Part shown: positions 1-64,000 of the stretch, one piece after another | Layout of the letters: each line of letters starts with the position of its first letter | Numbering within the stretch: position 1 is the first letter of the stretch | Assembly (NCBI GenBank): GCA_964036045.1 | Contig: OZ038382.1 | Span: 74,262,687 to 74,326,686 of the forward strand | Origin: Eutreptiella sp. 'Long Island Sound 2002' | Taxonomy: Eukaryota; Euglenozoa; Euglenophyceae; Eutreptiales; Eutreptiaceae | Direction: 5' to 3' | DNA: 64,000 nucleotides | The notes under the pieces: model-generated | Databases searched by the model: none | What the model saw: only the letters and a program-made list of their open reading frames with translations | What the model was told of the DNA's origin: nothing | Translations under genes and position numbers: made by a program

Positions 1-1520
1 CGTATCGGTTGTAGGGTGTGGTGGGTGCGTGTGAGCCCTAGGTGTTCTTGGAGGAGGGCCCCTCGGATGTCCTCCCATCGTTGCTGCCAGGTATGTGTGT
101 GGTCATTGGGGGCGGGGTAGGTAACGACGATGGCCTGCCAAGGGGTGGGGCCTGGATGCACCGTCATAGGTGCCGACGATGCTTGCGGGGGTATGTGGAC
201 GGCGTGGGCGGCGGCTGCTGTTACGGGGTCTCCTTCCGTGGGTGTGATCGTGGCATCGCCTTGGACGGTGAGGAGGAGGTGGTGGCGGTCCGTCGGTAGT
301 GCCCAGGTGGTGGTGGGCTCTGCGATTGAGTGGAGGCGGATGGCCTGGAGGCCCGGTGTGATTTCGTCCCATCGGAGTGTGCCGTTGTGGACCGCCCATT
401 CCCGCGGCAGGTCTCGAAACCCGTTTCGGTCTGGGGTGGTGCGGTGTTGTGGGGGGAGCTCCATTGTGGTGATGGGGTGGGTGAGGGGCTCTGTGCGGGG
501 TTGGTCTTGTGTGGTTGATGGTGATGGTGCCTGGGGCATGTCTTCGTCCAGTTGGTGGGGGGCTTTGGCCTCCTGGAGCTCTGCACTGATGGCGGCGAAG
601 ACATCTGGGAGGGTGGGGGAGGTGGGGGGGTGGGGTGCCGGATCGTCCCAGGTGATGTGGTATTCCTCCGGGTTCTCGGGGCTTTGCTGTACGGTGATGG
701 TGGCTGTGGCGTCGTCTTCAGGTGTCCATCGGTGCGGATTGTGGTCGAGGGGGTGGAGGGTGACGGTGTGGCGGTGTTTCCAGCTGGGGAACGCTAGGAG
801 GGCGTGGAGGCCGTGTCTGGTGTCCCCGGGCGGGCGGGGGTAGGTTTCGCCTGCTGCCTCCAGGAAGGTGTCCGCGGTGCCTTTCCAGGTGTCGTCCCAG
901 AGAAGGTCTTCCTCTGTGCCCCACTCGTTGTCGTACCTTTTCTCCTGCTTCCACCCCTGGAGGGTCGCGTGGTCCTCAGGGAGGTCTCGTTGGACGGACT
1001 GGTAGTACTGCTCGGCGTCCATGGGGGCTAGGGTGCTGGCCAGCGTGGCGTAGATGTCCTTTGGGGGGGGGGGCGGTGGGGGCGTGGCGGCGCGGCCGGG
1101 GTCGGGCTCCTCTCGCTGGTGTTCCGCGTTCCGGTCTGCGGTGGACGCGGGGGATATGGAGCGTGGTGGCATGGGGTGGTCGGGCTCTTGCGGTTCCGTG
1201 GGTTGCTGGTGGGCTTGTGGGCGCGGGGCCGTGGCTGCCAGTAGGTGTCGGATGGCCGGGAGGATGTCGAAGTCGTCTTCCCAGCAGTGGGCTGGAGCGC
1301 ACGCCCTGTCAGGGGAAGCGGGAGGGGGCGTGTTGCGGAGCGGTGTACGATAGGGTGGGCGACGCGTGCGGGTGGTGGCGTGCTCGCTCTGCCGTTCTGT
1401 TTCCCGCGGGCCCTGACCCTGGGGGTGGTGGTGTTGGTGATGTTGGTGGTGAGGGTGGTGTGGGCGCCGGAGTGGATGATTGTGTCGGTGGCGGCGCTGT
1501 TGGCGAGGGTGGTATGGGCG
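1..1520 (-). CDS. LINE-like ORF, partial, open at window start
   Basis: A minus-strand frame stays open for about 506 codons, from just after a TAA at 1521-1523 to the first base of the window, so its stop lies outside. The upstream 110 codons are His/Gln/Pro rich; from the ATG at 1172-1170 onward the composition is that of a normal protein (for example DAEQYYQSVQRDLPEDHATL, then WKQEKRYDNEWGTEEDLL). It resembles the decayed LINE ORFs at 18.9-21.3 kb: the stretch TPWQAIVV followed by TWQQRWEDIRGALLQ parallels TQAIWINA followed by EWQARWAAEANRL near 19.1-19.3 kb, and SWKHRHTVTLH parallels SWTRGHTIVLH near 20.4 kb. I infer an ORF upstream of the RT in a related element. No catalytic motif is visible. 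The start codon is uncertain. Confidence 0.6.
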
Positions 1521-2834
1521 TTAGAGTAGATGAAGCTGGTGCTGGGCTATGATTGATGGTGGTTAGCTGGTGGGTCAGCTGTTGTCGCTGTCGTCGTCGC
1601 CGGTGGTGTTGGTGTCTCTGATGACGAGGTGATGGTCGGTGAGCATGGCGTGGGTGACGTATGGGCGTATGTGGTGTTGTCGGCGGTAACGTTCGTGGGC
1701 CGGATGTGGCGGTGGTGGCGAGGGTGCTGTAGTTGACGGGTGGTGTGGCCCACGTCGCCTCCGGTGGTGGAGGTGTGATGGGTGCCGTGGTGGTGTCGGC
1801 GATGGTGGGGTGCCGCGGGTGGTGTATTGGTTGTTGGTGGTGGAGATGTTCCTGGTTTGTGGGTAGTCCCTGTCCGGCGGTGGTGGTGTTGGTGGTGTCG
1901 GTGCTCGTTGAGGCCGTGCCATGGCGGTGGTGCCATTGACGGTTCGGCCGGGCGTGCTGGTGCCGGTTTCGGGTGTAAGTGTGGTTCGGGGTGCGGCATT
2001 GGTGGGTGGCTTTGACGGCGGGTGGCGTGACTGGTGGGTGGCAGCGGTAGGGGGGTGTCGGTTGTTGGTGAGGCTGTCGTTGTCGGTGTTCCGGTTGGTG
2101 CCGGTGACGGCGTCGCTGGCCGTGCAGATGGTGGGGGGGACTCGTACCCTGGGGTCGCCGTGGTGTTCGGTCGACGGTGGTGCTTCCGGTGGTGTTCGTG
2201 TGAGTTGGCCGGGAGTGGTGTCGGCGTTGCTCTGGCTGGTGCCGTGTGTGCGGGCTGTGTGATTTTTGCGTCCGGGGTCGGTGGCGTTGGTGACGGTGGT
2301 GTGTTGGGGGTCGGCGCCGGTGGTGACGGTCCGATGGTGAGGGTGCCGGGGACGTTGGGTGGGTCCGCGCTGTTGGGCCTTCTCCTCGCCATTCCTGGCG
2401 GAGGGTGCTGGCGGTGGTGTCGCTGGTGGTGAGGGTGTGGTGGTGTTGCTGTGGTGTTTTGTGCTGCTTGGGTGGGTGGTGGGGACCCCTGGTTGATGTT
2501 GACGTTGCTCCGGGTGATTTCGATGCGGTGGGTGCGATGGCGTGTGGCGTTGTTGTTTCTACCCTTTGTTTGGGGCCTGGTGGGCTGCGCTGGTGGCGTT
2601 TGTTCGCCAGCCGTGGTGGTGTCCTGGGTGGTGTCGTCGATGGGGGCGCCCTAGGTGTTACTCTGTGCCGGGGTCGTGGTGGTGGTGTTAGGGGTGTTAG
2701 GGGCGGTGGTGTGTCTCGCGGTGGTCCGGTGGCCTGTGTGCTGGTGTTCGGTGGTTCCGGGCGTGCCATTCGTGGCTGGTGTTTGGCCGGTCTGTGGTCC
2801 TGGTGGTGTCGGCTGTCCGTGGGTCCGTAGTGAC
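1521..2834. other. A-poor, GT-rich simple sequence
   Basis: The plus strand is built of degenerate TGGTGG/GTTGG words with few A residues. Frames are open on both strands only because stop codons are rare in such composition. No protein-like segment, RNA gene or clean tandem period was seen. Two copies of the palindromic word described under the GCCACTCCTGGC finding occur at about 2389 and 2766. It resembles 4556-7290 and is probably the same type of sequence, split by the island at 2840-4549. Confidence 0.5.
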
Positions 2835-2839
2835 AGGTG

Positions 2840-3412
2840 AAGCACAGCACTAACTTGATGTGGAACCCGTAACGTTGGTAGAGTAAGAGATAGAGTAACC
2901 ACACCAGCGGGTTTGTAACACGCCACCTCGCAACCATCAATGAAGATGTTTATGCTGCGTTTGTATGTACCTTCATGGTGCAAGTGGTTGCGGTTCGCTA
3001 TTTGCAAGTAGAGAGGGATGGCCTTCCATGGGTCGAGTCGGCTCGATCGCCGCGTGAACACCACGCCACCAACATTGGCCCTTAAGCTTTTGGCCAAGCG
3101 AGTAACCTTGTTGCGGTAAATGCCTAGATGTTGATCGTCGCTGATATCCTGCTTGGTATCGATAAACTGCTTCCATGTCGATTTGCCCGCATGCTTTGCC
3201 AATAAGGAGCGTACAATAACCTCTGGGGGAGGGTTTTTCTCCGCACGTTGTCGATTTTTGACACGTTTTTGATTCCGAGCTTTGGCATTAGTCACCAACT
3301 GGGGAAGTGCCCTTTTAAGGTTTGCATTTGCGGCACTAGCTCTGTTCCTCAAGGTCTTCAGCGACGGATTGGCCAATCGGGGACGGCCCACGCGGGGCTT
3401 GCTCTTCGTCAT
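2840..3412 (-). CDS. hypothetical basic protein in an inserted island
   Basis: A minus-strand ORF starts at 3412 and runs about 190 residues before it enters the flanking simple sequence (its formal stop is at 2651). The N-terminal 60 residues are strongly basic (TKSKPRVGRPRLANPSLKTL), with a GRPR core like that of an AT-hook. The middle (KHAGKSTWKQFIDTKQDIS, RANVGGVVFTRRSS) is normal in composition. I do not recognise the family. A DNA-binding role is only suggested by the basic AT-hook-like start. The surrounding AT-richer island (about 2840-4549) contrasts with the GC-rich, A-poor flanks, and the word AGGTG sits at both edges (2835-2839 and 4550-4554), which could be a short target duplication. 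The C-terminus is uncertain. Confidence 0.4.
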
Positions 3413-3643
3413 ATCATAACAATGGCACTTTAAAGGATTGAGTACCTACCTAGTGTGACATGCAACACATCGTATGGAAACCCTCCCTGCGACACAACAA
3501 GTTGGCACGTGACAAGACATAGCAGCTGGGCATGGGACACATCACTACCCCCAAACATGGCTGTTTTTGGCACCGTCCGCGTCATAATCTTCAATATAGG
3601 AGAGGAAATTGTACCAATATTTGCCTAACCCACATCCTCGTCA
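3413..3643. other. spacer upstream of the basic ORF
   Basis: AT-richer sequence between the basic ORF start and the 184-bp repeats. It would hold the promoter of the minus-strand ORF, but I see no distinctive motif. Confidence 0.3.
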
Positions 3644-4330
3644 TCAAGTGGTTCCATGGAACACAATAGAAAGATTCGCGGACTCTCGCAACAACATTGA
3701 CCAAATATTATGACCGTAACCATGCAAAAAAAGGCTGAAATATGGCAGTTTTGGCGAAAAATGGGGGTATACTCGCATGTCACGAGAGGTAGATGGCTTG
3801 GTGGATGTTCGTATGTTTTGGAAATCGTCAAGTGGTTCCATGGAACACCTTTGATTGATCCGCAGCCTCTTAGAAAGAGATAGAATGTGTTTTATCATGA
3901 AAGAGTGGTGAAAAAAGGCCAAAATGTGGCATTTTGGGCCAAAAATGGGGGTAGATTCGCACGTTACGAGAGCTTGATGGCTTGGTGGATGTTGCTATGT
4001 TTTGGAAATCGTCAAGTGGTTCCATTAAACACCTTTGATTGATCCGCAACCTCTTAGAAAGAGATAGAATGTGTTTTATGATGGAAGAGTGGTGAAAAAA
4101 GGCCAAAATGTGGCATTTTGGGCCAAAAATGGGGGTAGATTGGCACGTTACGAGAGCTTGATGGCTTGGTGGATGTTGCTATGTTTTGGAAATCGTCAAG
4201 TGGTTCCACGGAACACCTTTGATTGATCCGCAGCCTCTCGGAACAAGATAGAATGTGTTTTCCGACGAAAAAATGGCAAAAAAAGGCCAAATTGTGGCTT
4301 TTTGGGAGGTAATTGACCGTTTACGAGACT
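3644..4330. repeat. 184-bp tandem repeat, about 3.7 copies
   Basis: The phrase TCAAGTGGTTCCA starts at 3644, 3828, 4012 and 4196, giving an exact 184-bp period. The units share an internal A-rich tract (CAAAAATGGGGGTAGATT type). They lie upstream of the basic ORF inside the island at 2840-4549 and have no coding character, although small ORFs reading the repeat appear on the minus strand. The last unit is truncated at about 4330 and is followed by about 200 bp of unique sequence. Confidence 0.85.
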
Positions 4331-4555
4331 TGGGAGCAGTTCCGAGCGGGGTATCGTGATTGAAAAGGTGCGGGTGGTTGGTATCTTCGATTGTACGCGC
4401 AAAAAGCGCTTCGTAATCGCGTATTTTCAGATTTCTGAGCCAAAAATTGCTCTCGGCGAGTGGGTATGCGCGCGCGGCGACAGTTTCTGTTGGTTTTTTG
4501 GCATCCGCTGCGACAATAATTTTGGGATCTGGCGACTTCATAAAATCATAGGTGT

Positions 4556-7500
4556 TGCTGCGGTTGCGGTTTAGGGTGACCTTGCTGCGGTTGGGTGGTG
4601 GTGTCGCCGTGTTGCCGCTGTCGGTGGTGCCGGTGTTGGCGTTGGTGGGGGTGCTGCCGGGGGAGCTGTGTGTGTTGGCGTTGTAGGGTGTTGTAAGTGC
4701 TGCCCTGGCGGTGTTCTGACGGCGGAGGGGGGACCTCGCCACTCCTGGCGGAGGTTCCCACGTGCGTCGTTGGCTGGTGGGTTGGCCTTGGCCCCCTCGG
4801 TGTCCTTGCTGCCGATGGTGTCTCACCGGGACGCGGGATGGGGGATGCTCCGGGTTGCTGTCGGTGAGGTCGCACTGCCGGTGGCGCCGTCGGTGGTGCC
4901 GGTGGTGAGGTCGTTGCGGGCGCTGCTATGGTTCACGGTGTCGCTGATGTTGTTGATGCTGCTGGTGGTTGGTGTGGGTCTGTGTGTGGGTTGTCAGTGG
5001 CTGTTGCTGGTGCTGGTGGTGGTTCTGGGTGCGGGCCGGTGGGTGGCGCGGTTGGAACGCCTTGGGTGTAACTTGGCCGCTGTTGGTCCGTTGTTGGTTC
5101 CGGGCGTCCCCGTTGGTGAGGGTGCTGTGGTGTTCGGTTTGGGTGCTGGCGGCGGTGCGGGTGTCGCAGTTCCTGGCCCTGGGTCTGGGCGTGGCCGTTC
5201 GGGTGTTGCTGGGTGCGGGCGTTCGCCTCTCCTGGCTGAGGGCTCGGTGGCGTTTGTTCGCTAGCCGTGCTGGCGTCCTTGGTGACGCCGTTGGTGGGGT
5301 TGCCCTAGGTGGCGGGGCCGTGGTGGTGGTGTTGGGGGCGTTGTAGGTGACGGCACCTCGGCCCGTCGTTGGTGGGGTTGGTGGTGGTGTGGATAGTGCC
5401 GTGGGTGTTGGTGGCGTTGGTGTTGCCGAAGGCGAGGGTGCCTTATGTGTTACTTGGTGGTTGGCGTGTGTTGTGGTGGTCTGTTGGCGTGGGCGTTGTT
5501 GGTGTTGGTGCTGGGCGCGGCCTGTGTTTGGGTGGTCGGCGGTTCCGGGCGTGCCACTCGTGGCTGGCCGTCGCGGTGTTGGTGACGGTGTTGGCGAGGG
5601 CGCCGCCGGTGGAGCTGCAGCCGATGTGGGCGCTGCGGATGTTGCCCTGGTGGATGGTGGTGTTCTGACGGCGGGGGTGGGACCTCGCCACTCCTGGTGG
5701 AGGTACCCATGGGTGTCGCTGGCCTGTGTGTTGGCTCCCTTGGTGTTGTTGATGCCGATGGTGTCGTACCGGGCGGTGTTGCCGTGGCGATTGCCGTTGA
5801 CGCTCTGGTTTGTCGGTGCTGAGGCCGTATTGCCGGTGTCGGTGTCGGTGATGCCGGTGGTGAGGTCGTTGTGGGTGTCTCTATGGTTCTCGGCGTCTCG
5901 GACGCTGCCGATGCTGGTGGTGGTTGGCGTGGGTCTGTGTGTGGGTGGTCCGCGGCTTGCGTTCAGGGCGGTGGTCGGTTTCTGTGGCTCTGTCTGGGGG
6001 GGTGTGCAGTAGGTGGTGTGGTCTGCTGGTGCTGCTGTTGGTGTAGGTGGCGTAGGTGTTGCTCCGGGTGGTGTCGTGGGTGAGGGTGGTGTTGGCGGCG
6101 CCGGTGGTGTGGGTGTCGCCGGGGATTGCATGGTGGTTCCGGGCGCGTGCCCTCGCTTCCCCTGGCCGGGGCTTGGTGGTTTGTTGGCTCACCTGTGGCG
6201 GTGGCGGTGGCTGTGGCGGTTTCGGTGTCCTCCGGTGGCAGAGGTTGCTGGTGGCGACGCTGATGGTGGGGTGTTGCCGGCGATGGTGTGCTTGATGCCG
6301 TTGGCTTGGGTGATGTAGGTGCTGGAACCGGCGGTGGCATGCGTAGGTGTCGTAGGCGTTGGTGCCGGTGGTGACGGTGTTGCCGAGGGTGTTGTGCTGG
6401 CTTGATTTTTGGCGGTGTTGGTGTTTCCGATGGCGTGGATGTCGGTGGCGGTGGTTCTGGGTGCGAGCCGGTGGGGGACCGGATCGGTTGGGTGCGATCG
6501 TTGGGCAGTGTTGGGTGGCTTTTTGTGTTGGTTTGTTGTTGGTGGGTGCTGGGGTCGCTGGTGTTGCCGATGGTGCTTCCGCTGGTTTCGGGTGTGTCCG
6601 CTGGTGAGGGTGTCGTGGCGTCCGGTTTGGGCGCTGGTGGCGGTGCTGGTGTGGGTGTCGTAGTGCCCGGTCCTGGTGTTGGGCGTGGCCGTTCGGGTGT
6701 TACTGGGTGTGGCCGTTCGCCACTCCTGGCTGCGGGCTTGGTGGGTCCTCCTTTGCGTCCTAGCGGCTTCTGGCGGCCCTGCAGTCCCCCTGGCGGGTTG
6801 CTGGGTTCCTGTTGTTTGGGTTTGTGTGTGTTGCGTGTGTGGTGCGGGCGGCGCCTGTGCTTTGGTGTGTGGTGTGCGCTTGTGGGGCTCGTGTCGGTGG
6901 CGGTTGTGGGGGTGTGTGTTGTGTGCACGCTCGGGCGTGTGTGCGGTGTGTTGGTGGTGCGTTGGGGCGCCTGCCCTCGCCTTTGCGGGCGTGGTTTGGC
7001 GGCCCTGTTTGGTGTGGGGGCTGTGTGTCGTGCCCCCCCCCCCTGTCTCGGCTGTGTGGTTCCCCGCCCCCCTTGGCTGGGGTCTGTTGGTGGTGCGTCC
7101 CCTTGCTGTCCCCTTTGCGTGTGCCCTCCTCCTTCTGTCTCTTTTCCGTGTCGCTTGGGGCGGTGTCGTGCCCGGGCCTTCCCGGCTGTGGTGTGTGGGG
7201 GGGGGTCCTTGTCGCCGGCTCGGGTCCCTTCCCCTGGTGTTTCCCCGTGGGGGAGCCGGTGCTTGCACTCCCCGTCAGGGTGTAACTCTGTTGTACGGAT
7301 GCCGTCCATGGACCTGTTCCGTAGCCAGGTACTCCAGCCGTTCCCCACACCGGGGTCGGGTACACTGTGGGTCGCTGGGGAGTCCTCGCGGGACAGGCGC
7401 GTCTCTTGCCTGCCCCGATGGACGGTGTGCCCTACCCGCAGCCCCTCGCTGGGCCCGAACCGCAGTACGTGCCGTGGGGAGTGCTCTTGGTCAGGCCCAT

Positions 7501-7879
7501 TGGTCACCCCCCCAGGCCGGTGCCACCGCGGGCCGCTGACCAACGGTCCCGGGCGTATCCCACCTTATTGCGTGTGCTCAGGTGGGGCCGATACGGTCAC
7601 CGGGGGGGCCCCCAAACCCCTGAGGTTGGGTCCCTCGCCGGCGCCCCCCGTGGGCCCTTTTCGTCCCGCCCCCCTTTTCGCTGTGCGGTTTGCGGTGGTT
7701 GGTGTCCCGTCTCTCAGGGGTGGGGTGGTGGTGGTGGGGGGGGGGGGGGGTGTTCGCTGTTCCTGGCTGTGTTGCTTGCGGGCGTGTCGCCCCCTCCTCT
7801 GGTCCTGCGGTGGTGGTGCGTGGTGTGTGGTGTGCCGTGTGCGGTGGTGGTGTGTTGGCGGGGTTGTGGGTGGTGTGTG
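4556..7879. other. A-depleted simple sequence (T-depleted on the minus strand)
   Basis: GT/GC-rich plus strand with very few A residues. Every frame is open for long distances, so protein calls here would be artefacts. From about 6760 to 7560 the texture changes to less repetitive sequence, possibly an old element tail. A poly-G run lies near 7738-7750. Short palindromic words of the GCCACTCCTGGC type recur at about 4737, 5225, 5549, 5688 and 6719. No gene is supported. Confidence 0.5.
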
Positions 7880-9455
7880 GTGTGGTTGGTCCCTCGCCAC
7901 TCCTGGCGGAGGTTCCTGTGTGCTACTCCCCGCCACTCCTGGCTGGGTTTCGCTGCCGGTGGTGGTGGGCGGTCCCCGCCACTCCTGGCTGGGGTCCGCT
8001 GGCGGCGGTGGTGTGTGGTGTGTGGCGGTGGTGTGTTGGTTGTTGGTCCCTCGCCACTCCTGGCGGAGGTTCCTGTGTGCTACTCCCCGCCACTCCTGGC
8101 TGGGTTTCGCTGCCGGTGGTGGTGGGCGGTCCCCGCCACTCCTGGCTGGGGTCCGCTGGCGGCGGTGGTGTGTGGTGTGTGGCGGTGGTGTGTTGGTTGT
8201 TGGTCCCTCGCCACTCCTGGCGGAGGTTCCTGTGTGCTACTCCCCGCCACTCCTGGCTGGGTTTCGCTGCCGGCGGTGGTGCGTGGTGTGCGGTGTGTGG
8301 TGTGCGGCGTGTGGCGTGCGGCGGTGGCGTGTGTGGTGGGTTTGTGGCTGGTGTGGTTGGTCCCTCGCCACTCCTGGCGGAGGTTCCTGTGTGCTACTCC
8401 CCGCCACTCCTGGCTGGGTTTCGCTGCCGGTGGTGGTGGGCGGTCCCCGCCACTCCTGGCTGGGGTCCGCTGGCGGCGGTGGTGTGTGGTGTGTGGCGGT
8501 GGTGTGTTGGTTGTTGGTCCCTCGCCACTCCTGGCGGAGGTTCCTGTGTGCTACTCCCCGCCACTCCTGGCTGGGTTTCGCTGCCGGTGGTGGTGGGCGG
8601 TCCCCGCCACTCCTGGCTGGGGTCCGCTGGCGGCGGTGGTGTGTGGTGTGTGGCGGTGGTGTGTTGGTTGTTGGTCCCTCGCCACTCCTGGCGGAGGTTC
8701 CTGTGTGCTACTCCCCGCCACTCCTGGCTGGGTTTCGCTGCCGGCGGTGGTGCGTGGTGTGCGGTGTGTGGTGTGCGGCGTGTGGCGTGCGGCGGTGGCG
8801 TGTGTGGTGGGTTTGTGGCTGGTGTGGTTGGTCCCTCGCCACTCCTGGCGGAGGTTCCTGTGTGCTACTCCCCGCCACTCCTGGCTGGGTTTCGCTGCCG
8901 GTGGTGGTGGGCGGTCCCCGCCACTCCTGGCTGGGGTCCGCTGGCGGCGGTGGTGTGTGGTGTGTGGCGGTGGTGTGTTGGTTGTTGGTCCCTCGCCACT
9001 CCTGTCGGAGGTTCCTGTGTGCTACTCCCCGCCACTCCTGGCTGGGTTTCGCTGCCGGTGGTGGTGGGCGGTCCCCGCCACTCCTGGCTGGGGTCCGCTG
9101 GCGGCGGTGGTGTGTGGTATGTGGCGGTGGTGTGTTGGTTGTTGGTCCCTCGCCACTCCTGGCGGAGGTTCCTGTGTGCTACTCCCCGCCACTCCTGGCT
9201 GGGTTTCGCTGCCGGCGGTGGTGCGTGGTGTGCGGTGTGTGGTGTGCGGCGTGTGGCGTGCGGCGGTGGCGTGTGTGGTGGGTTTGTGGCTGGTGTGGTT
9301 GGTCCCTCGCCACTCCTGGCGGAGGTTCCTGTGTGCTACTCCCCGCCACTCCTGGCTGGGTTTCGCTGCCGGTGGTGGTGGGCGGTCCCCGCCACTCCTG
9401 GCTGGGGTCCGCTGGCGGCGGTGGTGTGTGGTGTGTGGCGGTGGTGTGTTGGTTG
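7880..9455. repeat. higher-order tandem array, 471-bp period
   Basis: A basic unit of about 158 bp contains the words CGCCACTCCTGGCGG and CGCCACTCCTGGCTG. Every third unit ends in a different GTGTGCGG-rich segment. That segment starts at 8281, 8752 and 9223, so the higher-order period is exactly 471 bp. Copies are nearly identical, which indicates recent homogenisation. On the right the array abuts an RT fragment at 9456 and interrupts it. The very long Gly/Cys/Val-rich frames across this block are by-products of the repeat. Confidence 0.9.
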
Positions 9456-9959
9456 TTGTGGGACCCCACTGGCGGGGTGGATCCATGGGGTGGTACCCAC
9501 GTCGGTTTTTCTGGCGTACATGCGGGTGGCGAGGTACGCTTGTAGGAAGCCCTGGAAGGGGAGTCCCATGTGTTCCCAGACGGCCCGTAGGAGGCGGTGT
9601 GGGGTGTTGGGGAAGGCCCCCTTGACATCCAGGGATGTGATGATGAGGCTGATGGGGTCCATGTCCACCACGGCGTCTTGCATAAATATGGCCTCCAACG
9701 GTGATCTACACGGTATGGCCCCCCACATGGTGGGCGGTACAGCCCGGTACACTGTCGGGGCCACCTGTTTGAGGATGAGCATCCATATGAGTTTGGCCTC
9801 CGTGGTGGCGCACCCGATGGGTCTCGAATCGTCGGGGTTCGCCCAGTCGCCTTTCTTATAGAGCGGGTGTACTAGGTTCGCCCAGTCGGGTGGCACGTCC
9901 GTTTTCCCGATGGCGATATCCCACAGGCGCGCGGCTAAGTGTCTCTTCAGGTTCAGTGG
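9456..9959 (-). pseudogene. non-LTR RT fragment (second copy of 16790-17290)
   Basis: On the minus strand this encodes the RT core fragment LNLKRHLAARLWDIAIGK, LYKKGD (fingers), SLDVKGAFPNTPHRLL (motif A) and TTPWIHPASGVPQ (start of motif B). It then stops abruptly at 9456, where tandem array sequence begins. It matches 16790-17290 with roughly 4% differences by eye. Unlike that copy it keeps the reading frame through the segment before GTTPW. Upstream on the minus strand it begins directly after the (ACCT)n tail of element X1. Its start and content fit the downstream half of a target duplication created when X1 inserted into the LINE RT. Motif C (FADD) is missing here. Confidence 0.85.
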
Positions 9960-9972
9960 TAGGTAGGTAGGT
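9960..9972 (-). repeat. (ACCT)n 3' tail of X1
   Basis: The plus strand reads GGTAGGTAGGTAGGT, that is about three ACCT units on the minus strand at the exact boundary between X1 and the flanking RT sequence. Microsatellite 3' tails are typical of several non-LTR retrotransposon clades. The same tetranucleotide ends X2 at 52757-52773. Confidence 0.8.
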
Positions 9973-10439
9973 CGTCTCGGGACTGGGGTTGCCCCGCAGG
10001 GGGGACTTACCAAGGGGCTTTTGCTCACCCAGCGGCGGCCCTACTGCACGTGCCCCCAGAAAGCGGCTCCCCCACATGGGGGAAGGGCGCGGTCGCCGCG
10101 AGCAGTACCCTACAGCGGGTTCTGCCCAGAGAGGTAACCCATGTTCGACCAAAGTCTCACATTCCTCTCCTTCGGGCTGATGATACGTGGGGGAGGGTCC
10201 CATCGCACATCCTCATCAACTTCCGGATTCTGGAGCCCAGGGGCCGGGAGCAAGGCCAAAGGCCCTGTCATGCAGGCACCTCCACCTGGGTTGGTTTTCA
10301 GTAGGCGTGAGGCGACTTGAAGAAGCACGTGCTACGGGACTCGCATGCCGTGGCGCACACTCGCGCCTCCGGACTCGGTCGAGCTTGCGCTCTCCCGGGG
10401 GGCCGGGGGTTCGAAGTAGGTCGTTGTGGTTGGTTGGTC

Positions 10440-11570
10440 GGTCGTTTAACTGTTCGGTGTAGTTTGTTAATGTTGGTTGGTCGGTTGCGTGATGGTAGAG
10501 TCACGTTTTTGTTCGTGGGTATGGTGGTCGGCGGGCGTGGCGCACCATGGTGTCGCCAACCCGTTGGACGCCGTTCCTGTTTCGACCCGTGCACGCCTGG
10601 CTGGTTTGGTGTTGGCCGGCTTGCGTGTGGTCTGTTTACGGTCAAGTGGCAGCTGCAGCTGCGGTGTGGTTGGTGCGAGGCTGTCTCCCCCGCCTCATGG
10701 TCGGCTTGGTTTGCGTGGGTTCCATCGCGCTGCTGCTGGTGGTCGTATCGCCAAATGTTGTTTGTGTAGCCGGCACATCCGTGTTGGTGCTGGTCAGTTG
10801 CGTCTTGGTTTGTCCAAGTGTAGTGTTGTGTAGTTTGTTAAAGTTGGTTGGTCGCGTTCGTAACGGTAGAGTTGCGGTGTTCTGCTGTGTTCGTGGGTAT
10901 GGTCGTCGGCGGGCGTGGCGTACCACGGTGTCGCCAACCCGTTGGACGCCGTTCCTGTTTCGACCCATGCACGCCTGGCTGGTTTGGTGTTGGCCGGCTT
11001 GCGTGTGGTCTGTTTATGGTCAAGTTGCGGCTGCAGCTGCAGTGTGGTTGGTGCGCGGTTGTGTTGGCCGCCTCATGGTTGGTTTGGTTTGCCCGGGTTC
11101 CGTCGCGCTGCTGCCGGTGGTAGTATCGCCGAATGTTGTTTGTGTAGCCGGCACGTCCGTGTCGGTGTTGGTTAGTTGCGTTTTGGTTTGTCCAAGTGTT
11201 GTGTAAACGTTAGTTGGTCGCGTTCGTAATGGTAGAGTTACATGTTCTGTTGTGTCCGTGGGTATGGTGGTCGGCGGGCGTGGCGCACCACGGTGTCGCC
11301 AACCCGTTGGATGCCGTTCCCGTTTTGACCCCTGCATGCCTGGCTGGTTTGGTGTTGGCCGCCCCGCGTGTGGTCCGTTTTTGGTCATGTCGTGGCTGCT
11401 GCAGTGGTTTTGTTGGTGCACGGTTGTGTTAGCCGCCTCATGGTCGGCTTGTTTGGCGTTGGTTCCTTTGGCGCTGCTGCGGGCGCTTGCGCGGTTGGAC
11501 GTTGTTCGTTTAGTTGTCTTGCTTGTTTCGGTGTTGGTTGGTCGTGCCCGGGTCGGGTTGCGGTTGGGGC
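10440..11570. repeat. about 370-bp tandem repeat, three copies, in X1
   Basis: The sequence GGTCGCGTTCGTAA followed by GGTAGAGT, then a block containing GTCGCCAACCCGTTGGA, recurs near 10490, 10862 and 11229. That is a period of roughly 367-371 bp. Copies diverge by several percent. The block sits between the unique X1 tail and the C-run arrays. Confidence 0.8.
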
Positions 11571-13850
11571 TGTGCTGTTTGCTTGGCCGGGGTTGGTGTT
11601 GTGCTGGTGCGTGGCCCCCCTCTACGTGGGGTTTGCTACGTTGGTGCGTGGCCCCCCCCATGGTAGGGCGTGCTGTGTTGGTGCGCGCCCCCCGCCCACT
11701 GTATGGCGTGTTGTGTTGGCGTGTGGCCCCTCCCAAGGAGGGTGCTGTGCTCGCGTGCGGCCTGCCGCATGGTCGTCCGTGCTGTTTTGCTGCGTGGCCC
11801 CCCTTATGGAGGGGCGTGCTGTGACGGTGCGTGGCCCCCCTCATGGTGGGGCATGCTGTGTTGGTGCCTGTCCGCCGCGGTGGTTGTGCGTGGTCTGGTG
11901 GTGCGGCTTGGGTTGTCGTCGAGTGTGCCGCCTGGGGGCCGGCGCTGGGTCAGGGTTGGTGGTGCTTGTGGTGGTGTTTTAGCTGGCGCCATGCGCGGCT
12001 TGTTTTGTTTGTTCGGTGTTGTCTTCGCCGCCATACAGTCGGCGTGTTCGGATGGGTGTTGTCGGCAGTTGGGTTGCGGTTGTGGTTGTGTTGATCACCT
12101 GGCCGGGGTGGGTGCTGTGCTGGTGCGCGGCCCCCCTCATGGTTGGGCGTACTGTGTTGGTGCGTGCCCCCCCCCATGGTGGGGCGTGCTGTGTTGGTGT
12201 GTGGCCCCCCCCATGCCGGGGCGTGCTGTGTTGGTTTGTGCTCCCCCTCTTGGTCCACCTCTTGGTGGGGCGTGCTGTGTTGGTGCGTGCCCCCCTCATG
12301 GTGGCGCGTGCTGTGTCGGTGTGTGCCCCCCCCCCCCGTGGTGGGGCATGCTGCGTTGGTTTGTGGCCCCCCTCGTGGTGGGGCGTGCTGCGTTGGTGCC
12401 TGGCCCCCCTCTCGGTAGGGTGTGCCGTGTTGGTGCCTACCTGCCGCGGTCGTGGTGTGTGGTTTGGGGTGTTGTCATCCGTTCGGTGGGTTGTGGTCGC
12501 GGTTGTGTTGTTGGCTTGGCCGGCGTTGGTGTTCTGCTGGTGTGTGCCCCCTCCCCTGTTGGGGCGTGCCGTGTTTGTGCGTGGCCCCCCCTTTGGTGGG
12601 GAGTGCTGTGTCGGCGTGTTCGAGTTTCGGTTCGTGGTGTTGTAGCCGGCTGGATGCCCGGCTTGGTTTGTTGGTTCACTGTTGTCTCCGCCGCTGTACA
12701 GCCGGCGTTGTCGGGTGTTGGTTGTCTGTGGTGTCGGCCTGGCCGGGGTTGGTGCTCCGCTCGTGCGTGCTCCCCCCCCTGTTGGGGCGTACCGTGCTTG
12801 TGCGTGGCCCCCCCCTTGGTGGGGCGTGCTGTTTTGGTGCGTGGCCCCCCTCTCGCTGGGGCGTGCTGTGTTGGTGGCCGCGTGCTGCGGTGGTGGTGTT
12901 TGGTTTGGGTTGTCGTTGGGTTGTGGTTGCGGTTGTGTTGTTGGCTTGGCCGGGGTTGGTGTTGTGCTGGTGCGTGCCCCCCCCCCTGTTGGGGCGTGTC
13001 GTGTTTGTGCGCGGCCCCCCCCTTGGTGGGGAGTGCTGCGTCGGCGTCTTGCGGTTTCGGTTCGTGGTCTTGTAGCTTGCTGGATGCCCGGCTGGTTTTG
13101 TTGGTTCGCTGTTGTCTCCGCCGCCGCACGGCCGGCGTTGTCGGGTGTTGGTTATCTGTGTTGTTTGCCTGGCCGGGGTTGGTGCTGTGCTGGTGCGTGC
13201 CCCCCCCCCCCCCTGGTGGGGCGTGCTGCGTTGGGTTGTAGCCCGCCTCATGGTGGGGCCTGCTGTGTTGGTGCATGCCCCCCCTCTTGCTGGGGTGTGC
13301 TGCGTTGGTGCCCGCCTGCGGCGGTGCTGGTGTTTGGTTTGGGTTGTCGTCGCCTGTTGGGTGGGTTGTGGTTGCGGTTGTGTTGTTGGCTTGGCCCGGT
13401 TTGGTGCTGTGCTGGTGCGTGCCCCCCCCCCCCCCCCCCTGTTGGGGCGTGCCGTGTTTGTGCGTGGCCCCCCCCTTGGTGGGGCGTGCTGTGTCGGCGT
13501 GTTCGGGTTTCGGCTCGTGGTGTTGTAGCCGGCTGGATGCTCAGCTTGTTTTGTTGGTCCGCTGTTGTCTCCGCCGCCGTACGGCCGGCGTTGTCGGGTG
13601 TTTGTTGCCTGTGGTGTGTGCGTGGCCGGGGTCGGTGCTGTGTTGGTGCGTGCCCCCCCCTTTGTTGGGGCGTGCCGGGCTTGTGCGTGGCCCCCCCCTT
13701 GGTGGGGCCTGCTGTGTCGGCGTGTTCCGGTTTTGGTTCGTGTTGTTGTAGCCGGCTTGATGCTCGGCATGTTTTGTTGGTGTGTTGTTGTCTCCGCCGC
13801 CGTACGGCCGGCGTTGTCAGGTGTTGCCGGTCTGTGGTGTTCTCCTGGCC
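11571..13850. repeat. C-run minisatellite arrays in X1
   Basis: Short units of about 50 bp (GGGGCGTGCTGTGTTGGTGCG followed by a run of 5-17 C) alternate with a longer phrase containing TGTCTCCGCCGC and GCCGGCGTTGTCGGGTGTT that recurs near 12035, 12700, 13115, 13567 and 13790. The C-runs on the plus strand are G-runs on the strand I take as the sense of X1. Frames are open but encode only repeat-derived Ala/Pro/Gly-rich peptides. Confidence 0.8.
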
Positions 13851-13960
13851 GGGACGGACGGGCCGGCCTCCCGAGCGCGTGTGGTGCGCCACCGCTTTGT
13901 CCTGGCCGGGTCGGACGGGCCGGCCTCCCGAGCGCGTGCGGTGCGCCACTCCTTATTTTT
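13850..13960. repeat. about 60-bp duplicated X segment
   Basis: Two adjacent copies of GGGCCGGCCTCCCGAGCGCG followed by GGTGCGCCAC occur here. The reverse complement of the same segment is found in X2 at 46140-46190. It is one of the clearest internal anchors showing that X1 and X2 are the same kind of element. Confidence 0.75.
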
Positions 13961-14049
13961 GTTGCGCGGGTGTCGTCGCCCTGCTGCTCGTGGTCCCTTG
14001 CATCGCTCGTGTCTGTGCGGTTCCTGGCCTTAAGCTGGTGTGTGTCCCT

Positions 14050-15905
14050 GCCTGCTGCTGTGCCCCCCCCCCCCCCACCCCGCCCTTCCGCTTGTTGTCT
14101 TCCGCCCCCACCTTTGCTTCTTGGTGTTCCCCGCCCGCCGGTGGTTGTGCCCCCCCTCCCCCCCCCCCCCCCGGGGGTATGCCCTTCCCGGCTGGTTGTC
14201 TTATGCTCCACGTTTACCCTTGTTGCCTCTGTGCCTTGTGGTTGCTTTGCGCTGCTTGGCCGTCTGTTGGTGTCTCCTTTTGCCCCCCCCACCCTCCCCC
14301 ACGGGTCGTGATTCCTGGGTGTTGGCCCCTGCAGCTCGTTTTCCCTTGTCCTCCTGCTTATGCCTTGTTTTTTCCGTGCCTTTGGCTTTGGCACCTGTTT
14401 GGTTGGGTTTCTTTTTCCCCCCTTTGGCTCGCCCTGGTGCCCCCCGCGCGCGTCTTGGTCTGTGGTGCTGCGGTTGGGTGTGGGCTGTTGTGTGCGGCGC
14501 GCGGTGTTTTGCTGCGCCGTGCTGTGTTGGTGTGCGGGTGCCTTGCTGTGTGGTGCGCTCGTCTGTTGTGCCGTTGGCCTTCTCCCTTTGGCGTTGGCCA
14601 CGCCCTTTCTGTTGGTGTCGCCTGGTGCTCCGCTTCGCCGTGCTGTTTTGTGCGGTGTTCCGTCGTGTGTGGTGCCTTCGTGTGTTGTCGTGTGCTTTGG
14701 TGTTTTCCTTGTTGCTCTGTGGTGTCGTGGTTGTTCTCTCTCTGCCTTCTCGGTTTTGCACACCTGCGGGTTTGCGCCGCCTGGTCCTGCCCCCCCCCCC
14801 CCCTGGTTTGTGTGTCATGCCTTCTGCCGGTTTGTGTTGCCGCGGTGTGCTGGCTTGTTCTGCCCTTTGTGGTGCTGTGTTGCTGCTTGCTGTGTTGTGT
14901 TGTTCGGGGTGCCGCGTGCCGTGTCGTGTTGTGCCGTGTCCTGTTGTGCTCCGCGGGTGGCGTGGTGCTGCGCTGCGGTTCCTCGTGCGGCTGCGTCCTG
15001 CTGCGTGCTCTGCCGTGCTCGGTGGTGCTGTGCTGTGTTGTCGTGCGTTGCGCCGTTCGCTGGGTTGCCGCGTCCTGGTGCTCTCTGCTGTGCTGTCCCG
15101 CTGTGTGCTGTCACGGGTTGCTTTGTGCCTTCTGGTGTCCGTTGGCGTTGTGCGGTTGGCTGCGTGCTGTGCTGCGCTGTTGTTTGCTGCTGTGTGCTGT
15201 GCTGCGCCTTTGGGCGTGGTGTCTGGTTGCGCTGTGCTGTGCTGTCCTCGTTGTGGCTTGCTGTTTCGTTTTGGTCGCGCTGCCCTGTGCTGTGCTGTGC
15301 CTCCTGGTGCTGTGTTGGGCCGTGTGGCGTCGTGTTGTGCTGTGTGGTGCTGTGCTGCTGTGCACCGCTCTGTGGGGGTGGCACTGTGCTGCGTTATTTC
15401 GCGGTCTGTGGTGCCGCTTCCCGCTGTGGTGTGCCCTCGGGTGCTGTGCGGTGCCTCGGGTGTTGTGTGCTTTGCTGCGTGCTGTGCTGTGCTGCTGTGT
15501 TTTGTGCTGTGCCTGGGGGTGTGGTGTCTTGGTGTGTTGTCCTGTGCTGTTCGCGTCGTGTCTTGCTGTTTGGTTGGGGTCTGTGTTCCTGTGTGGTGTG
15601 CTGTGTCTCTTGGTGCTGTGGTGCTCTGCGTTGCATCTTGTTGTTTCGTGCGGCGTAGTGCTGTTGCGCACTGTGCTGTTTGCGTGGTGCTGTGCTGTTT
15701 TTGCTCGCGTTGTTTGGTGCTGTTGCTTGCTGTGCCCTGCCCTCGGGTGTTGTGCTGCGCTGTGGGGTGCTGTGCCGTTTGGTGCGGTGCTTTGCTGTGC
15801 TGACCCGTGCTGTGCGTGCTGCGCTGTGGGTGTTTTGCCGTTGTGTTGTCGTGTGTGCTGCTTTTGCTGCTGTCCGTTGTGCTGCTGGCGCCCTGTGGTG
15901 TTACC
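14050..15905 (-). other. T-depleted tract of X1
   Basis: From about 14820 to 15900 the plus strand has almost no A (words such as GCTGTGCTGTGTTGTGCTG), so the minus strand, the inferred sense, has almost no T. It lacks TAA, TAG and TGA and hence is open in all three frames. The 14050-14820 part is C-rich with less extreme bias. No protein family is recognisable in the Gln/His/Thr-rich translations. Confidence 0.7.
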
Positions 15906-16517
15906 CCCGTGCATGTTCAAAACCAGAAAAAACTGTTCCCTTTTTTCAAAAACAGAAAAAATTGTTTCCCGCTGGTTTTTCCTTGTTTACCCTGTCCTCC
16001 CTGCATGCAACAATACCACACACTGAAAAAACCAGCCTGTTTTTTTTTTTAATTCCTGGCCTTGGGCTGGTGAGCAACGCAGGTCTCGGTCTTGAGGCTT
16101 GCGGTTGCGTCCTCGGGGTGTTTGACACTGTGCACCTGCAGCGAAAGGGGGGGCAAACGCGACGGGGATGGGGCAGTAGCGGGAGGAGAAGGTACATGGA
16201 GAATAAAAAGGGGCGAGAGGCGGCGAGTGCAGGGGCGTAACGTGTTAGAAAACTTTTTCGAGTTTTACACGCTGCTCGCGAAGTCGTTTTCTTTGACTAT
16301 TGGGCACGCACAGCAACGAGGGGCACGTCGTTATGTTCGTACGTTTATTACAGTGCTTACGGCATTAACTATTCACCTATTTTACGTCGAAAATTTCTTC
16401 GTCGCGTTTTTACGCGTTACGCAGCGCGCCTTTTGGCCTAGGCGTTTTTTGTGTTATTTACCTTTAATTTCAGCTGTGTAGAAAATTTTTCCGTCCTGTT
16501 TTACTTATCTTTTGATT

Positions 16518-17626
16518 TCATTCTGGCGCCAGCCGCCAGCGCTGTACCAGCAGCTCATTGCCCTCCAGATAGGTGGTGACAACGTGGACGACTCTGGTGG
16601 CTCTGGCGGGGTCCGGGGTGGTCGGCAGGGGTTGACGCGCGGTGGCGGTCACCACCGCCATGTCGTCCGCAAACGCTAGGAGCGTGGTCCGTAGGGGATA
16701 TGGTGCCACGTCCGGGTACGTGCGTCGGATGTAAAACGCCAGCGGGAGGGTGACGAGTAGGAAGAGGAATGGGCCTTCCGCACCCCCTTGTGGGACCCCA
16801 CTGGCGGGGTTGATCCATGGGGTGGTGCCCACGTCGGTTTTATGGCGTACATGCGGGTGGCGAGGTACGCTTGTAGGAAGCCCTCGAAGGGGAGTCCCAT
16901 GTGTTCCCAGACGGCCCGTAGGAGGCGGTGTGGGGTGTTGGGGGATGCCCCCTTGACATCCAGGGATGTGATGATGAGGCTGATCGGGTCCATGTCCACC
17001 ACGGCGTCTTGCATAAATATGGCCTCCAACGGTGATCTACCCGGTATGGCCCCCCACATGGTGGGCGGTACAGCCCGGTACACTGCCGGGGCCACCCGTT
17101 TGATGATGAGCATCCATATGAGTTTGGCGTCCGTGGTGGCGCACACAATGGGTCTCCAATTGTCGGAGTTCGCCGGGTCACCTTTCTTATAGAGCGGGTG
17201 TACTAGGTTCGCCCAGTCGGGTGGCACGTCCGTTTTCCCGATGGCGATATCCCACAGGCGCGCGGCTAAGTGTCTCTTCAGGTTCAGTGGCAGTCTACGG
17301 TAGAGCTCCGCCGGGAGTCGGTCCACTCCCTGAGTTTTCCCTGGTTGTAGTTTGTACAACACCTCATTGAGCTCCCGAATAGTGAACGGGGTTCGGTGCA
17401 TGTCTCGTCGCTGTGTCCGGTTGTAGAGTTTCGGCAGGTGGGATATCAGTTCCTTGTCATTAAAGGCCGTGCAGTCAGTGACCTTCGGACCCTCGGTTTT
17501 CCGGTCGTGTTGTTCTGGTGGACTGGTCAGGGTCACCAGGTGGTTTATAAGGTCCGGCAACACGGTGTCTTCTGTGCCCTGTACCCTGTGCTTACGCGCC
17601 GCGGGTGGCCCATGGCAACGTCCCAC
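16518..17626 (-). pseudogene. non-LTR retrotransposon reverse transcriptase, frameshifted and truncated
   Basis: The minus-strand translation shows RT landmarks in order. They are FTIRELNEVLYKLQPGKTQG, then LYKKGDPANSDNWRPI (fingers), SLDVKGASPNTPHRLL (motif A, with the catalytic Asp), GVPQGGAEGPFLFLL (motif B) and LLAFADDMAVV (motif C, catalytic Asp pair intact). A frameshift near 16840 separates motif A from B. After motif C only about 35 residues follow before the sequence becomes the head of element X1 at about 16527, so thumb and C-terminal domains are gone. The FADD box and LYKKGD signature mark a LINE-type RT. I cannot assign a clade, and no APE endonuclease is visible upstream. Confidence 0.85.
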
Positions 17627-18900
17627 GCGTCCGTGGTGGCCGCCAGGGTGTTGGCTGCCAGGGTGATGACATCATCCGTCAGTCCCTCCACGATGAAGTA
17701 CTTTTCTCCCGCCAGGGTGGTCGGGAGTTGGGCCGTGTGTTTCATGGTGAGGTGTAGTAGCGCCCTGTCGGGACCTAGGACGTTTGGGTCCACTGGTCTG
17801 GGTTCGCGTGCGCCGCGTCCCGCTAACGGGTTCCGCGGTTTGTCGGCGTTGGGTAGTCGTGGCCCCAGGGCCATGTGGTGTACCTGATCGAGAGGGACGG
17901 CTTGGCCCATGGTGTCGCCCGTCGTGAGGTATACTCCTTTGGCGCCTGTTATTGTGTTTAGGTATATACCTGGGAGTGGGGCGGGCTGTGGGGGCAATCG
18001 TTGGAACAGTGCGTGGGGGCAGGGGTGGCCGCAGGGGGGGTCCCCGGGTCGCAGTCCCGGGCAGGGGCCATCCATGCCGTTTGGTACTGGATATAGTATG
18101 TAGGGCCCCGCCACCCGGCGTAGTTTGTTGGGGCTTAGGGTGTTCAACTACCCCCCCACCCTGATGGTGACAGAGCCCTGATCGATCCAGGTGGCTTGGT
18201 CGCGGTCGATGTCGTGGTGTAGGGTCCTTCTGATGGTGCCCCACGTTCGGCGGTGGGTGGTGTCATCTGGGGTAGGGCACCCCGTGTCTATGAGAGGCAT
18301 TCTGGCGTTTGTGAGGGCGGAGTTTATGAGGTTTAGGGGGGGTGGGTTGTCGTGGGTGCCGGCGGCGATGTTCCCCGCTGGCTTGACACTCTGGCGTGGT
18401 ACTCGTCTCCAGTGGAGAGGTTGGTGCCAGGACGAATCCGGGTGCCAGATGGGGGCCGGTAGGTCCCCGTACCTTGCCCAAGTATACACTGTGTATGCCG
18501 TGCCCTCGGTGTCGGCCTGCAATCTGTACGTGGACTTCTGTGCCTCGCCGTAGGTGACTAGTGCATTTGAGGTGGGGACGGTGTAGTTGAGCTGTGTGTG
18601 TGCCAGGGCGTGAGTGATTTGTACTTCCGTGCCCTTTCTTTTGTCCCCATGGTCTTCCAGTATGAAGTGTACCAGCCATGGGCTGTGGGGTTGGAGGTTA
18701 CCGTCGATGTCGTGCAATGGCGGGTGTATTTGGCGTCCAGCCTGCTGTGCTTTGTTGGCGTTGTGGTGGGCGCGTTGTTCGACAAGGACGTTCGGTGTCC
18801 AGTCCTGTGGGGCACCTTCCCTGTGCGCCATGGCTTGAGCCGCCTTGGCGAGTGCCGTGACGGTAGGGGACAGTGGGGGCTCAGCGACCTGGGGCACCAT
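17545..18900 (-). pseudogene. LINE upstream coding region with an in-frame stop
   Basis: Two minus-strand frames, 18900-18148 and 18147-17545, are contiguous and in phase, separated only by a TAG. Together they give about 450 residues upstream of the RT (ending near DVAMGHPRRVSTGYRA), after which a frameshift near 17600 leads into the RT frame. Composition is normal for a protein (TWARYGDLPAPIWHPDSSWH). I do not recognise a domain. I infer that this is the N-terminal extension of the LINE polyprotein, now broken. Confidence 0.55.
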
Positions 18901-19001
18901 GCCGGTGTCTGTTGGGAAGTTCCAGTATATCGTGAACTTCCCCGGCTGGTGGGCGTTGTGGGTGTCCGGGAGGGTCAGAGAGAGCGTCTCTTTGATCTGG
19001 G

Positions 19002-21301
19002 TTACCGCCTCTGGGTGTATGGTAGTGGGGTAGTGCCAGAGGCTGTACTTGGTGGGGTCCCAGTCGGCGTGAGGGTGTCGTCAAGGGCGACCTCGTGGAG
19101 GCGGTTCGCTTCTGCGGCCCACCTTGCCTGCCATTCCGTCAGCGTGGGGTCGTCCTTGGTGCAGTCCAGGGTGCAGTGGATAGCCATCCACTCCGGGTCG
19201 GGGTCGACGGTAATGTCGGTACCCGTTGTCGCGTTTATCCAGATCGCTTGTGTGGGTCTTGCCTGGGGCGTCTGGTCGTCGTCGTCCAGGGCCGTGCCTT
19301 CCATGGTCGCCGTGCCCTTGGTGGTTAGAAAGAGGTGCGTGGTCTGCGTTAGGTGTACTTGGTGTGGCGTAAGGAGGCGCATGGTGTTAACCCCGCAACT
19401 GAATTGCTCCACGGAGCAATTCAGTTGCGGGGTTAACACATGGATGCAATTGTTGCTATCCGTGGGAGGACCTTCTTCCAATCGATGATGCCTGTCGGTA
19501 GTCGCCATGTCCTTGCCTTGCTCCTTGTGTGGTTCCCCCCTCGGGGTAGTTGGTAGTTGTCTGGGACGTGACGCAAGGTTAGAGGCTTGTCGAGTTGTTG
19601 AACGGTTGTGGTGGCGTTCGGGGGTTCGGCCTTTTCGTGGGCTGCTGGGCTGTGTCCTTGTTGGGGGGGCCTGTGTTCGTGTTGCGTGGGCGTTTGGGGT
19701 TTCGTAAGACTGGGGGGTATGTGTGGCTCCGGTATCGGTTGTGGCATTGTGGGTCGAAGGCTGGTGATGTTCTGTGCTCCGGTGGCCGCATCTTCGTGCA
19801 GGTAGAACTCCAGCGCTGGTGGCCCAATAGGGTGCCACTCGCGTGGGTCATCGTGCGGGGCGTGGAGGTGGATGCTTTGCTGAGTGGATCAGCTGTGGTA
19901 GGCCAGGATGGCGTTCGTGATGGCGGGGTTTCTGTTGTCTCCAAACGGGTGGTCGGGTCTGGAGCCGTCTCCGAACGTGGCTCGAACGGTCGTAGCCAGC
20001 CCTCCGATGTCTCCATCCGGTACTATGTCGTCCCACGTTGTGCGGGACGTGGCGCCTGGCGGGCCCGTGTGTTCCTGCAGGACCTCTGTTTCGTACTTGG
20101 TCCAGTCTCGTAGCATGCGTTCCACGTATGCAGCCTCCGTGTACGGCCGGATACTGTGCTCCGCTAGGGTGCGGGCATGGGCCAGCTGTCGGTACAGGGT
20201 CCAGTGTCGGGGGGTTGGTCTCAGTGGGGGGATCGCGGCAGGCTCGGGCGTAGGCTCCTTCTCTTCCCTATGTCCGTGCCGGGTGGTGTGCACTAGGGTG
20301 TACTCGTCATCTTCTCGCTCGGGCTTCCATTCCAGGTGGGCTTCTCCTGTGGCCGCAATGCTCGGTCGGCATGTCGCGGTGCGTTCGTAGGGGGGCCCTG
20401 TCGTGTCATGCAGGACGATGGTGTGGCCCCGTGTCCAACTGTGTAGGGTGAGGACGAGAGCCTCCGCTGTTTCCTCGAGGGTTGCTGGCGGCGGGGCGTC
20501 GGATTCCTGGATGAAATCCCGGCCTTCCTCCGCGTGTGGGGCCCGCGTGAGGTTCGTCCACGCTCCAGTTTTGGTCCCTCGTCCCTGTACCACCACTCCT
20601 TCCGGTGATTGTTGCTGGGCACTGTGTATGTCCCTCCGAAGCTCCTGGATGTATGCCCCTGGGTCTCGGTTGCTTCCTGTGCTTGTTATCCGTTGATCTG
20701 CTTCGTTGAGTGCCCAGTATAGGCTCCATGTGGGTTGTTGGTGCGCGTTGGCTGCCACTTGCAGCACGCGTTGGATGCTGTCCTGCAGTGGGTCGTTGTC
20801 CACGTCCATGGGGTCGTGGTTCGTGGACATGTCGAGGCCACTGGGCAGTGACTCCAGGGGTGGGTCATGGGCCTCAGGAGGGGTGAGTAGTTGGGAGTGG
20901 ATGTCCATCGCGGTGCCGGAGGTGCCACTGGACACGGATAGCGGTGCTTCGTGTGTGTGGTCCTCCAGTGGGCTTGGTTGTGTTATCTCCGCGGCCATCG
21001 TCTCCGTTTGTAGCCCTGGTCCTGGGGAATCATCCCGGTTGTCGCAGTGCGGCGCCTCGTGGTGAGGCGTGCCGCAATGGTCCGTGTTCTGGGCGCTGTA
21101 CTCCGTCTGGTTGGGGCTCGGTGTACGCCTGCACGGTGCGGCGTTTGTGGATTGATTTGTGGTTCGGTCGCTGTAGTCCGTGTGTTGTGACGGGGCCGGG
21201 TCTTGTTTCGGGTCGTAGGCGTCTCCCCGTGTTATGTGGCTGTAGTATGTGTTTTGGCTATACTCCGTGCGGTCCTGGCTCGGGGTACGCTGGCGTGTCA
21301 C
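19002..21301 (-). pseudogene. LINE ORF1-like region, several frameshifts
   Basis: The main open frame is 21301-19889 (470 residues), ending after PAITNAILAYHS. Protein-like sequence then continues in another frame (REWHPIGPPALEFYLHEDA at about 19840-19780), and again in the frame 19838-19002 (AIWINATTGTDITVDPDPEW, EWQARWAAEANRLHEVAL). The succession implies at least two indels. The region is homologous to the ORF at 1-1520, which shows that both are copies of one family. No nucleic-acid-binding motif (such as CCHC) is evident. A 56-bp palindrome interrupts it at 19384-19439. Confidence 0.55.
19384..19439. repeat. 56-bp perfect palindrome
   Basis: Two 27-bp arms, perfectly complementary, surround a 2-base centre. 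The left arm begins GTGTTAACCCCGCAACTGAA and ends TTGCTCC; the right arm mirrors it. It lies inside the decayed LINE ORF and is read through in the minus frame without a stop. It could be a fold-back insertion, a tiny hairpin element or an assembly fold-back. Confidence 0.95.
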
Positions 21302-22700
21302 GGTACTTGCGGTCCGGCTTGTGGCAGTGTAGTCGGTACGTTGTGATAGGGTTTGGTCTGGTTCCGGTTCGAGTTGGCGTCGTGTCGCTCCCCACCGTGT
21401 TGTCCCCCCCCCCCGGGGCTCGGGTGTGTCGGCGGTGTCGGGGTCATAGTTCGTGTGGTCGTGGGTCGTTGGATCCTGGCGCTCGCCGTGTACCGCGTGG
21501 GTGGGATGTGGGGGTGGCGTGCCCGGTGCGTGCTTCCGGCTTCTAGGGTCGCCGAGATCGTCGGGGCCGGCCGGGCGTCGTGTCCCTCCTTGGGTGGTTG
21601 TTGATGGCGTGCTGGGCGTTGCGGGTTTCCCCCGGGCGTTTCGTGATGTCCGTTTTCGCGTGTCGCGTTGGGGTCGTTTTGGTGTTGGGTTGCGTCTTGT
21701 TGCGTTATGTGTCTTGGCGTGCGTTGCGTTGTGGTGTGCTGTGTTGTCGCGTTGTGTTTTGGTGCGTTGGGTTGGACGTTGGTGTGTGGCGTCAGGTACC
21801 GTTGTTCGGTGTTGTGTGTTGTTGTTTGTCGGTTGGTTGCGTTGTATAACACGTTGTGTTGCGCACCGTTGTTTTGCCGTTGGTTGTGGTGTTGTGTTCC
21901 GTGTTGTCGGGTTTGTTGTCGTGTGTTGTGTCTCGGCGTTGCCTGGTGTTGTGGTTTTGTCTTGTTGGTTGCGCTATGTAGCTCCATTGTGGTGCCATGT
22001 AGCTCCGCTGGGTGATGTCGTGTGGCGTGGTTTGTCGTGGTTCTCCCGCGTTTTTGTGGTGGCGTGTTCGTTGTGGTGTTTTGTTGTGCCGCGTTGTGTT
22101 GTTGTGATCGGTATTGTGTGGTGTTTCGGTATGTGTTTCGTCTCGGTACATGGTGTTGTTGCGTTGTTTTGTGGCGTTGTACGGTTGTGTGAGCCCTGTA
22201 TGTGTGTTCGTGACACACAGCGTCATGTCTTGTTGCCGTGTGTTGGCTCACGGCGTGTTGTGCCATTGGTTCTCCGCCATGTTCGGCGTGTGCTCCATTC
22301 CGTGATGCCGTTCACTTCGGTTGGCTCCGCGGGGCGTGCCATACCACTTGGTTTGTTGGCCATGGATATGGGATTGAGAGGTGGCACCGGTAGTTAATGT
22401 GTCACACTTTACACGTTGCGTTTTCACTCTTTGATTGTTGGCGGCACCCCCGTGCATGCGCTTTCATGTGTGGTTGTTTGGTGTTTGTTTGCCTTGTGCC
22501 TCCTTGCCGGTGTCGTAGCGTGGCCTTGTACTCGTCCTTTAGTCGTTTTCCGCGGTGTTCTCGTGTTTCTTTGGTGTTGTGTCGTTGCCGCGTGTTGTTT
22601 AGCGGCGTATTGTTTCGTCGGTTCTTCGTCATGTCCGGTGTTTGCTCCGCTCCGTGGTGTTGGTCATGTCGGTTGGCTCCGTGTTCAAGGTAGGCATCAT
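21302..22700. other. A-poor plus-strand simple sequence
   Basis: The plus strand consists of GTTGTGTTG/CGTTGTG words with scarce A, the same texture as element X and 4556-7290. Minus-strand translations are Gln/Thr/His rich and unconvincing. It could be the 5' leader of the LINE or the remnant of another X-like element. No gene is supported. Confidence 0.45.
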
Positions 22701-23379
22701 GTGGCATAAAAAGACAAGGGAAGAGGAGAGGCTACTTCGGTTGTTAGCGTGCTATGCTTTATATTCGGTGACTCCACTCATTGGTTTTGGCGACGCCCAA
22801 GAGCAAGCGCATTTACTTGTGTTTGTTTGGCGTTAACTTTGTTTGTCCTTGCCGCACCCTAGTCTAGTCTAGTCTTGAGTTCGTCTTTTCATTTGGTGAC
22901 TCCACTCTTTGGTTTTGGCGGCGCCCAGGAGTAAGCGCTTTTATCTGTGTTTGTTTACCAGGTTTATCCGTGCCGTACCCGTAGTTGAGTCATGAGGTCT
23001 TCACTTTGTCTTTCTCAGCGTTGTCCTCGTGCTGCTTTGGTTTGGTAGTTGTTTGGGGCGCGGCCTTCTTTCGGCGGCTCCATACCTCGCCGCGTTGGAA
23101 CATACCTTTTGTCTTCTTCGTCGTTGCTCTTCGTGTCCGCGCTCCATTGGACTAGTCCTACGACACGCACTTTGCTAGGTGTTTTGGGGCACGCACGGAT
23201 TGCACTGTCCTGTCTGTTTCTCCCCTCTGTTCTCGTTGTGGTCTGGTTGTATGGATTTCTCTGCTGACCTCGCCAAACAGCGGCGCAAAAATTCATGGGG
23301 GGGATTTGAGGTCAGTAAAAACGATTTCTGTGTTTATTTTGTCTTTTGGTGCGTCGTTTTCTTCGTTCCAATTTATTCT
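22701..23379. other. diverged short repeats upstream of integrase relic
   Basis: Phrases like GGTGACTCCACTC, TTGGTTTTGGCG and GCGCCCA recur at about 22767 and 22897, with weaker versions near 22425 and 22310. This suggests an old tandem array of roughly 130-bp units. No gene is seen. The open frame upstream of 23380 is not protein-like. Confidence 0.4.
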
Positions 23380-24661
23380 GTCCACGCTGTCGAGCGACAC
23401 GCGCGACACATCGAAAACAATAGTGTCAATAGGGCCACGAGAAGCCCGAACCACTCCGCAGCGGGGAACCTGGTTGATACGGCGATCCCCGATTCACCGA
23501 TGCGCTCCATTGCCATGGACGTGTTTGCCATGCCCGAGGTCACCGTTGAGGGGGAAAAATATGATTGTATTATTTCTGCCGTGGACCGACATAGCGGGTA
23601 TATTGTGGCCGTTCCGGGTAAGAAGTCCAAGAAGAAGGACAAGAATGACAAGCATGGAGTGGCCTTCCAAGCCAAGACTGTTGCGCAAGCCATGATTAGG
23701 CATCGGCTGACAATCTTTGACGTCCCAGCGGTCATATGCAGCGACCGGGGGAGTCAATTTGTGGGCTCCTGGCTCGAAAGCATGTGCAAGCATATGGGGA
23801 TTCAACATGCCAAGACCGTGGCGTATCACAGCCGGTCAAACGGCCGCGCGGAGGTCGCCGGGAGGCAAATGTTTGAGAAGTCCCGCCAATTGCACATCGA
23901 GGAGCCGGGGAGGAATTGGTTTCACTGTCTTTGGAGGGTTTTACAAGCCTTCCATGACTGACCGGGGCCTACGGGATTGTCTCCGCACCGCATCTTATTC
24001 CTACGGGATCGAGTGTCTCGAACTCTCCCGTGGATGAACCATGGCAACGTTGCTCGGGATGCGGACACCATGATGAGCGAAGCGGATGCCACTGCGGCCA
24101 AGGTTTGCAAATCTTTGCATGATGAGCATGAGAGGAGGGCCAAGTACTTCAAGGAAGGCAAGATCCACAAGTACTCCCTCAAAGACACCGTTTGGGTTGA
24201 GCGCTATCGCAAGGACGTGCTAACGCGGCATAGCCAACAATCGTGGTATATCTCAGGGGTCATCGTGCGCAAGATTGGGCAAGATTTGTATGCCGTCCAG
24301 GTGGGAGACCACAAAAGCTTGGATCGGGACCATACACAACTCCGACCACGGGCGCCGGATCCCAGCGGGCGAGCAGTGACATTTGAGTTCACGGCGGGAG
24401 ACTTGGACCCCGACGATGACGGTGAGGGGGATGACTACACCGCGGAGCGCATCCTAACGGACAAGCCGGACCCCACCACACCGGGGGGGAGGCTGTACAA
24501 GGTTTGCTGGAAAGGTTTGCCGCTTCGCGAGACTCGTGGGAGCCTGCGAACAGTTTCGTGCTGAGGTATACCAAGGTGTGGCTGGAGTATCTCAAGAAAA
24601 AGGGGATTAGTCTAGATGTCAAGTATGTCTTGGTGCATTTGATCATGCACGAACGGGATTG
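23380..24661 (+). pseudogene. Ty3/gypsy integrase and chromodomain relic
   Basis: The first frame (to 23961) contains an integrase core. It has MDVFAMPEV (first Asp), AVDRHSGYIVAVPGKK, VPAVICSDRGSQFVGSW (second Asp) and SRSNGRAEVAGR (Glu), so the DDE triad is present. A frameshift near 23940-23980 leads to the frame at 23977-24564, with the integrase C-terminal segment (LKDTVWVERYRK, GVIVRKIGQDLYAVQVGD) and a chromodomain start (YTAERILTDKPDPTTPGG, LYKVCWKGLP). A second frameshift near 24525 is needed to reach SWEPANSFVLRYTKVWLEYL and the TGA at 24659-24661. No RT, RNase H, gag or LTR was seen nearby. It is a chromovirus fragment. Solo integrase domestication is unlikely given the two frameshifts. 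Confidence 0.8.
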
Positions 24662-27600
24662 AGATGACTCTCCCTTCAACCTTGCGGCGATTGTTTGTTC
24701 TGCTTAATTCGCCGCAGGGATGCGCATACCATGGCCCAATACCTCCCAAGTACCCCCATCTCAGTTTTCTTGACATCACACGAACATATGGAACCAAGAT
24801 CAGTCTTGGGCTGTGTTCATGTTTTTTATACGTGCACGGTCGATCGCCGCTTGCTCAGGAGACTCCTACGGATCAAGATTTGTCAAGATCCACTCATATA
24901 TCCTTCTTTTTTGGTGGAGCCTTTGGAAAGTGCATCAGCGGGAGAGACACCCCCGCTATAGGGGATCGTTTGTGCACTTCTGGGTTGGAATTCCAGAGTT
25001 TGCGGGGGATATGAAGTTGATAGTTATTTGCTTTGCTCTCCTCACCCACGTTGGTTTGTTGCTTTGTTTTCGCCACTTTTTGGTGCAATTTGCCCTATTG
25101 GGAGGTGGTGGGACGCAATGCAGACCACCGGATGTGTTAAACCCCTCCCCAAGTGCCATTTCTATTTTTAGCACACCACGTTCTATTTTTAGAACACTTG
25201 TTCTTTTTTTAGTAACAAAATTACTATTTTTAGAACTTGGTCCTACCGGCCCCGTTTCGCGTTTCGTCTGAATCCGCAGCCACCCGATAAGTGTTGCGGT
25301 CGCATTGGTGAAGTCGGTTTCCGTCCAGAGTCCCTGAGTTTGGAGATTTCAATTTTTTTGCCTGCGCTAATTTTAGTAACAAAAGTTGTTCCTTTAGTAG
25401 AAAAAGTATTTCTCGTTTCTCCGCATTTGGGGCACGTGGGGACCATCCGACCGGATCCATGACCATTTTTTTGCGAGTCTGACACAATGGCGGCGTCTGT
25501 TCGAGCTCATCTTCCACCTGGATTCCAATGATTTGGAAAATTGGAGGAAAAAAATTTCTGCAAATTTTTTTTCGGATGATTTCAAAAAATCTCGGTTGTT
25601 CGTGTCTACGCTTGTCGTGACGCATGATGACCCCCCCGAATGCCAATATTTCCTGGAGGTGATCCATTACTCTCATGTCTTTTGGTGGGAGTGCGGGTCA
25701 TGAGAGGGGTTCATGCTGTGCATGGCAAGCTTCGAATATCTGTTGTGGTCTGTTTATGTAGACCAGGCGACGACGTTGCTTTTTTCTATATTTGATCTGC
25801 TGAGCCTATGCTGTTGGGTTTAGTGGTGACAGGAGGGAGTTCACTCTTTTGAGTTCTTTACCTCCCCCGATTAGTTGGGCGGGTGGCCACGGTGTATGTG
25901 GTACGCTGCCACAATGAGGGGGGGCGCCAAGAACAACCGGGATCCTCCCGTCCTCTTTATGTCTTTCCGAGCAGGTGACAATGCTCTGGGAAGGGTAGTC
26001 GAGCCGGTTCGGATCCCCATTGGCTGCACTGATCTACATTTGAACGAGTTTCCGCAATTTCAGCGATTTCGTGTATAAATTCAGGAGAATTCTGAATTTA
26101 TACTACTTATAAACCACAGGATGGAGGATTCAACATATTTGGTTCATACCAGGCCTGCTGTGTGTGCGCGCGCCCTTCTCGTGTTCCTGTTGCCGTGCGT
26201 CGCTCTCTGTTCTGCAATGCGGGACGATCGTGTGAAAATTCTTCCCAACGGGTGCTAATAGTGTTAGATTCTATCCTATTGCAGAAACGGAAGCCAATCG
26301 GAAACTAGGGTAACTACAGTGGATGATAGAAGGCTAGGAACTGCGATCTCTGCTAAACCTTGGTGTGGTGCCTCCGCCCACACCGGCTGTCGCCCTTGAG
26401 GGAACTGGTACACGTTAATTGGCGCATCTGCTTCGGCAGTGCCACGCCTACGTGTATGAGGGAGCACAAGTCCCTTGAAGCTGAAGGAGCCCTAGTGGAA
26501 GTGAAGTGGAAGTGGATGTGGCTGAGGTAGGCGCACCGGAAGGGAAGAAAGTAGCTCGGTCGTTGCTCCGCCATGAATGTCCTCTACTTTTATTCTTTGT
26601 CCTTTGTTTGCTTTGCGTGTGAGTCAATGTAAAGCAATGTTTGGAGATGGTGTGCGTGTGGAACATGTTGTGTGCACATGTAGTGGGTGAACATGTTAAA
26701 GGTGGAGAATTGCACCTATGCCCTGGTGCTAACCCCTTTTGTGCCGTCTTACTTAGTCCACCTTCCGTGAATTCATATCATTGGTCGAACACGGTTGGTG
26801 ATCCACTATCCCTTCTTTGTCAACTTGCAGTATGGCATGCGGATAGCTCAATTGATTTGGCAATTGGGTGTAGGGATAATCCTCAATCAATGTCGGAGAT
26901 TCTCACTTCAAGTGCATGCATGCTCTCATGGGTCATGGCTAGGCGAAAGTCTCTCTCCATATGCATGCTCCGATGGGTCATGGCTAGGCTATGCGGTCGG
27001 GATTGGGTTTTGATGAGGTTTTCTCTCTTCAGACATGGATTGGTTAGGTTCTCCCTCCTGGGCCATGGATTGGTTAGGTTCTCTCTCCTGGGCATGGATT
27101 GGTGAGGGTCTTTCTCTTAGGGCATGGACTGGGGCTGGACCATCTCTCCTTGAGGCGGGACTATCTCTCACTGGGATAGGACAATCTCACCATGTGTCAG
27201 ATGTGCTCTCATTGAACCCGGGATATCTCTCCATGTGCAGTCTCTCTGCGGGCCGGGTCTAGGTTCCTTCATGTGACCCGGAAAATCTTCTTACCTAAGC
27301 ACTCTTGCCCAATCTCTCTCCAAGTAGCATGCATTGAATGGGTTCCGTGTCACACGAACATGCAATTAGGCAATATTGGTTTCACATGTCCATGTGTGGA
27401 TGGATTCTGATGCACATGACAATTTGTGTCTGCCAATTCCTTTGGTTCCCAAGAAATTAGGCACCAGGTGATGGGACTGAGTGGCATGTCCAAGCATGTG
27501 AGGGCATGAGGCATATGTCGTGTGTTGGCTTTATATTTTGTTCGTGCCTGTGGTTCGCGATACTCTAACCTCAGGAGCCCAGCGATCGGTATGTAGCAGA

Positions 27601-30600
27601 CACGAAACAGGTGAGGTTTGGTGGGCTGGCCCTTCTTGATGTCTTGTTCGCGAGCAGCAAGTAAACCTGCCAAGTCTATTCACTTCCTGGCCATTGTGTA
27701 TGTTATTGCTAAGTGATAGGCACCTGGCGTCCGGTGTGAAGTACCAAGGCATTGCCAGCATGATGATATATGAAATGTGTCACACATGCTAGGTGTCAAG
27801 TATTGCTGTGAGGCCACTCTCCCGACTCATATTTGGTGATCCTCATTGCAAGTTGTGTACATGTGATCATTGGTGATTCATGAGTGTGGACAAGTCATGT
27901 ATGTGGCCATGCCGTAATTTGTCTTCATGGAGGCCATGGCGTCATGCTTGATACACGGTGGGAACATTTCTCGTATTTCTCAATTCCAGTTTTGCCGTCT
28001 TGTAGGCAAGGGTGAGGATAAGCCATGTTGGGCCACACTCATGTTGAATCCGCTGATGCCATTGTGTGATGTATCATTGCTTTGTGTTTTGCCATGTACC
28101 ATATGAAGGATTGTAGTTGCAGGTTTTTTGGATTTTGGGTTTTATAAAGCATGGAAGCACTAGGGAGATCAAGGAGGATGGGAGTCACGGGAAAGAGGGT
28201 GGAGAAATCGGGTATTGGCGGTAGAGCTCGCACTATGGCAGGGGCCAGTCCTAGAAACCTTCTTTACCCTGTGGAGTGTTTACTACCACTCTCAACGAAG
28301 AGTTGACCTTTTCCACCTTGCAAGGGACCTGCCAGATTCTGTCTAGCTTAGATTCCCCAGGCAGGTTCTTGACGCACACCTTGTCCCAACACACCAACTT
28401 GGCATCTCTTAAAGCATCACAACCCATCTGAAACCTGACACACCAACTTGGTAAGGTAACGAACCCAGTTATTGTACGAGGATCCAGTTCTTGTACCACT
28501 ACATGAAAGTGGGAAATAAGGTCGTTTTTCCCATACATACTTAAGATACGTGTGTTCAATCGATGACAATAGATTGTCTGAGGCTCCCTTAGTCTTCATA
28601 TGTCATAGTTATCCATACTACCCTTGGTAGGCCCCCGGTGGGAGTTAAAGTGAAGGACACCAAGTTTGTTGTCCACTCCGGGGAGACAGATCCACTGGCT
28701 TTGAGCACATATTGGCATTTAGATAATGAAAAACTATAAGATTATGTATGCCAAATCAGTTTTCTGTTGAAATTATAATGTTCCGTCGTTGAAAATCAGC
28801 GTGCGCTAGTTCCGGAGGGAGTCAGCGCTTCCATTAACTCCCTCCGCAACCTTTGCCAGGCCGATTTTAGCCGGACGGCTCGATGTTTTAAGGTTTTGAC
28901 TGTTCAAACCTATCAAGAAAAATGTAAATCAACCCCCTAGCCATCCGACGTCCTTCCGGCGGCAGAGAAATTGCTCAATTTCTGGGTCTCAAAGGCGCCA
29001 AAGTTTCAAGGTTTTCTCAGCTGGCGGAATGTATCTGAATAATTCAAGGGACAATTTTGGTGTTAAATCATACCTTTCAAAGTTTGAAATACTACCACGT
29101 TCATCAATGCAACAAAACATCGATACACTAAGGTGGTAGACAAAGTAGTCCACCCCTAAACACCAGCGCCTACATGGGGTCTCTTTATTTGTGAAATTTC
29201 TCAGCCCCAAGGCAACATTTTCCAACAAGTAAGAATTTATTTCAAGCTTCAGCTTTTCTTCTTCCCAATGCAAATTTATTACCAAAAAACTCAAATGCTG
29301 ATTAATTGTTTAAAAGCATTCAAAATGGTACACCTATTGGCTCCTTTACCTCATTGAAAATCGTGCCGAGGAAACCAAGAAACTAAGAGTGGTGCAAGAG
29401 ATTTGAAAAGTTTGACCATGGACCACTGCATGCACAAGCCATTCGAAAACATAACTTACCAACTTGGTCAGTAGCTGCGTCAAGGCTGCTATTCGCTTTC
29501 CTACCGTGCATGGCGGGTGCGCTACGAGTCTTTGGGGCGTCCTGGTTGCAATCACGGATTGTGCAAGAATCAAGGGAAAGAGGCAGAACCTCTTCACTCC
29601 ATTGGACAGCTTCGGCTGCCCCAGATTGCGACAAAGCCCACGGTAGCACCACAAATATTTTGTTTGCAGCTTGTGTCGGCGCTTCAAGGTACTTCCAGCG
29701 TTCCGAAGCCTCCTAGGACGTTGTCTCCCCCTGTTTGATCTCACCTCATGCTGTCAATGACTGCACCATTTTGTAAACTACATCAAGATTACCGCAAGCC
29801 GTCACTAAAGCCATAAATATGACATCGGGCTGAGAATATACGCTGTGGACATGCTAAACATACCCTAGAATGTTCGGCATCGGTGTCGGCTGCTAGACTT
29901 TTCGGTACCCACAGATGCACATCTCGTGTACGGATGCGTTTCAACAAGATTTGACGGTTTGAATGTTCCTTTCGTGATCTAAAACCATGATTCCAGCCCT
30001 TAAAGCCTTTACAATCGTTCCATTTTTACAGGTTTAGCCTTCAGAAGGGCTTCGCGAGAGAGAAGACCGGTGTACTTTGAGCGGCGGCTCCTCGCGTTGA
30101 GCCTCCCTAATTTTAGGCATGTCCATCGTCGAAATAAGGTTTAGCGACCGTGGTGGAATTTCAATCTCAGTTGCAGTTGAAACGAAACACAATGAACTTC
30201 AGTTTTTGTCTAGATTTGTCTGCATTCTCCGGTGCATTTGGATCCATGGCTGCATCCCTACTCCCTTCTTTGGCACATAAGCAATGCTTCTACGTGCACT
30301 TTATAAGCAGTACCTAAGTTTTGCCGGGACAAGCAATGACATAAGGAGTGCCCGATGACATAAGCGGTGCCTAAAAACCCAAGGAGTTAGGTGATTTTTC
30401 CCGATTTTTTTGAGAGCTAAAAAGGGGTCAAAATGGACCTATTTCGGGGTGTTTCTTTCCTTTTTTCCCTTTGTCTTAAGAAAAAACCTAAAATCTGAAT
30501 TTTTTTCCGAATACCATGCAGGAATAACCAATCTTTCCCGAGATTTCCCTTAACAATGGGACAAAAAGAAGCACATTGCATCCTCATCTCATAATCACTG

Positions 30601-31255
30601 CGGACTTGGAAAGTTACCCAACAGGAACATCAACTGCTGCAAGTGTTGTGAGGACCTGGGACGCATGGTTGCCAAACTTGGCACTTGTGGTACTACACCC
30701 ATGGCAAAGGAATACCCAAGCAATGAGTTGCTCAATGATACTGGAAGAGGCGTTAGAGGTGGGAGCGGAGGGAGACTAGTCGAGCTGTAACTGGAGCTGT
30801 AGTTGAAGCTGTTGCTGGAGGTTGTTACGGAGGTGGAGCTAGAAACCGGATTGAAGAAAGATGGTGGAGGATTGTTTGTTGTTCTTTGCTTTTTCAGAAA
30901 ATTTGTTGTCTTGTCTTTTCCTTTGCGGGCTTTGGGTTTGCCATTGAGAGGAAGGTGCGATGGCAAGTTGGCTTAGAAATGTGCCTTTGGTGGTGCCTTT
31001 GGTGCGGGGTTCTCCATTGCGGGGTCCGGCTGTCCGGTGCATTTTGCTGTGGTTGTTCCGATTTCGGGATGCTTTCCAACTCCACCTCTGCCATTGACCT
31101 CTCATTCACCTCTCGGGTCTTTCCACTTTTATATAGCTCAAAGTAAGAGCGCACCGCTCCTCTGCTGCGCACGATAGATTGGTGACCGCTGCCCAATTGG
31201 CTTGGTGCAGGATGCTGCTCGCCGCTGCCCTGTGTTGGTGGGGCTCGAACCAAAA
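24662..31255. other. non-coding stretch without supported genes
   Basis: AT-richer DNA with no convincing gene. Noted: repeated CTATTTTTAG words at 25160-25230; several ATGGATTGG/GGTTAGGTTCTC phrases at 27020-27110 that form a decayed short repeat; and a small inverted repeat with arms CGGAGGGAGT and ACTCCCTCCG at 28813-28846. Ser/Pro-rich minus-strand frames at 30595-31289 show no recognisable domain. A weak retrotransposon-like fragment at 28251-28559 is listed separately. Confidence 0.4.
28251..28559 (-). pseudogene. possible integrase C-terminal fragment
   Basis: The minus-strand frame includes CWDKVCVKNLPGESKLDRIW, then VPCKVEKVNSSLRVVV. This is reminiscent of the 'D-x-V-x-V-x-N ... K-L ... 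W-x-x-P-x-x-V' pattern at the end of Ty3-like integrases. The match is short and has no neighbouring RT or integrase core, so it could be chance. The frame ends at 28251. Confidence 0.25.
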
Positions 31256-31715
31256 AACATTGCTGGGCTGACTCAGTCAAGTCAGTCACGAGTCATGATT
31301 TTTTGACTTAGTCAAGTCAAGTCACGAGTCACCCCGCTCGAGTCGTCTCCCTCAAATCACAATGTCGCGCAGTGACTGTGACTGCATAGACACTAGGAGT
31401 CACTGAATCTAGTTCGAATCCCGGTACAATCACAAGCTGTCCATCGCTCTGCCGAACGCTCGGCGGGCGATCCGTCCATTACTGGCCAGCCGTCGTGAAT
31501 CGAACCTACGCTGTAGCAATTTAACCCACATTGCTGTAGAACATGCACTGTAAGCAACAGTAGGACTTAGTTGAAGCTGTGGTGCAGTCCCCCCTTTAGT
31601 CGAGTTTTCGGGGACTCTTAGTCATGACTCCGTCGCAAGTCACAGTTGCCAATGACTGACTCAAGTCAGTCATCAGTCATCGGTTTTTTGACTCAGTCAG
31701 GTCTCAGTCATCGGG
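31256..31715. repeat. cluster of AGTCA/TGACT words
   Basis: Two blocks, 31266-31335 and 31619-31712, are dense in TGACT, AGTCA, TGACTCA and CAGTCA words, including GACTCAGTCAAGTCAGTCAC and GACTGACTCAAGTCAGTCAT. Each contains a T-run followed by GACT (ATTTTTTGACTTAG, GTTTTTTGACTCAG), so they are diverged copies about 350 bp apart. Between them lie short TTCGAATCC-type words that resemble Pol III B boxes, but no cloverleaf folds. The second block ends about 20 bp before the TIR element. Confidence 0.5.
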
Positions 31716-31729
31716 AATGGCTATGCAGG

Positions 31730-31764
31730 AGTACGGCTTAGGACTACGCGTAGGACTAAAGGAT
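31730..31764 (+). repeat. left terminal inverted repeat
   Basis: A 35-bp arm, AGTACGGCTTAGGACTACGC followed by GTAGGACTAAAGGAT. It contains a tandem TAGGACTA word around CGCG and the palindrome CTACGCGTAG, the sort of subterminal site a DNA-binding transposase could use. It is perfectly complementary to 37186-37220. Confidence 0.9.
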
Positions 31765-31926
31765 TTACCCACATTGCGCACGCGCATCCACCGTCAAATT
31801 TTGACAGGACTGAAAACCTTTTTGTTTTATCACAGTACATTTCTGACAGGCAGGACAGATGCATCGCGTGCCAGGTTAAGTGATGTGCATTTCCTGGCGC
31901 TCTGTAGCTCTTCATTTCGCAAAACT

Positions 31927-34900
31927 ATGTCTGCCAAAGCCACTGCCACTGCTGCTTGGGACTGGAAGGACCCCGAGGCCACAGACCAGGCTCCGGATCC
32001 CCACCCAATCAGCGCACCCATCAAAGTACCCCCATCGCCGCCCCATGACCCTAATATGCTGCCCCCCAAAGGATTTAATAAGCCATGGAAGGGAAAAGTT
32101 GGGAAGGAGAAGGAAAGAGAGTTGCCGGAGGAGGCGTACGAGAAGGGTGCGGAGACTCCCACGGAATATTGATGGGCCCACCCGGATGGTATGTGGTTGC
32201 AAACATTTCGATTTGGTTGTGCGTTTCACGTCATTTTCATGCAAAATGCGTGCTTTCCCTATCCTACCTCCATCCTACCTATTCTTTGTGTTGCAGAAGA
32301 GGATGAGGTCGCCTTTGATGGGGCCTAGCCGTGGCATGTCAATTGATATGACGGCCTTGGCGAAGGACAACGCCACCAACTTCAACACCAAGCGCAACGA
32401 AAAGAAGAAGGAGAAGAAGCGCAAGAAGGAAGACCCATGGAAGAAGGCGAAGACCCATGGAATGTGGCATGGCGCGAACCTCAACGAGATGACCCACACG
32501 CGCAATGGCAAAAGGAGATTGAGATTGAGCGCTTGGCTGACATTGCTCGTACTCCAAGTCCAAGTCCAAGTCCAACTCCACCGGGCACGCCAAAGCACTC
32601 CCCAGAACCACGAACCGAGGCGGAACGTGGTATGCACCGCTACGCACCATTGCGCCATGGCACGTGTTACATGGTTCCGTTCCTTCACCGTCAACCCTTG
32701 TTTACAGCAACAATGGAGCAAAGGAAGAAGGACTGGGAGGGCAGACGCCGTTCGCCGGAGCCACGCGCCGAGGTTGCACCCAAGACGCCAGGCGAGCGAG
32801 GTATCCCCGTGGTGGCGTCACTTGTTTGCTTGTCCTTTTTGTGTTTATTGTGCATTTTTTCTTGTTTGCCCCTTTTCCCGCACATTGTACATTTGTTGGT
32901 TGGTTTGTTTAGGGAGAAAGGGTGCGGAGGAGCTCATCCGGAGGATGAAGGAGCGCTGGGAAGCCAAGGACCATGAGCAAGAAACAAAAGGTAAGGAGTC
33001 AGGTATGTGCCTTTCCAATCCTCTTTGCCGTGCCGTGACAATGGCCCATTACGGGCCCATATATGTATAGAAGCGTGTTTGGGTGTTGTTTGGGTTAGGT
33101 GACACAACCTTCGAGTGGGGTTTGGGAGCGCGCCTCTCGTCTTTGAGGCCTTAGCAATGGCCCATTACGGGCCCATATGTGTATAGAAGCGTGTTTGGGT
33201 GTTGTTTGGGTTAGGTGACACAACCTTGGAGTGGGGTTTGGGACCGCGCCTCTCGTCTTTGAGGACGTAGCAATGGCCCATTACGGGCCCATATGTGTAT
33301 AGAAGCGTGTTTGGGTGTTGTTTGGGTTAGGTGACACAACCTTGCAGTGGGGTTTGGGAGCGCGCCTCTCGTCTTGAAGGCCTTAGCAATGGCCTATTAC
33401 GGGCCCATATGTGTATAGAAGCGTGTTTAGGTTTTGTTTGGGTTAGGTGACACAACCTTGGAGTCGGGTTTGGGAGCGCGCCTCTTGTCGTTGGCACACT
33501 TTACTGCATGTATCCTTTTTGCAGCATTGGTCAGCACCATGAAGAATGAGGAGGTGCTGGCCATCGCCGACCCCAATGACCGCGAGCTCGTGCGGTTCAG
33601 TGTAGGGGAGACCTTCGACGCCAACGTCAAGGTCTTGCAGTCCGTGGTTCCTGGGCCCCAAAGCACGGGCCCGCGCGACACGTACATCGTGCGCCGGGTC
33701 TGCCAGGGACCCCCTTTCGCGAGGTGGCGCCGCAGGGTTCGCGAGGGTGGCACATTGCCCCCCACATGGGACCCCCCGGCGGTGGTTGTGGGCGACGAGG
33801 AGGGCAATACCTTCATGGGGGAATGGTATTGCCCTCAAGTCACCATTAGCCCTTTTTGGGACGCCAAAAAGAACACCAAAAAGAGGGAGGAACATTCCGC
33901 AATGTTCCAGGGATGGGGGAGGGGGGCCAACCCGAAACATTTTTTTTTCGGGATTTCTGACTTCGCGACCGTCAAGGTCGCGGAGGACAGAGAAGAGCGG
34001 GGTTTGCCCGCATGGGCAAACGAGGAGGTGGAGTGGGAGGTGCCCTGCGAGCTCCTCCTGCCCCCTGCGCACCCATTGGGCCGGGCGGTGCGCAAAATCT
34101 TTCGGGACAAGGGGGACTTGGGGGACGTGAGGGTGCCGGCGCACCAACACGCGGAGGAGGTGTACCAAAGGGGGGAACATCTCCGCCTCCGTGAGTGGTC
34201 GCCCGACGACGTCGTCGACTACGGGTGCCGTACGCCGGAAGCCTCAGCCGGCGTACAAGTATGGGAGGAAGAAGGAGTTGGTGGAGAGTACAAGCCATCG
34301 CACGCTCCGAGAGGTCCCGGATGTGTATTACATCCCGGGGAGGTGGGTGGACCGGCGCCACCCCCTGACCCTCCGGCGGTTGGGTGCCCCCCGTGGCGCT
34401 CCGGGTGTGGGGCACCTGTATGCCCTGTTTTTTGAGGCCCACCCGGACGGCACGATGCGCACGCGCGTGTGTCAGACGGGTGGTGCGGGGTATGCCGAGG
34501 TGGAGTACATATGTACCCACCTCGGCACTCTGTTTGAGGGGGTCCCGGGGTGCACCAAAATGCCCCCGGTCCACTTTTGGGTGTTCCCGCCTAAGCGGGA
34601 GACAAAGTTTTCAGTGCGGAGGAACGGGAATAGGGGGGTTGCGCGATGTGGGTTGCTTTTGGCACGCATTATGGCGCATTGGATCAAGGGAGGACATTAC
34701 GTCCTCCTTGAGGACCTCCCCGGAGTCGGCGCGGGCGTGGAGTTCACGACCGTTGCCGAGATGTGGGGGGATGTTGCCATGTTGGCTGCAGGGGGGGGGG
34801 ACATGGCGCGTAGGCCGGGCCAGCGGCCCTCCGGCAAGCTCGGCGCCGTGTGCGACGAGGTGACAGCCATGGTGCAGGCCCGGACGGATGAGCCTCCCCT

Positions 34901-35180
34901 CGTGCCATTGTCTTGGGTGGGGTACCTTGCGTTGGCGCTTGCGGGTGAGGAGTCGTTGCGCGTGCCGTTCGGGTGTGTTGTACCCTACTCTTGGGGGGGG
35001 CGTTTTGGAGAAATCCAAAAGTTCGTGTGCGAGGGGAGGTGGGAGGCCAAGCGCACCGGCAGGGTGCAACAAAGGGTGTGGTTGGCCCAATGGGTGTCGG
35101 GGGGCGAGGGGCGTAAGGGGGTTGCACACAAGCAACCAAAGGCAGGCGTGGGTAAGAAGAGGAAGTTGACGGTGGGATAA
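31927..35180 (+). pseudogene. unrecognised multi-exon gene of the TIR element
   Basis: Introns consistent with GT-AG splicing are 32189-32296 (uncertain), 32630-32707, 32801-32912 and 32991-33524 (AAAG|GTAAGG donor). The joined exons keep phase (PEPRTEAER to ATMEQRKKDWEGRR, then GRKGAEELIRRMKERWE, then ALVSTMKNEEVLAIADPNDR). The N-terminal part is Lys/Glu/Pro rich and probably coiled. The large last part (GEWYCPQVTISPFWDAKK; VPDVYYIPGRWVDRRHPLTL; EAHPDGTMRTRVCQTGGAGY; KMPPVHFWVFPPKRETKF) is globular and matches no family I know. It ends with a basic tail, VGKKRKLTVG. Breaks: a 20-bp tandem duplication near 32431-32463 shifts frame, and a further shift lies at 34190-34250. The 5' exon structure is unclear. 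Confidence 0.5.
33041..33490. repeat. 116-bp tandem repeat inside an intron
   Basis: ATGGCCCATTACGGGCCCAT (one base varied in the last unit) starts at 33041, 33157, 33273 and 33389, an exact 116-bp period with nearly four copies. It fills most of the inferred 534-nt intron 32991-33524. Each unit carries the palindrome-rich word ATTACGGGCCCATAT. Confidence 0.9.
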
Positions 35181-35189
35181 GGGGAATGG

Positions 35190-35850
35190 GAATGAGGGAA
35201 TATTCAATCCATTCCAGGGGGGGGAGGGGTGCAATACAGGCCCCCATGTGCCCTCTAACCCCATGCTTGACCCCAACGACCCACGTGCCAAGGGGAAGAC
35301 GCACGGTGGGAGCGCGCCCCTTGTCATGGGCCCCCAAGCGGGGCCATGTTTCATCCAATTCAGGGGGGGGATGGGTGCAGTACGGGCCCCCATGTGCCCC
35401 TAACCCCATGCATGACCCCGTTGCACCACGTGCCAAGGACATGACGAACCGAGGGAGCGCGCCCCTTGTCATGGGCCCCCAAGTGGGGCCATATTCAATC
35501 CATTCCAGGGGGGGGATGGGTGCAGTATGGGCCCCCATGTGCCATCTAACCCCCTGCATGACCCTGTTGCACCACGTGCCAAGGACACGATGAACGGAGG
35601 GAGCGCGCCCCTTGTCATGGGCCCCCAAGCGGGGCCATATTCAATCCATTCCAGGGGGGGGAGGGGAGCAGTACCGGCGCGCCCCTTGTCATGGCCCCGG
35701 AGCAGGGCCATGTTCCATCCAATTCAGGGGGGGGGATGGGTGCAGTACGGGCCCCCATGTGCCCTCCAACCCCATGCATGACCCCGTTGCACCACGTGCC
35801 AAGGACACGACGAACCGAGGAAGCGCGCCCCTTGTCTTCGCACGACGTAG
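35190..35850. repeat. about 145-bp tandem repeat between convergent genes
   Basis: Units containing ATTCAATCCATTCCAGGGGG, a GGGCCCCCATGTGCC block, and CGCGCCCCTTGTCATGGGC recur near 35205, 35350, 35495 and 35640, with one short unit near 35680-35700. The block lies exactly between the stop of the plus-strand gene (35180) and the stop of the minus-strand gene (35867), where terminators of both would be expected. Confidence 0.85.
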
Positions 35851-35866
35851 CTCAGATTGCATTCCA

Positions 35867-37090
35867 TTACTTCTTTGCCTTGGCTCTGCCCTTGCCCTTG
35901 CCTTTACCGCCCCCTTTCTTGGGCGCCGGTGGTGCAGGGTTCAGAATTTGATCCAAGGGAAAGTATGCGGCATCCGTTGTTAGCACAAACCCGGGGTTGG
36001 GCCAACATTGCATGCCCATGGACAATGGGACTTGTGAGCCTTGCGTGTATAAGTATGGATGCGGGATGGGAATTTGACTACTTGGGGTGGCTTGAGAGAA
36101 GGGGAGGGTTGGGGGTTGCAATGATTGGGTGCTAGACGTAGCTTGGGAGGAGTGCACCCCGTGAGACAAACGGGCAATACCGGAGGGTGGTGGAGCCGGA
36201 AGGGAGGTTGTGAATGGGGAAGGGGGGGGCACCCTGCGAAGCATAACATAGACATGGGATAGTTTCCCAATGTCATCCTTCACCACATGGATGTACCACC
36301 CATGTTTGCCCTTTTCCTCAAGGCGGTTGACCAACTCATGGGCATCCAGCGCTGAGGAGTACCCTTTGTCATCATAAATGTTTTGCACCTGTTTCGCGGT
36401 GATGTCGACTCCGCGGTTCCGCATGAAATGTACCACATTGCGGGGGGCCATGAAGGCTTGTCCCAAGTTCATGATTGAATCGGCATTCTCACGGGACAAA
36501 TTCACCGGACCAAGGAATTGTTTTTGCTTGGTTGTTTGCGGTGGATGGTTATGGTCCAGGCGGAGTCCTTTGGGACTCACGGACCACAACTCGCGCATGC
36601 CATCCTTCCGGCGAGAAATGTACACATTGAAGGGACAACAATCCTCCTTTGAATCCGGTGCATATGTTGGCACCGTCCTACTATCCTCGGGAAGGACCCC
36701 GGATCGGGCTGCGTTACGATTGTGCTGTTTTTGGCGGCCTACTTTGGCGCAATAAAAATATGCTTGGCCTTTGCTTTTATCGCCACGACGAGTGAGAACA
36801 TAGCCGTTCTCATCCGCCCAATCCTCCATGCGGTCACAAACTTCTTGGTGACTAGAGCCGGCAAACGCATGCACTACCGGCTCCCAAGTGGCACCCATCT
36901 CCGGAAACTTCATGCTGTCATCTTCCTCATCATTATCTTCCTCATCGGAGCACGCTTCATATGGGTCTTCTTCGAGGACCTCCGATGGTGCCGGGGACAA
37001 GGGAAGGGGACTGTAGTTGAGCTCAGATGATGTGTTTGACATCTGTGTCTGAAAAATAGTAGAACAGATGCGCTTGATGCTGGCATGCAT
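35867..37090 (-). CDS. FAR1/MULE-type DNA-binding protein lacking the transposase core
   Basis: A 407-residue ORF. After an acidic N-terminus (EACSDEEDNDEEDDSMKF), residues about 75-165 match the FAR1 DNA-binding (WRKY-GCM1 fold) pattern. They have AYFYCAKVGRQKQHN, then KEDCCPFNVYISRR and the HNH end LDHNHPP, supplying the Cys and His zinc ligands. Residues about 170-260 (LSRENADSIMNLGQAFMAPR, ITAKQVQNIYDDKGYSS) look like the linker that precedes the DDE domain in MULE/FAR1 proteins. In place of a DDE core there is a Pro/Ser-rich stretch and a KGKGKGRAKAKK tail. It starts about 100 bp inside the right TIR. Inference: it binds the TIRs as a partner, or has become a repressor. Confidence 0.6.
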   Translation of the reverse strand: MHASIKRICSTIFQTQMSNTSSELNYSPLPLSPAPSEVLEEDPYEACSDEEDNDEEDDSMKFPEMGATWEPVVHAFAGSSHQEVCDRMEDWADENGYVLTRRGDKSKGQAYFYCAKVGRQKQHNRNAARSGVLPEDSRTVPTYAPDSKEDCCPFNVYISRRKDGMRELWSVSPKGLRLDHNHPPQTTKQKQFLGPVNLSRENADSIMNLGQAFMAPRNVVHFMRNRGVDITAKQVQNIYDDKGYSSALDAHELVNRLEEKGKHGWYIHVVKDDIGKLSHVYVMLRRVPPPSPFTTSLPAPPPSGIARLSHGVHSSQATSSTQSLQPPTLPFSQATPSSQIPIPHPYLYTQGSQVPLSMGMQCWPNPGFVLTTDAAYFPLDQILNPAPPAPKKGGGKGKGKGRAKAKK

Positions 37091-37185
37091 TGCTGTTCAG
37101 CCCCAGCAATCAATTAAATCGGAAAATCAATTCCATTTTTTTCCCATTTTCAGTTAATTCAAGCGCAGGCGCCAGATGTGGGCAG

Positions 37186-37220
37186 ATCCTTTAGTCCTAC
37201 GCGTAGTCCTAAGCCGTACT
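37186..37220 (-). repeat. right terminal inverted repeat
   Basis: Reverse complement of 31730-31764 without mismatch over 35 bp. Its outer TA/CT bases directly touch the Helitron 3' terminus CTAG at 37219-37222. Confidence 0.9.
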
Positions 37221-37247
37221 AGCAATCGGCCCGCGCAAATGCGCGGG
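37219..37247 (-). other. Helitron 3' terminus (hairpin plus CTAG)
   Basis: On the minus strand the sequence reads a hairpin with 7-bp stem CCCGCGC and complement GCGCGGG around a 4-base loop (37247-37230), seven bases, then CTAG followed by T (37222-37218). A GC-rich hairpin a few bases before CTRR, with T as the next host base, is the established Helitron 3' signature. The helicase coding remnant at 37447-38286 has the matching orientation. Confidence 0.85.
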
Positions 37248-37911
37248 TTGCAAACAAAATTTATAAAGTGATAGGGCCGCGTCCTCACAGTTGGGTATGC
37301 AGCCTACGCGGTGATCCTATCAGTGTTCGCACTGGTCCCATGGGTAGGGATGGCAGAGGCTCCGCATTGATCTTGTTGTCGGCCCATCACTCACGGTATG
37401 AGACGTTGAAGTTGGATGGCATGTACGTTGTGAGCTGTGGAAGATCTCAGTCCAATATTTCTGGCCAAACAATGTTTTCAATGACTCCATAGTTGTTTGC
37501 GTCAACCAGCAAGTCTGCTGATGTCCATACTTTGATAGTGCTTGAATTTCCGCAGCGCGATAGAGCAACATAAACTTCACCATGTGAAAATGGTCGGGTT
37601 GCCAGTAAGAGACCCACTTTTAAATTGGAAAACGTTTGACCTTGGCTTTTGTTAATGGTCATACAGAAGGCTAACTTTACAGGAAATTGGCGCCGAATGA
37701 ATTTGATAGGGAGATCATCATCATCAGATACAGTGAGATTAATTCGGGGTATGCAAACGGAGTTTCCTTTGTGTGTTCCTGTTAGCACCGTTGCTTGGAT
37801 TGTGTAGCGAAGACACGAAGTAACACTCATTCGGGTGCCATTCATAAGGCTAGCAGCACAATTCGAGTTGCGGATGAGTATTATTGGTGCTCCAACCTTA
37901 AGATTGAGACG

Positions 37912-38045
37912 ATGTTGTGGCATTCTTGATGGGAGTAACGATGTTGTGGCATTCCTGATGGGAGTAACATGGGAGTAACAATGTTGTGGCATTCCTGATG
38001 GGAGTAACGTGTTTAAGAACTGATGGGAGTAACGTGTTGAAGAAC
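37912..38045 (-). repeat. intragenic minisatellite in the helicase
   Basis: The word GTTGTGGCATTCCTGATGGG followed by AGTAAC is repeated four to five times with partial units. Each unit re-encodes LLPSGMPQH, a stretch that occurs once in typical Helitron helicases (the LxPxGxPxHxLxLKxGxP region). The expansion shifts frame and disrupts the protein. Confidence 0.8.
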
Positions 38046-38280
38046 TCGTTTGGGTAAATGTTGGTATAGGCGTCAGAATCTTCACCAAAATAATCAGCTG
38101 ACTCATAAACATGTAAATCACCGGGCAATGATTCGCGAATCACAGCATGAATTGTGTCCGCCGTCAAGATACAACGGTCATGAGATGCTTGTCCTGCTGA
38201 AAAGATAGCATCAACCAAACTGCGACAATTATCGCCATTTTGTACCATGTGGGTAGGTAAAGGGAGTGGATTTGGAGTGG

Positions 38281-38286
38281 TGCCAT
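38281..38286. other. LTR element target duplication, left copy
   Basis: TGCCAT precedes the 5' LTR here and follows the 3' LTR at 60345-60350. Depending on the exact LTR end (C, CT or CTG) the duplication is 6, 5 or 4 bp; 5 bp is usual for Ty3/gypsy. Removing the element rejoins the helicase frame around VGDGTT. Confidence 0.75.
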
Positions 38287-39071
38287 AGTAAGAAAAAGTG
38301 CTTTTCCAATGCTTTGAGGCATACTCCAGTTGTATTAGAGATGCACTGAGCATCCAGGCATTTCTATCTTAGTATTGGTCCTACCAAAAGTGGTGATAAC
38401 ACATTTTGACCTATGGAACCAAACACCCAATCAGGATATGGAGTGGACCCCTTAATCCCCTTTCAATGTGAGACAAATCATCTTTTCCTGAGTTGACTGA
38501 GTACTGACATACCCAGGGCAGAGCCTATGAATTTATCTATGTTTTTCCATGAATTCTTAGCTATCCTAGTGGTATGCACCCTAGGAGGCTGGGCACCTCT
38601 TTTTGAGAGGTCCTGGGTTCAATTCCTGGTCAGCCTAGCTAAGTAGGAAGATCCCATGTGACATAGCAGTGACCTCATCGCCACATGCCCTGCCACCTCA
38701 GCACATATGGGACCCAAAACAAAGAGTGCACATCTCCTGAGATGGCACTATGGAGAGAGAGTCACCATGGGGCAGTTTTTCAACTCTTTTCCAAAACATT
38801 TCAGCTATCTTTGTGAATATGCATTCCGATTTGACCTGAGTTGCAGTTTGTGTGAATATCCTATCATCTTTCACTGTTTACACTGCAGCCCTTCATGCTT
38901 TGATCCTGATTCTCTTCTCCTTGCACACCTCTGGCTTGGGTTATCCTGGATTGACTGTATTTCAGCAAACAAAAGGTTTTCATCTCCAAAAACAAGCAGC
39001 AGGAAACCCTACACCAGCAGCAAGCAGCAGGAGAGACAAAAACACAGTGTTGAAACCACTATAAACTTTTC
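38287..39071 (+). repeat. 5' LTR
   Basis: Begins AGTAAGAAAAAGTGC and ends ACTATAAACTTTTC, just before the primer-binding site. It does not have the usual TG...CA ends, but AG...CT would be inverted if one more base is included. It contains a tRNA-like fold at 38586-38636. Its partner is 59560-60344. Confidence 0.9.
38586..38636 (+). ncRNA. tRNA-like fold without a D arm, in the 5' LTR
   Basis: The sequence can be folded as an acceptor stem AGGCTGG/TCAGCCT (7 bp, one wobble), two bases, an anticodon-like arm ACCTC-TTTTTGA-GAGGT (perfect 5-bp stem, 7-base loop) and a T-like arm CTGGG-TTCAATT-CCTGG (5 bp with wobbles), with no D arm. GGGTTCAATTCC fits the Pol III B-box pattern. An A-box-like word (TAGCTATCCTAGTGG) lies upstream at about 38560. 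An identical copy is in the 3' LTR at 59859-59909. It may derive from a tRNA or SINE; function is unproven. Confidence 0.4.
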
Positions 39072-39086
39072 TGGTAGCAGAGGCAG
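39072..39086 (+). promoter_or_regulatory. primer-binding site, Met-tRNA-like
   Basis: TGGTAGCAGAGGCAG directly follows the 5' LTR. It resembles the TGGTATCAGAGC primer-binding site complementary to the 3' end of methionine tRNA in many LTR retrotransposons, with a few differences. Confidence 0.65.
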
Positions 39087-39169
39087 TCTGTCTCTGCGCA
39101 CCGGCAGCAACCCAGCGCCCTACATCCAGTGCGCCGAGTACAGGCACATATAAGCAGAAGGGCGAGAAG

Positions 39170-41674
39170 ATGGACACAAGGAAGGAGGACGCCGACGTGA
39201 AGACAGCGCCAGCCCCTGAGGCACCGGCAAGGCCAGCACCTGGGGAACCTGGACCTGGACCTAGCGGCGCTGTACCTTCGGAGCCCTTACATGGGCCAGT
39301 GGAAGTGGCTGAGGACTCGCTGGATGGACTCCAGACGGCCTTCAGAGGTCTCACAGTCGAAGGGGTGGTGGTCACTCAGCCTGTGAAGAGGAAGAGAGAG
39401 AGCGAGAAGGATGCTGGAGAAGAAGCAGACGAAGGAGAGGAACAAGGGCAAGACCTGACGAATGACCCTGCCTTCGAAGGCGCACCAAGCGCTTCTGCCC
39501 TCCACGCATCACCCTCTCCTTTAACCACCACACTCCCAGCTGCTGCAACATCCACTCCCACAACCAACCCGCCTATGGCAGAGGGCACAGGCTTTACTGG
39601 CATGCCTCCCTACCCCGCCTATGGTATGGGCCCACCTACCACTGCGCTCCCTGAGGCAACTACTGCCAGTGAGCCGTTGGCTTCCAGCTCTGCGCCGCGA
39701 TGGTATGCGGCTGAATATCCCCATCCACTACCCGCTACTGGAACCTATGTGGATGTTCCTGGGTATGCACCTAGCTATGCAACCTTGAGTGGCTTGAGGA
39801 GAGGACCTGAGTCTCTTGGTGGCAGGAGTAGAGGATCGGGGAGATCCTCCAACAGGTCCCTGACGCGGTCGGAGATCAACGAGGTGCTCCGAGGAGCCAC
39901 TTCGAAAATCGTGGCCGACCTCACTCAAGAAATCCGAGAGAAACTGGAGCCCCTGATGATCCCGCCCCAAGCGTCACCTACCACGGTGGGAATGTCACCC
40001 CACCGAGTACAGGCTAACCACCTGGCGGCAGGGTTGACAAACACCCTGGGGAGCCTGAGGAGTCGACCGATGCCGACCCCTGCACCTATACCGAGAAGTC
40101 CTTTCGTACCGAGAACGGCCCAGCCGCCCTACAGCCACGTGACGAACTCTACGAGGGCCGAGCTGGACCGGCTGGGGCTGACAGCCTTAAGGGCAATGGT
40201 GGACGTGGAGCCTTATGGCTCTAGTGATCTAGGCGGAGACCCCTCCGATGATGAGCCGCCGTCGATGACTTCTACTTCGCCCTCGGAGGACGATGACCCG
40301 GAGGACTTCGAGGACCCAAAGGGGAAGAAGAAGAAGAAGAAGAAGAAGAAGACCCGACGCCCTGAGGGACACAGGTCTCAGGAGGCGAAGGCTATTGCCA
40401 CCTCCAAGATCGTGGTGAACCTGCCTGAGCTCACAGGCAAGGACCTCAGCGAGTTCGCTGAGAATTTTGGCCGGTTTCTCCGATTGACCGGCCAAACCCA
40501 CGCTAGTGGACGGGTGAAGTGCGATCTGCTCCTGCAGTGCTGCAAGACCAAGTACCTGGAGAAGCAGGTCAGGCAGATCGTGACTAACTCCGCCACCTTT
40601 GCCGATGTGTTGGTTGCCCTGGAGAGGCAGTACCCGACCTATGAAACCGAGCTCTCCATCAGGGCCGAGATCCAGAACCTGCCCGTGCAGCCCAACAACC
40701 CCAAACCTGGCAGGGTCTCTGAGCTGTTGGCTGACCTGGATCACTGGGCTGGGCGACTGACGCCCGGTTCCTACAGCAGCGACGACCTGCTGTTCTGGTT
40801 GGTGGCCAAGCTCCCTCGAGAGCTATGGGACGAGTGCCGTTCGACGGCGGAGCGCAAGGCTAGATCCCTCCGCTACAAGGATCTATGCCTGCTACTCCTG
40901 GAGCTGGCGCTGGCGAAGGAGAGCGACCAGCACCTGAACAACTACCGTCCTGGTGGTGGAGGTTCTGGAAGCCATGGCAAAGGGTACCAAGGATCCAGAC
41001 CTGGGCAGGGGACTACCCCCAAACACGCCCACGCCCGTATCCTGGAGAACGTTAAGGAGCTATTCTGGTGTGATGCCAGGGACAAGCAGGGCCACCTGCA
41101 GCACGCCCCTGACTGCGAGCAGCGAGACTGCTTCGTAGTCCAGGGGAAGCAGCAGGAGAAGAACACCGGCGCCAAAGCAAAGCTGCCGGATCATTACAGG
41201 TGCACCATCATGTGTGCATTCTGCGGGAAGCGGAAGCACTACGAGGATGAGTGCTACCATAAGAAACGCCTATCGGCGAAGCTTAAGGGTGAGGATCCTG
41301 GCAAAGGCTCAGGCAAAGGTGGAGGCAAAGCCAAAGGCAACGACTCCGGCAAGGGCAAGTCGAAAGGACGTGGTCAAGGGCAAGACAAGGGTCAAGGTGG
41401 ACGAGGAGGAGGCGCTAACCGCCAGCCCGACAACAAGAACAAGGACAAGAACGGAGGCAACCCCAACCCTAATCCAGGGGGGAACTCCGAGCCCTCTGGA
41501 GGGCAGTCTGGTCCTGCCACACGCTCACAAACGCAGGCCCAGCAAGAACAAGGAGCCAAGCGTGAGCATGAAGGTGGTGATGACGGCAACGCTAGGAAGA
41601 GGAGCCGTTTCATGAGGATGGCCCGCAAATTGCGGAACAAGGGGTTCGAGGTAACCTGTCACGCGGAGTTCTGA
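39170..41674 (+). CDS. gag: Gag polyprotein of the gypsy element
   Basis: 834 residues from the ATG at 39170 to the TGA at 41672-41674. The first 250 residues are Pro/Ala/Ser rich and probably disordered. A Lys-rich run lies near residue 385. Residues about 405-600 (KIVVNLPELTGKDLSEFAEN; LLLQCCKTKYLEKQV; LVALERQYPTYETEL; LFWLVAKLPRELWDE) form a capsid-like helical domain of the retrotransposon-gag type. A zinc knuckle, CAFCGKRKHYEDEC (C-x2-C-x4-H-x4-C), sits near residue 681, followed by a long Gly/Lys-rich nucleic-acid-binding tail. It packages element RNA. The frame continues directly into pol after the stop, so this stop is probably programmed to leak. Confidence 0.85.
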   Translation: MDTRKEDADVKTAPAPEAPARPAPGEPGPGPSGAVPSEPLHGPVEVAEDSLDGLQTAFRGLTVEGVVVTQPVKRKRESEKDAGEEADEGEEQGQDLTNDPAFEGAPSASALHASPSPLTTTLPAAATSTPTTNPPMAEGTGFTGMPPYPAYGMGPPTTALPEATTASEPLASSSAPRWYAAEYPHPLPATGTYVDVPGYAPSYATLSGLRRGPESLGGRSRGSGRSSNRSLTRSEINEVLRGATSKIVADLTQEIREKLEPLMIPPQASPTTVGMSPHRVQANHLAAGLTNTLGSLRSRPMPTPAPIPRSPFVPRTAQPPYSHVTNSTRAELDRLGLTALRAMVDVEPYGSSDLGGDPSDDEPPSMTSTSPSEDDDPEDFEDPKGKKKKKKKKKTRRPEGHRSQEAKAIATSKIVVNLPELTGKDLSEFAENFGRFLRLTGQTHASGRVKCDLLLQCCKTKYLEKQVRQIVTNSATFADVLVALERQYPTYETELSIRAEIQNLPVQPNNPKPGRVSELLADLDHWAGRLTPGSYSSDDLLFWLVAKLPRELWDECRSTAERKARSLRYKDLCLLLLELALAKESDQHLNNYRPGGGGSGSHGKGYQGSRPGQGTTPKHAHARILENVKELFWCDARDKQGHLQHAPDCEQRDCFVVQGKQQEKNTGAKAKLPDHYRCTIMCAFCGKRKHYEDECYHKKRLSAKLKGEDPGKGSGKGGGKAKGNDSGKGKSKGRGQGQDKGQGGRGGGANRQPDNKNKDKNGGNPNPNPGGNSEPSGGQSGPATRSQTQAQQEQGAKREHEGGDDGNARKRSRFMRMARKLRNKGFEVTCHAEF

Positions 41675-41715
41675 CGGGGACGCTCTGGTGGCACCCAAGA
41701 CCTGGTGTTTTGGGT
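41672..41715 (+). promoter_or_regulatory. probable UGA readthrough site between gag and pol
   Basis: The gag stop is TGA immediately followed by CGG, the type II leaky-stop context known from plant virus readthrough. The same frame stays open into protease and pol without an ATG. A short hairpin with stem ACCCAA (41693-41698) and TTGGGT (41710-41715) lies about 18 nt downstream, where stimulatory structures occur. Readthrough would yield a Gag-Pol fusion at low ratio. Confidence 0.65.
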
Positions 41716-43859
41716 ACGTATCCGACTAGGGGGGCGCGAATACCTGGGGGTATTGGACACTGGCGCCACCATATCTATAGTGGCCAAGAATATTTTACCT
41801 TGTGGGAGCCTGAAGAACACCATGACCACCGCTGCTATACGTATGGGGGATGGACATGTGGTGCACAGCTGCGGGGACTGTGAAGTGGAGGTACCTATGG
41901 GCTCCCGGACTATCGCCCATCGGTTCTATGTGATGGACACTGAGGCCTTCGACTTTGTACTGGGTACTGACTTCTTCGTACAGCACTCCCAGATACAATC
42001 CCTGACGCTGCAAGCGCCCTACCTCCTCTACGTGGACCACGGCAGTGGCAGAGAGTCGGTGCCACTGGAGCAGTCGGAACATACCTCGAGTTACCTGAGG
42101 CTATCGAAGAAGGAGCCCTCAAACATGATGGCGGCCTCCAAAACTGAGGACTATCAACTATTGGGGGAAGTCCTAGACCAAGGTCTGAAGGAGTTGGGTT
42201 ACTCTCGAGAAGACCTGAGTGTTGAGTTGTTCGCCAGCGACAAGCAGCATGTACTGGACCTTTACTGCAGCAAGGGGAAGAACTGCAGCTACAAATTTTA
42301 CTGGCCCTCTTTCGGGATGGCCTACGGGAACCCCAGGTTCAGTGAACTGGGGAAGGTCCTGACCAAGGTGGCCTTGGAACGTTCCCGTATGGTCCTTTGT
42401 TCCCCCGATTGGGGAGCCCATGGGGGCAACAAGTACTGGCGAAACCTCCTGGACAGGCTGACTATCAGCTCTGTTCGTTTGCCTGATGAGGCCATCTGCG
42501 TGCCTCTGGGACGCAAGACGCCTATTGGGAAACCCGGATGGGGGAGTATGCTCAGCGTGGTGGACGGAGGTCTTACCTCCATCCGCTGGGAGGATCTGGA
42601 CCCGACCCTGGTCCAGGCTATACAACGAGAAAGCGACGGACTCGCCTTGGGTGACTTGAAGGATCGCCTACGACCTCAAGATGCTATTGAGACTACACCC
42701 GGAGGAGATGAGTACGTCGTGACTGACACCAACGCCCCCAACTCTCCCTGCCATGTACCTGTTCCTGATGGAGTCTCTGAGTGTGGACTATCTGAGCTAC
42801 CTAGCTCTATCCACTCAGATGACGAAACTGAGCACGACGCCTTCTTCGTGCAGACCTGTGTGGAGGAAGTGGAGAACGCCGAGTACGTCGCCCCACTGAA
42901 ACCCCTACTCTCCATGAGGGTGGCAGACCCCGTGGACGAGGAGCTGGACCCTCGATCCAGGCTCAGGGAGTATGTGGATTCCAAGAGGAAGTTGGTGGCG
43001 AAAAAGCTATGCTACGCGAAGCCTACCCGCAGCTCATGGCCACTGAAGCAAGGACGTATGGGAGACCTATCCCAATTGAAGGAGGACCTCGAACAGAAGA
43101 TCACCACCTGGCAAAGGGAGGTAGATCTTAAGCTCATGAAGAGCGTGTGGGGCGCCCATGTGAGGATCCCAGAGGAGGACGACCTCTCGGAGGAATGTGT
43201 ATGTGAACCCCCTCGAGCGTGCCTATGTTGCCATCGTCCATCAGAGATGGTTGAACAAGACCTTCTATATGCCTACCAAGGGCTGAAGGACACTACCACG
43301 GGCGAAGAGTCGGTGGAGGACCGGCTCCCGACGTCTATTACTCAGTGGGCAAGCAACTTACACTCTGACGAGGACATGGAGGACAAGATCAAGATATTGG
43401 ACCCGCGGGTACAGAAGCTTATAAGGACCTATCTGGAGGTGTTCGGAGAACTACCCCCTCCAGCCTCATGTGACAAGCTGGTACAGATGGCCCTCAAGCT
43501 GAAACCCGAGTTCGTGGGTCACAAGATCCGGAGGAGACCCTATCCAGCTCCTAAAGAGCAGGCCGACGAGATTGAGCGACAGATACAAGAATGTATCGAC
43601 GCTGGCCTAGTCCTGGACTACAAGGACGGGGACTACCCCCTACACTGCAGCCCCTGTTTCCTGGTGGCTAAACCCGGGTCTACAGCCAAATGGCTGGTAG
43701 TGGACTACGGAGAGCTGAACAAGAAAACGTTGAACCACTCAGGGTCCATTCCCAATATGGAGTCTACCCTGGAGAAGATAGCCTCCTGTCGCTACAAGAC
43801 CAAAATGGACAAGAGGAGCGGATTCTGGCAAGTGGACCTGACGCCCAATGCACAGGAAC
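41675..43859 (+). pseudogene. pol: pol part 1: protease and start of RT, cut by X2
   Basis: In frame with gag after the TGA. The protease active site GVLDTGATISIV is near the start (DTG intact), followed by VLGTDFFVQHSQ. A family-specific region of about 450 residues follows. It has a Cys-rich segment (CVCEPPRACLCC) and then the RT N-terminus: IRRRPYPAPKEQADEIERQI, HCSPCFLVAKPGSTAKWLVV, KMDKRSGFWQVDLTPNAQE (motif A). At 43859 the coding sequence switches to the head of element X2 and terminates about 17 codons later at 43909. The segment 42082-43859 is repeated at 52770-54547, where pol continues. Confidence 0.9.
42082..43859 (+). repeat. 1,778-bp target duplication, left copy
   Basis: Starts TACCTCGAGTTACCTGAGG and ends CCCAATGCACAGGAAC. 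The right copy at 52770-54547 has exactly the same length, with about 14 substitutions and no indels by eye (0.8%). The two copies lie directly on either side of X2, which is the arrangement of a target-site duplication but about a hundred times longer than usual. Confidence 0.9.
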
Positions 43860-44479
43860 GGAATAAAAAGATAGGTAAAATACGACGAAAACATTTTCTG
43901 AATAGCTGAAAATAAAGCTAATGAGCATAAAAAACGCTTAGGCCAAAAAGCGCGCTGCGAAACGCGTAAAAACGCGACGAAAACTTTTTCGACGTCAAAT
44001 AGGTGAATAGTTAACGCCGTAAGCACCGTAACGCTCGTAGGACCCCAACGCCGTCCTTGCCGTCGTCTAACTCGCTATAGGTGCAAAGAAAAACGCGTCG
44101 CGAGCAGCGCGTAAAACTCGAAAATTTTTCATAACTCGCCACGACCCCTCATGTCGCGCCCTGCCGCCTTTTTCTTCTTCTTCTCCATGCACCTCCCTCC
44201 CCACCCTCGTGCCCATCACTCCCCTTGCCCTGCAGCTCAGGCGGCGGCCCTGGGGGAACGCGGTTAACCCTTAGCAATGGACACCAACACGCTCCACGAC
44301 GCCACGCACAAGCACAAGGCCGAGAACATCAAGAACGACGGGTAGCACGTAAGGCACAGCAACGAACATGGTCTTGCTGCATGCGAGTGTGTTGGGTCGT
44401 GTATAATTTCTTTTTTTTTCAAAAGCAAAAAAAAAAAAAAAAAAGAGGAAAAAAAAATATTTTACGAAATTTTGCGGCG

Positions 44480-46200
44480 GTTTTTCAAGTAGGTACAACC
44501 ACACCCACGCAAGAAACAAACCAGCACAGCACCGCAGGGCAGCACGGCACCGCAGGACACGGCACAGGGCGCAGGACACCACAGGACAACGCACAGCACA
44601 GCAAGACACCACGACACACCAGAGCAGCACCACCACACCGCAGAACGCCCAGGGAGACACCACAACGCACAGGGACACGCCACAGCACGAGGCACCAACA
44701 ACAGCGCAGACGACACTGGCGCCGCACGACGGGCCGCAGGAGGGCAAAGCAAACACAAACAGCACCGCAAAACGACAGCAGAGCACAACAGCACAGCACC
44801 ACACGACAGCACAGCGCCACAGCACACGACACAGGGAAGCAAGGCACCACAGCCAGCACAACAAGGCACCGCAGCGCACAGAGCGGAGAAGACAGGGAAC
44901 ACACAGCACGAGGAAAAGAGCACCACAGCACGCAGACACCACCACCGGGCAAAAAACAGCACAGCCAACCAACAGCACAACGCAGCACAGCACGACAGCC
45001 CACAGGAGGGCAAGGCAAGCCCCAACAGCACCGCAACACGACAGCAGAGCACAACAGCACAGCACCACGCGACAGCACAGCACCACAGAACACGATACAG
45101 GAAAGCAGGGCACCACAGCAAACCACACCAACCACAGGGAAACAGACCACGCGGCCAGACAGGGACACCGACACCGAAACACGCCACCAGCAGACAACCA
45201 CGGGCCACCAGACCCAGCACCGCACCACGGCACACCACAGCACCAGGCGCCAGCAACAGCGAGCACCACACGAACAGCACAACGCAAGCGCACCAGCACG
45301 GCGAAGCACACACCGCACGGAGCGGAGAGGACAGGGAACGCACAGCACAGCACCCCGAGACACACACAGCACAAAGCAGAGCGGCCAACAACAGCACGCA
45401 CCACCGCGCCTCGACAAAACACACACAGCACGGGGGAACACCGCAAAACGCAGCGCCGCAGAGCACAGGGCCCCAGGGCAACCGGCAGCGCCAGAGGGCA
45501 CGGCGCAACAAGCAGCGGCACCCAACGAGCACAACACGGCACAGCACCGCACCCAGGGAGGCACAGCACAACGCAGCACACGGCACACAGCACCGAGCGG
45601 CAGCGACGAAAACCGCGAGACAAAAAGGGGGGGGGGGGGGCAGCAACCGACGGGGAGCAAGCACCAGTCAGGCGGAAAGCACGAAAGAGGGACAAGCGCA
45701 CGGAGAGCCGAGAGGCGGAAGGCCAACAAAGCAAACAACGCACAGCGCCGAGGCCCAGGGCACCCGGGGCCGGAGACCAGAGAAAGCCGGAGACAACGGG
45801 GGCGCACAGGGGAAGAAGGGGAAGAAAAAAAAAAGAAAAAAAAACAAAAAAAAAAAAAAGAAAAAAAACACCAAGGCACCAAGCAGGAGCGACAAAAACA
45901 CCGAGACACAAAAAGGGAGGGGGTGGGGGGAGAAACCACCAAAGAGCAGCCAACGGCCAAGCAGGAGACACAAACGACGCGCGAGCGCACGAAGAGCCAG
46001 GCAGCGGGAGGCCGAGAAAAACAACCAAAGCACGGCGCCAAGGCAACGAGGAACAGCAAGGGCAGCGAGAGAGCGGGGGGCAACCCCAGCCCGGAGGGGG
46101 CCAAGCAAAGCAGAAAGACAAAGCGGCCGAAGGAAAAGGTGTGGCGCACCACAACGCGCCCGGGAGGCCGGCCCGCCCGACCCGGCCACAAAGAGCAAGC
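44480..46200 (+). other. nearly T-free tract of X2
   Basis: Built of words like CAGCACAGCACCACAGGACA. Many consecutive 60-base lines contain no T or only one. All three forward frames are therefore open and translate as Gln/His/Thr/Pro/Arg-rich repeats without domain character. Matches the reverse complement of the 14.0-15.9 kb tract in X1 in texture and order. Confidence 0.8.
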
Positions 46201-46202
46201 AC

Positions 46203-46440
46203 ACGCACGCCAGCCGCCGTCCGGATGGACGAGTGCGCGCCCGGAGGGTACCCAGCCCCTGCCGGCTACGATCAGCCGCCGTCCGGATGGACGAGTGCGC
46301 GCCCGGAGGGTACCCAGCCCCTGCCGGCTAGGAACAGCCGCCGTCCGGATGGACGTGTGTGCGCCCGGCGGCTACCCAGCCCCTGCCGGCTACGATAGCC
46401 GCCCTCCGGATGGACGAGTGAGCGCTCGCAGCGACGCCCC
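46203..46440 (+). repeat. about 62-bp tandem repeat, four copies
   Basis: GCCGCCGTCCGGATGGACG recurs at about 46213, 46275, 46337 and 46398, each followed by GCCCGG and CCCAGCCCCTGCCGGCTA. It directly precedes the 65-bp array. Confidence 0.85.
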
Positions 46441-49400
46441 GCACAGCAACACAACACAGCGAGCGGGCACACCGGTGAACAGGAGCCGGGAGGCCCAGGA
46501 CACCGCACACGCAACACAACACACCGAGCGGGCGCACCGGTGAACAGGAGCCGGGAGGCCCAGGACACCGCACACGCAACACAACACACCGAGCAGGCAC
46601 ACCGGTGAACAGGAGCCGGAGGCCCAGGACACCGCACACGCAACACAACACACCGAGCGGGTACACCGGTGAACAGGAGCCGGGAGGCCCAGGACACCGC
46701 ACACGCAACACAACACACCGAGCGGGCACACCGGTGAACAGGAGCCGGGAGGCCCAGGACACCGCACACGCAAAACAACACACCGAGCAGGCACACCGGT
46801 GAACAGGAGCCGGGGGGCCCAGGACACCGCACACGCAACACAACACAGCGAGCCGGCACACCGGTGAACAGGAGCCGGGAGGCCCAGGACACCGCACACG
46901 CAACACAACACACCGAGCGGGCACACCGGTGAACAGGAGCCGGGAGGCCCAGGACACCGCACACGCAACACAACACACCGAGCGGGCACACCGGTGAACA
47001 GGAGCCGGGGGGCCCAGGACACCGCACACGCAACACAACACACCGAGCGGGCACACCGGTGAACAGGAGCCGGAGGCCCAGGACACCGCACACGCAACAC
47101 AACACAGCGAGCGGGCACACCGGAGAACAGGAGCCGGGAGGCCCAGGACACCGCACACGCAACACAACACACCGAGCGGGCACACCGGTGAACAGGAGCC
47201 GGAGGCCCAGGACACCGCACACGCAACGCACCACACCGAGCGGGCACACCGGTGAACAGGAGCCGGAGGCCCAGGACACCGCACACGCCACACAACACAC
47301 CGAGCGGGCACACCGGTGAACAGGAGCCGGGGGGCCCAGGACACCGCACACGCAAAACAACACACCGAGCGGGCACACCGGTGAACAGGAGCCGGAGGCC
47401 CAGGACACCGCACACGCAACACAACACACCGAGCGGGCACACCGGTGAACAGGAGCCGGAGGCCCAGGACACCGCACACGCAACACACCACACCGAGCGG
47501 GCACACCGGTGAACAGGAGCCGGGGGGCCCAGGACACCGCACACGCAACACAACACACCGAGCGGCCACACCGGTGAACAGGAGCCGGGAGGCCCAAGAC
47601 ACCGCACACGCAACACAACACACCGAGCGGGCACACCGGTGAACAGGAGCCGGGAGGCCCAGGACACCGCACACGCAACACAACACACCGAGCGTGCACA
47701 CCGGTGAACAGGAGCCTGGAGGCCCAGGACACCGCACACGCAACACAACACACCGAGCGGGCACACCGGTGAACAGGAGCCGGGAGGCCCAGGACACCGC
47801 ACACGCAACACAACACACCGAGCGGGCACACCGGTGAACAGGAGCCGGAGGCCCAGGACACCGCACACGCAACAAAACACACCGAGCGGGCACACCGGTG
47901 AACAGGAGCCGGGGGGCCCAGGACACCGCACACGCAACACAACACACCGAGCAGGCACACCGATGAACAGGAGCCGGAGGCCCAGGACACTGCACACGCA
48001 ACACAACACACCGAGCGGGCACACCGGTGAACAGGAGCCGGGAGGCCCTGGACACCGCACACGCAACACAACACACCGAGCGGGCACACCGCTGAACAGG
48101 AGCCGGAGGCCCAGGACACCGCACACGCAACACACCACACCGAGCGGGCACACCGGTGAACAGGAGCCGGGGGGCCCAGGACACCGCACACGCAACACAA
48201 CACACCGAGCGGGCACAACGGTGAACAGGAGCCGGGAGGCCCAGGACACCGCACACGCAACACAACACACCGAGCGGGCACACCGGTGAACAGGAGCCGG
48301 AGGCCCAGGACACCGCACACGCAACACACCACACCGAGCGGGCACACCGGTGAACAGGAGCCGGGGGGCCCAGGACACCGCACATGCAACACAACACACC
48401 GAGCGGGCACACCGGTGAACAGGAGCCGGAGGCCCAGGACACCGCACACGCAACACAACACACCGAGCGGGCACACCGGTGAACAGGAGCCGGGAGGCCC
48501 AGGACACCGCACACGCAACACAACACACCGAGCGGGCACACCGGTGAACAGGAGCCGGGGGGCCCAGGACACCGCACACGCAACACAACACACCGAGCGG
48601 GCACACCGGTGAACAGGAGCCGGAGGCCCAGGACACCGCACACGCAACACACCACACCGAGCGGGCACACCGGTGAACAGGAGCCGGGGGGCCCAGGACA
48701 CCGAACATGCAACACAACACACCGAGCGGGCACACCGGTGAACAGGAGCCGGAGGCCCAGGACACCGCACACGCAACACAACACACCGAGCAGGCACACG
48801 GGTGAACAGGAGCCGGGAGGCCCAGGACACCGCACACGCAACACAACACACCGAGCGGGCACACCGGTGAACAGGAGCCTGGAGGCCCAGGACACCGCAC
48901 ACGCAACACAACACACCGAGCGGGCACACCGGTGAACAGGAGCCGGGAGGCCCAGGACACCGCACACGCAACACAACACACCGAGCGGGCACACCGGTGA
49001 ACAGGAGCCGGGGGGCCCAGGACACCGCACACGCAACACAACACACCGAGCGGGCACACCGGTGAACAGGAGCCGGAGGCCCAGGACACCGCACACGCAA
49101 CACACCACACCGAGCGGGCACACCGGTGAACAGGAGCCGGGGGGCCCAGGACACCGCACATGCAACACAACACACCGAGCGGGCACACCGGTGAACAGGA
49201 GCCGGAGGCCCAGGACACCGCACACGCAACACAACACACCGAGCAGGCACACCGGTGAACAGGAGCCGGGAGGCCCAGGACACCGCACACGCAACACAAC
49301 ACACCGAGCGGGCACACCGGTGAACAGGAGCCTGGAGGCCCAGGACACCGCACACGCAACACAACACACCGAGCGGGCACACCGGTGAACAGGAGCCGGA

Positions 49401-52203
49401 GGCCCAGGACACCGCACATGCAACACACCACACCGAGCGGGCACACCGGTGAACAGGAGCCGGGGGGCCCAGGACACCGCACACGCAACACAACACACCG
49501 AGCGGGCACACCGGTGAACAGGAGCCGGAGGCCCAGGACACCGCACACGCAACGCACCACACCGAGCGGGCACACCGGTGAACAGGAGCCGGGGGGCCCA
49601 GGACACCGCACACGCAACACACCACACCGAGCGGGCACACCGGTGAACAGGAGCCGGAGGCTCAGGACACCGCACACGCAACGCACCACACCGAGCGGGC
49701 ACACCGGTGAACAGGAGCCGGGGGGCCCAGGACACCGCACACGCAACACACCACACCGAGCGGGCACACCGGTGAACAGGAGCCGGAGGCCCAGGACACC
49801 GCACACGCAACGCACCACACCGAGCGGGCACACCGGTGAACAGGAGCCGGGGGGCCCAGGACACCGCACACGCAAAACAACACACCGAGCGGGCACACCG
49901 GTGAACAGGAGCCGGAGGCCCAGGACACCGCACACGCAACACAACACACCGAGCGGGCACACCGGTGAACAGGAGCCGGAGGCCCAGGACACCGCACACG
50001 CAACACACCACACCGAGCGGGCACACCGGTGAACAGGAGCCGGGGGGCCCAGGACACCGCACACGCAACACAACACACCGAGCGGGCACACCGGTGAACA
50101 GGAGCCGGGAGGCCCAAGACACCGCACACGCAACACAACACACCGAGCGGGCACACCGGTGAACAGGAGCCGGGAGGCCCAGGACACCGCACACGCAACA
50201 CAACACACCGAGCGTGCACACCGGTGAACAGGAGCCTGGAGGCTCAGGACACCGCACACGCAACACAACACACCGAGCGGGCACACCGGTGAACAGGAGC
50301 CGGGAGGCCCAGGACACCGCACACGCAACACAACACACCGAGCGGGCACACCGGTGAACAGGAGCCGGAGGCCAAGGACACCGCACACGCAACAAAACAC
50401 ACCGAGCGGGCACACCGGTGAACAGGAGCCGGGGGGCCCAGGACACCGCACACGCAACACAACACACCGAGCAGGCACACCGGTGAACAGGAGCCGGAGG
50501 CCCCGGACACTGCACACGCAACACAACACACCGAGCGGGCACACCGGTGAACAGGAGCCGGGAGGCCCTGGACACCGCACACGCAACACAACACACCGAG
50601 CGGGCACACCGCTGAACAGGAGCCGGAGGCCCAGGACACCGCACACGCAACACACCACACCGAGCGGGCACACCGGTGAACAGGAGCCGGGGGGCCCAGG
50701 ACACCGCACACGCAACACAACACACCGAGCGGGCACACCGGTGAACAGGAGCCGGGAGGCCCAGGACACCGCACACGCAACACAACACACCGAGCGGGCA
50801 CACCGGTGAACAGGAGCCGGAGGCCCAGGACACCGCACACGCAACACAACACACCGAGCGGGCACACCGGTGAACAGGAGCCGGGGGGCCCAGGACACCG
50901 CACATGCAACACAACACACCGAGCGGGCACACCGGTGAACAGGAGCCGGAGGCCCAGGACACCGCACACGCAACACAACACACCGAGCGGGCACACCGGT
51001 GAACAGGAGCCGGGAGGCCCAGGACACCGCACACGCAACACAACACACCGAGCGGGCACACCGGTGAACAGGAGCCGGGGGGCCCAGGACACCGCACACG
51101 CAACACAACACACCGAGCAGGCACACCGGTGAACAGGAGCCGGAGGCCCAGGACACCGCACACGCAACACACCACACCGAGCGGGCACACCGGTGAACAG
51201 GAGCCGGGGGGCCCAGGACACCGCACATGCAACACAACACACCGAGCGGGCACACCGGTGAACAGGAGCCGGAGGCCCAGGACACCGCACACGCAACACA
51301 ACACACCGAGCAGGCACACCGGTGAACAGGAGCCGGGAGGCCCAGGACACCGCACACGCAACACAACACACCGAGCGGGCACACCGGTGAACAGGAGCCT
51401 GGAGGCCCAGGACACCGCACACGCAACACACCACACCGAGCGGGCACACCGGTGAACAGGAGCCGGGAGGCCCAGGACACCGCACACGCAACACAACACA
51501 CCGAGCGGGCACACCGGTGAACAGGAGCCGGGGGGCCCAGGACACCGCACACGCAACACAACACACCGAGCGGGCACACCGGTGAACAGGAGCCGGAGGC
51601 CCAGGACACCGCACACGCAACACACCACACCGAGCGGGCACACCGGTGAACAGGAGCCGGGGGGCCCAGGACACCGCACATGCAACACAACACACCGAGC
51701 GGGCACACCGGTGAACAGGAGCCGGAGGCCCAGGACACCGCACACGCAACACAACACACCGAGCAGGCACACCGGTGAACAGGAGCCGGGAGGCCCAGGA
51801 CACCGCACACGCAACACAACACACCGAGCGGGCACACCGGTGAACAGGAGCCTGGAGGCCCAGGACACCGCACACGCAACACAACACACCGAGCAGGCAC
51901 ACCGGTGAACAGGAGCCGGAGGCCCAGGACACCGCACACGCAACACACCACACCGAGCGGGCACACCGGTGAACAGGAGCCGGGGGGCCCAGGACACCGC
52001 ACACGCAACACAACACACCGAGCGGGCACACCGGTGAACAGGAGCCGGAGGCCCAGGACACCGCACACGCAACACACCACACCGAGCGGGCACACCGGTG
52101 CACAGGAGCCGGGGGGCCCAGGACACCGCACACCCAACACAACACGGCAAGCGGGCACATCGGTGAACAGGAGCCGGGAGGCCCAGGACACCGCACACAC
52201 GTA
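46441..52203 (+). repeat. 65-bp satellite array, about 88 copies, higher-order structure
   Basis: The unit begins CACCGGTGAACAGGAGCC and ends AACACACCGAGCGGG, with length 64-66 depending on the G count after GAGCC. Successive starts include 46470 and 46535. Marker variants recur 2,520 bp apart: GAGCGTGCAC at about 47692 and 50212, AACAAAACAC at about 47870 and 50390, and CACCGCTGAAC at about 48088 and 50608. Smaller repeats of 5 and 7 units also occur (48286, 48609, 49062). The 2,000-residue Cys/Val-rich frames on the minus strand are a consequence of the array. Confidence 0.95.
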
Positions 52204-52773
52204 GGGCGGCCGGGGGACAGGAAAGAACCAACACCCCATGGGTCGGACACACTGGCGCGACCCAGCCGACCCACCGGGCCAGTGGCAGGAGCGGTACTCC
52301 AAGGCTGCTGGTCCGAGCCAGGCCAGGCTGCATCGGGGACCATGGCAAACGTCACCCGGACCCATGGATGCAACCGGTGACAGGCGAGCCGGTACACAGT
52401 CCAGGAGGGGGTCGCCTGCCAAGCGGAGCGGCCCCGCAACTCAAGCCACAAGGGTGAGGCGGTCGTACCGTAGACAAGCGGGAGCAAGACCCCTTGTGGT
52501 GAGAGATACTCCACACGGCTGGGCAGCCCCCAGAGCTGCCGCCCGAAGGAGGGGGCATGTGGCCCTACTCATGGACACATGTGGGGACACCCTCCCACCT
52601 GGGACACATGGACCGGGTGGCCGCGACAATGCCTTCCCAAGCACATGCGGGAGCGGCTCAAGAGGCACCTGACATAGGGCAGTGGGAGGGACAGGACCTC
52701 CCCTTGGTAAGACCTTCTTCCTGCACCGTCAAAGGAGGCATCCCGAGCAACCGAAGATACCTACCTACCTACC
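52204..52773 (+). other. unique 3' tail of X2 ending in ACCT repeats
   Basis: Non-repetitive GC-rich sequence of about 550 bp. It parallels the X1 tail: CCCCTTGGTAAG (52702 here; reverse complement near 10015 in X1), then a short spacer and ACCT tetranucleotides (52757-52773), after which the target sequence resumes. The last TACCT overlaps the target word TACCTCGAG, so the junction is ambiguous by 4-5 bases. Confidence 0.6.
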
Positions 52774-54547
52774 TCGAGTTACCTGAGGCTATCGAAGGAG
52801 GAGCCCTCAAACATGATGGCGGCCTCCAAAACTGAGGACTATCAACTATTGGGGGAAGTCCTAGACCAAGGTCTGAAGGAGTTGGGTTACTCTCGAGAGG
52901 ACCTGAGTGTTGAGTTGTTCGCCAGCGACAAGCAGCATGTACTGGACCTTTACTGCAGCAAGGGGAAGAACTGCAGCTACAAATTTTACTGGCCCTCTTT
53001 CGGGATGGCCTACGGGAACCCCAGGTTCAGTGAACTGGGGAAGGTCCTGACCAAGGTGGCCTTGGAACGTTCCCGTATGGTCCTGTGTTCCCCCGATTGG
53101 GGAGCCCATGGGGGCAACAAGTACTGGCGAAACCTCCTGGACAGGCTGACTATCAGCTCTGTTCGTTTGCCTGATGAGGCCATCTGCGTGCCTCTGGGAC
53201 GCAAGACGCCTATTGGGAAACCCGGATGGGGGAGTATGCTCAGCGTGGTGGACGGAGGTCTTACCTCCATCCGCTGGGAGGATCTGGACCCGACCCTGGT
53301 CCAGGCTATACAACGAGAAAGCGACGGACTCGCCTTGGGTGACTTGAAGGATCGCCTACGACCTCAAGATGCTATTGAGACTACACCCGGAGGAGATGAG
53401 TACGTCGTGACTGACACCAACGCCCCCAACTCTCCCTGCCATGTACCTGTTCCTGATGGAGTCTCTGAGTGTGGACTATCTGAGCTACCTAGCTCTATCC
53501 ACTCAGATGACGAAACCGAGCAGGACGCCTTCTTCGTGCAGACCTGTGTGGAGGAAGTGGAGAACGCCGAGTACGTCGCCCCACTGAAACCCCTACTCTC
53601 CATGAGGGTGGAAGACCCCGTGGACGAGGAGCTGAACCCTCGATCCAGGCTCAGGGAGTATGTGGATTCCAAGAGGAAGTTGGTGGCGAAAAAGCTATGC
53701 TACGCGAAGCCTACCCGCAGCTCATGGCCACTGAAGCAAGGACGTATGGGAGACCTATCCCAATTGAAGGAGGACCTCGAACAGAAGATCACCACCTGGC
53801 AAAGGGAGGTAGATCTTAAGCTCATGAAGAGCGTGTGGGGCGCCCATGTGAGGATCCCAGAGGAGGACGACCTCTCGGAGGAATGTGTATGTGAACCCCC
53901 TCGAGCGTGCCTATGTTGCCATCGTCCATTGGAGATGGTTGAACAAGACCTTCTATATGCCTACCAAGGGCTGAAGGACACTACCACGGGCGAAGAGTCG
54001 GTGGAGGACCACCTCCCGACGTCTATTACTCAGTGGGCAAGCAACTTACACTCTGACGAGGACATGGAGGACAAGATCAAGATATTGGACCCGCGGGTAC
54101 AGAAGCTTATAAGGACCTATCTGGAGGTGTTCGGAGAACTACCCCCTCCAGCCTCATGTGACAAGCTGGTACAGATGGACCTCAAGCTGAAACCCGAGTT
54201 CGTGGGTCACAAGATCCGGAGGAGACCCTATCCAGCTCCTAAAGAGCAGGCCGACGAGATTGAGCGACAGATACAAGAATGTATCGACGCTGGCCTAGTC
54301 CTGGAGTACAAGGACGGGGACTACCCCCTACACTGCAGCCCCTGTTTCCTGGTGGCTAAACCCGGGTCTACAGCCAAATGGCTGGTAGTGGACTACGGAG
54401 AGCTGGACAAGAAAACGTTGAACCACTCAGGGTCCATTCCCAATATGGAGTCTACCCTGGAGAAGATAGCCTCCTGTCGCTACAAGACCAAAATGGACAA
54501 GAGGAGCGGATTCTGGCAAGTGGACCTGACGCCCAATGCACAGGAAC
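52770..54547 (+). repeat. 1,778-bp target duplication, right copy
   Basis: Duplicate of 42082-43859. Differences include several amino-acid changes (EHD to EQD, ELD to ELN, RPSE to RPLE, DRL to DHL, MAL to MDL, LDY to LEY, ELN to ELD). From 54548 the pol frame continues normally. Confidence 0.9.
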
Positions 54548-57294
54548 TACTGGCCTTCATCACCCCTCAGGGGAGGGTGTTCAAGTGGAAGGTCATGCCG
54601 TTTGGCGTGGCTAACGCACCCGCTCTATTCCAAGAGCTGATGAACAAGACCTTGTCCATCCTACGAAGGAGACCTAAGGTGCAGGAGCTCATATCCCGTG
54701 GTGCCCAGATGGAGGCTCACATCGACGATGTATGCCTCGGGACCAATACCCAGGAGGATCACCTAATCCTCTTGGGTGAGTTCTTTGCGGTCTGCCAGGA
54801 GAACCACACACCACTCAAGCTGGAGAAGTGTGAGTTCATGCAGGAGACCATGCAGTACCTGGGGTTTGACGTTGGCTATGGGTGGTGGACCCCAGCGGCC
54901 TCTAAGGCCAAACCCCTGATGGATGCCAAGGTACGACACGAAGACCCCAAGAAAGGATTTCATGATGTACGCAGTTTCATTGGGGCGTGCAACTTCTATC
55001 GCCGCCATATCAAAAACTTCACCTACACCAGCGCCATTCTGACGGACTTGATCAAGAAGAGTACTACTTGGCGCTGGGGCCCACAAGAGCAGCAAGCGTT
55101 TGACGAGCTCAAAGACAAGGTGGCCAACGCTAAGTGCTTGGGCGTGCCTAGGGCACAAGGGGAGATTATCCTGGTGACCGACGCCAGCAATGTGGGCGGT
55201 GGTGGAACCTTGTTCCAATGGCAAGCACTAGAGAAGGAGGAGTTCGACTCGGCCATTTCCCAATGGGGGACGGAAGGTCTCAACCGAGATGGAACCCTCA
55301 AGCACAGCTACCGTGACGACAAGTGGGTCCTAGTACCTCTGGGCCACTGGAACTGGAAGTGGAACCAGGCCAGGGGGAACTACTCCACCTATGAGCAGGA
55401 ATTGCTCGCGGGTATGCTGGTGCTATCCTCACAAGCACGACTGTTGGGGAGTAACCCTGTGGTCTGGCTGTGCGACCAAGAACCGGTCCGCAGTTTCCAG
55501 AAGGGTCCCCCACCTGAGAGGGCCAAGCTACGGCGCTGGTGGACCTACCTCAGTCAACTACGGCTGACGGTACACCATATTCAGGGAGTGAAGAACGAGT
55601 GTGCCGACTACATCAGCCGCAAAAACTTCGACGCCCTGATTGGTGCCCGGTCTGAAGCGCTGGCTAAGGAGGAGTTCAGCCGTATGGACGTCCACTTGGA
55701 CCTGAACATGACGATGATACGCCCCCTGGATGGACTCCAACAATCGGAGTACCTGAAGGAGTTTGGGGATATCTACAAGCGCCTGGAGAAACGCCTTGAA
55801 CCCCTCCTGGTCAACCAAGACCAGTGGAAGAGGGACAAGAGCTACCTCTGGCACGAGGACCGCATCGTGGTGCCTAGTGACCGAGTCCCAGCGCTGCTGA
55901 AGTGGACCCATGAGTTCAGCGGTCATGTGGGTGCTGACCGTACCCTGAGGCTGTTCAAGCAGTGGTTCCACACTACGTGGACTGACGACCAACTGCGGAA
56001 AACCCTCCAGCCCATTGTGGACAAGTGCCCGTGCAGGTCCTGTAAACCAGGGGATATCAGGGACAGAGGTCTCTACTCGACCCTGCCCATCCCTCACTGT
56101 GCTAACAGTGTTCTATACGTGGACTACACGGAGATGCCGAAGTTCGGGGGTTATGACTTCGCCCTCGTGGTAACCTGTGGGTTGACCAGGTTTACCAGGG
56201 TGTTCCCATGTACCAAGCACATTACCGGGGAGGAGACTATCAAGATACTCCTGGAGGAGTGGTTTTGTGTCTATGGGGCGCCCAAGGAGATCAACTCCGA
56301 TGAGGACGTACGAGTACGCTCAGATACTGGCTGGTACAAGAGGGTCCTGAGATCCCTCAATGTCCAGTTGTCTACGGGGATTCCCTACTCTCACACGAGC
56401 AACCCCCTATGTCAGCGACAGATCCGGGTCCTCAAGGAGAACGTAAGGATATGGTGCAAAACTGAACGCACCAGGGACTGGGTGAGACTACTCCCCGTCA
56501 TATCCTTGATGATGAACTCCCAAGAGAGTTCAGCTACTGGCTACTCGCCCCATGAGCTTTTCCTGGGGCGCCCGGCATGGTTCCTACATGCCCCCTATCC
56601 AGAGGACACCCATTCTTCTGTGGGTGAATGGGTCCAAGAGCAACAAGCGAAGGTGGACAAGGCCAAGGCTATGCTCCAGAGAGTGAGGGAGCGTGAGTGG
56701 AACAAGAAGAACAAGCACCGAGTACCGGCCACCTACCAAGAGGGGGACTGGGTGCTGGTGCACCACAGTCGACTACCCGCCTGGCCACGCTCTACCAGCG
56801 ATGACCCATACTTCGGGCCGTACAAGATTCTATCAGTGGATGGACACCGTATCACCGTGCGGTGTTCTCCCCGTCTAGGGGGGACCCTGGTGTGCGCTGC
56901 TCAACACCTGAAGCGCTACTATGATCCTGAAGACCTCTGTGGGGAGGAGTGGGAGCTGAACTACGAGGAAATCGCCGCTCTGGACCTACAAGGGGCTGCG
57001 AGCCCTATGGAAGTTGAGGGTGAACTCCCCGACATGAACGCCGACGAAATGGCTAAGGAGGGCTTCTACCTGGTGAAGTCTGTCCTACGCCACCGCTATC
57101 GCCAGGGTTGGCGCTTCCTCACCCTCTGGGAAGGGTTTGGAGTCAAAGAGGCCACCTGGGAGCCCTTCTCTGCATTTGTTCTACCTGAGGGACGCCTAAA
57201 CTCAGTTCTGGTTGACTACTTGTCCCAGAACAACCTTGGTGAGTTGCTGAGGCTCGCTGAGACGCTTGCCTCCAAGACTAAAGCTAGGGACTGA
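52813..57294 (+). CDS. pol: pol part 2: RT, RNase H, integrase, chromodomain
   Basis: A 1,493-residue frame ending at the TGA at 57292-57294; its first ATG lies inside the duplicated segment. RT (about residues 480-720): FWQVDLTPNAQE, FKWKVMPFGVANAPALFQEL, and a motif C reading MEAHIDDVCL, that is HIDD where YxDD is usual. RNase H (about 780-900): LVTDASNVGGGG, STYEQELLAGML, WLCDQEP. Integrase zinc finger: HEFSGH and CPCRSC (about 1030-1078). Catalytic core: YVDYTEM, INSDEDVR, then NPLCQRQIRVLKENV, where Gln occupies the place of the third catalytic Glu. C-terminal chromodomain (about 1415-1482): EGFYLVKSVLRHRYRQG, LTLWEGFGVKEATWEP. It is uninterrupted, but without gag and protease in cis because of X2. 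Confidence 0.9.
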   Translation: MMAASKTEDYQLLGEVLDQGLKELGYSREDLSVELFASDKQHVLDLYCSKGKNCSYKFYWPSFGMAYGNPRFSELGKVLTKVALERSRMVLCSPDWGAHGGNKYWRNLLDRLTISSVRLPDEAICVPLGRKTPIGKPGWGSMLSVVDGGLTSIRWEDLDPTLVQAIQRESDGLALGDLKDRLRPQDAIETTPGGDEYVVTDTNAPNSPCHVPVPDGVSECGLSELPSSIHSDDETEQDAFFVQTCVEEVENAEYVAPLKPLLSMRVEDPVDEELNPRSRLREYVDSKRKLVAKKLCYAKPTRSSWPLKQGRMGDLSQLKEDLEQKITTWQREVDLKLMKSVWGAHVRIPEEDDLSEECVCEPPRACLCCHRPLEMVEQDLLYAYQGLKDTTTGEESVEDHLPTSITQWASNLHSDEDMEDKIKILDPRVQKLIRTYLEVFGELPPPASCDKLVQMDLKLKPEFVGHKIRRRPYPAPKEQADEIERQIQECIDAGLVLEYKDGDYPLHCSPCFLVAKPGSTAKWLVVDYGELDKKTLNHSGSIPNMESTLEKIASCRYKTKMDKRSGFWQVDLTPNAQELLAFITPQGRVFKWKVMPFGVANAPALFQELMNKTLSILRRRPKVQELISRGAQMEAHIDDVCLGTNTQEDHLILLGEFFAVCQENHTPLKLEKCEFMQETMQYLGFDVGYGWWTPAASKAKPLMDAKVRHEDPKKGFHDVRSFIGACNFYRRHIKNFTYTSAILTDLIKKSTTWRWGPQEQQAFDELKDKVANAKCLGVPRAQGEIILVTDASNVGGGGTLFQWQALEKEEFDSAISQWGTEGLNRDGTLKHSYRDDKWVLVPLGHWNWKWNQARGNYSTYEQELLAGMLVLSSQARLLGSNPVVWLCDQEPVRSFQKGPPPERAKLRRWWTYLSQLRLTVHHIQGVKNECADYISRKNFDALIGARSEALAKEEFSRMDVHLDLNMTMIRPLDGLQQSEYLKEFGDIYKRLEKRLEPLLVNQDQWKRDKSYLWHEDRIVVPSDRVPALLKWTHEFSGHVGADRTLRLFKQWFHTTWTDDQLRKTLQPIVDKCPCRSCKPGDIRDRGLYSTLPIPHCANSVLYVDYTEMPKFGGYDFALVVTCGLTRFTRVFPCTKHITGEETIKILLEEWFCVYGAPKEINSDEDVRVRSDTGWYKRVLRSLNVQLSTGIPYSHTSNPLCQRQIRVLKENVRIWCKTERTRDWVRLLPVISLMMNSQESSATGYSPHELFLGRPAWFLHAPYPEDTHSSVGEWVQEQQAKVDKAKAMLQRVREREWNKKNKHRVPATYQEGDWVLVHHSRLPAWPRSTSDDPYFGPYKILSVDGHRITVRCSPRLGGTLVCAAQHLKRYYDPEDLCGEEWELNYEEIAALDLQGAASPMEVEGELPDMNADEMAKEGFYLVKSVLRHRYRQGWRFLTLWEGFGVKEATWEPFSAFVLPEGRLNSVLVDYLSQNNLGELLRLAETLASKTKARD

Positions 57295-59550
57295 ACCTTA
57301 CCCTTACCTGCCAAAGCGTATTAGTGAGTGTGCTAGTCCTAAGGTCCTGAGAGCAAGCCGCAGAAGTGGTGTCCTAATTATACCCAAGTCTGCACGCTTG
57401 CTAAACCTGGAGGGTTGATTTATTGATGCCACGGGGTACGCCCCGGGTCTCCCCTCCCCTAAGCGCCCAATTTCTGTGCTGGCGCAAAACCTTTGGGGAA
57501 TACCCAGCGTACTAGTCCAGGTATTGTTTTCCCTACCTATCTGTCTACTACAGGGAGGGGTGGCCAAAAGCTATGAAGGCTTGAAAACGCCGTTCTGCTA
57601 AGTGGCCAAAACACTGACCTAACCACTGCCACAGCCCACCAACCCTGCTAAAATTGCAGGAAACGGGTGGGACAGTGATACACGCACTACAGGTCCTACA
57701 CACCCTACAGTGGCACCATCCTGGTGGGCGAGCACTGCTGCAACCGGCTCAAGCCCCCACTCAGGACTACCACTCCTACACGCACACTCTACTGGGTGTT
57801 GTTGAAGAACATATCGTGGGTCCTAGCGACCCTCCTGTGAAGAAGACAAGAGAACACAGCGCTGCTAAGCAACTGTGGCCTAACAGGGGACGCCACAACG
57901 CGTTTCCCCTGCTAGGGCTTGGAGGGAAGAGGTGCTCTCGCGTGCAGGGCGCAGATGTCGTTGGAGTCGGACTCCCTGCTCTGCCACAGGCAGATGGGAG
58001 TTACTTGTTTGTGTGATCTGCGCCCTTGTTTAGCAGGGCATGAAAAAAATGGTATGCTGCTGCACCAATCACCCTACCTGCCCACCTGTAAAGCAAAGGC
58101 AAATGAAGGGGTGTTTGCGGCGGAGGAACCAAGCCACGGTCCAGGTATTATACCCTTCTCAGTGTGACCTATAATACACTGTCCGCAAACGCGCTGAAGA
58201 ATCAGCTCCCCTGTCAAGCAAGCAAGCGTTAAGGGACTCCTCAGGTTCTCTTAAAGAACGTACCGAGGAGCCCCTGGGTAGCCTAAACAAGGTTTACCGT
58301 GCGCACTTCGCGTGGCCTACCCTTTAATGCGTGTGTGAATGCGCGAGCATGCACGACCGCGTTGGGCAAACCTGCCCATCTCAACCTCAATCACGAACTC
58401 CACCAGGGGGTGGCCCCGCCTGGGCTTACTCACCTTACCTACCGCTGGAGAGAGAGAGCAAGTGGGCACGTGAGGGGCGCAAGCGAGAAACGTCACTATG
58501 CACTTGTGTGTATGTCTAATCACCCTGATCTGACCTCTAATCATCTGCAATCTTTCTAATCAATCCCTCTATCGCGTTGTATCGTTGTTAGCGCTTCTAC
58601 AAGACTCGTTCACGGAGACACGAGACGAGCAATGTGTATGCGGCATACGAGACGAGCATACCTGTAGTTTATACCTGATTCATTGAAGTCTTTTTCGTTG
58701 ATTTTCGAATTCTTGAATTTTTGATACTTCTATTAGTGTAGGTGGAATCTGTATGTTTATTTATTAATGTGTGTCTCGTCATTTTCAAGACTACGTGAGA
58801 CGTACGTTTATAATGCCACTATTTCGGCATTTTCCGGCGCTTCGCTAGGAGCCGCTCCTGCGCGCCGCCTTTTTATGCGTAGGAATTTCTTGATTTAAAA
58901 AATCTAGAGATGACTATAATTTTTATAAAAATGTGCTCCAGATGCACTATTGGATTCTGCTCAGGTGTGTTGTCTTAGAAAAATTCTAGGCCGTCATTTG
59001 ACGGATTTTGATGTCGTCGCTTCGTTTTTGCGTGGATTCGTCCATAATTCTCCCATTCCTGCCTCTGCAGATACCCACGCGCAGCCTCGCTGAGTAGGCC
59101 GTGTTCGGGCCGAAACGCAGCAGCCTGGAGAGACTGAGCAGAACCCAAGACCCCACCAAGGGGCAAATTAATTTTTTTCACGACTCCCTTCGCCCTAAGA
59201 CAGGTCACAGGTCGCCAGCAGGTTTACGAGAACCCATGCGAGTGTGTATATTGTGTCTTGCATTGGGTTTGTGTCGCGCTGCGTCTTGGAGGGAGGGATG
59301 CACATGCACATGTTTTGGCATGCTCCCAAACTAACCCAACCAAGCCACAGGAGCCCCGGCAGCGCCATGAGCGCTGAGTCTTCTGTAGGAAATGTTACAA
59401 ACAGAGCAGCAAAAGAGCGCCAGCCATGGTGAGCGCCCATTTTTCTGTGTGAGGGAAACTATAGGTATTTTAAAGTAGATGTGGAAACGAAGGAAAGGCC
59501 AAGAAAAAATCCCTTTTTCCTCAAATGCGACAGTGGTGGCCACCACAGCA
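57295..59550 (+). other. non-coding 3' region of the gypsy element
   Basis: About 2.25 kb between the pol stop and the polypurine tract. No env-like or other convincing ORF on either strand. It includes a pyrimidine-rich stretch near 58700 and scattered short ORFs. Long 3' regions of this kind occur in some chromoviruses. Confidence 0.6.
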
Positions 59551-59559
59551 CAAGGGGGG
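59551..59559 (+). promoter_or_regulatory. polypurine tract
   Basis: CAAGGGGGG directly abuts the 3' LTR start AGTAAG at 59560; such a tract primes plus-strand DNA synthesis. No equivalent G-run precedes the 5' LTR, where Helitron sequence ends in TGCCAT. Confidence 0.75.
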
Positions 59560-60344
59560 AGTAAGAAAAAGTGCTTTTCCAATGCTTTGAGGCATACTCT
59601 AGTTGTATTAGAGATGCACTGAGCATCCAGGCATTTCTATCTTAGTATTGGTCCTACCAAAAGTGGTGATAACACATTTTGACCTATGGAACCAAACACC
59701 CAATCAGGATATGGAGTGGACCCCTTAATCCCCTTTCAATGTGAGGCAAATCATCTTTTCCTGAGTTGACTGAGTACTGACATATCCAGGGCAGAGCCTA
59801 TGAATTCATCTATGTTTTTCCATGAATTCTTAGCTATCCTAGTGGTATGCACCCTAGGAGGCTGGGCACCTCTTTTTGAGAGGTCCTGGGTTCAATTCCT
59901 GGTCAGCCTAGCTAAGTAGGAAGATCCCATGTGACATGGCAGTGACCTCATCGCCACATGTCCTGCCACCTCAGCACATATGGGACCCAAAACAAAGAGT
60001 GCACATCTCCTGAGATGGCACTATGGAGAGAGAGTGACCATGGGGCAGTTTTCCAACTCTTTTCCAAAACATTTCAGCTATCTTTGTGAATATGCATTCC
60101 GATTTGACCTGAGTTGCAGTTTCTGTGAATATCCTATCATCTTTCACTGTTTACACTGCAGCCCTTCATGCTTTGATCCTGATTCTCTTCTCCTTGCAGA
60201 CCTCTGGCTTGGGTTATCCTGGATTGACTGTATTTCAGCAAACAAAAGGTTTTCATCTCCAAAAACAAGCAGCAGGAAACCCTACACCAGCAGCAAGCAG
60301 CAGGAGAGACAAAAACACAGTGTTGAAACCACTATAAACTTTTC
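59560..60344 (+). repeat. 3' LTR
   Basis: 785 bp, the same length as the 5' LTR, with about 10 substitutions and no indels. It carries the same tRNA-like fold (59859-59909) and is followed by the target duplicate TGCCAT at 60345-60350. Confidence 0.9.
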
Positions 60345-60430
60345 TGCCATCACCAACTTGTACAAGCCAACTGCCATGTGCCGTGCTGTGCAGCGCCTGC
60401 GCTGGCGCTTCCGATAACATCGACGGATAG
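60345..60430 (-). pseudogene. Helitron helicase fragment, upstream side of the LTR insertion
   Basis: On the minus strand this reads into GSWLVQVGDG, which meets GTTPNPLPLP from 38286 when the LTR element is ignored. WLLxxGDG is a recurrent motif in Helitron/Pif1-like helicases, so the two parts belong together. Upstream the frame hits TAG near 60437 and no further helicase is recognisable, so the 5' half of the gene is lost or rearranged. Confidence 0.7.
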
Positions 60431-60676
60431 CGCTAACAGGTGGTTCTGGGAGTAGTTACAGGCGGTTAGCGCCCGCTCGGCCAACTGAACAGCCAGAATC
60501 GGCGAAGATGCAACCGTACTTCACACCGATCAATGCGCCTCAGAAATGCGCATACATCTGTGTAATTAGGAAAAAAAATGCCGCCTTGTAGCATAAATTC
60601 TTTTCTGCGATGCGCACACGCGCGCCGCCGGCACGCCCGCGCCTGGACACGACGACCAGTCCGAAAATAATTGAAA
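60431..60676. other. short unassigned spacer
   Basis: Contains a stretch CGCACACGCGCGCCGCCGGC like the CGCGCGCG segment of the adjacent satellite, so it may be a diverged, truncated satellite unit fused to the Helitron relic. No Helitron 5' end could be identified with confidence. Confidence 0.35.
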
Positions 60677-63600
60677 CTAGTGTGAATGCCCGCGCTTGAA
60701 GCGCGGGCCATATCACCATATCACCATAGCACCATATCTCACACCGCACCGCATTTCACATACCCAATACAACACACCTCATGTCCCGTACCTCATATCC
60801 CGTGCCACCTGACTCATGTCTCAAACATCATATCCCGTACTCTATGAGTGAAACTTACCCCTCCTAAACTGTACTCTGATAGCACATTTGACACCGCGAT
60901 TCGCATAATCCATATTTCCAAACACATCACCCATACCTCACACTGTGTACAACATACCGCATATCCCTTACCTCGTATCCCGTACCTCATGACTCATGTC
61001 TCAAACCTCATATCCCGTACTCCATAAGCGAGAGAACTGTCGCCACTGCTGCCTGTTGGCTAAAATCGCCAAAAGTGAACAGGCGGGATTATTCGTGCAC
61101 ATACCTGGATAATCGATAGTACAGTACATACAAATTACATGAATCCATGATTTCAGATCGATTTCTCGTGCCAGAAATCGAAATCGCAAATCCGCCAGAT
61201 GCCATTTGACGGGCACGCGCGCGCGCCAGCAGCAGCGAGCACAATTGGGAGGATTTTTTGGGTATGAGGAACGACGACGACAACGACGACAACGACGACG
61301 ACGTCCATACCACAATTAAATATATTAGCTAGTGCGAATGCCCGCGCTTGAAGCGCGGGCCATATCACCATAGCACCATAGCACCATATCTAACACCGCA
61401 CCGCATTTCACATACCCAATACAACACACCTCATGTCCCGTACCTCATATCCCGTGCCACCTGACTCATGTCTCAAACATCATATCCCGTACTCTATGAG
61501 TGAAACTTACCCCTCCAAAACTGAACCCTGACAGCACATTTGACACCTCGATTCGCATAATCCATATTTCCAAGCACATCACCCATACCTCACACTGTGT
61601 ACAACATACCGCATATCCCGTACCTCGTATCCCGTACCTCATGACTCATGTCTCAAACCTCATATCCCGTACTCTATCAAACATCATATCCCGTACTCTA
61701 TGAGTGAAATATACCCCTCCTAAACTGTACCCTGACACCACATTTGACACCGCGATTCGCATATTCCATAATTCCAAACACATCACCCATGCCTCACACT
61801 GTGTACAACATACCGCATATCCCGTACCTCGTATCCTGTACCTCATGACTCATGTCTCAAACCTCATATCCCGTACTCTATAAGCGAGAGAACTGTCGCC
61901 ACTGCTGCCTGTTGGCTAAAATCGCCAAAAGTCAACAGGCGGGATTATTCGTGCAGATACCCGGATAATCGATTGTACAGTACATTCAAATTACATGAAT
62001 CCATGATTTCAGATCGATTTGTCGTGCCAGAAATCGAAATCGCAAATCCGCCAGATGCCATTTGACAGGCACGCGCGCGCGCCAGCAGCAGCGTGCACAA
62101 TTGGGAGGATTTTTTGGGTATGACGAACGACGACGACGACGACGACGACCATATCACAATTAAATATATTAACTAGTGCGAATGCCCGCGCTTGAAGCGC
62201 GGGCCATATCACCAAATCACCATAGCACCATATCTGACACCGCACCGCATTCCACATATTCAATACAACACACCTCATGTCCCGTACCTCATATCCCGTG
62301 CCACCTGACTCATGTCTCAAACATCATATCCCGTACTCTATGAGTGAAACTTACCCCTCCTAAACTGTACTCTGACAGCACATTTAACACCGCGATTCGC
62401 ATAATCCATATTTCCAAACACATCACCCATACCTCACACTGTGTACAACATACCGCATATCCCGTACCTGGTATCCCGTACCTCATGACTCATGTCTCAA
62501 ACCTCATATCCCGTACTGTATAAGGGAGAGAACTGTCGCCACTGCTGCCTGTTGGCTAAAATCGCCAAAAGTCAACAGGCGGGATTATTCGTGCAGATAC
62601 CCGGATAATCGATAGTACAGTACATACAAATTACATGAATCCATGATTTCAGATCGATTTGTCGTGCAAGAAATCGAAATCGCAAATCCGCCAGATGCCA
62701 TTTGACAGGCACGCGCGCGCGCCAGCAGCAGCGTGCACAATTGGGAGGATTTTTTGGGTATGACGAACGACGACGACGACGACGACGACCATATCACAAT
62801 TAAATATATTAACTAGTGCGAATGCCCGCGCTTGAAGCGCGGGCCATATCACCAAATCACCATAGCACCATATCTGACACCGCACCGCATTCCACATATT
62901 CAATACAACACACCTCATGTCCCGTACCTCATATCCCGTGCCACCTGACTCATGTCTCAAACATCATATCCCGTACTCTATGAGTGAAACTTACCCCTCC
63001 TAAACTGTACTCTGACAGCACATTTGACACCGCGATTCGCATAATCCATATTTCAAAACACATCACCCATACCTCACACTGTGTACAACATACCGCATAT
63101 CCCGTACCTGGTATCCCGTACCTCATGACTCATGTCTCAAACCTCATATCCCGTACTGTATAAGGGAGAGAACTGTCGCCACTCCTGCCTGTTGGCTAAA
63201 ATCGCCAAAAGTCAACAGGCGGGATTATTCGTGCAGATACCCGGATAATCGATAGTACAGTACATACAAATTACATGAATCCATGATTTCAGATCGATTT
63301 GTCGTGCCAGAAATCGAAATCGCAAATCCGCCAGATGCCATTTGACGGGCACGCGCGCGCGCCAGCAGCAGCGTGCACAATTGGGAGGATTTTTTGGGTA
63401 TGACGAACGACGACGACGACGACGACGACCATATCACAATTAAATATATTAACTAGTGCGAATGCCCGCGCTTGAAGCGCGGGCCATATCACCATATCAC
63501 CATAGCACCATATCTCACACCGCACCGCATTTCACATACCCAATACAACACACCTCATGTCCCGTACCTCATATCCCGTGCCACCTTACTCATGTCTCAA

Positions 63601-64000
63601 ACATCATATCCCATACTCTATGAGTGAAACTTACCCCTCCTAAACTGCACTCTGATAGCACATTTGACACCGCGATTCGCATAATCCATATTTCCAAACA
63701 CATCACCCATACCTCACACTGTGTACAACATACCGCATATCCCGTACCTCGTATCCCGTACCTCATGACTCATGTCTCAAACCTGATATCCCGTACTCTG
63801 TAAGCGAGAGAACTGTCGCCACTGCTGCCTGTTGGCTAGAATCGCCAAAAGTGAACAGATACCCGGATAATCGATTGTGGAGTACATACAGATTTTTGAA
63901 ACACGTGATACCATGATTTCAGATCGATTTGTCGTGCCAGAAATCGAAATCGCAAATCCGCCAGATGCCATTTGACGGGCACGCGCGCGCGCCAGCAGCA
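60677..64000 (-). repeat. about 640-bp satellite, each unit ending as a Helitron 3' terminus
   Basis: CTAG followed by a hairpin (CCCGCGCTT/AAGCGCGGG, plus strand) occurs at 60677, 61329, 62173, 62813 and 63453. Spacings are 652, 844, 640 and 640 bp; the 844-bp unit has an internal duplication of about 200 bp near 61600-61860. On the minus strand each reads hairpin, about 8 bases, CTAG, T, the Helitron 3' signature. Units also carry a CGA microsatellite, a CGCGCGCG tract and many TATCCCGTACCTCAT words. The array leaves the window at 64000. Confidence 0.85.
62109..62150. repeat. (CGA)n microsatellite within satellite units
   Basis: CGACGACGACGACGACGAC-type runs recur in each unit (about 61270-61305, 62126-62149, 62766-62789, 63406-63429), with slightly different lengths. 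They account for poly-Val/Ser frames in this block. Confidence 0.85.

Follow-up and report, generated by a model that had tools for sequence, protein, structure and literature searches.

Target duplications that accompany L1 insertion usually measure 5–30 bp, those over 100 bp being reported for at most 10% of the events in HeLa cells (PMC5223499); the extremely long ones in these cells are described mainly for 5'-truncated copies, and the full-length insertions exhibit duplications of 10–17 bp (PMC2912911). For NER-deficient human cells the reported range extends from 5 bp to 5.3 kb with a median of 1,495 bp, 18 of the 47 events over 100 bp are stated to exceed 1 kb, and duplications of up to 1.6 kb are given also for the complemented cells (PMC5223499). 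The authors of that study attribute the second break to a distant nick, in a proposal that they label as speculative (PMC5223499). Their study is the kilobase precedent that we found in the literature, in which subscription papers were little covered, and others may be published.

The locus described here lies within a window of 64,000 nt (the whole stretch of DNA that was analysed) from Eutreptiella sp. 'Long Island Sound 2002' (contig OZ038382.1, forward strand, positions 74,262,687–74,326,686), and comprises an insert, X2, flanked on both sides by the same segment of the pol region of a gypsy element (Table 1). Like LINE-1 in HeLa cells and primates, X2 is inserted in an oriented manner, ends in a 3' repeat tail and is accompanied by a target duplication (PMC5223499, PMC2912911), and like L1 in the NER-deficient cells it is associated with a target duplication of kilobase size (PMC5223499). 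The latter insertions were, however, obtained in laboratory cells with defective repair and from an engineered, poly-A-tailed L1 (PMC5223499), whereas X2 resides in a natural genome, is ACCT-tailed, spans ~9 kb and carries no recognised protein, and its duplication has been retained long enough to gain 14 substitutions. Moreover, the long duplications in HeLa cells are described mostly for 5'-truncated L1, whereas X2 keeps its head (PMC2912911). An earlier note on this DNA implied that the kilobase length sets X2 apart from known insertions, which does not agree with the L1 duplications that exceed 1 kb in the NER-deficient cells and reach 1.6 kb in the complemented ones (PMC5223499).

Table 1. 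Features of the window discussed in the text (positions counted from the first nucleotide of the window).
Feature	Positions	Strand	Details
Left copy of the duplicated pol segment	42082–43859	+	versus 52770–54547: 14 substitutions, 0 indels; no in-frame stop
Right copy of the duplicated pol segment	52770–54547	+	reads in frame into the remaining pol; stop-to-stop ORF 52711–57294
X2 insert	43860–52769	+	~8.9 kb; conserved head to ~44179, T-poor interior, tail region, ACCT-repeat end
65-bp unit array inside X2	46439–52198	+	~5.8 kb
X2 tail (ACCT)4	52759–52774	+	last unit overlaps the TACCT that opens the target copy
Gypsy 5' LTR	38287–39072	+	786 bp; 777/787 identity with 59560–60346, no gaps
Gypsy 3' LTR	59560–60345	+	from LTR–LTR alignment, ends read
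Gypsy target duplication, left copy	38282–38286	.	GCCAT; with an LTR end one base earlier, 6 bp (TGCCAT)
Gypsy target duplication, right copy	60346–60350	.	GCCAT, or TGCCAT with shifted LTR end
Pif1 helicase 2B domain	37450–38139		left part of the gene hit by gypsy; Pfam
X1, second X-family copy	9960–16523	-	head at 16523, ACCT-repeat end 9961–9972; nhmmer head and tail matches
X1 head-side repeat copy, part	16788–17290	-	entire copy would be ~16526–17290 (765 bp)
X1 tail-side repeat copy	9456–9959	-	504 bp, cut off at 9455/9456 beside a T-rich array
APE-type LINE of this genome	RT 16679–17671	-	relatives P0238 onward; target of X1

The duplicated pol segment and its gypsy host

Direct alignment of the two pol copies confirmed the positions given in the earlier note, with 1,778 bp in each copy, 14 substitutions and no indels, and chance is no issue for a match of this length at 99.2% identity. 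The equal length of the copies, which that note points out, adds no evidence, because copies without indels are necessarily equal. The BLAST match is longer (42079–43859 and 52767–54547, 99.158% of 1,781), with three extra bases on the left that cost a 15th mismatch, so that 42082/52770 represents the better edge of the duplication. Both copies open with TACCT, which is compatible with the target as well as with the ACCT-repeat tail of X2 and could come from either, hence the duplication proper comprises 1,773–1,778 bp. No leftover bases separate the copies from the insert: the left copy runs up to the X2 head, which is known from the other X copy of the window (X1), and the right copy begins inside the last ACCT unit of the tail, in line with the exact abutment described before. 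A scan of the window for non-adjacent direct repeats of at least 80 bp, with the array 46000–52300 left out, listed 17 pairs; outside the tandem region 60646–64000, the only pairs longer than 300 bp were the LTR pair, the pol pair and the pair that flanks X1. The tandem region itself is a duplication with units of ~640 bp (~94–96%) that continues past the window end. The pol duplication looks like a version of the usual short insertion duplication, lengthened about a hundred-fold.

The element that carries X2 exhibits the features of Gypsy (Metaviridae), i.e. LTRs, a short target duplication and RT–RNase H located ahead of integrase. The Pfam analysis of its interior identified protease, RT (RVT_1), RNase H and integrase in the gypsy order, with the integrase match (rve, 30.6 bits) below the cut-off of 32.6 and the gag-asp match also below its Pfam cut-off. 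The LTR ends read AG...CT; LTRs usually end in TG...CA. GGTAGCAGAG, found directly after the 5' LTR, may serve as a tRNA primer site. Elsewhere in the window, an integrase core domain (PF00665, 23179–23958) belongs probably to a second LTR-type element.

TGCCAT is present at both outer ends of the gypsy element and, together with the identity of the LTRs, this looks like one gypsy insertion. A single insertion had been claimed before on the grounds of the matched TGCCAT and of a helicase frame that can be rejoined across the gypsy site; the former argument stands, strengthened by the LTR alignment (777/787), and the latter carries little weight. The rejoined frame is indeed open over 156 aa, to which the right-hand side contributes 27, but the same holds for two shifted joins (185 and 163 aa), so the open frame adds little. 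The Pif1-type gene that carries the gypsy element possibly encodes a Helitron-like helicase.

The divergence of the pol duplicate (0.79%, 95% interval 0.43–1.32) and that of the LTRs (1.27%, 0.61–2.34) do not differ significantly (p = 0.27). As the former is not above the latter, the required order of events, gypsy followed by X2, is respected, and in the best explanation the gypsy element was young when X2 arrived. The copies differ at 12 codons, nine of them non-synonymously, a share near the expectation for no selection (0.69 per substitution), and the lack of stops in the copies is unremarkable (probability 0.56). Comparison with the listed relatives assigned the rare or derived residue at the changed codons to the left copy in five cases and to the right copy in three, with one unclear, codon 386, at which both copies depart from the family majority; the state at codon 250, one of the three rare states of the right copy, is present also in 6 of 114 listed relatives. 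At the amino-acid level, the pol copies have decayed after the duplication, with changes on both sides.

Origin of the two pol copies

The translations of the left and right pol copies (L and R) were compared with relatives from protein searches, drawn from the best 120 of 546 and the best 120 of 629 matches (236 proteins retrieved, 131 passing the 80% identity filter, 114 covering more than 300 positions); these proteins each represent a 90% identity cluster, in which any closer sister copies would be concealed. With a rare residue defined, at a threshold of our choice, as a state found in no more than 5% of the relatives, L and R share six such residues, including one found in 0 of 117 listed relatives, and possess five (L) and three (R) private ones; at a looser threshold of 25% they share 10 states. 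As a control, the shared rare count was determined for 6,293 pairs of listed relatives and scaled to 592 aa. The usual count is 0 (4,547 pairs round to it), only four pairs round to at least six, and two share six residues unscaled. The four pairs are unlike L–R, being 12–18% divergent with 15–38 private rare states per side. L and R differ by 1.5% at the amino-acid level, and the nearest of the 114 listed relatives by 3.4% (from L) and 3.1% (from R), each of these relatives sharing at most two rare states with L or with R.

This combination of shared rare residues with few private ones argues that both pol copies most likely stem from one gypsy copy, and the best reading of the alignments would be a local duplication tied to the arrival of X2 rather than a fusion of two gypsies. 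The joining of two gypsy copies, which the earlier note disfavoured on account of the outer ends, is thus disfavoured also by the six residues common to L and R, which are independent of those ends. The large size of the gypsy family, with 6,186 members in one 90% cluster, speaks for recombination between two different X-bearing copies or for a pol tandem duplication that came first and received X2 exactly in its joint; the shared rare residues and the matched outer TGCCAT contradict the recombination, a precise hit on a single joint is improbable, and we consider this pair of scenarios hardly credible. An artefact, either a misassembly or a chimera of haplotypes, might be suspected in such a repeat-rich region, with the 5.8-kb array of 65-bp units within X2; it is nevertheless quite unlikely, since the pol copies exhibit private changes yet common rare ones, and the joints coincide with the X termini on both sides, unlike an arbitrary join.

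The X family and its second copy

Two retroposon traits were found in the X copies: a simple-repeat 3' tail, which is (ACCT)4 in X2 and a run of ACCT repeats on the minus strand in X1, and a common 5' end, the heads of X1 and X2 aligning from the first bases (n = 2; 79% over 326 columns). Together with the way X is oriented, these two traits suggest that it is a non-LTR retroposon. As to terminal repeats of X2 itself, no inverted pairs of at least 60 bp were found in 38000–60000. Pfam families were absent from four X2 and four X1 reading frames, so no RT or endonuclease was found in those eight frames. Both copies are strongly T-depleted on their own strand along 9960–16523 and 43860–52769 and contain long tandem arrays; their long open frames result from the fact that stops need T, in which X is poor over most of its length. 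The Rfam search gave no match at gathering in the window, the two matches of the X2 head being far below their gathering scores, and one 21-base pattern of the X head had no match in viral contigs, a set that may omit records of this genome. Head and tail models built for nhmmer from X1 and X2 themselves retrieved no other heads or tails above the inclusion threshold in the window.

X1 is located within the RT sequence of a LINE (RVT_1, 27.1 bits, below the cut-off of 29.6). Relatives of this APE-type LINE carry RVT_1, and one (P0343) carries PF03372, the endonuclease/exonuclease/phosphatase domain. This LINE might supply the machinery by which X is moved, a match between its 3' end and the X tail being hypothetical.

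The repeats that flank X1 are identical at 485 of 507 positions including the edges, or at 95.8% of 504 columns with 21 differences, one of them a gap. They occur in the duplication order, the two joints being ~765 bp apart in the target, with that of the head downstream. No credible continuation of the X1 target was found in 1–9455, where one tblastn match occurred in the 2700 bin. The region 4600–9455 is T-rich with nested arrays of 157 bp and 471 bp and is possibly a third X-like element, with no recognisable head or tail. At the protein level, the two repeats differ from each other at 12 of 148 aa and from their nearest relatives at 11 and 10 of 148; only 0.6% of 2,407 relative pairs are closer than the two repeats, which share no rare residues and have five private ones each. 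Since 1,971 of the 2,407 pairs also share none, the rare-residue test is weak on 148 aa. X1 was rejected as a clean second case because this control is not in its favour, the nearest relatives being at least as close. According to the earlier note, ordinary short duplications at other X copies would speak against the unusual length at X2. The single other copy recognised in the window (n = 1) exhibits at its tail a 504-bp repeat (96%) in place of an ordinary short duplication and so does not refute that length, with the qualification that this repeat is truncated and shares no rare residues with its counterpart. X1 would fit an earlier duplication of the X2 kind, without proving it.

Proposed mechanism of the X2 duplication and its meaning

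Both ends of X2 are abutted by copies of one pre-insertion sequence, as in kilobase duplications of the L1 type. The polarity agrees with target-primed insertion: the tail lies next to the first bases of the duplicated segment, and these include an ACCT of the target. Such an ACCT would fit pairing between tail and primer, of which the end state alone is visible. We regard it as probable that X2 represents a single target-primed insertion, with the second break ~1.8 kb away, in one young gypsy element. X2 would be a retroposon-like element of large size that is probably mobilised in trans. The bottom strand would be nicked at the ACCT of 42083–42086, and the nicked 3' end, paired with the ACCT-repeat tail of the X RNA, would prime the first cDNA strand; the top strand would be broken, or would prime the second strand, ~1.78 kb downstream, at 43859/43860. 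Filling-in of both arms would leave the 1.78-kb segment once per side, which is the end state seen in the window, and the two copies would then drift apart, with the 14 substitutions distributed on both sides. As the tested X frames contain no Pfam families, TPRT is for X2 a process that we infer. The length of the stagger is the only odd part of the target-primed reading, and it may be driven by the element or by the host; the X2 case represents, at kilobase scale and in a natural genome, an insertion outcome that is already known.

The identical end state, including the origin of both copies from one gypsy element and the exact abutment, would arise in a single event also if the X2 cDNA was joined to the sister chromatid or homologue 1.78 kb downstream. 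No sequence feature separates this unequal chromatid join from the target-primed insertion, but it requires two DNA molecules where one is enough, and it appears unlikely. Could X2 instead be a hybrid, with the 5' junction of one X and the 3' junction of another, produced by a crossover between two insertions that occupied one gypsy element, on two homologues, at a distance of 1.78 kb? The exact abutment and the one gypsy origin would then be explained without a long stagger, at the cost of a crossover preceded by two X insertions that hit one gypsy copy independently; moreover, a deletion would be an equally likely product, yet X1 and X2 both exhibit the duplication order, which renders the crossover very unlikely.

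If X2 is indeed a single target-primed insertion with a distant second break, does the X family behave in this way as a rule? It is possible, as a tentative generalization, that X elements regularly insert with target duplications of ~0.8–1.8 kb, the second-strand break being made far from the first, either by their own integration machinery or in a host without the repair step that keeps the breaks close. If so, each X insertion would leave direct repeats of host DNA the size of LTRs, and the family would provide a natural counterpart of the L1 products from NER-deficient human cells. Segmental duplications, and later losses of X through recombination, would then also arise from it. Second-strand cutting and joining belong to those steps of LINE-type insertion that are least understood. 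A natural family that routinely leaves kilobase duplications would open the second-strand step to a genome survey and to the comparison of repair genes between hosts, and it would steadily generate small segmental duplications.
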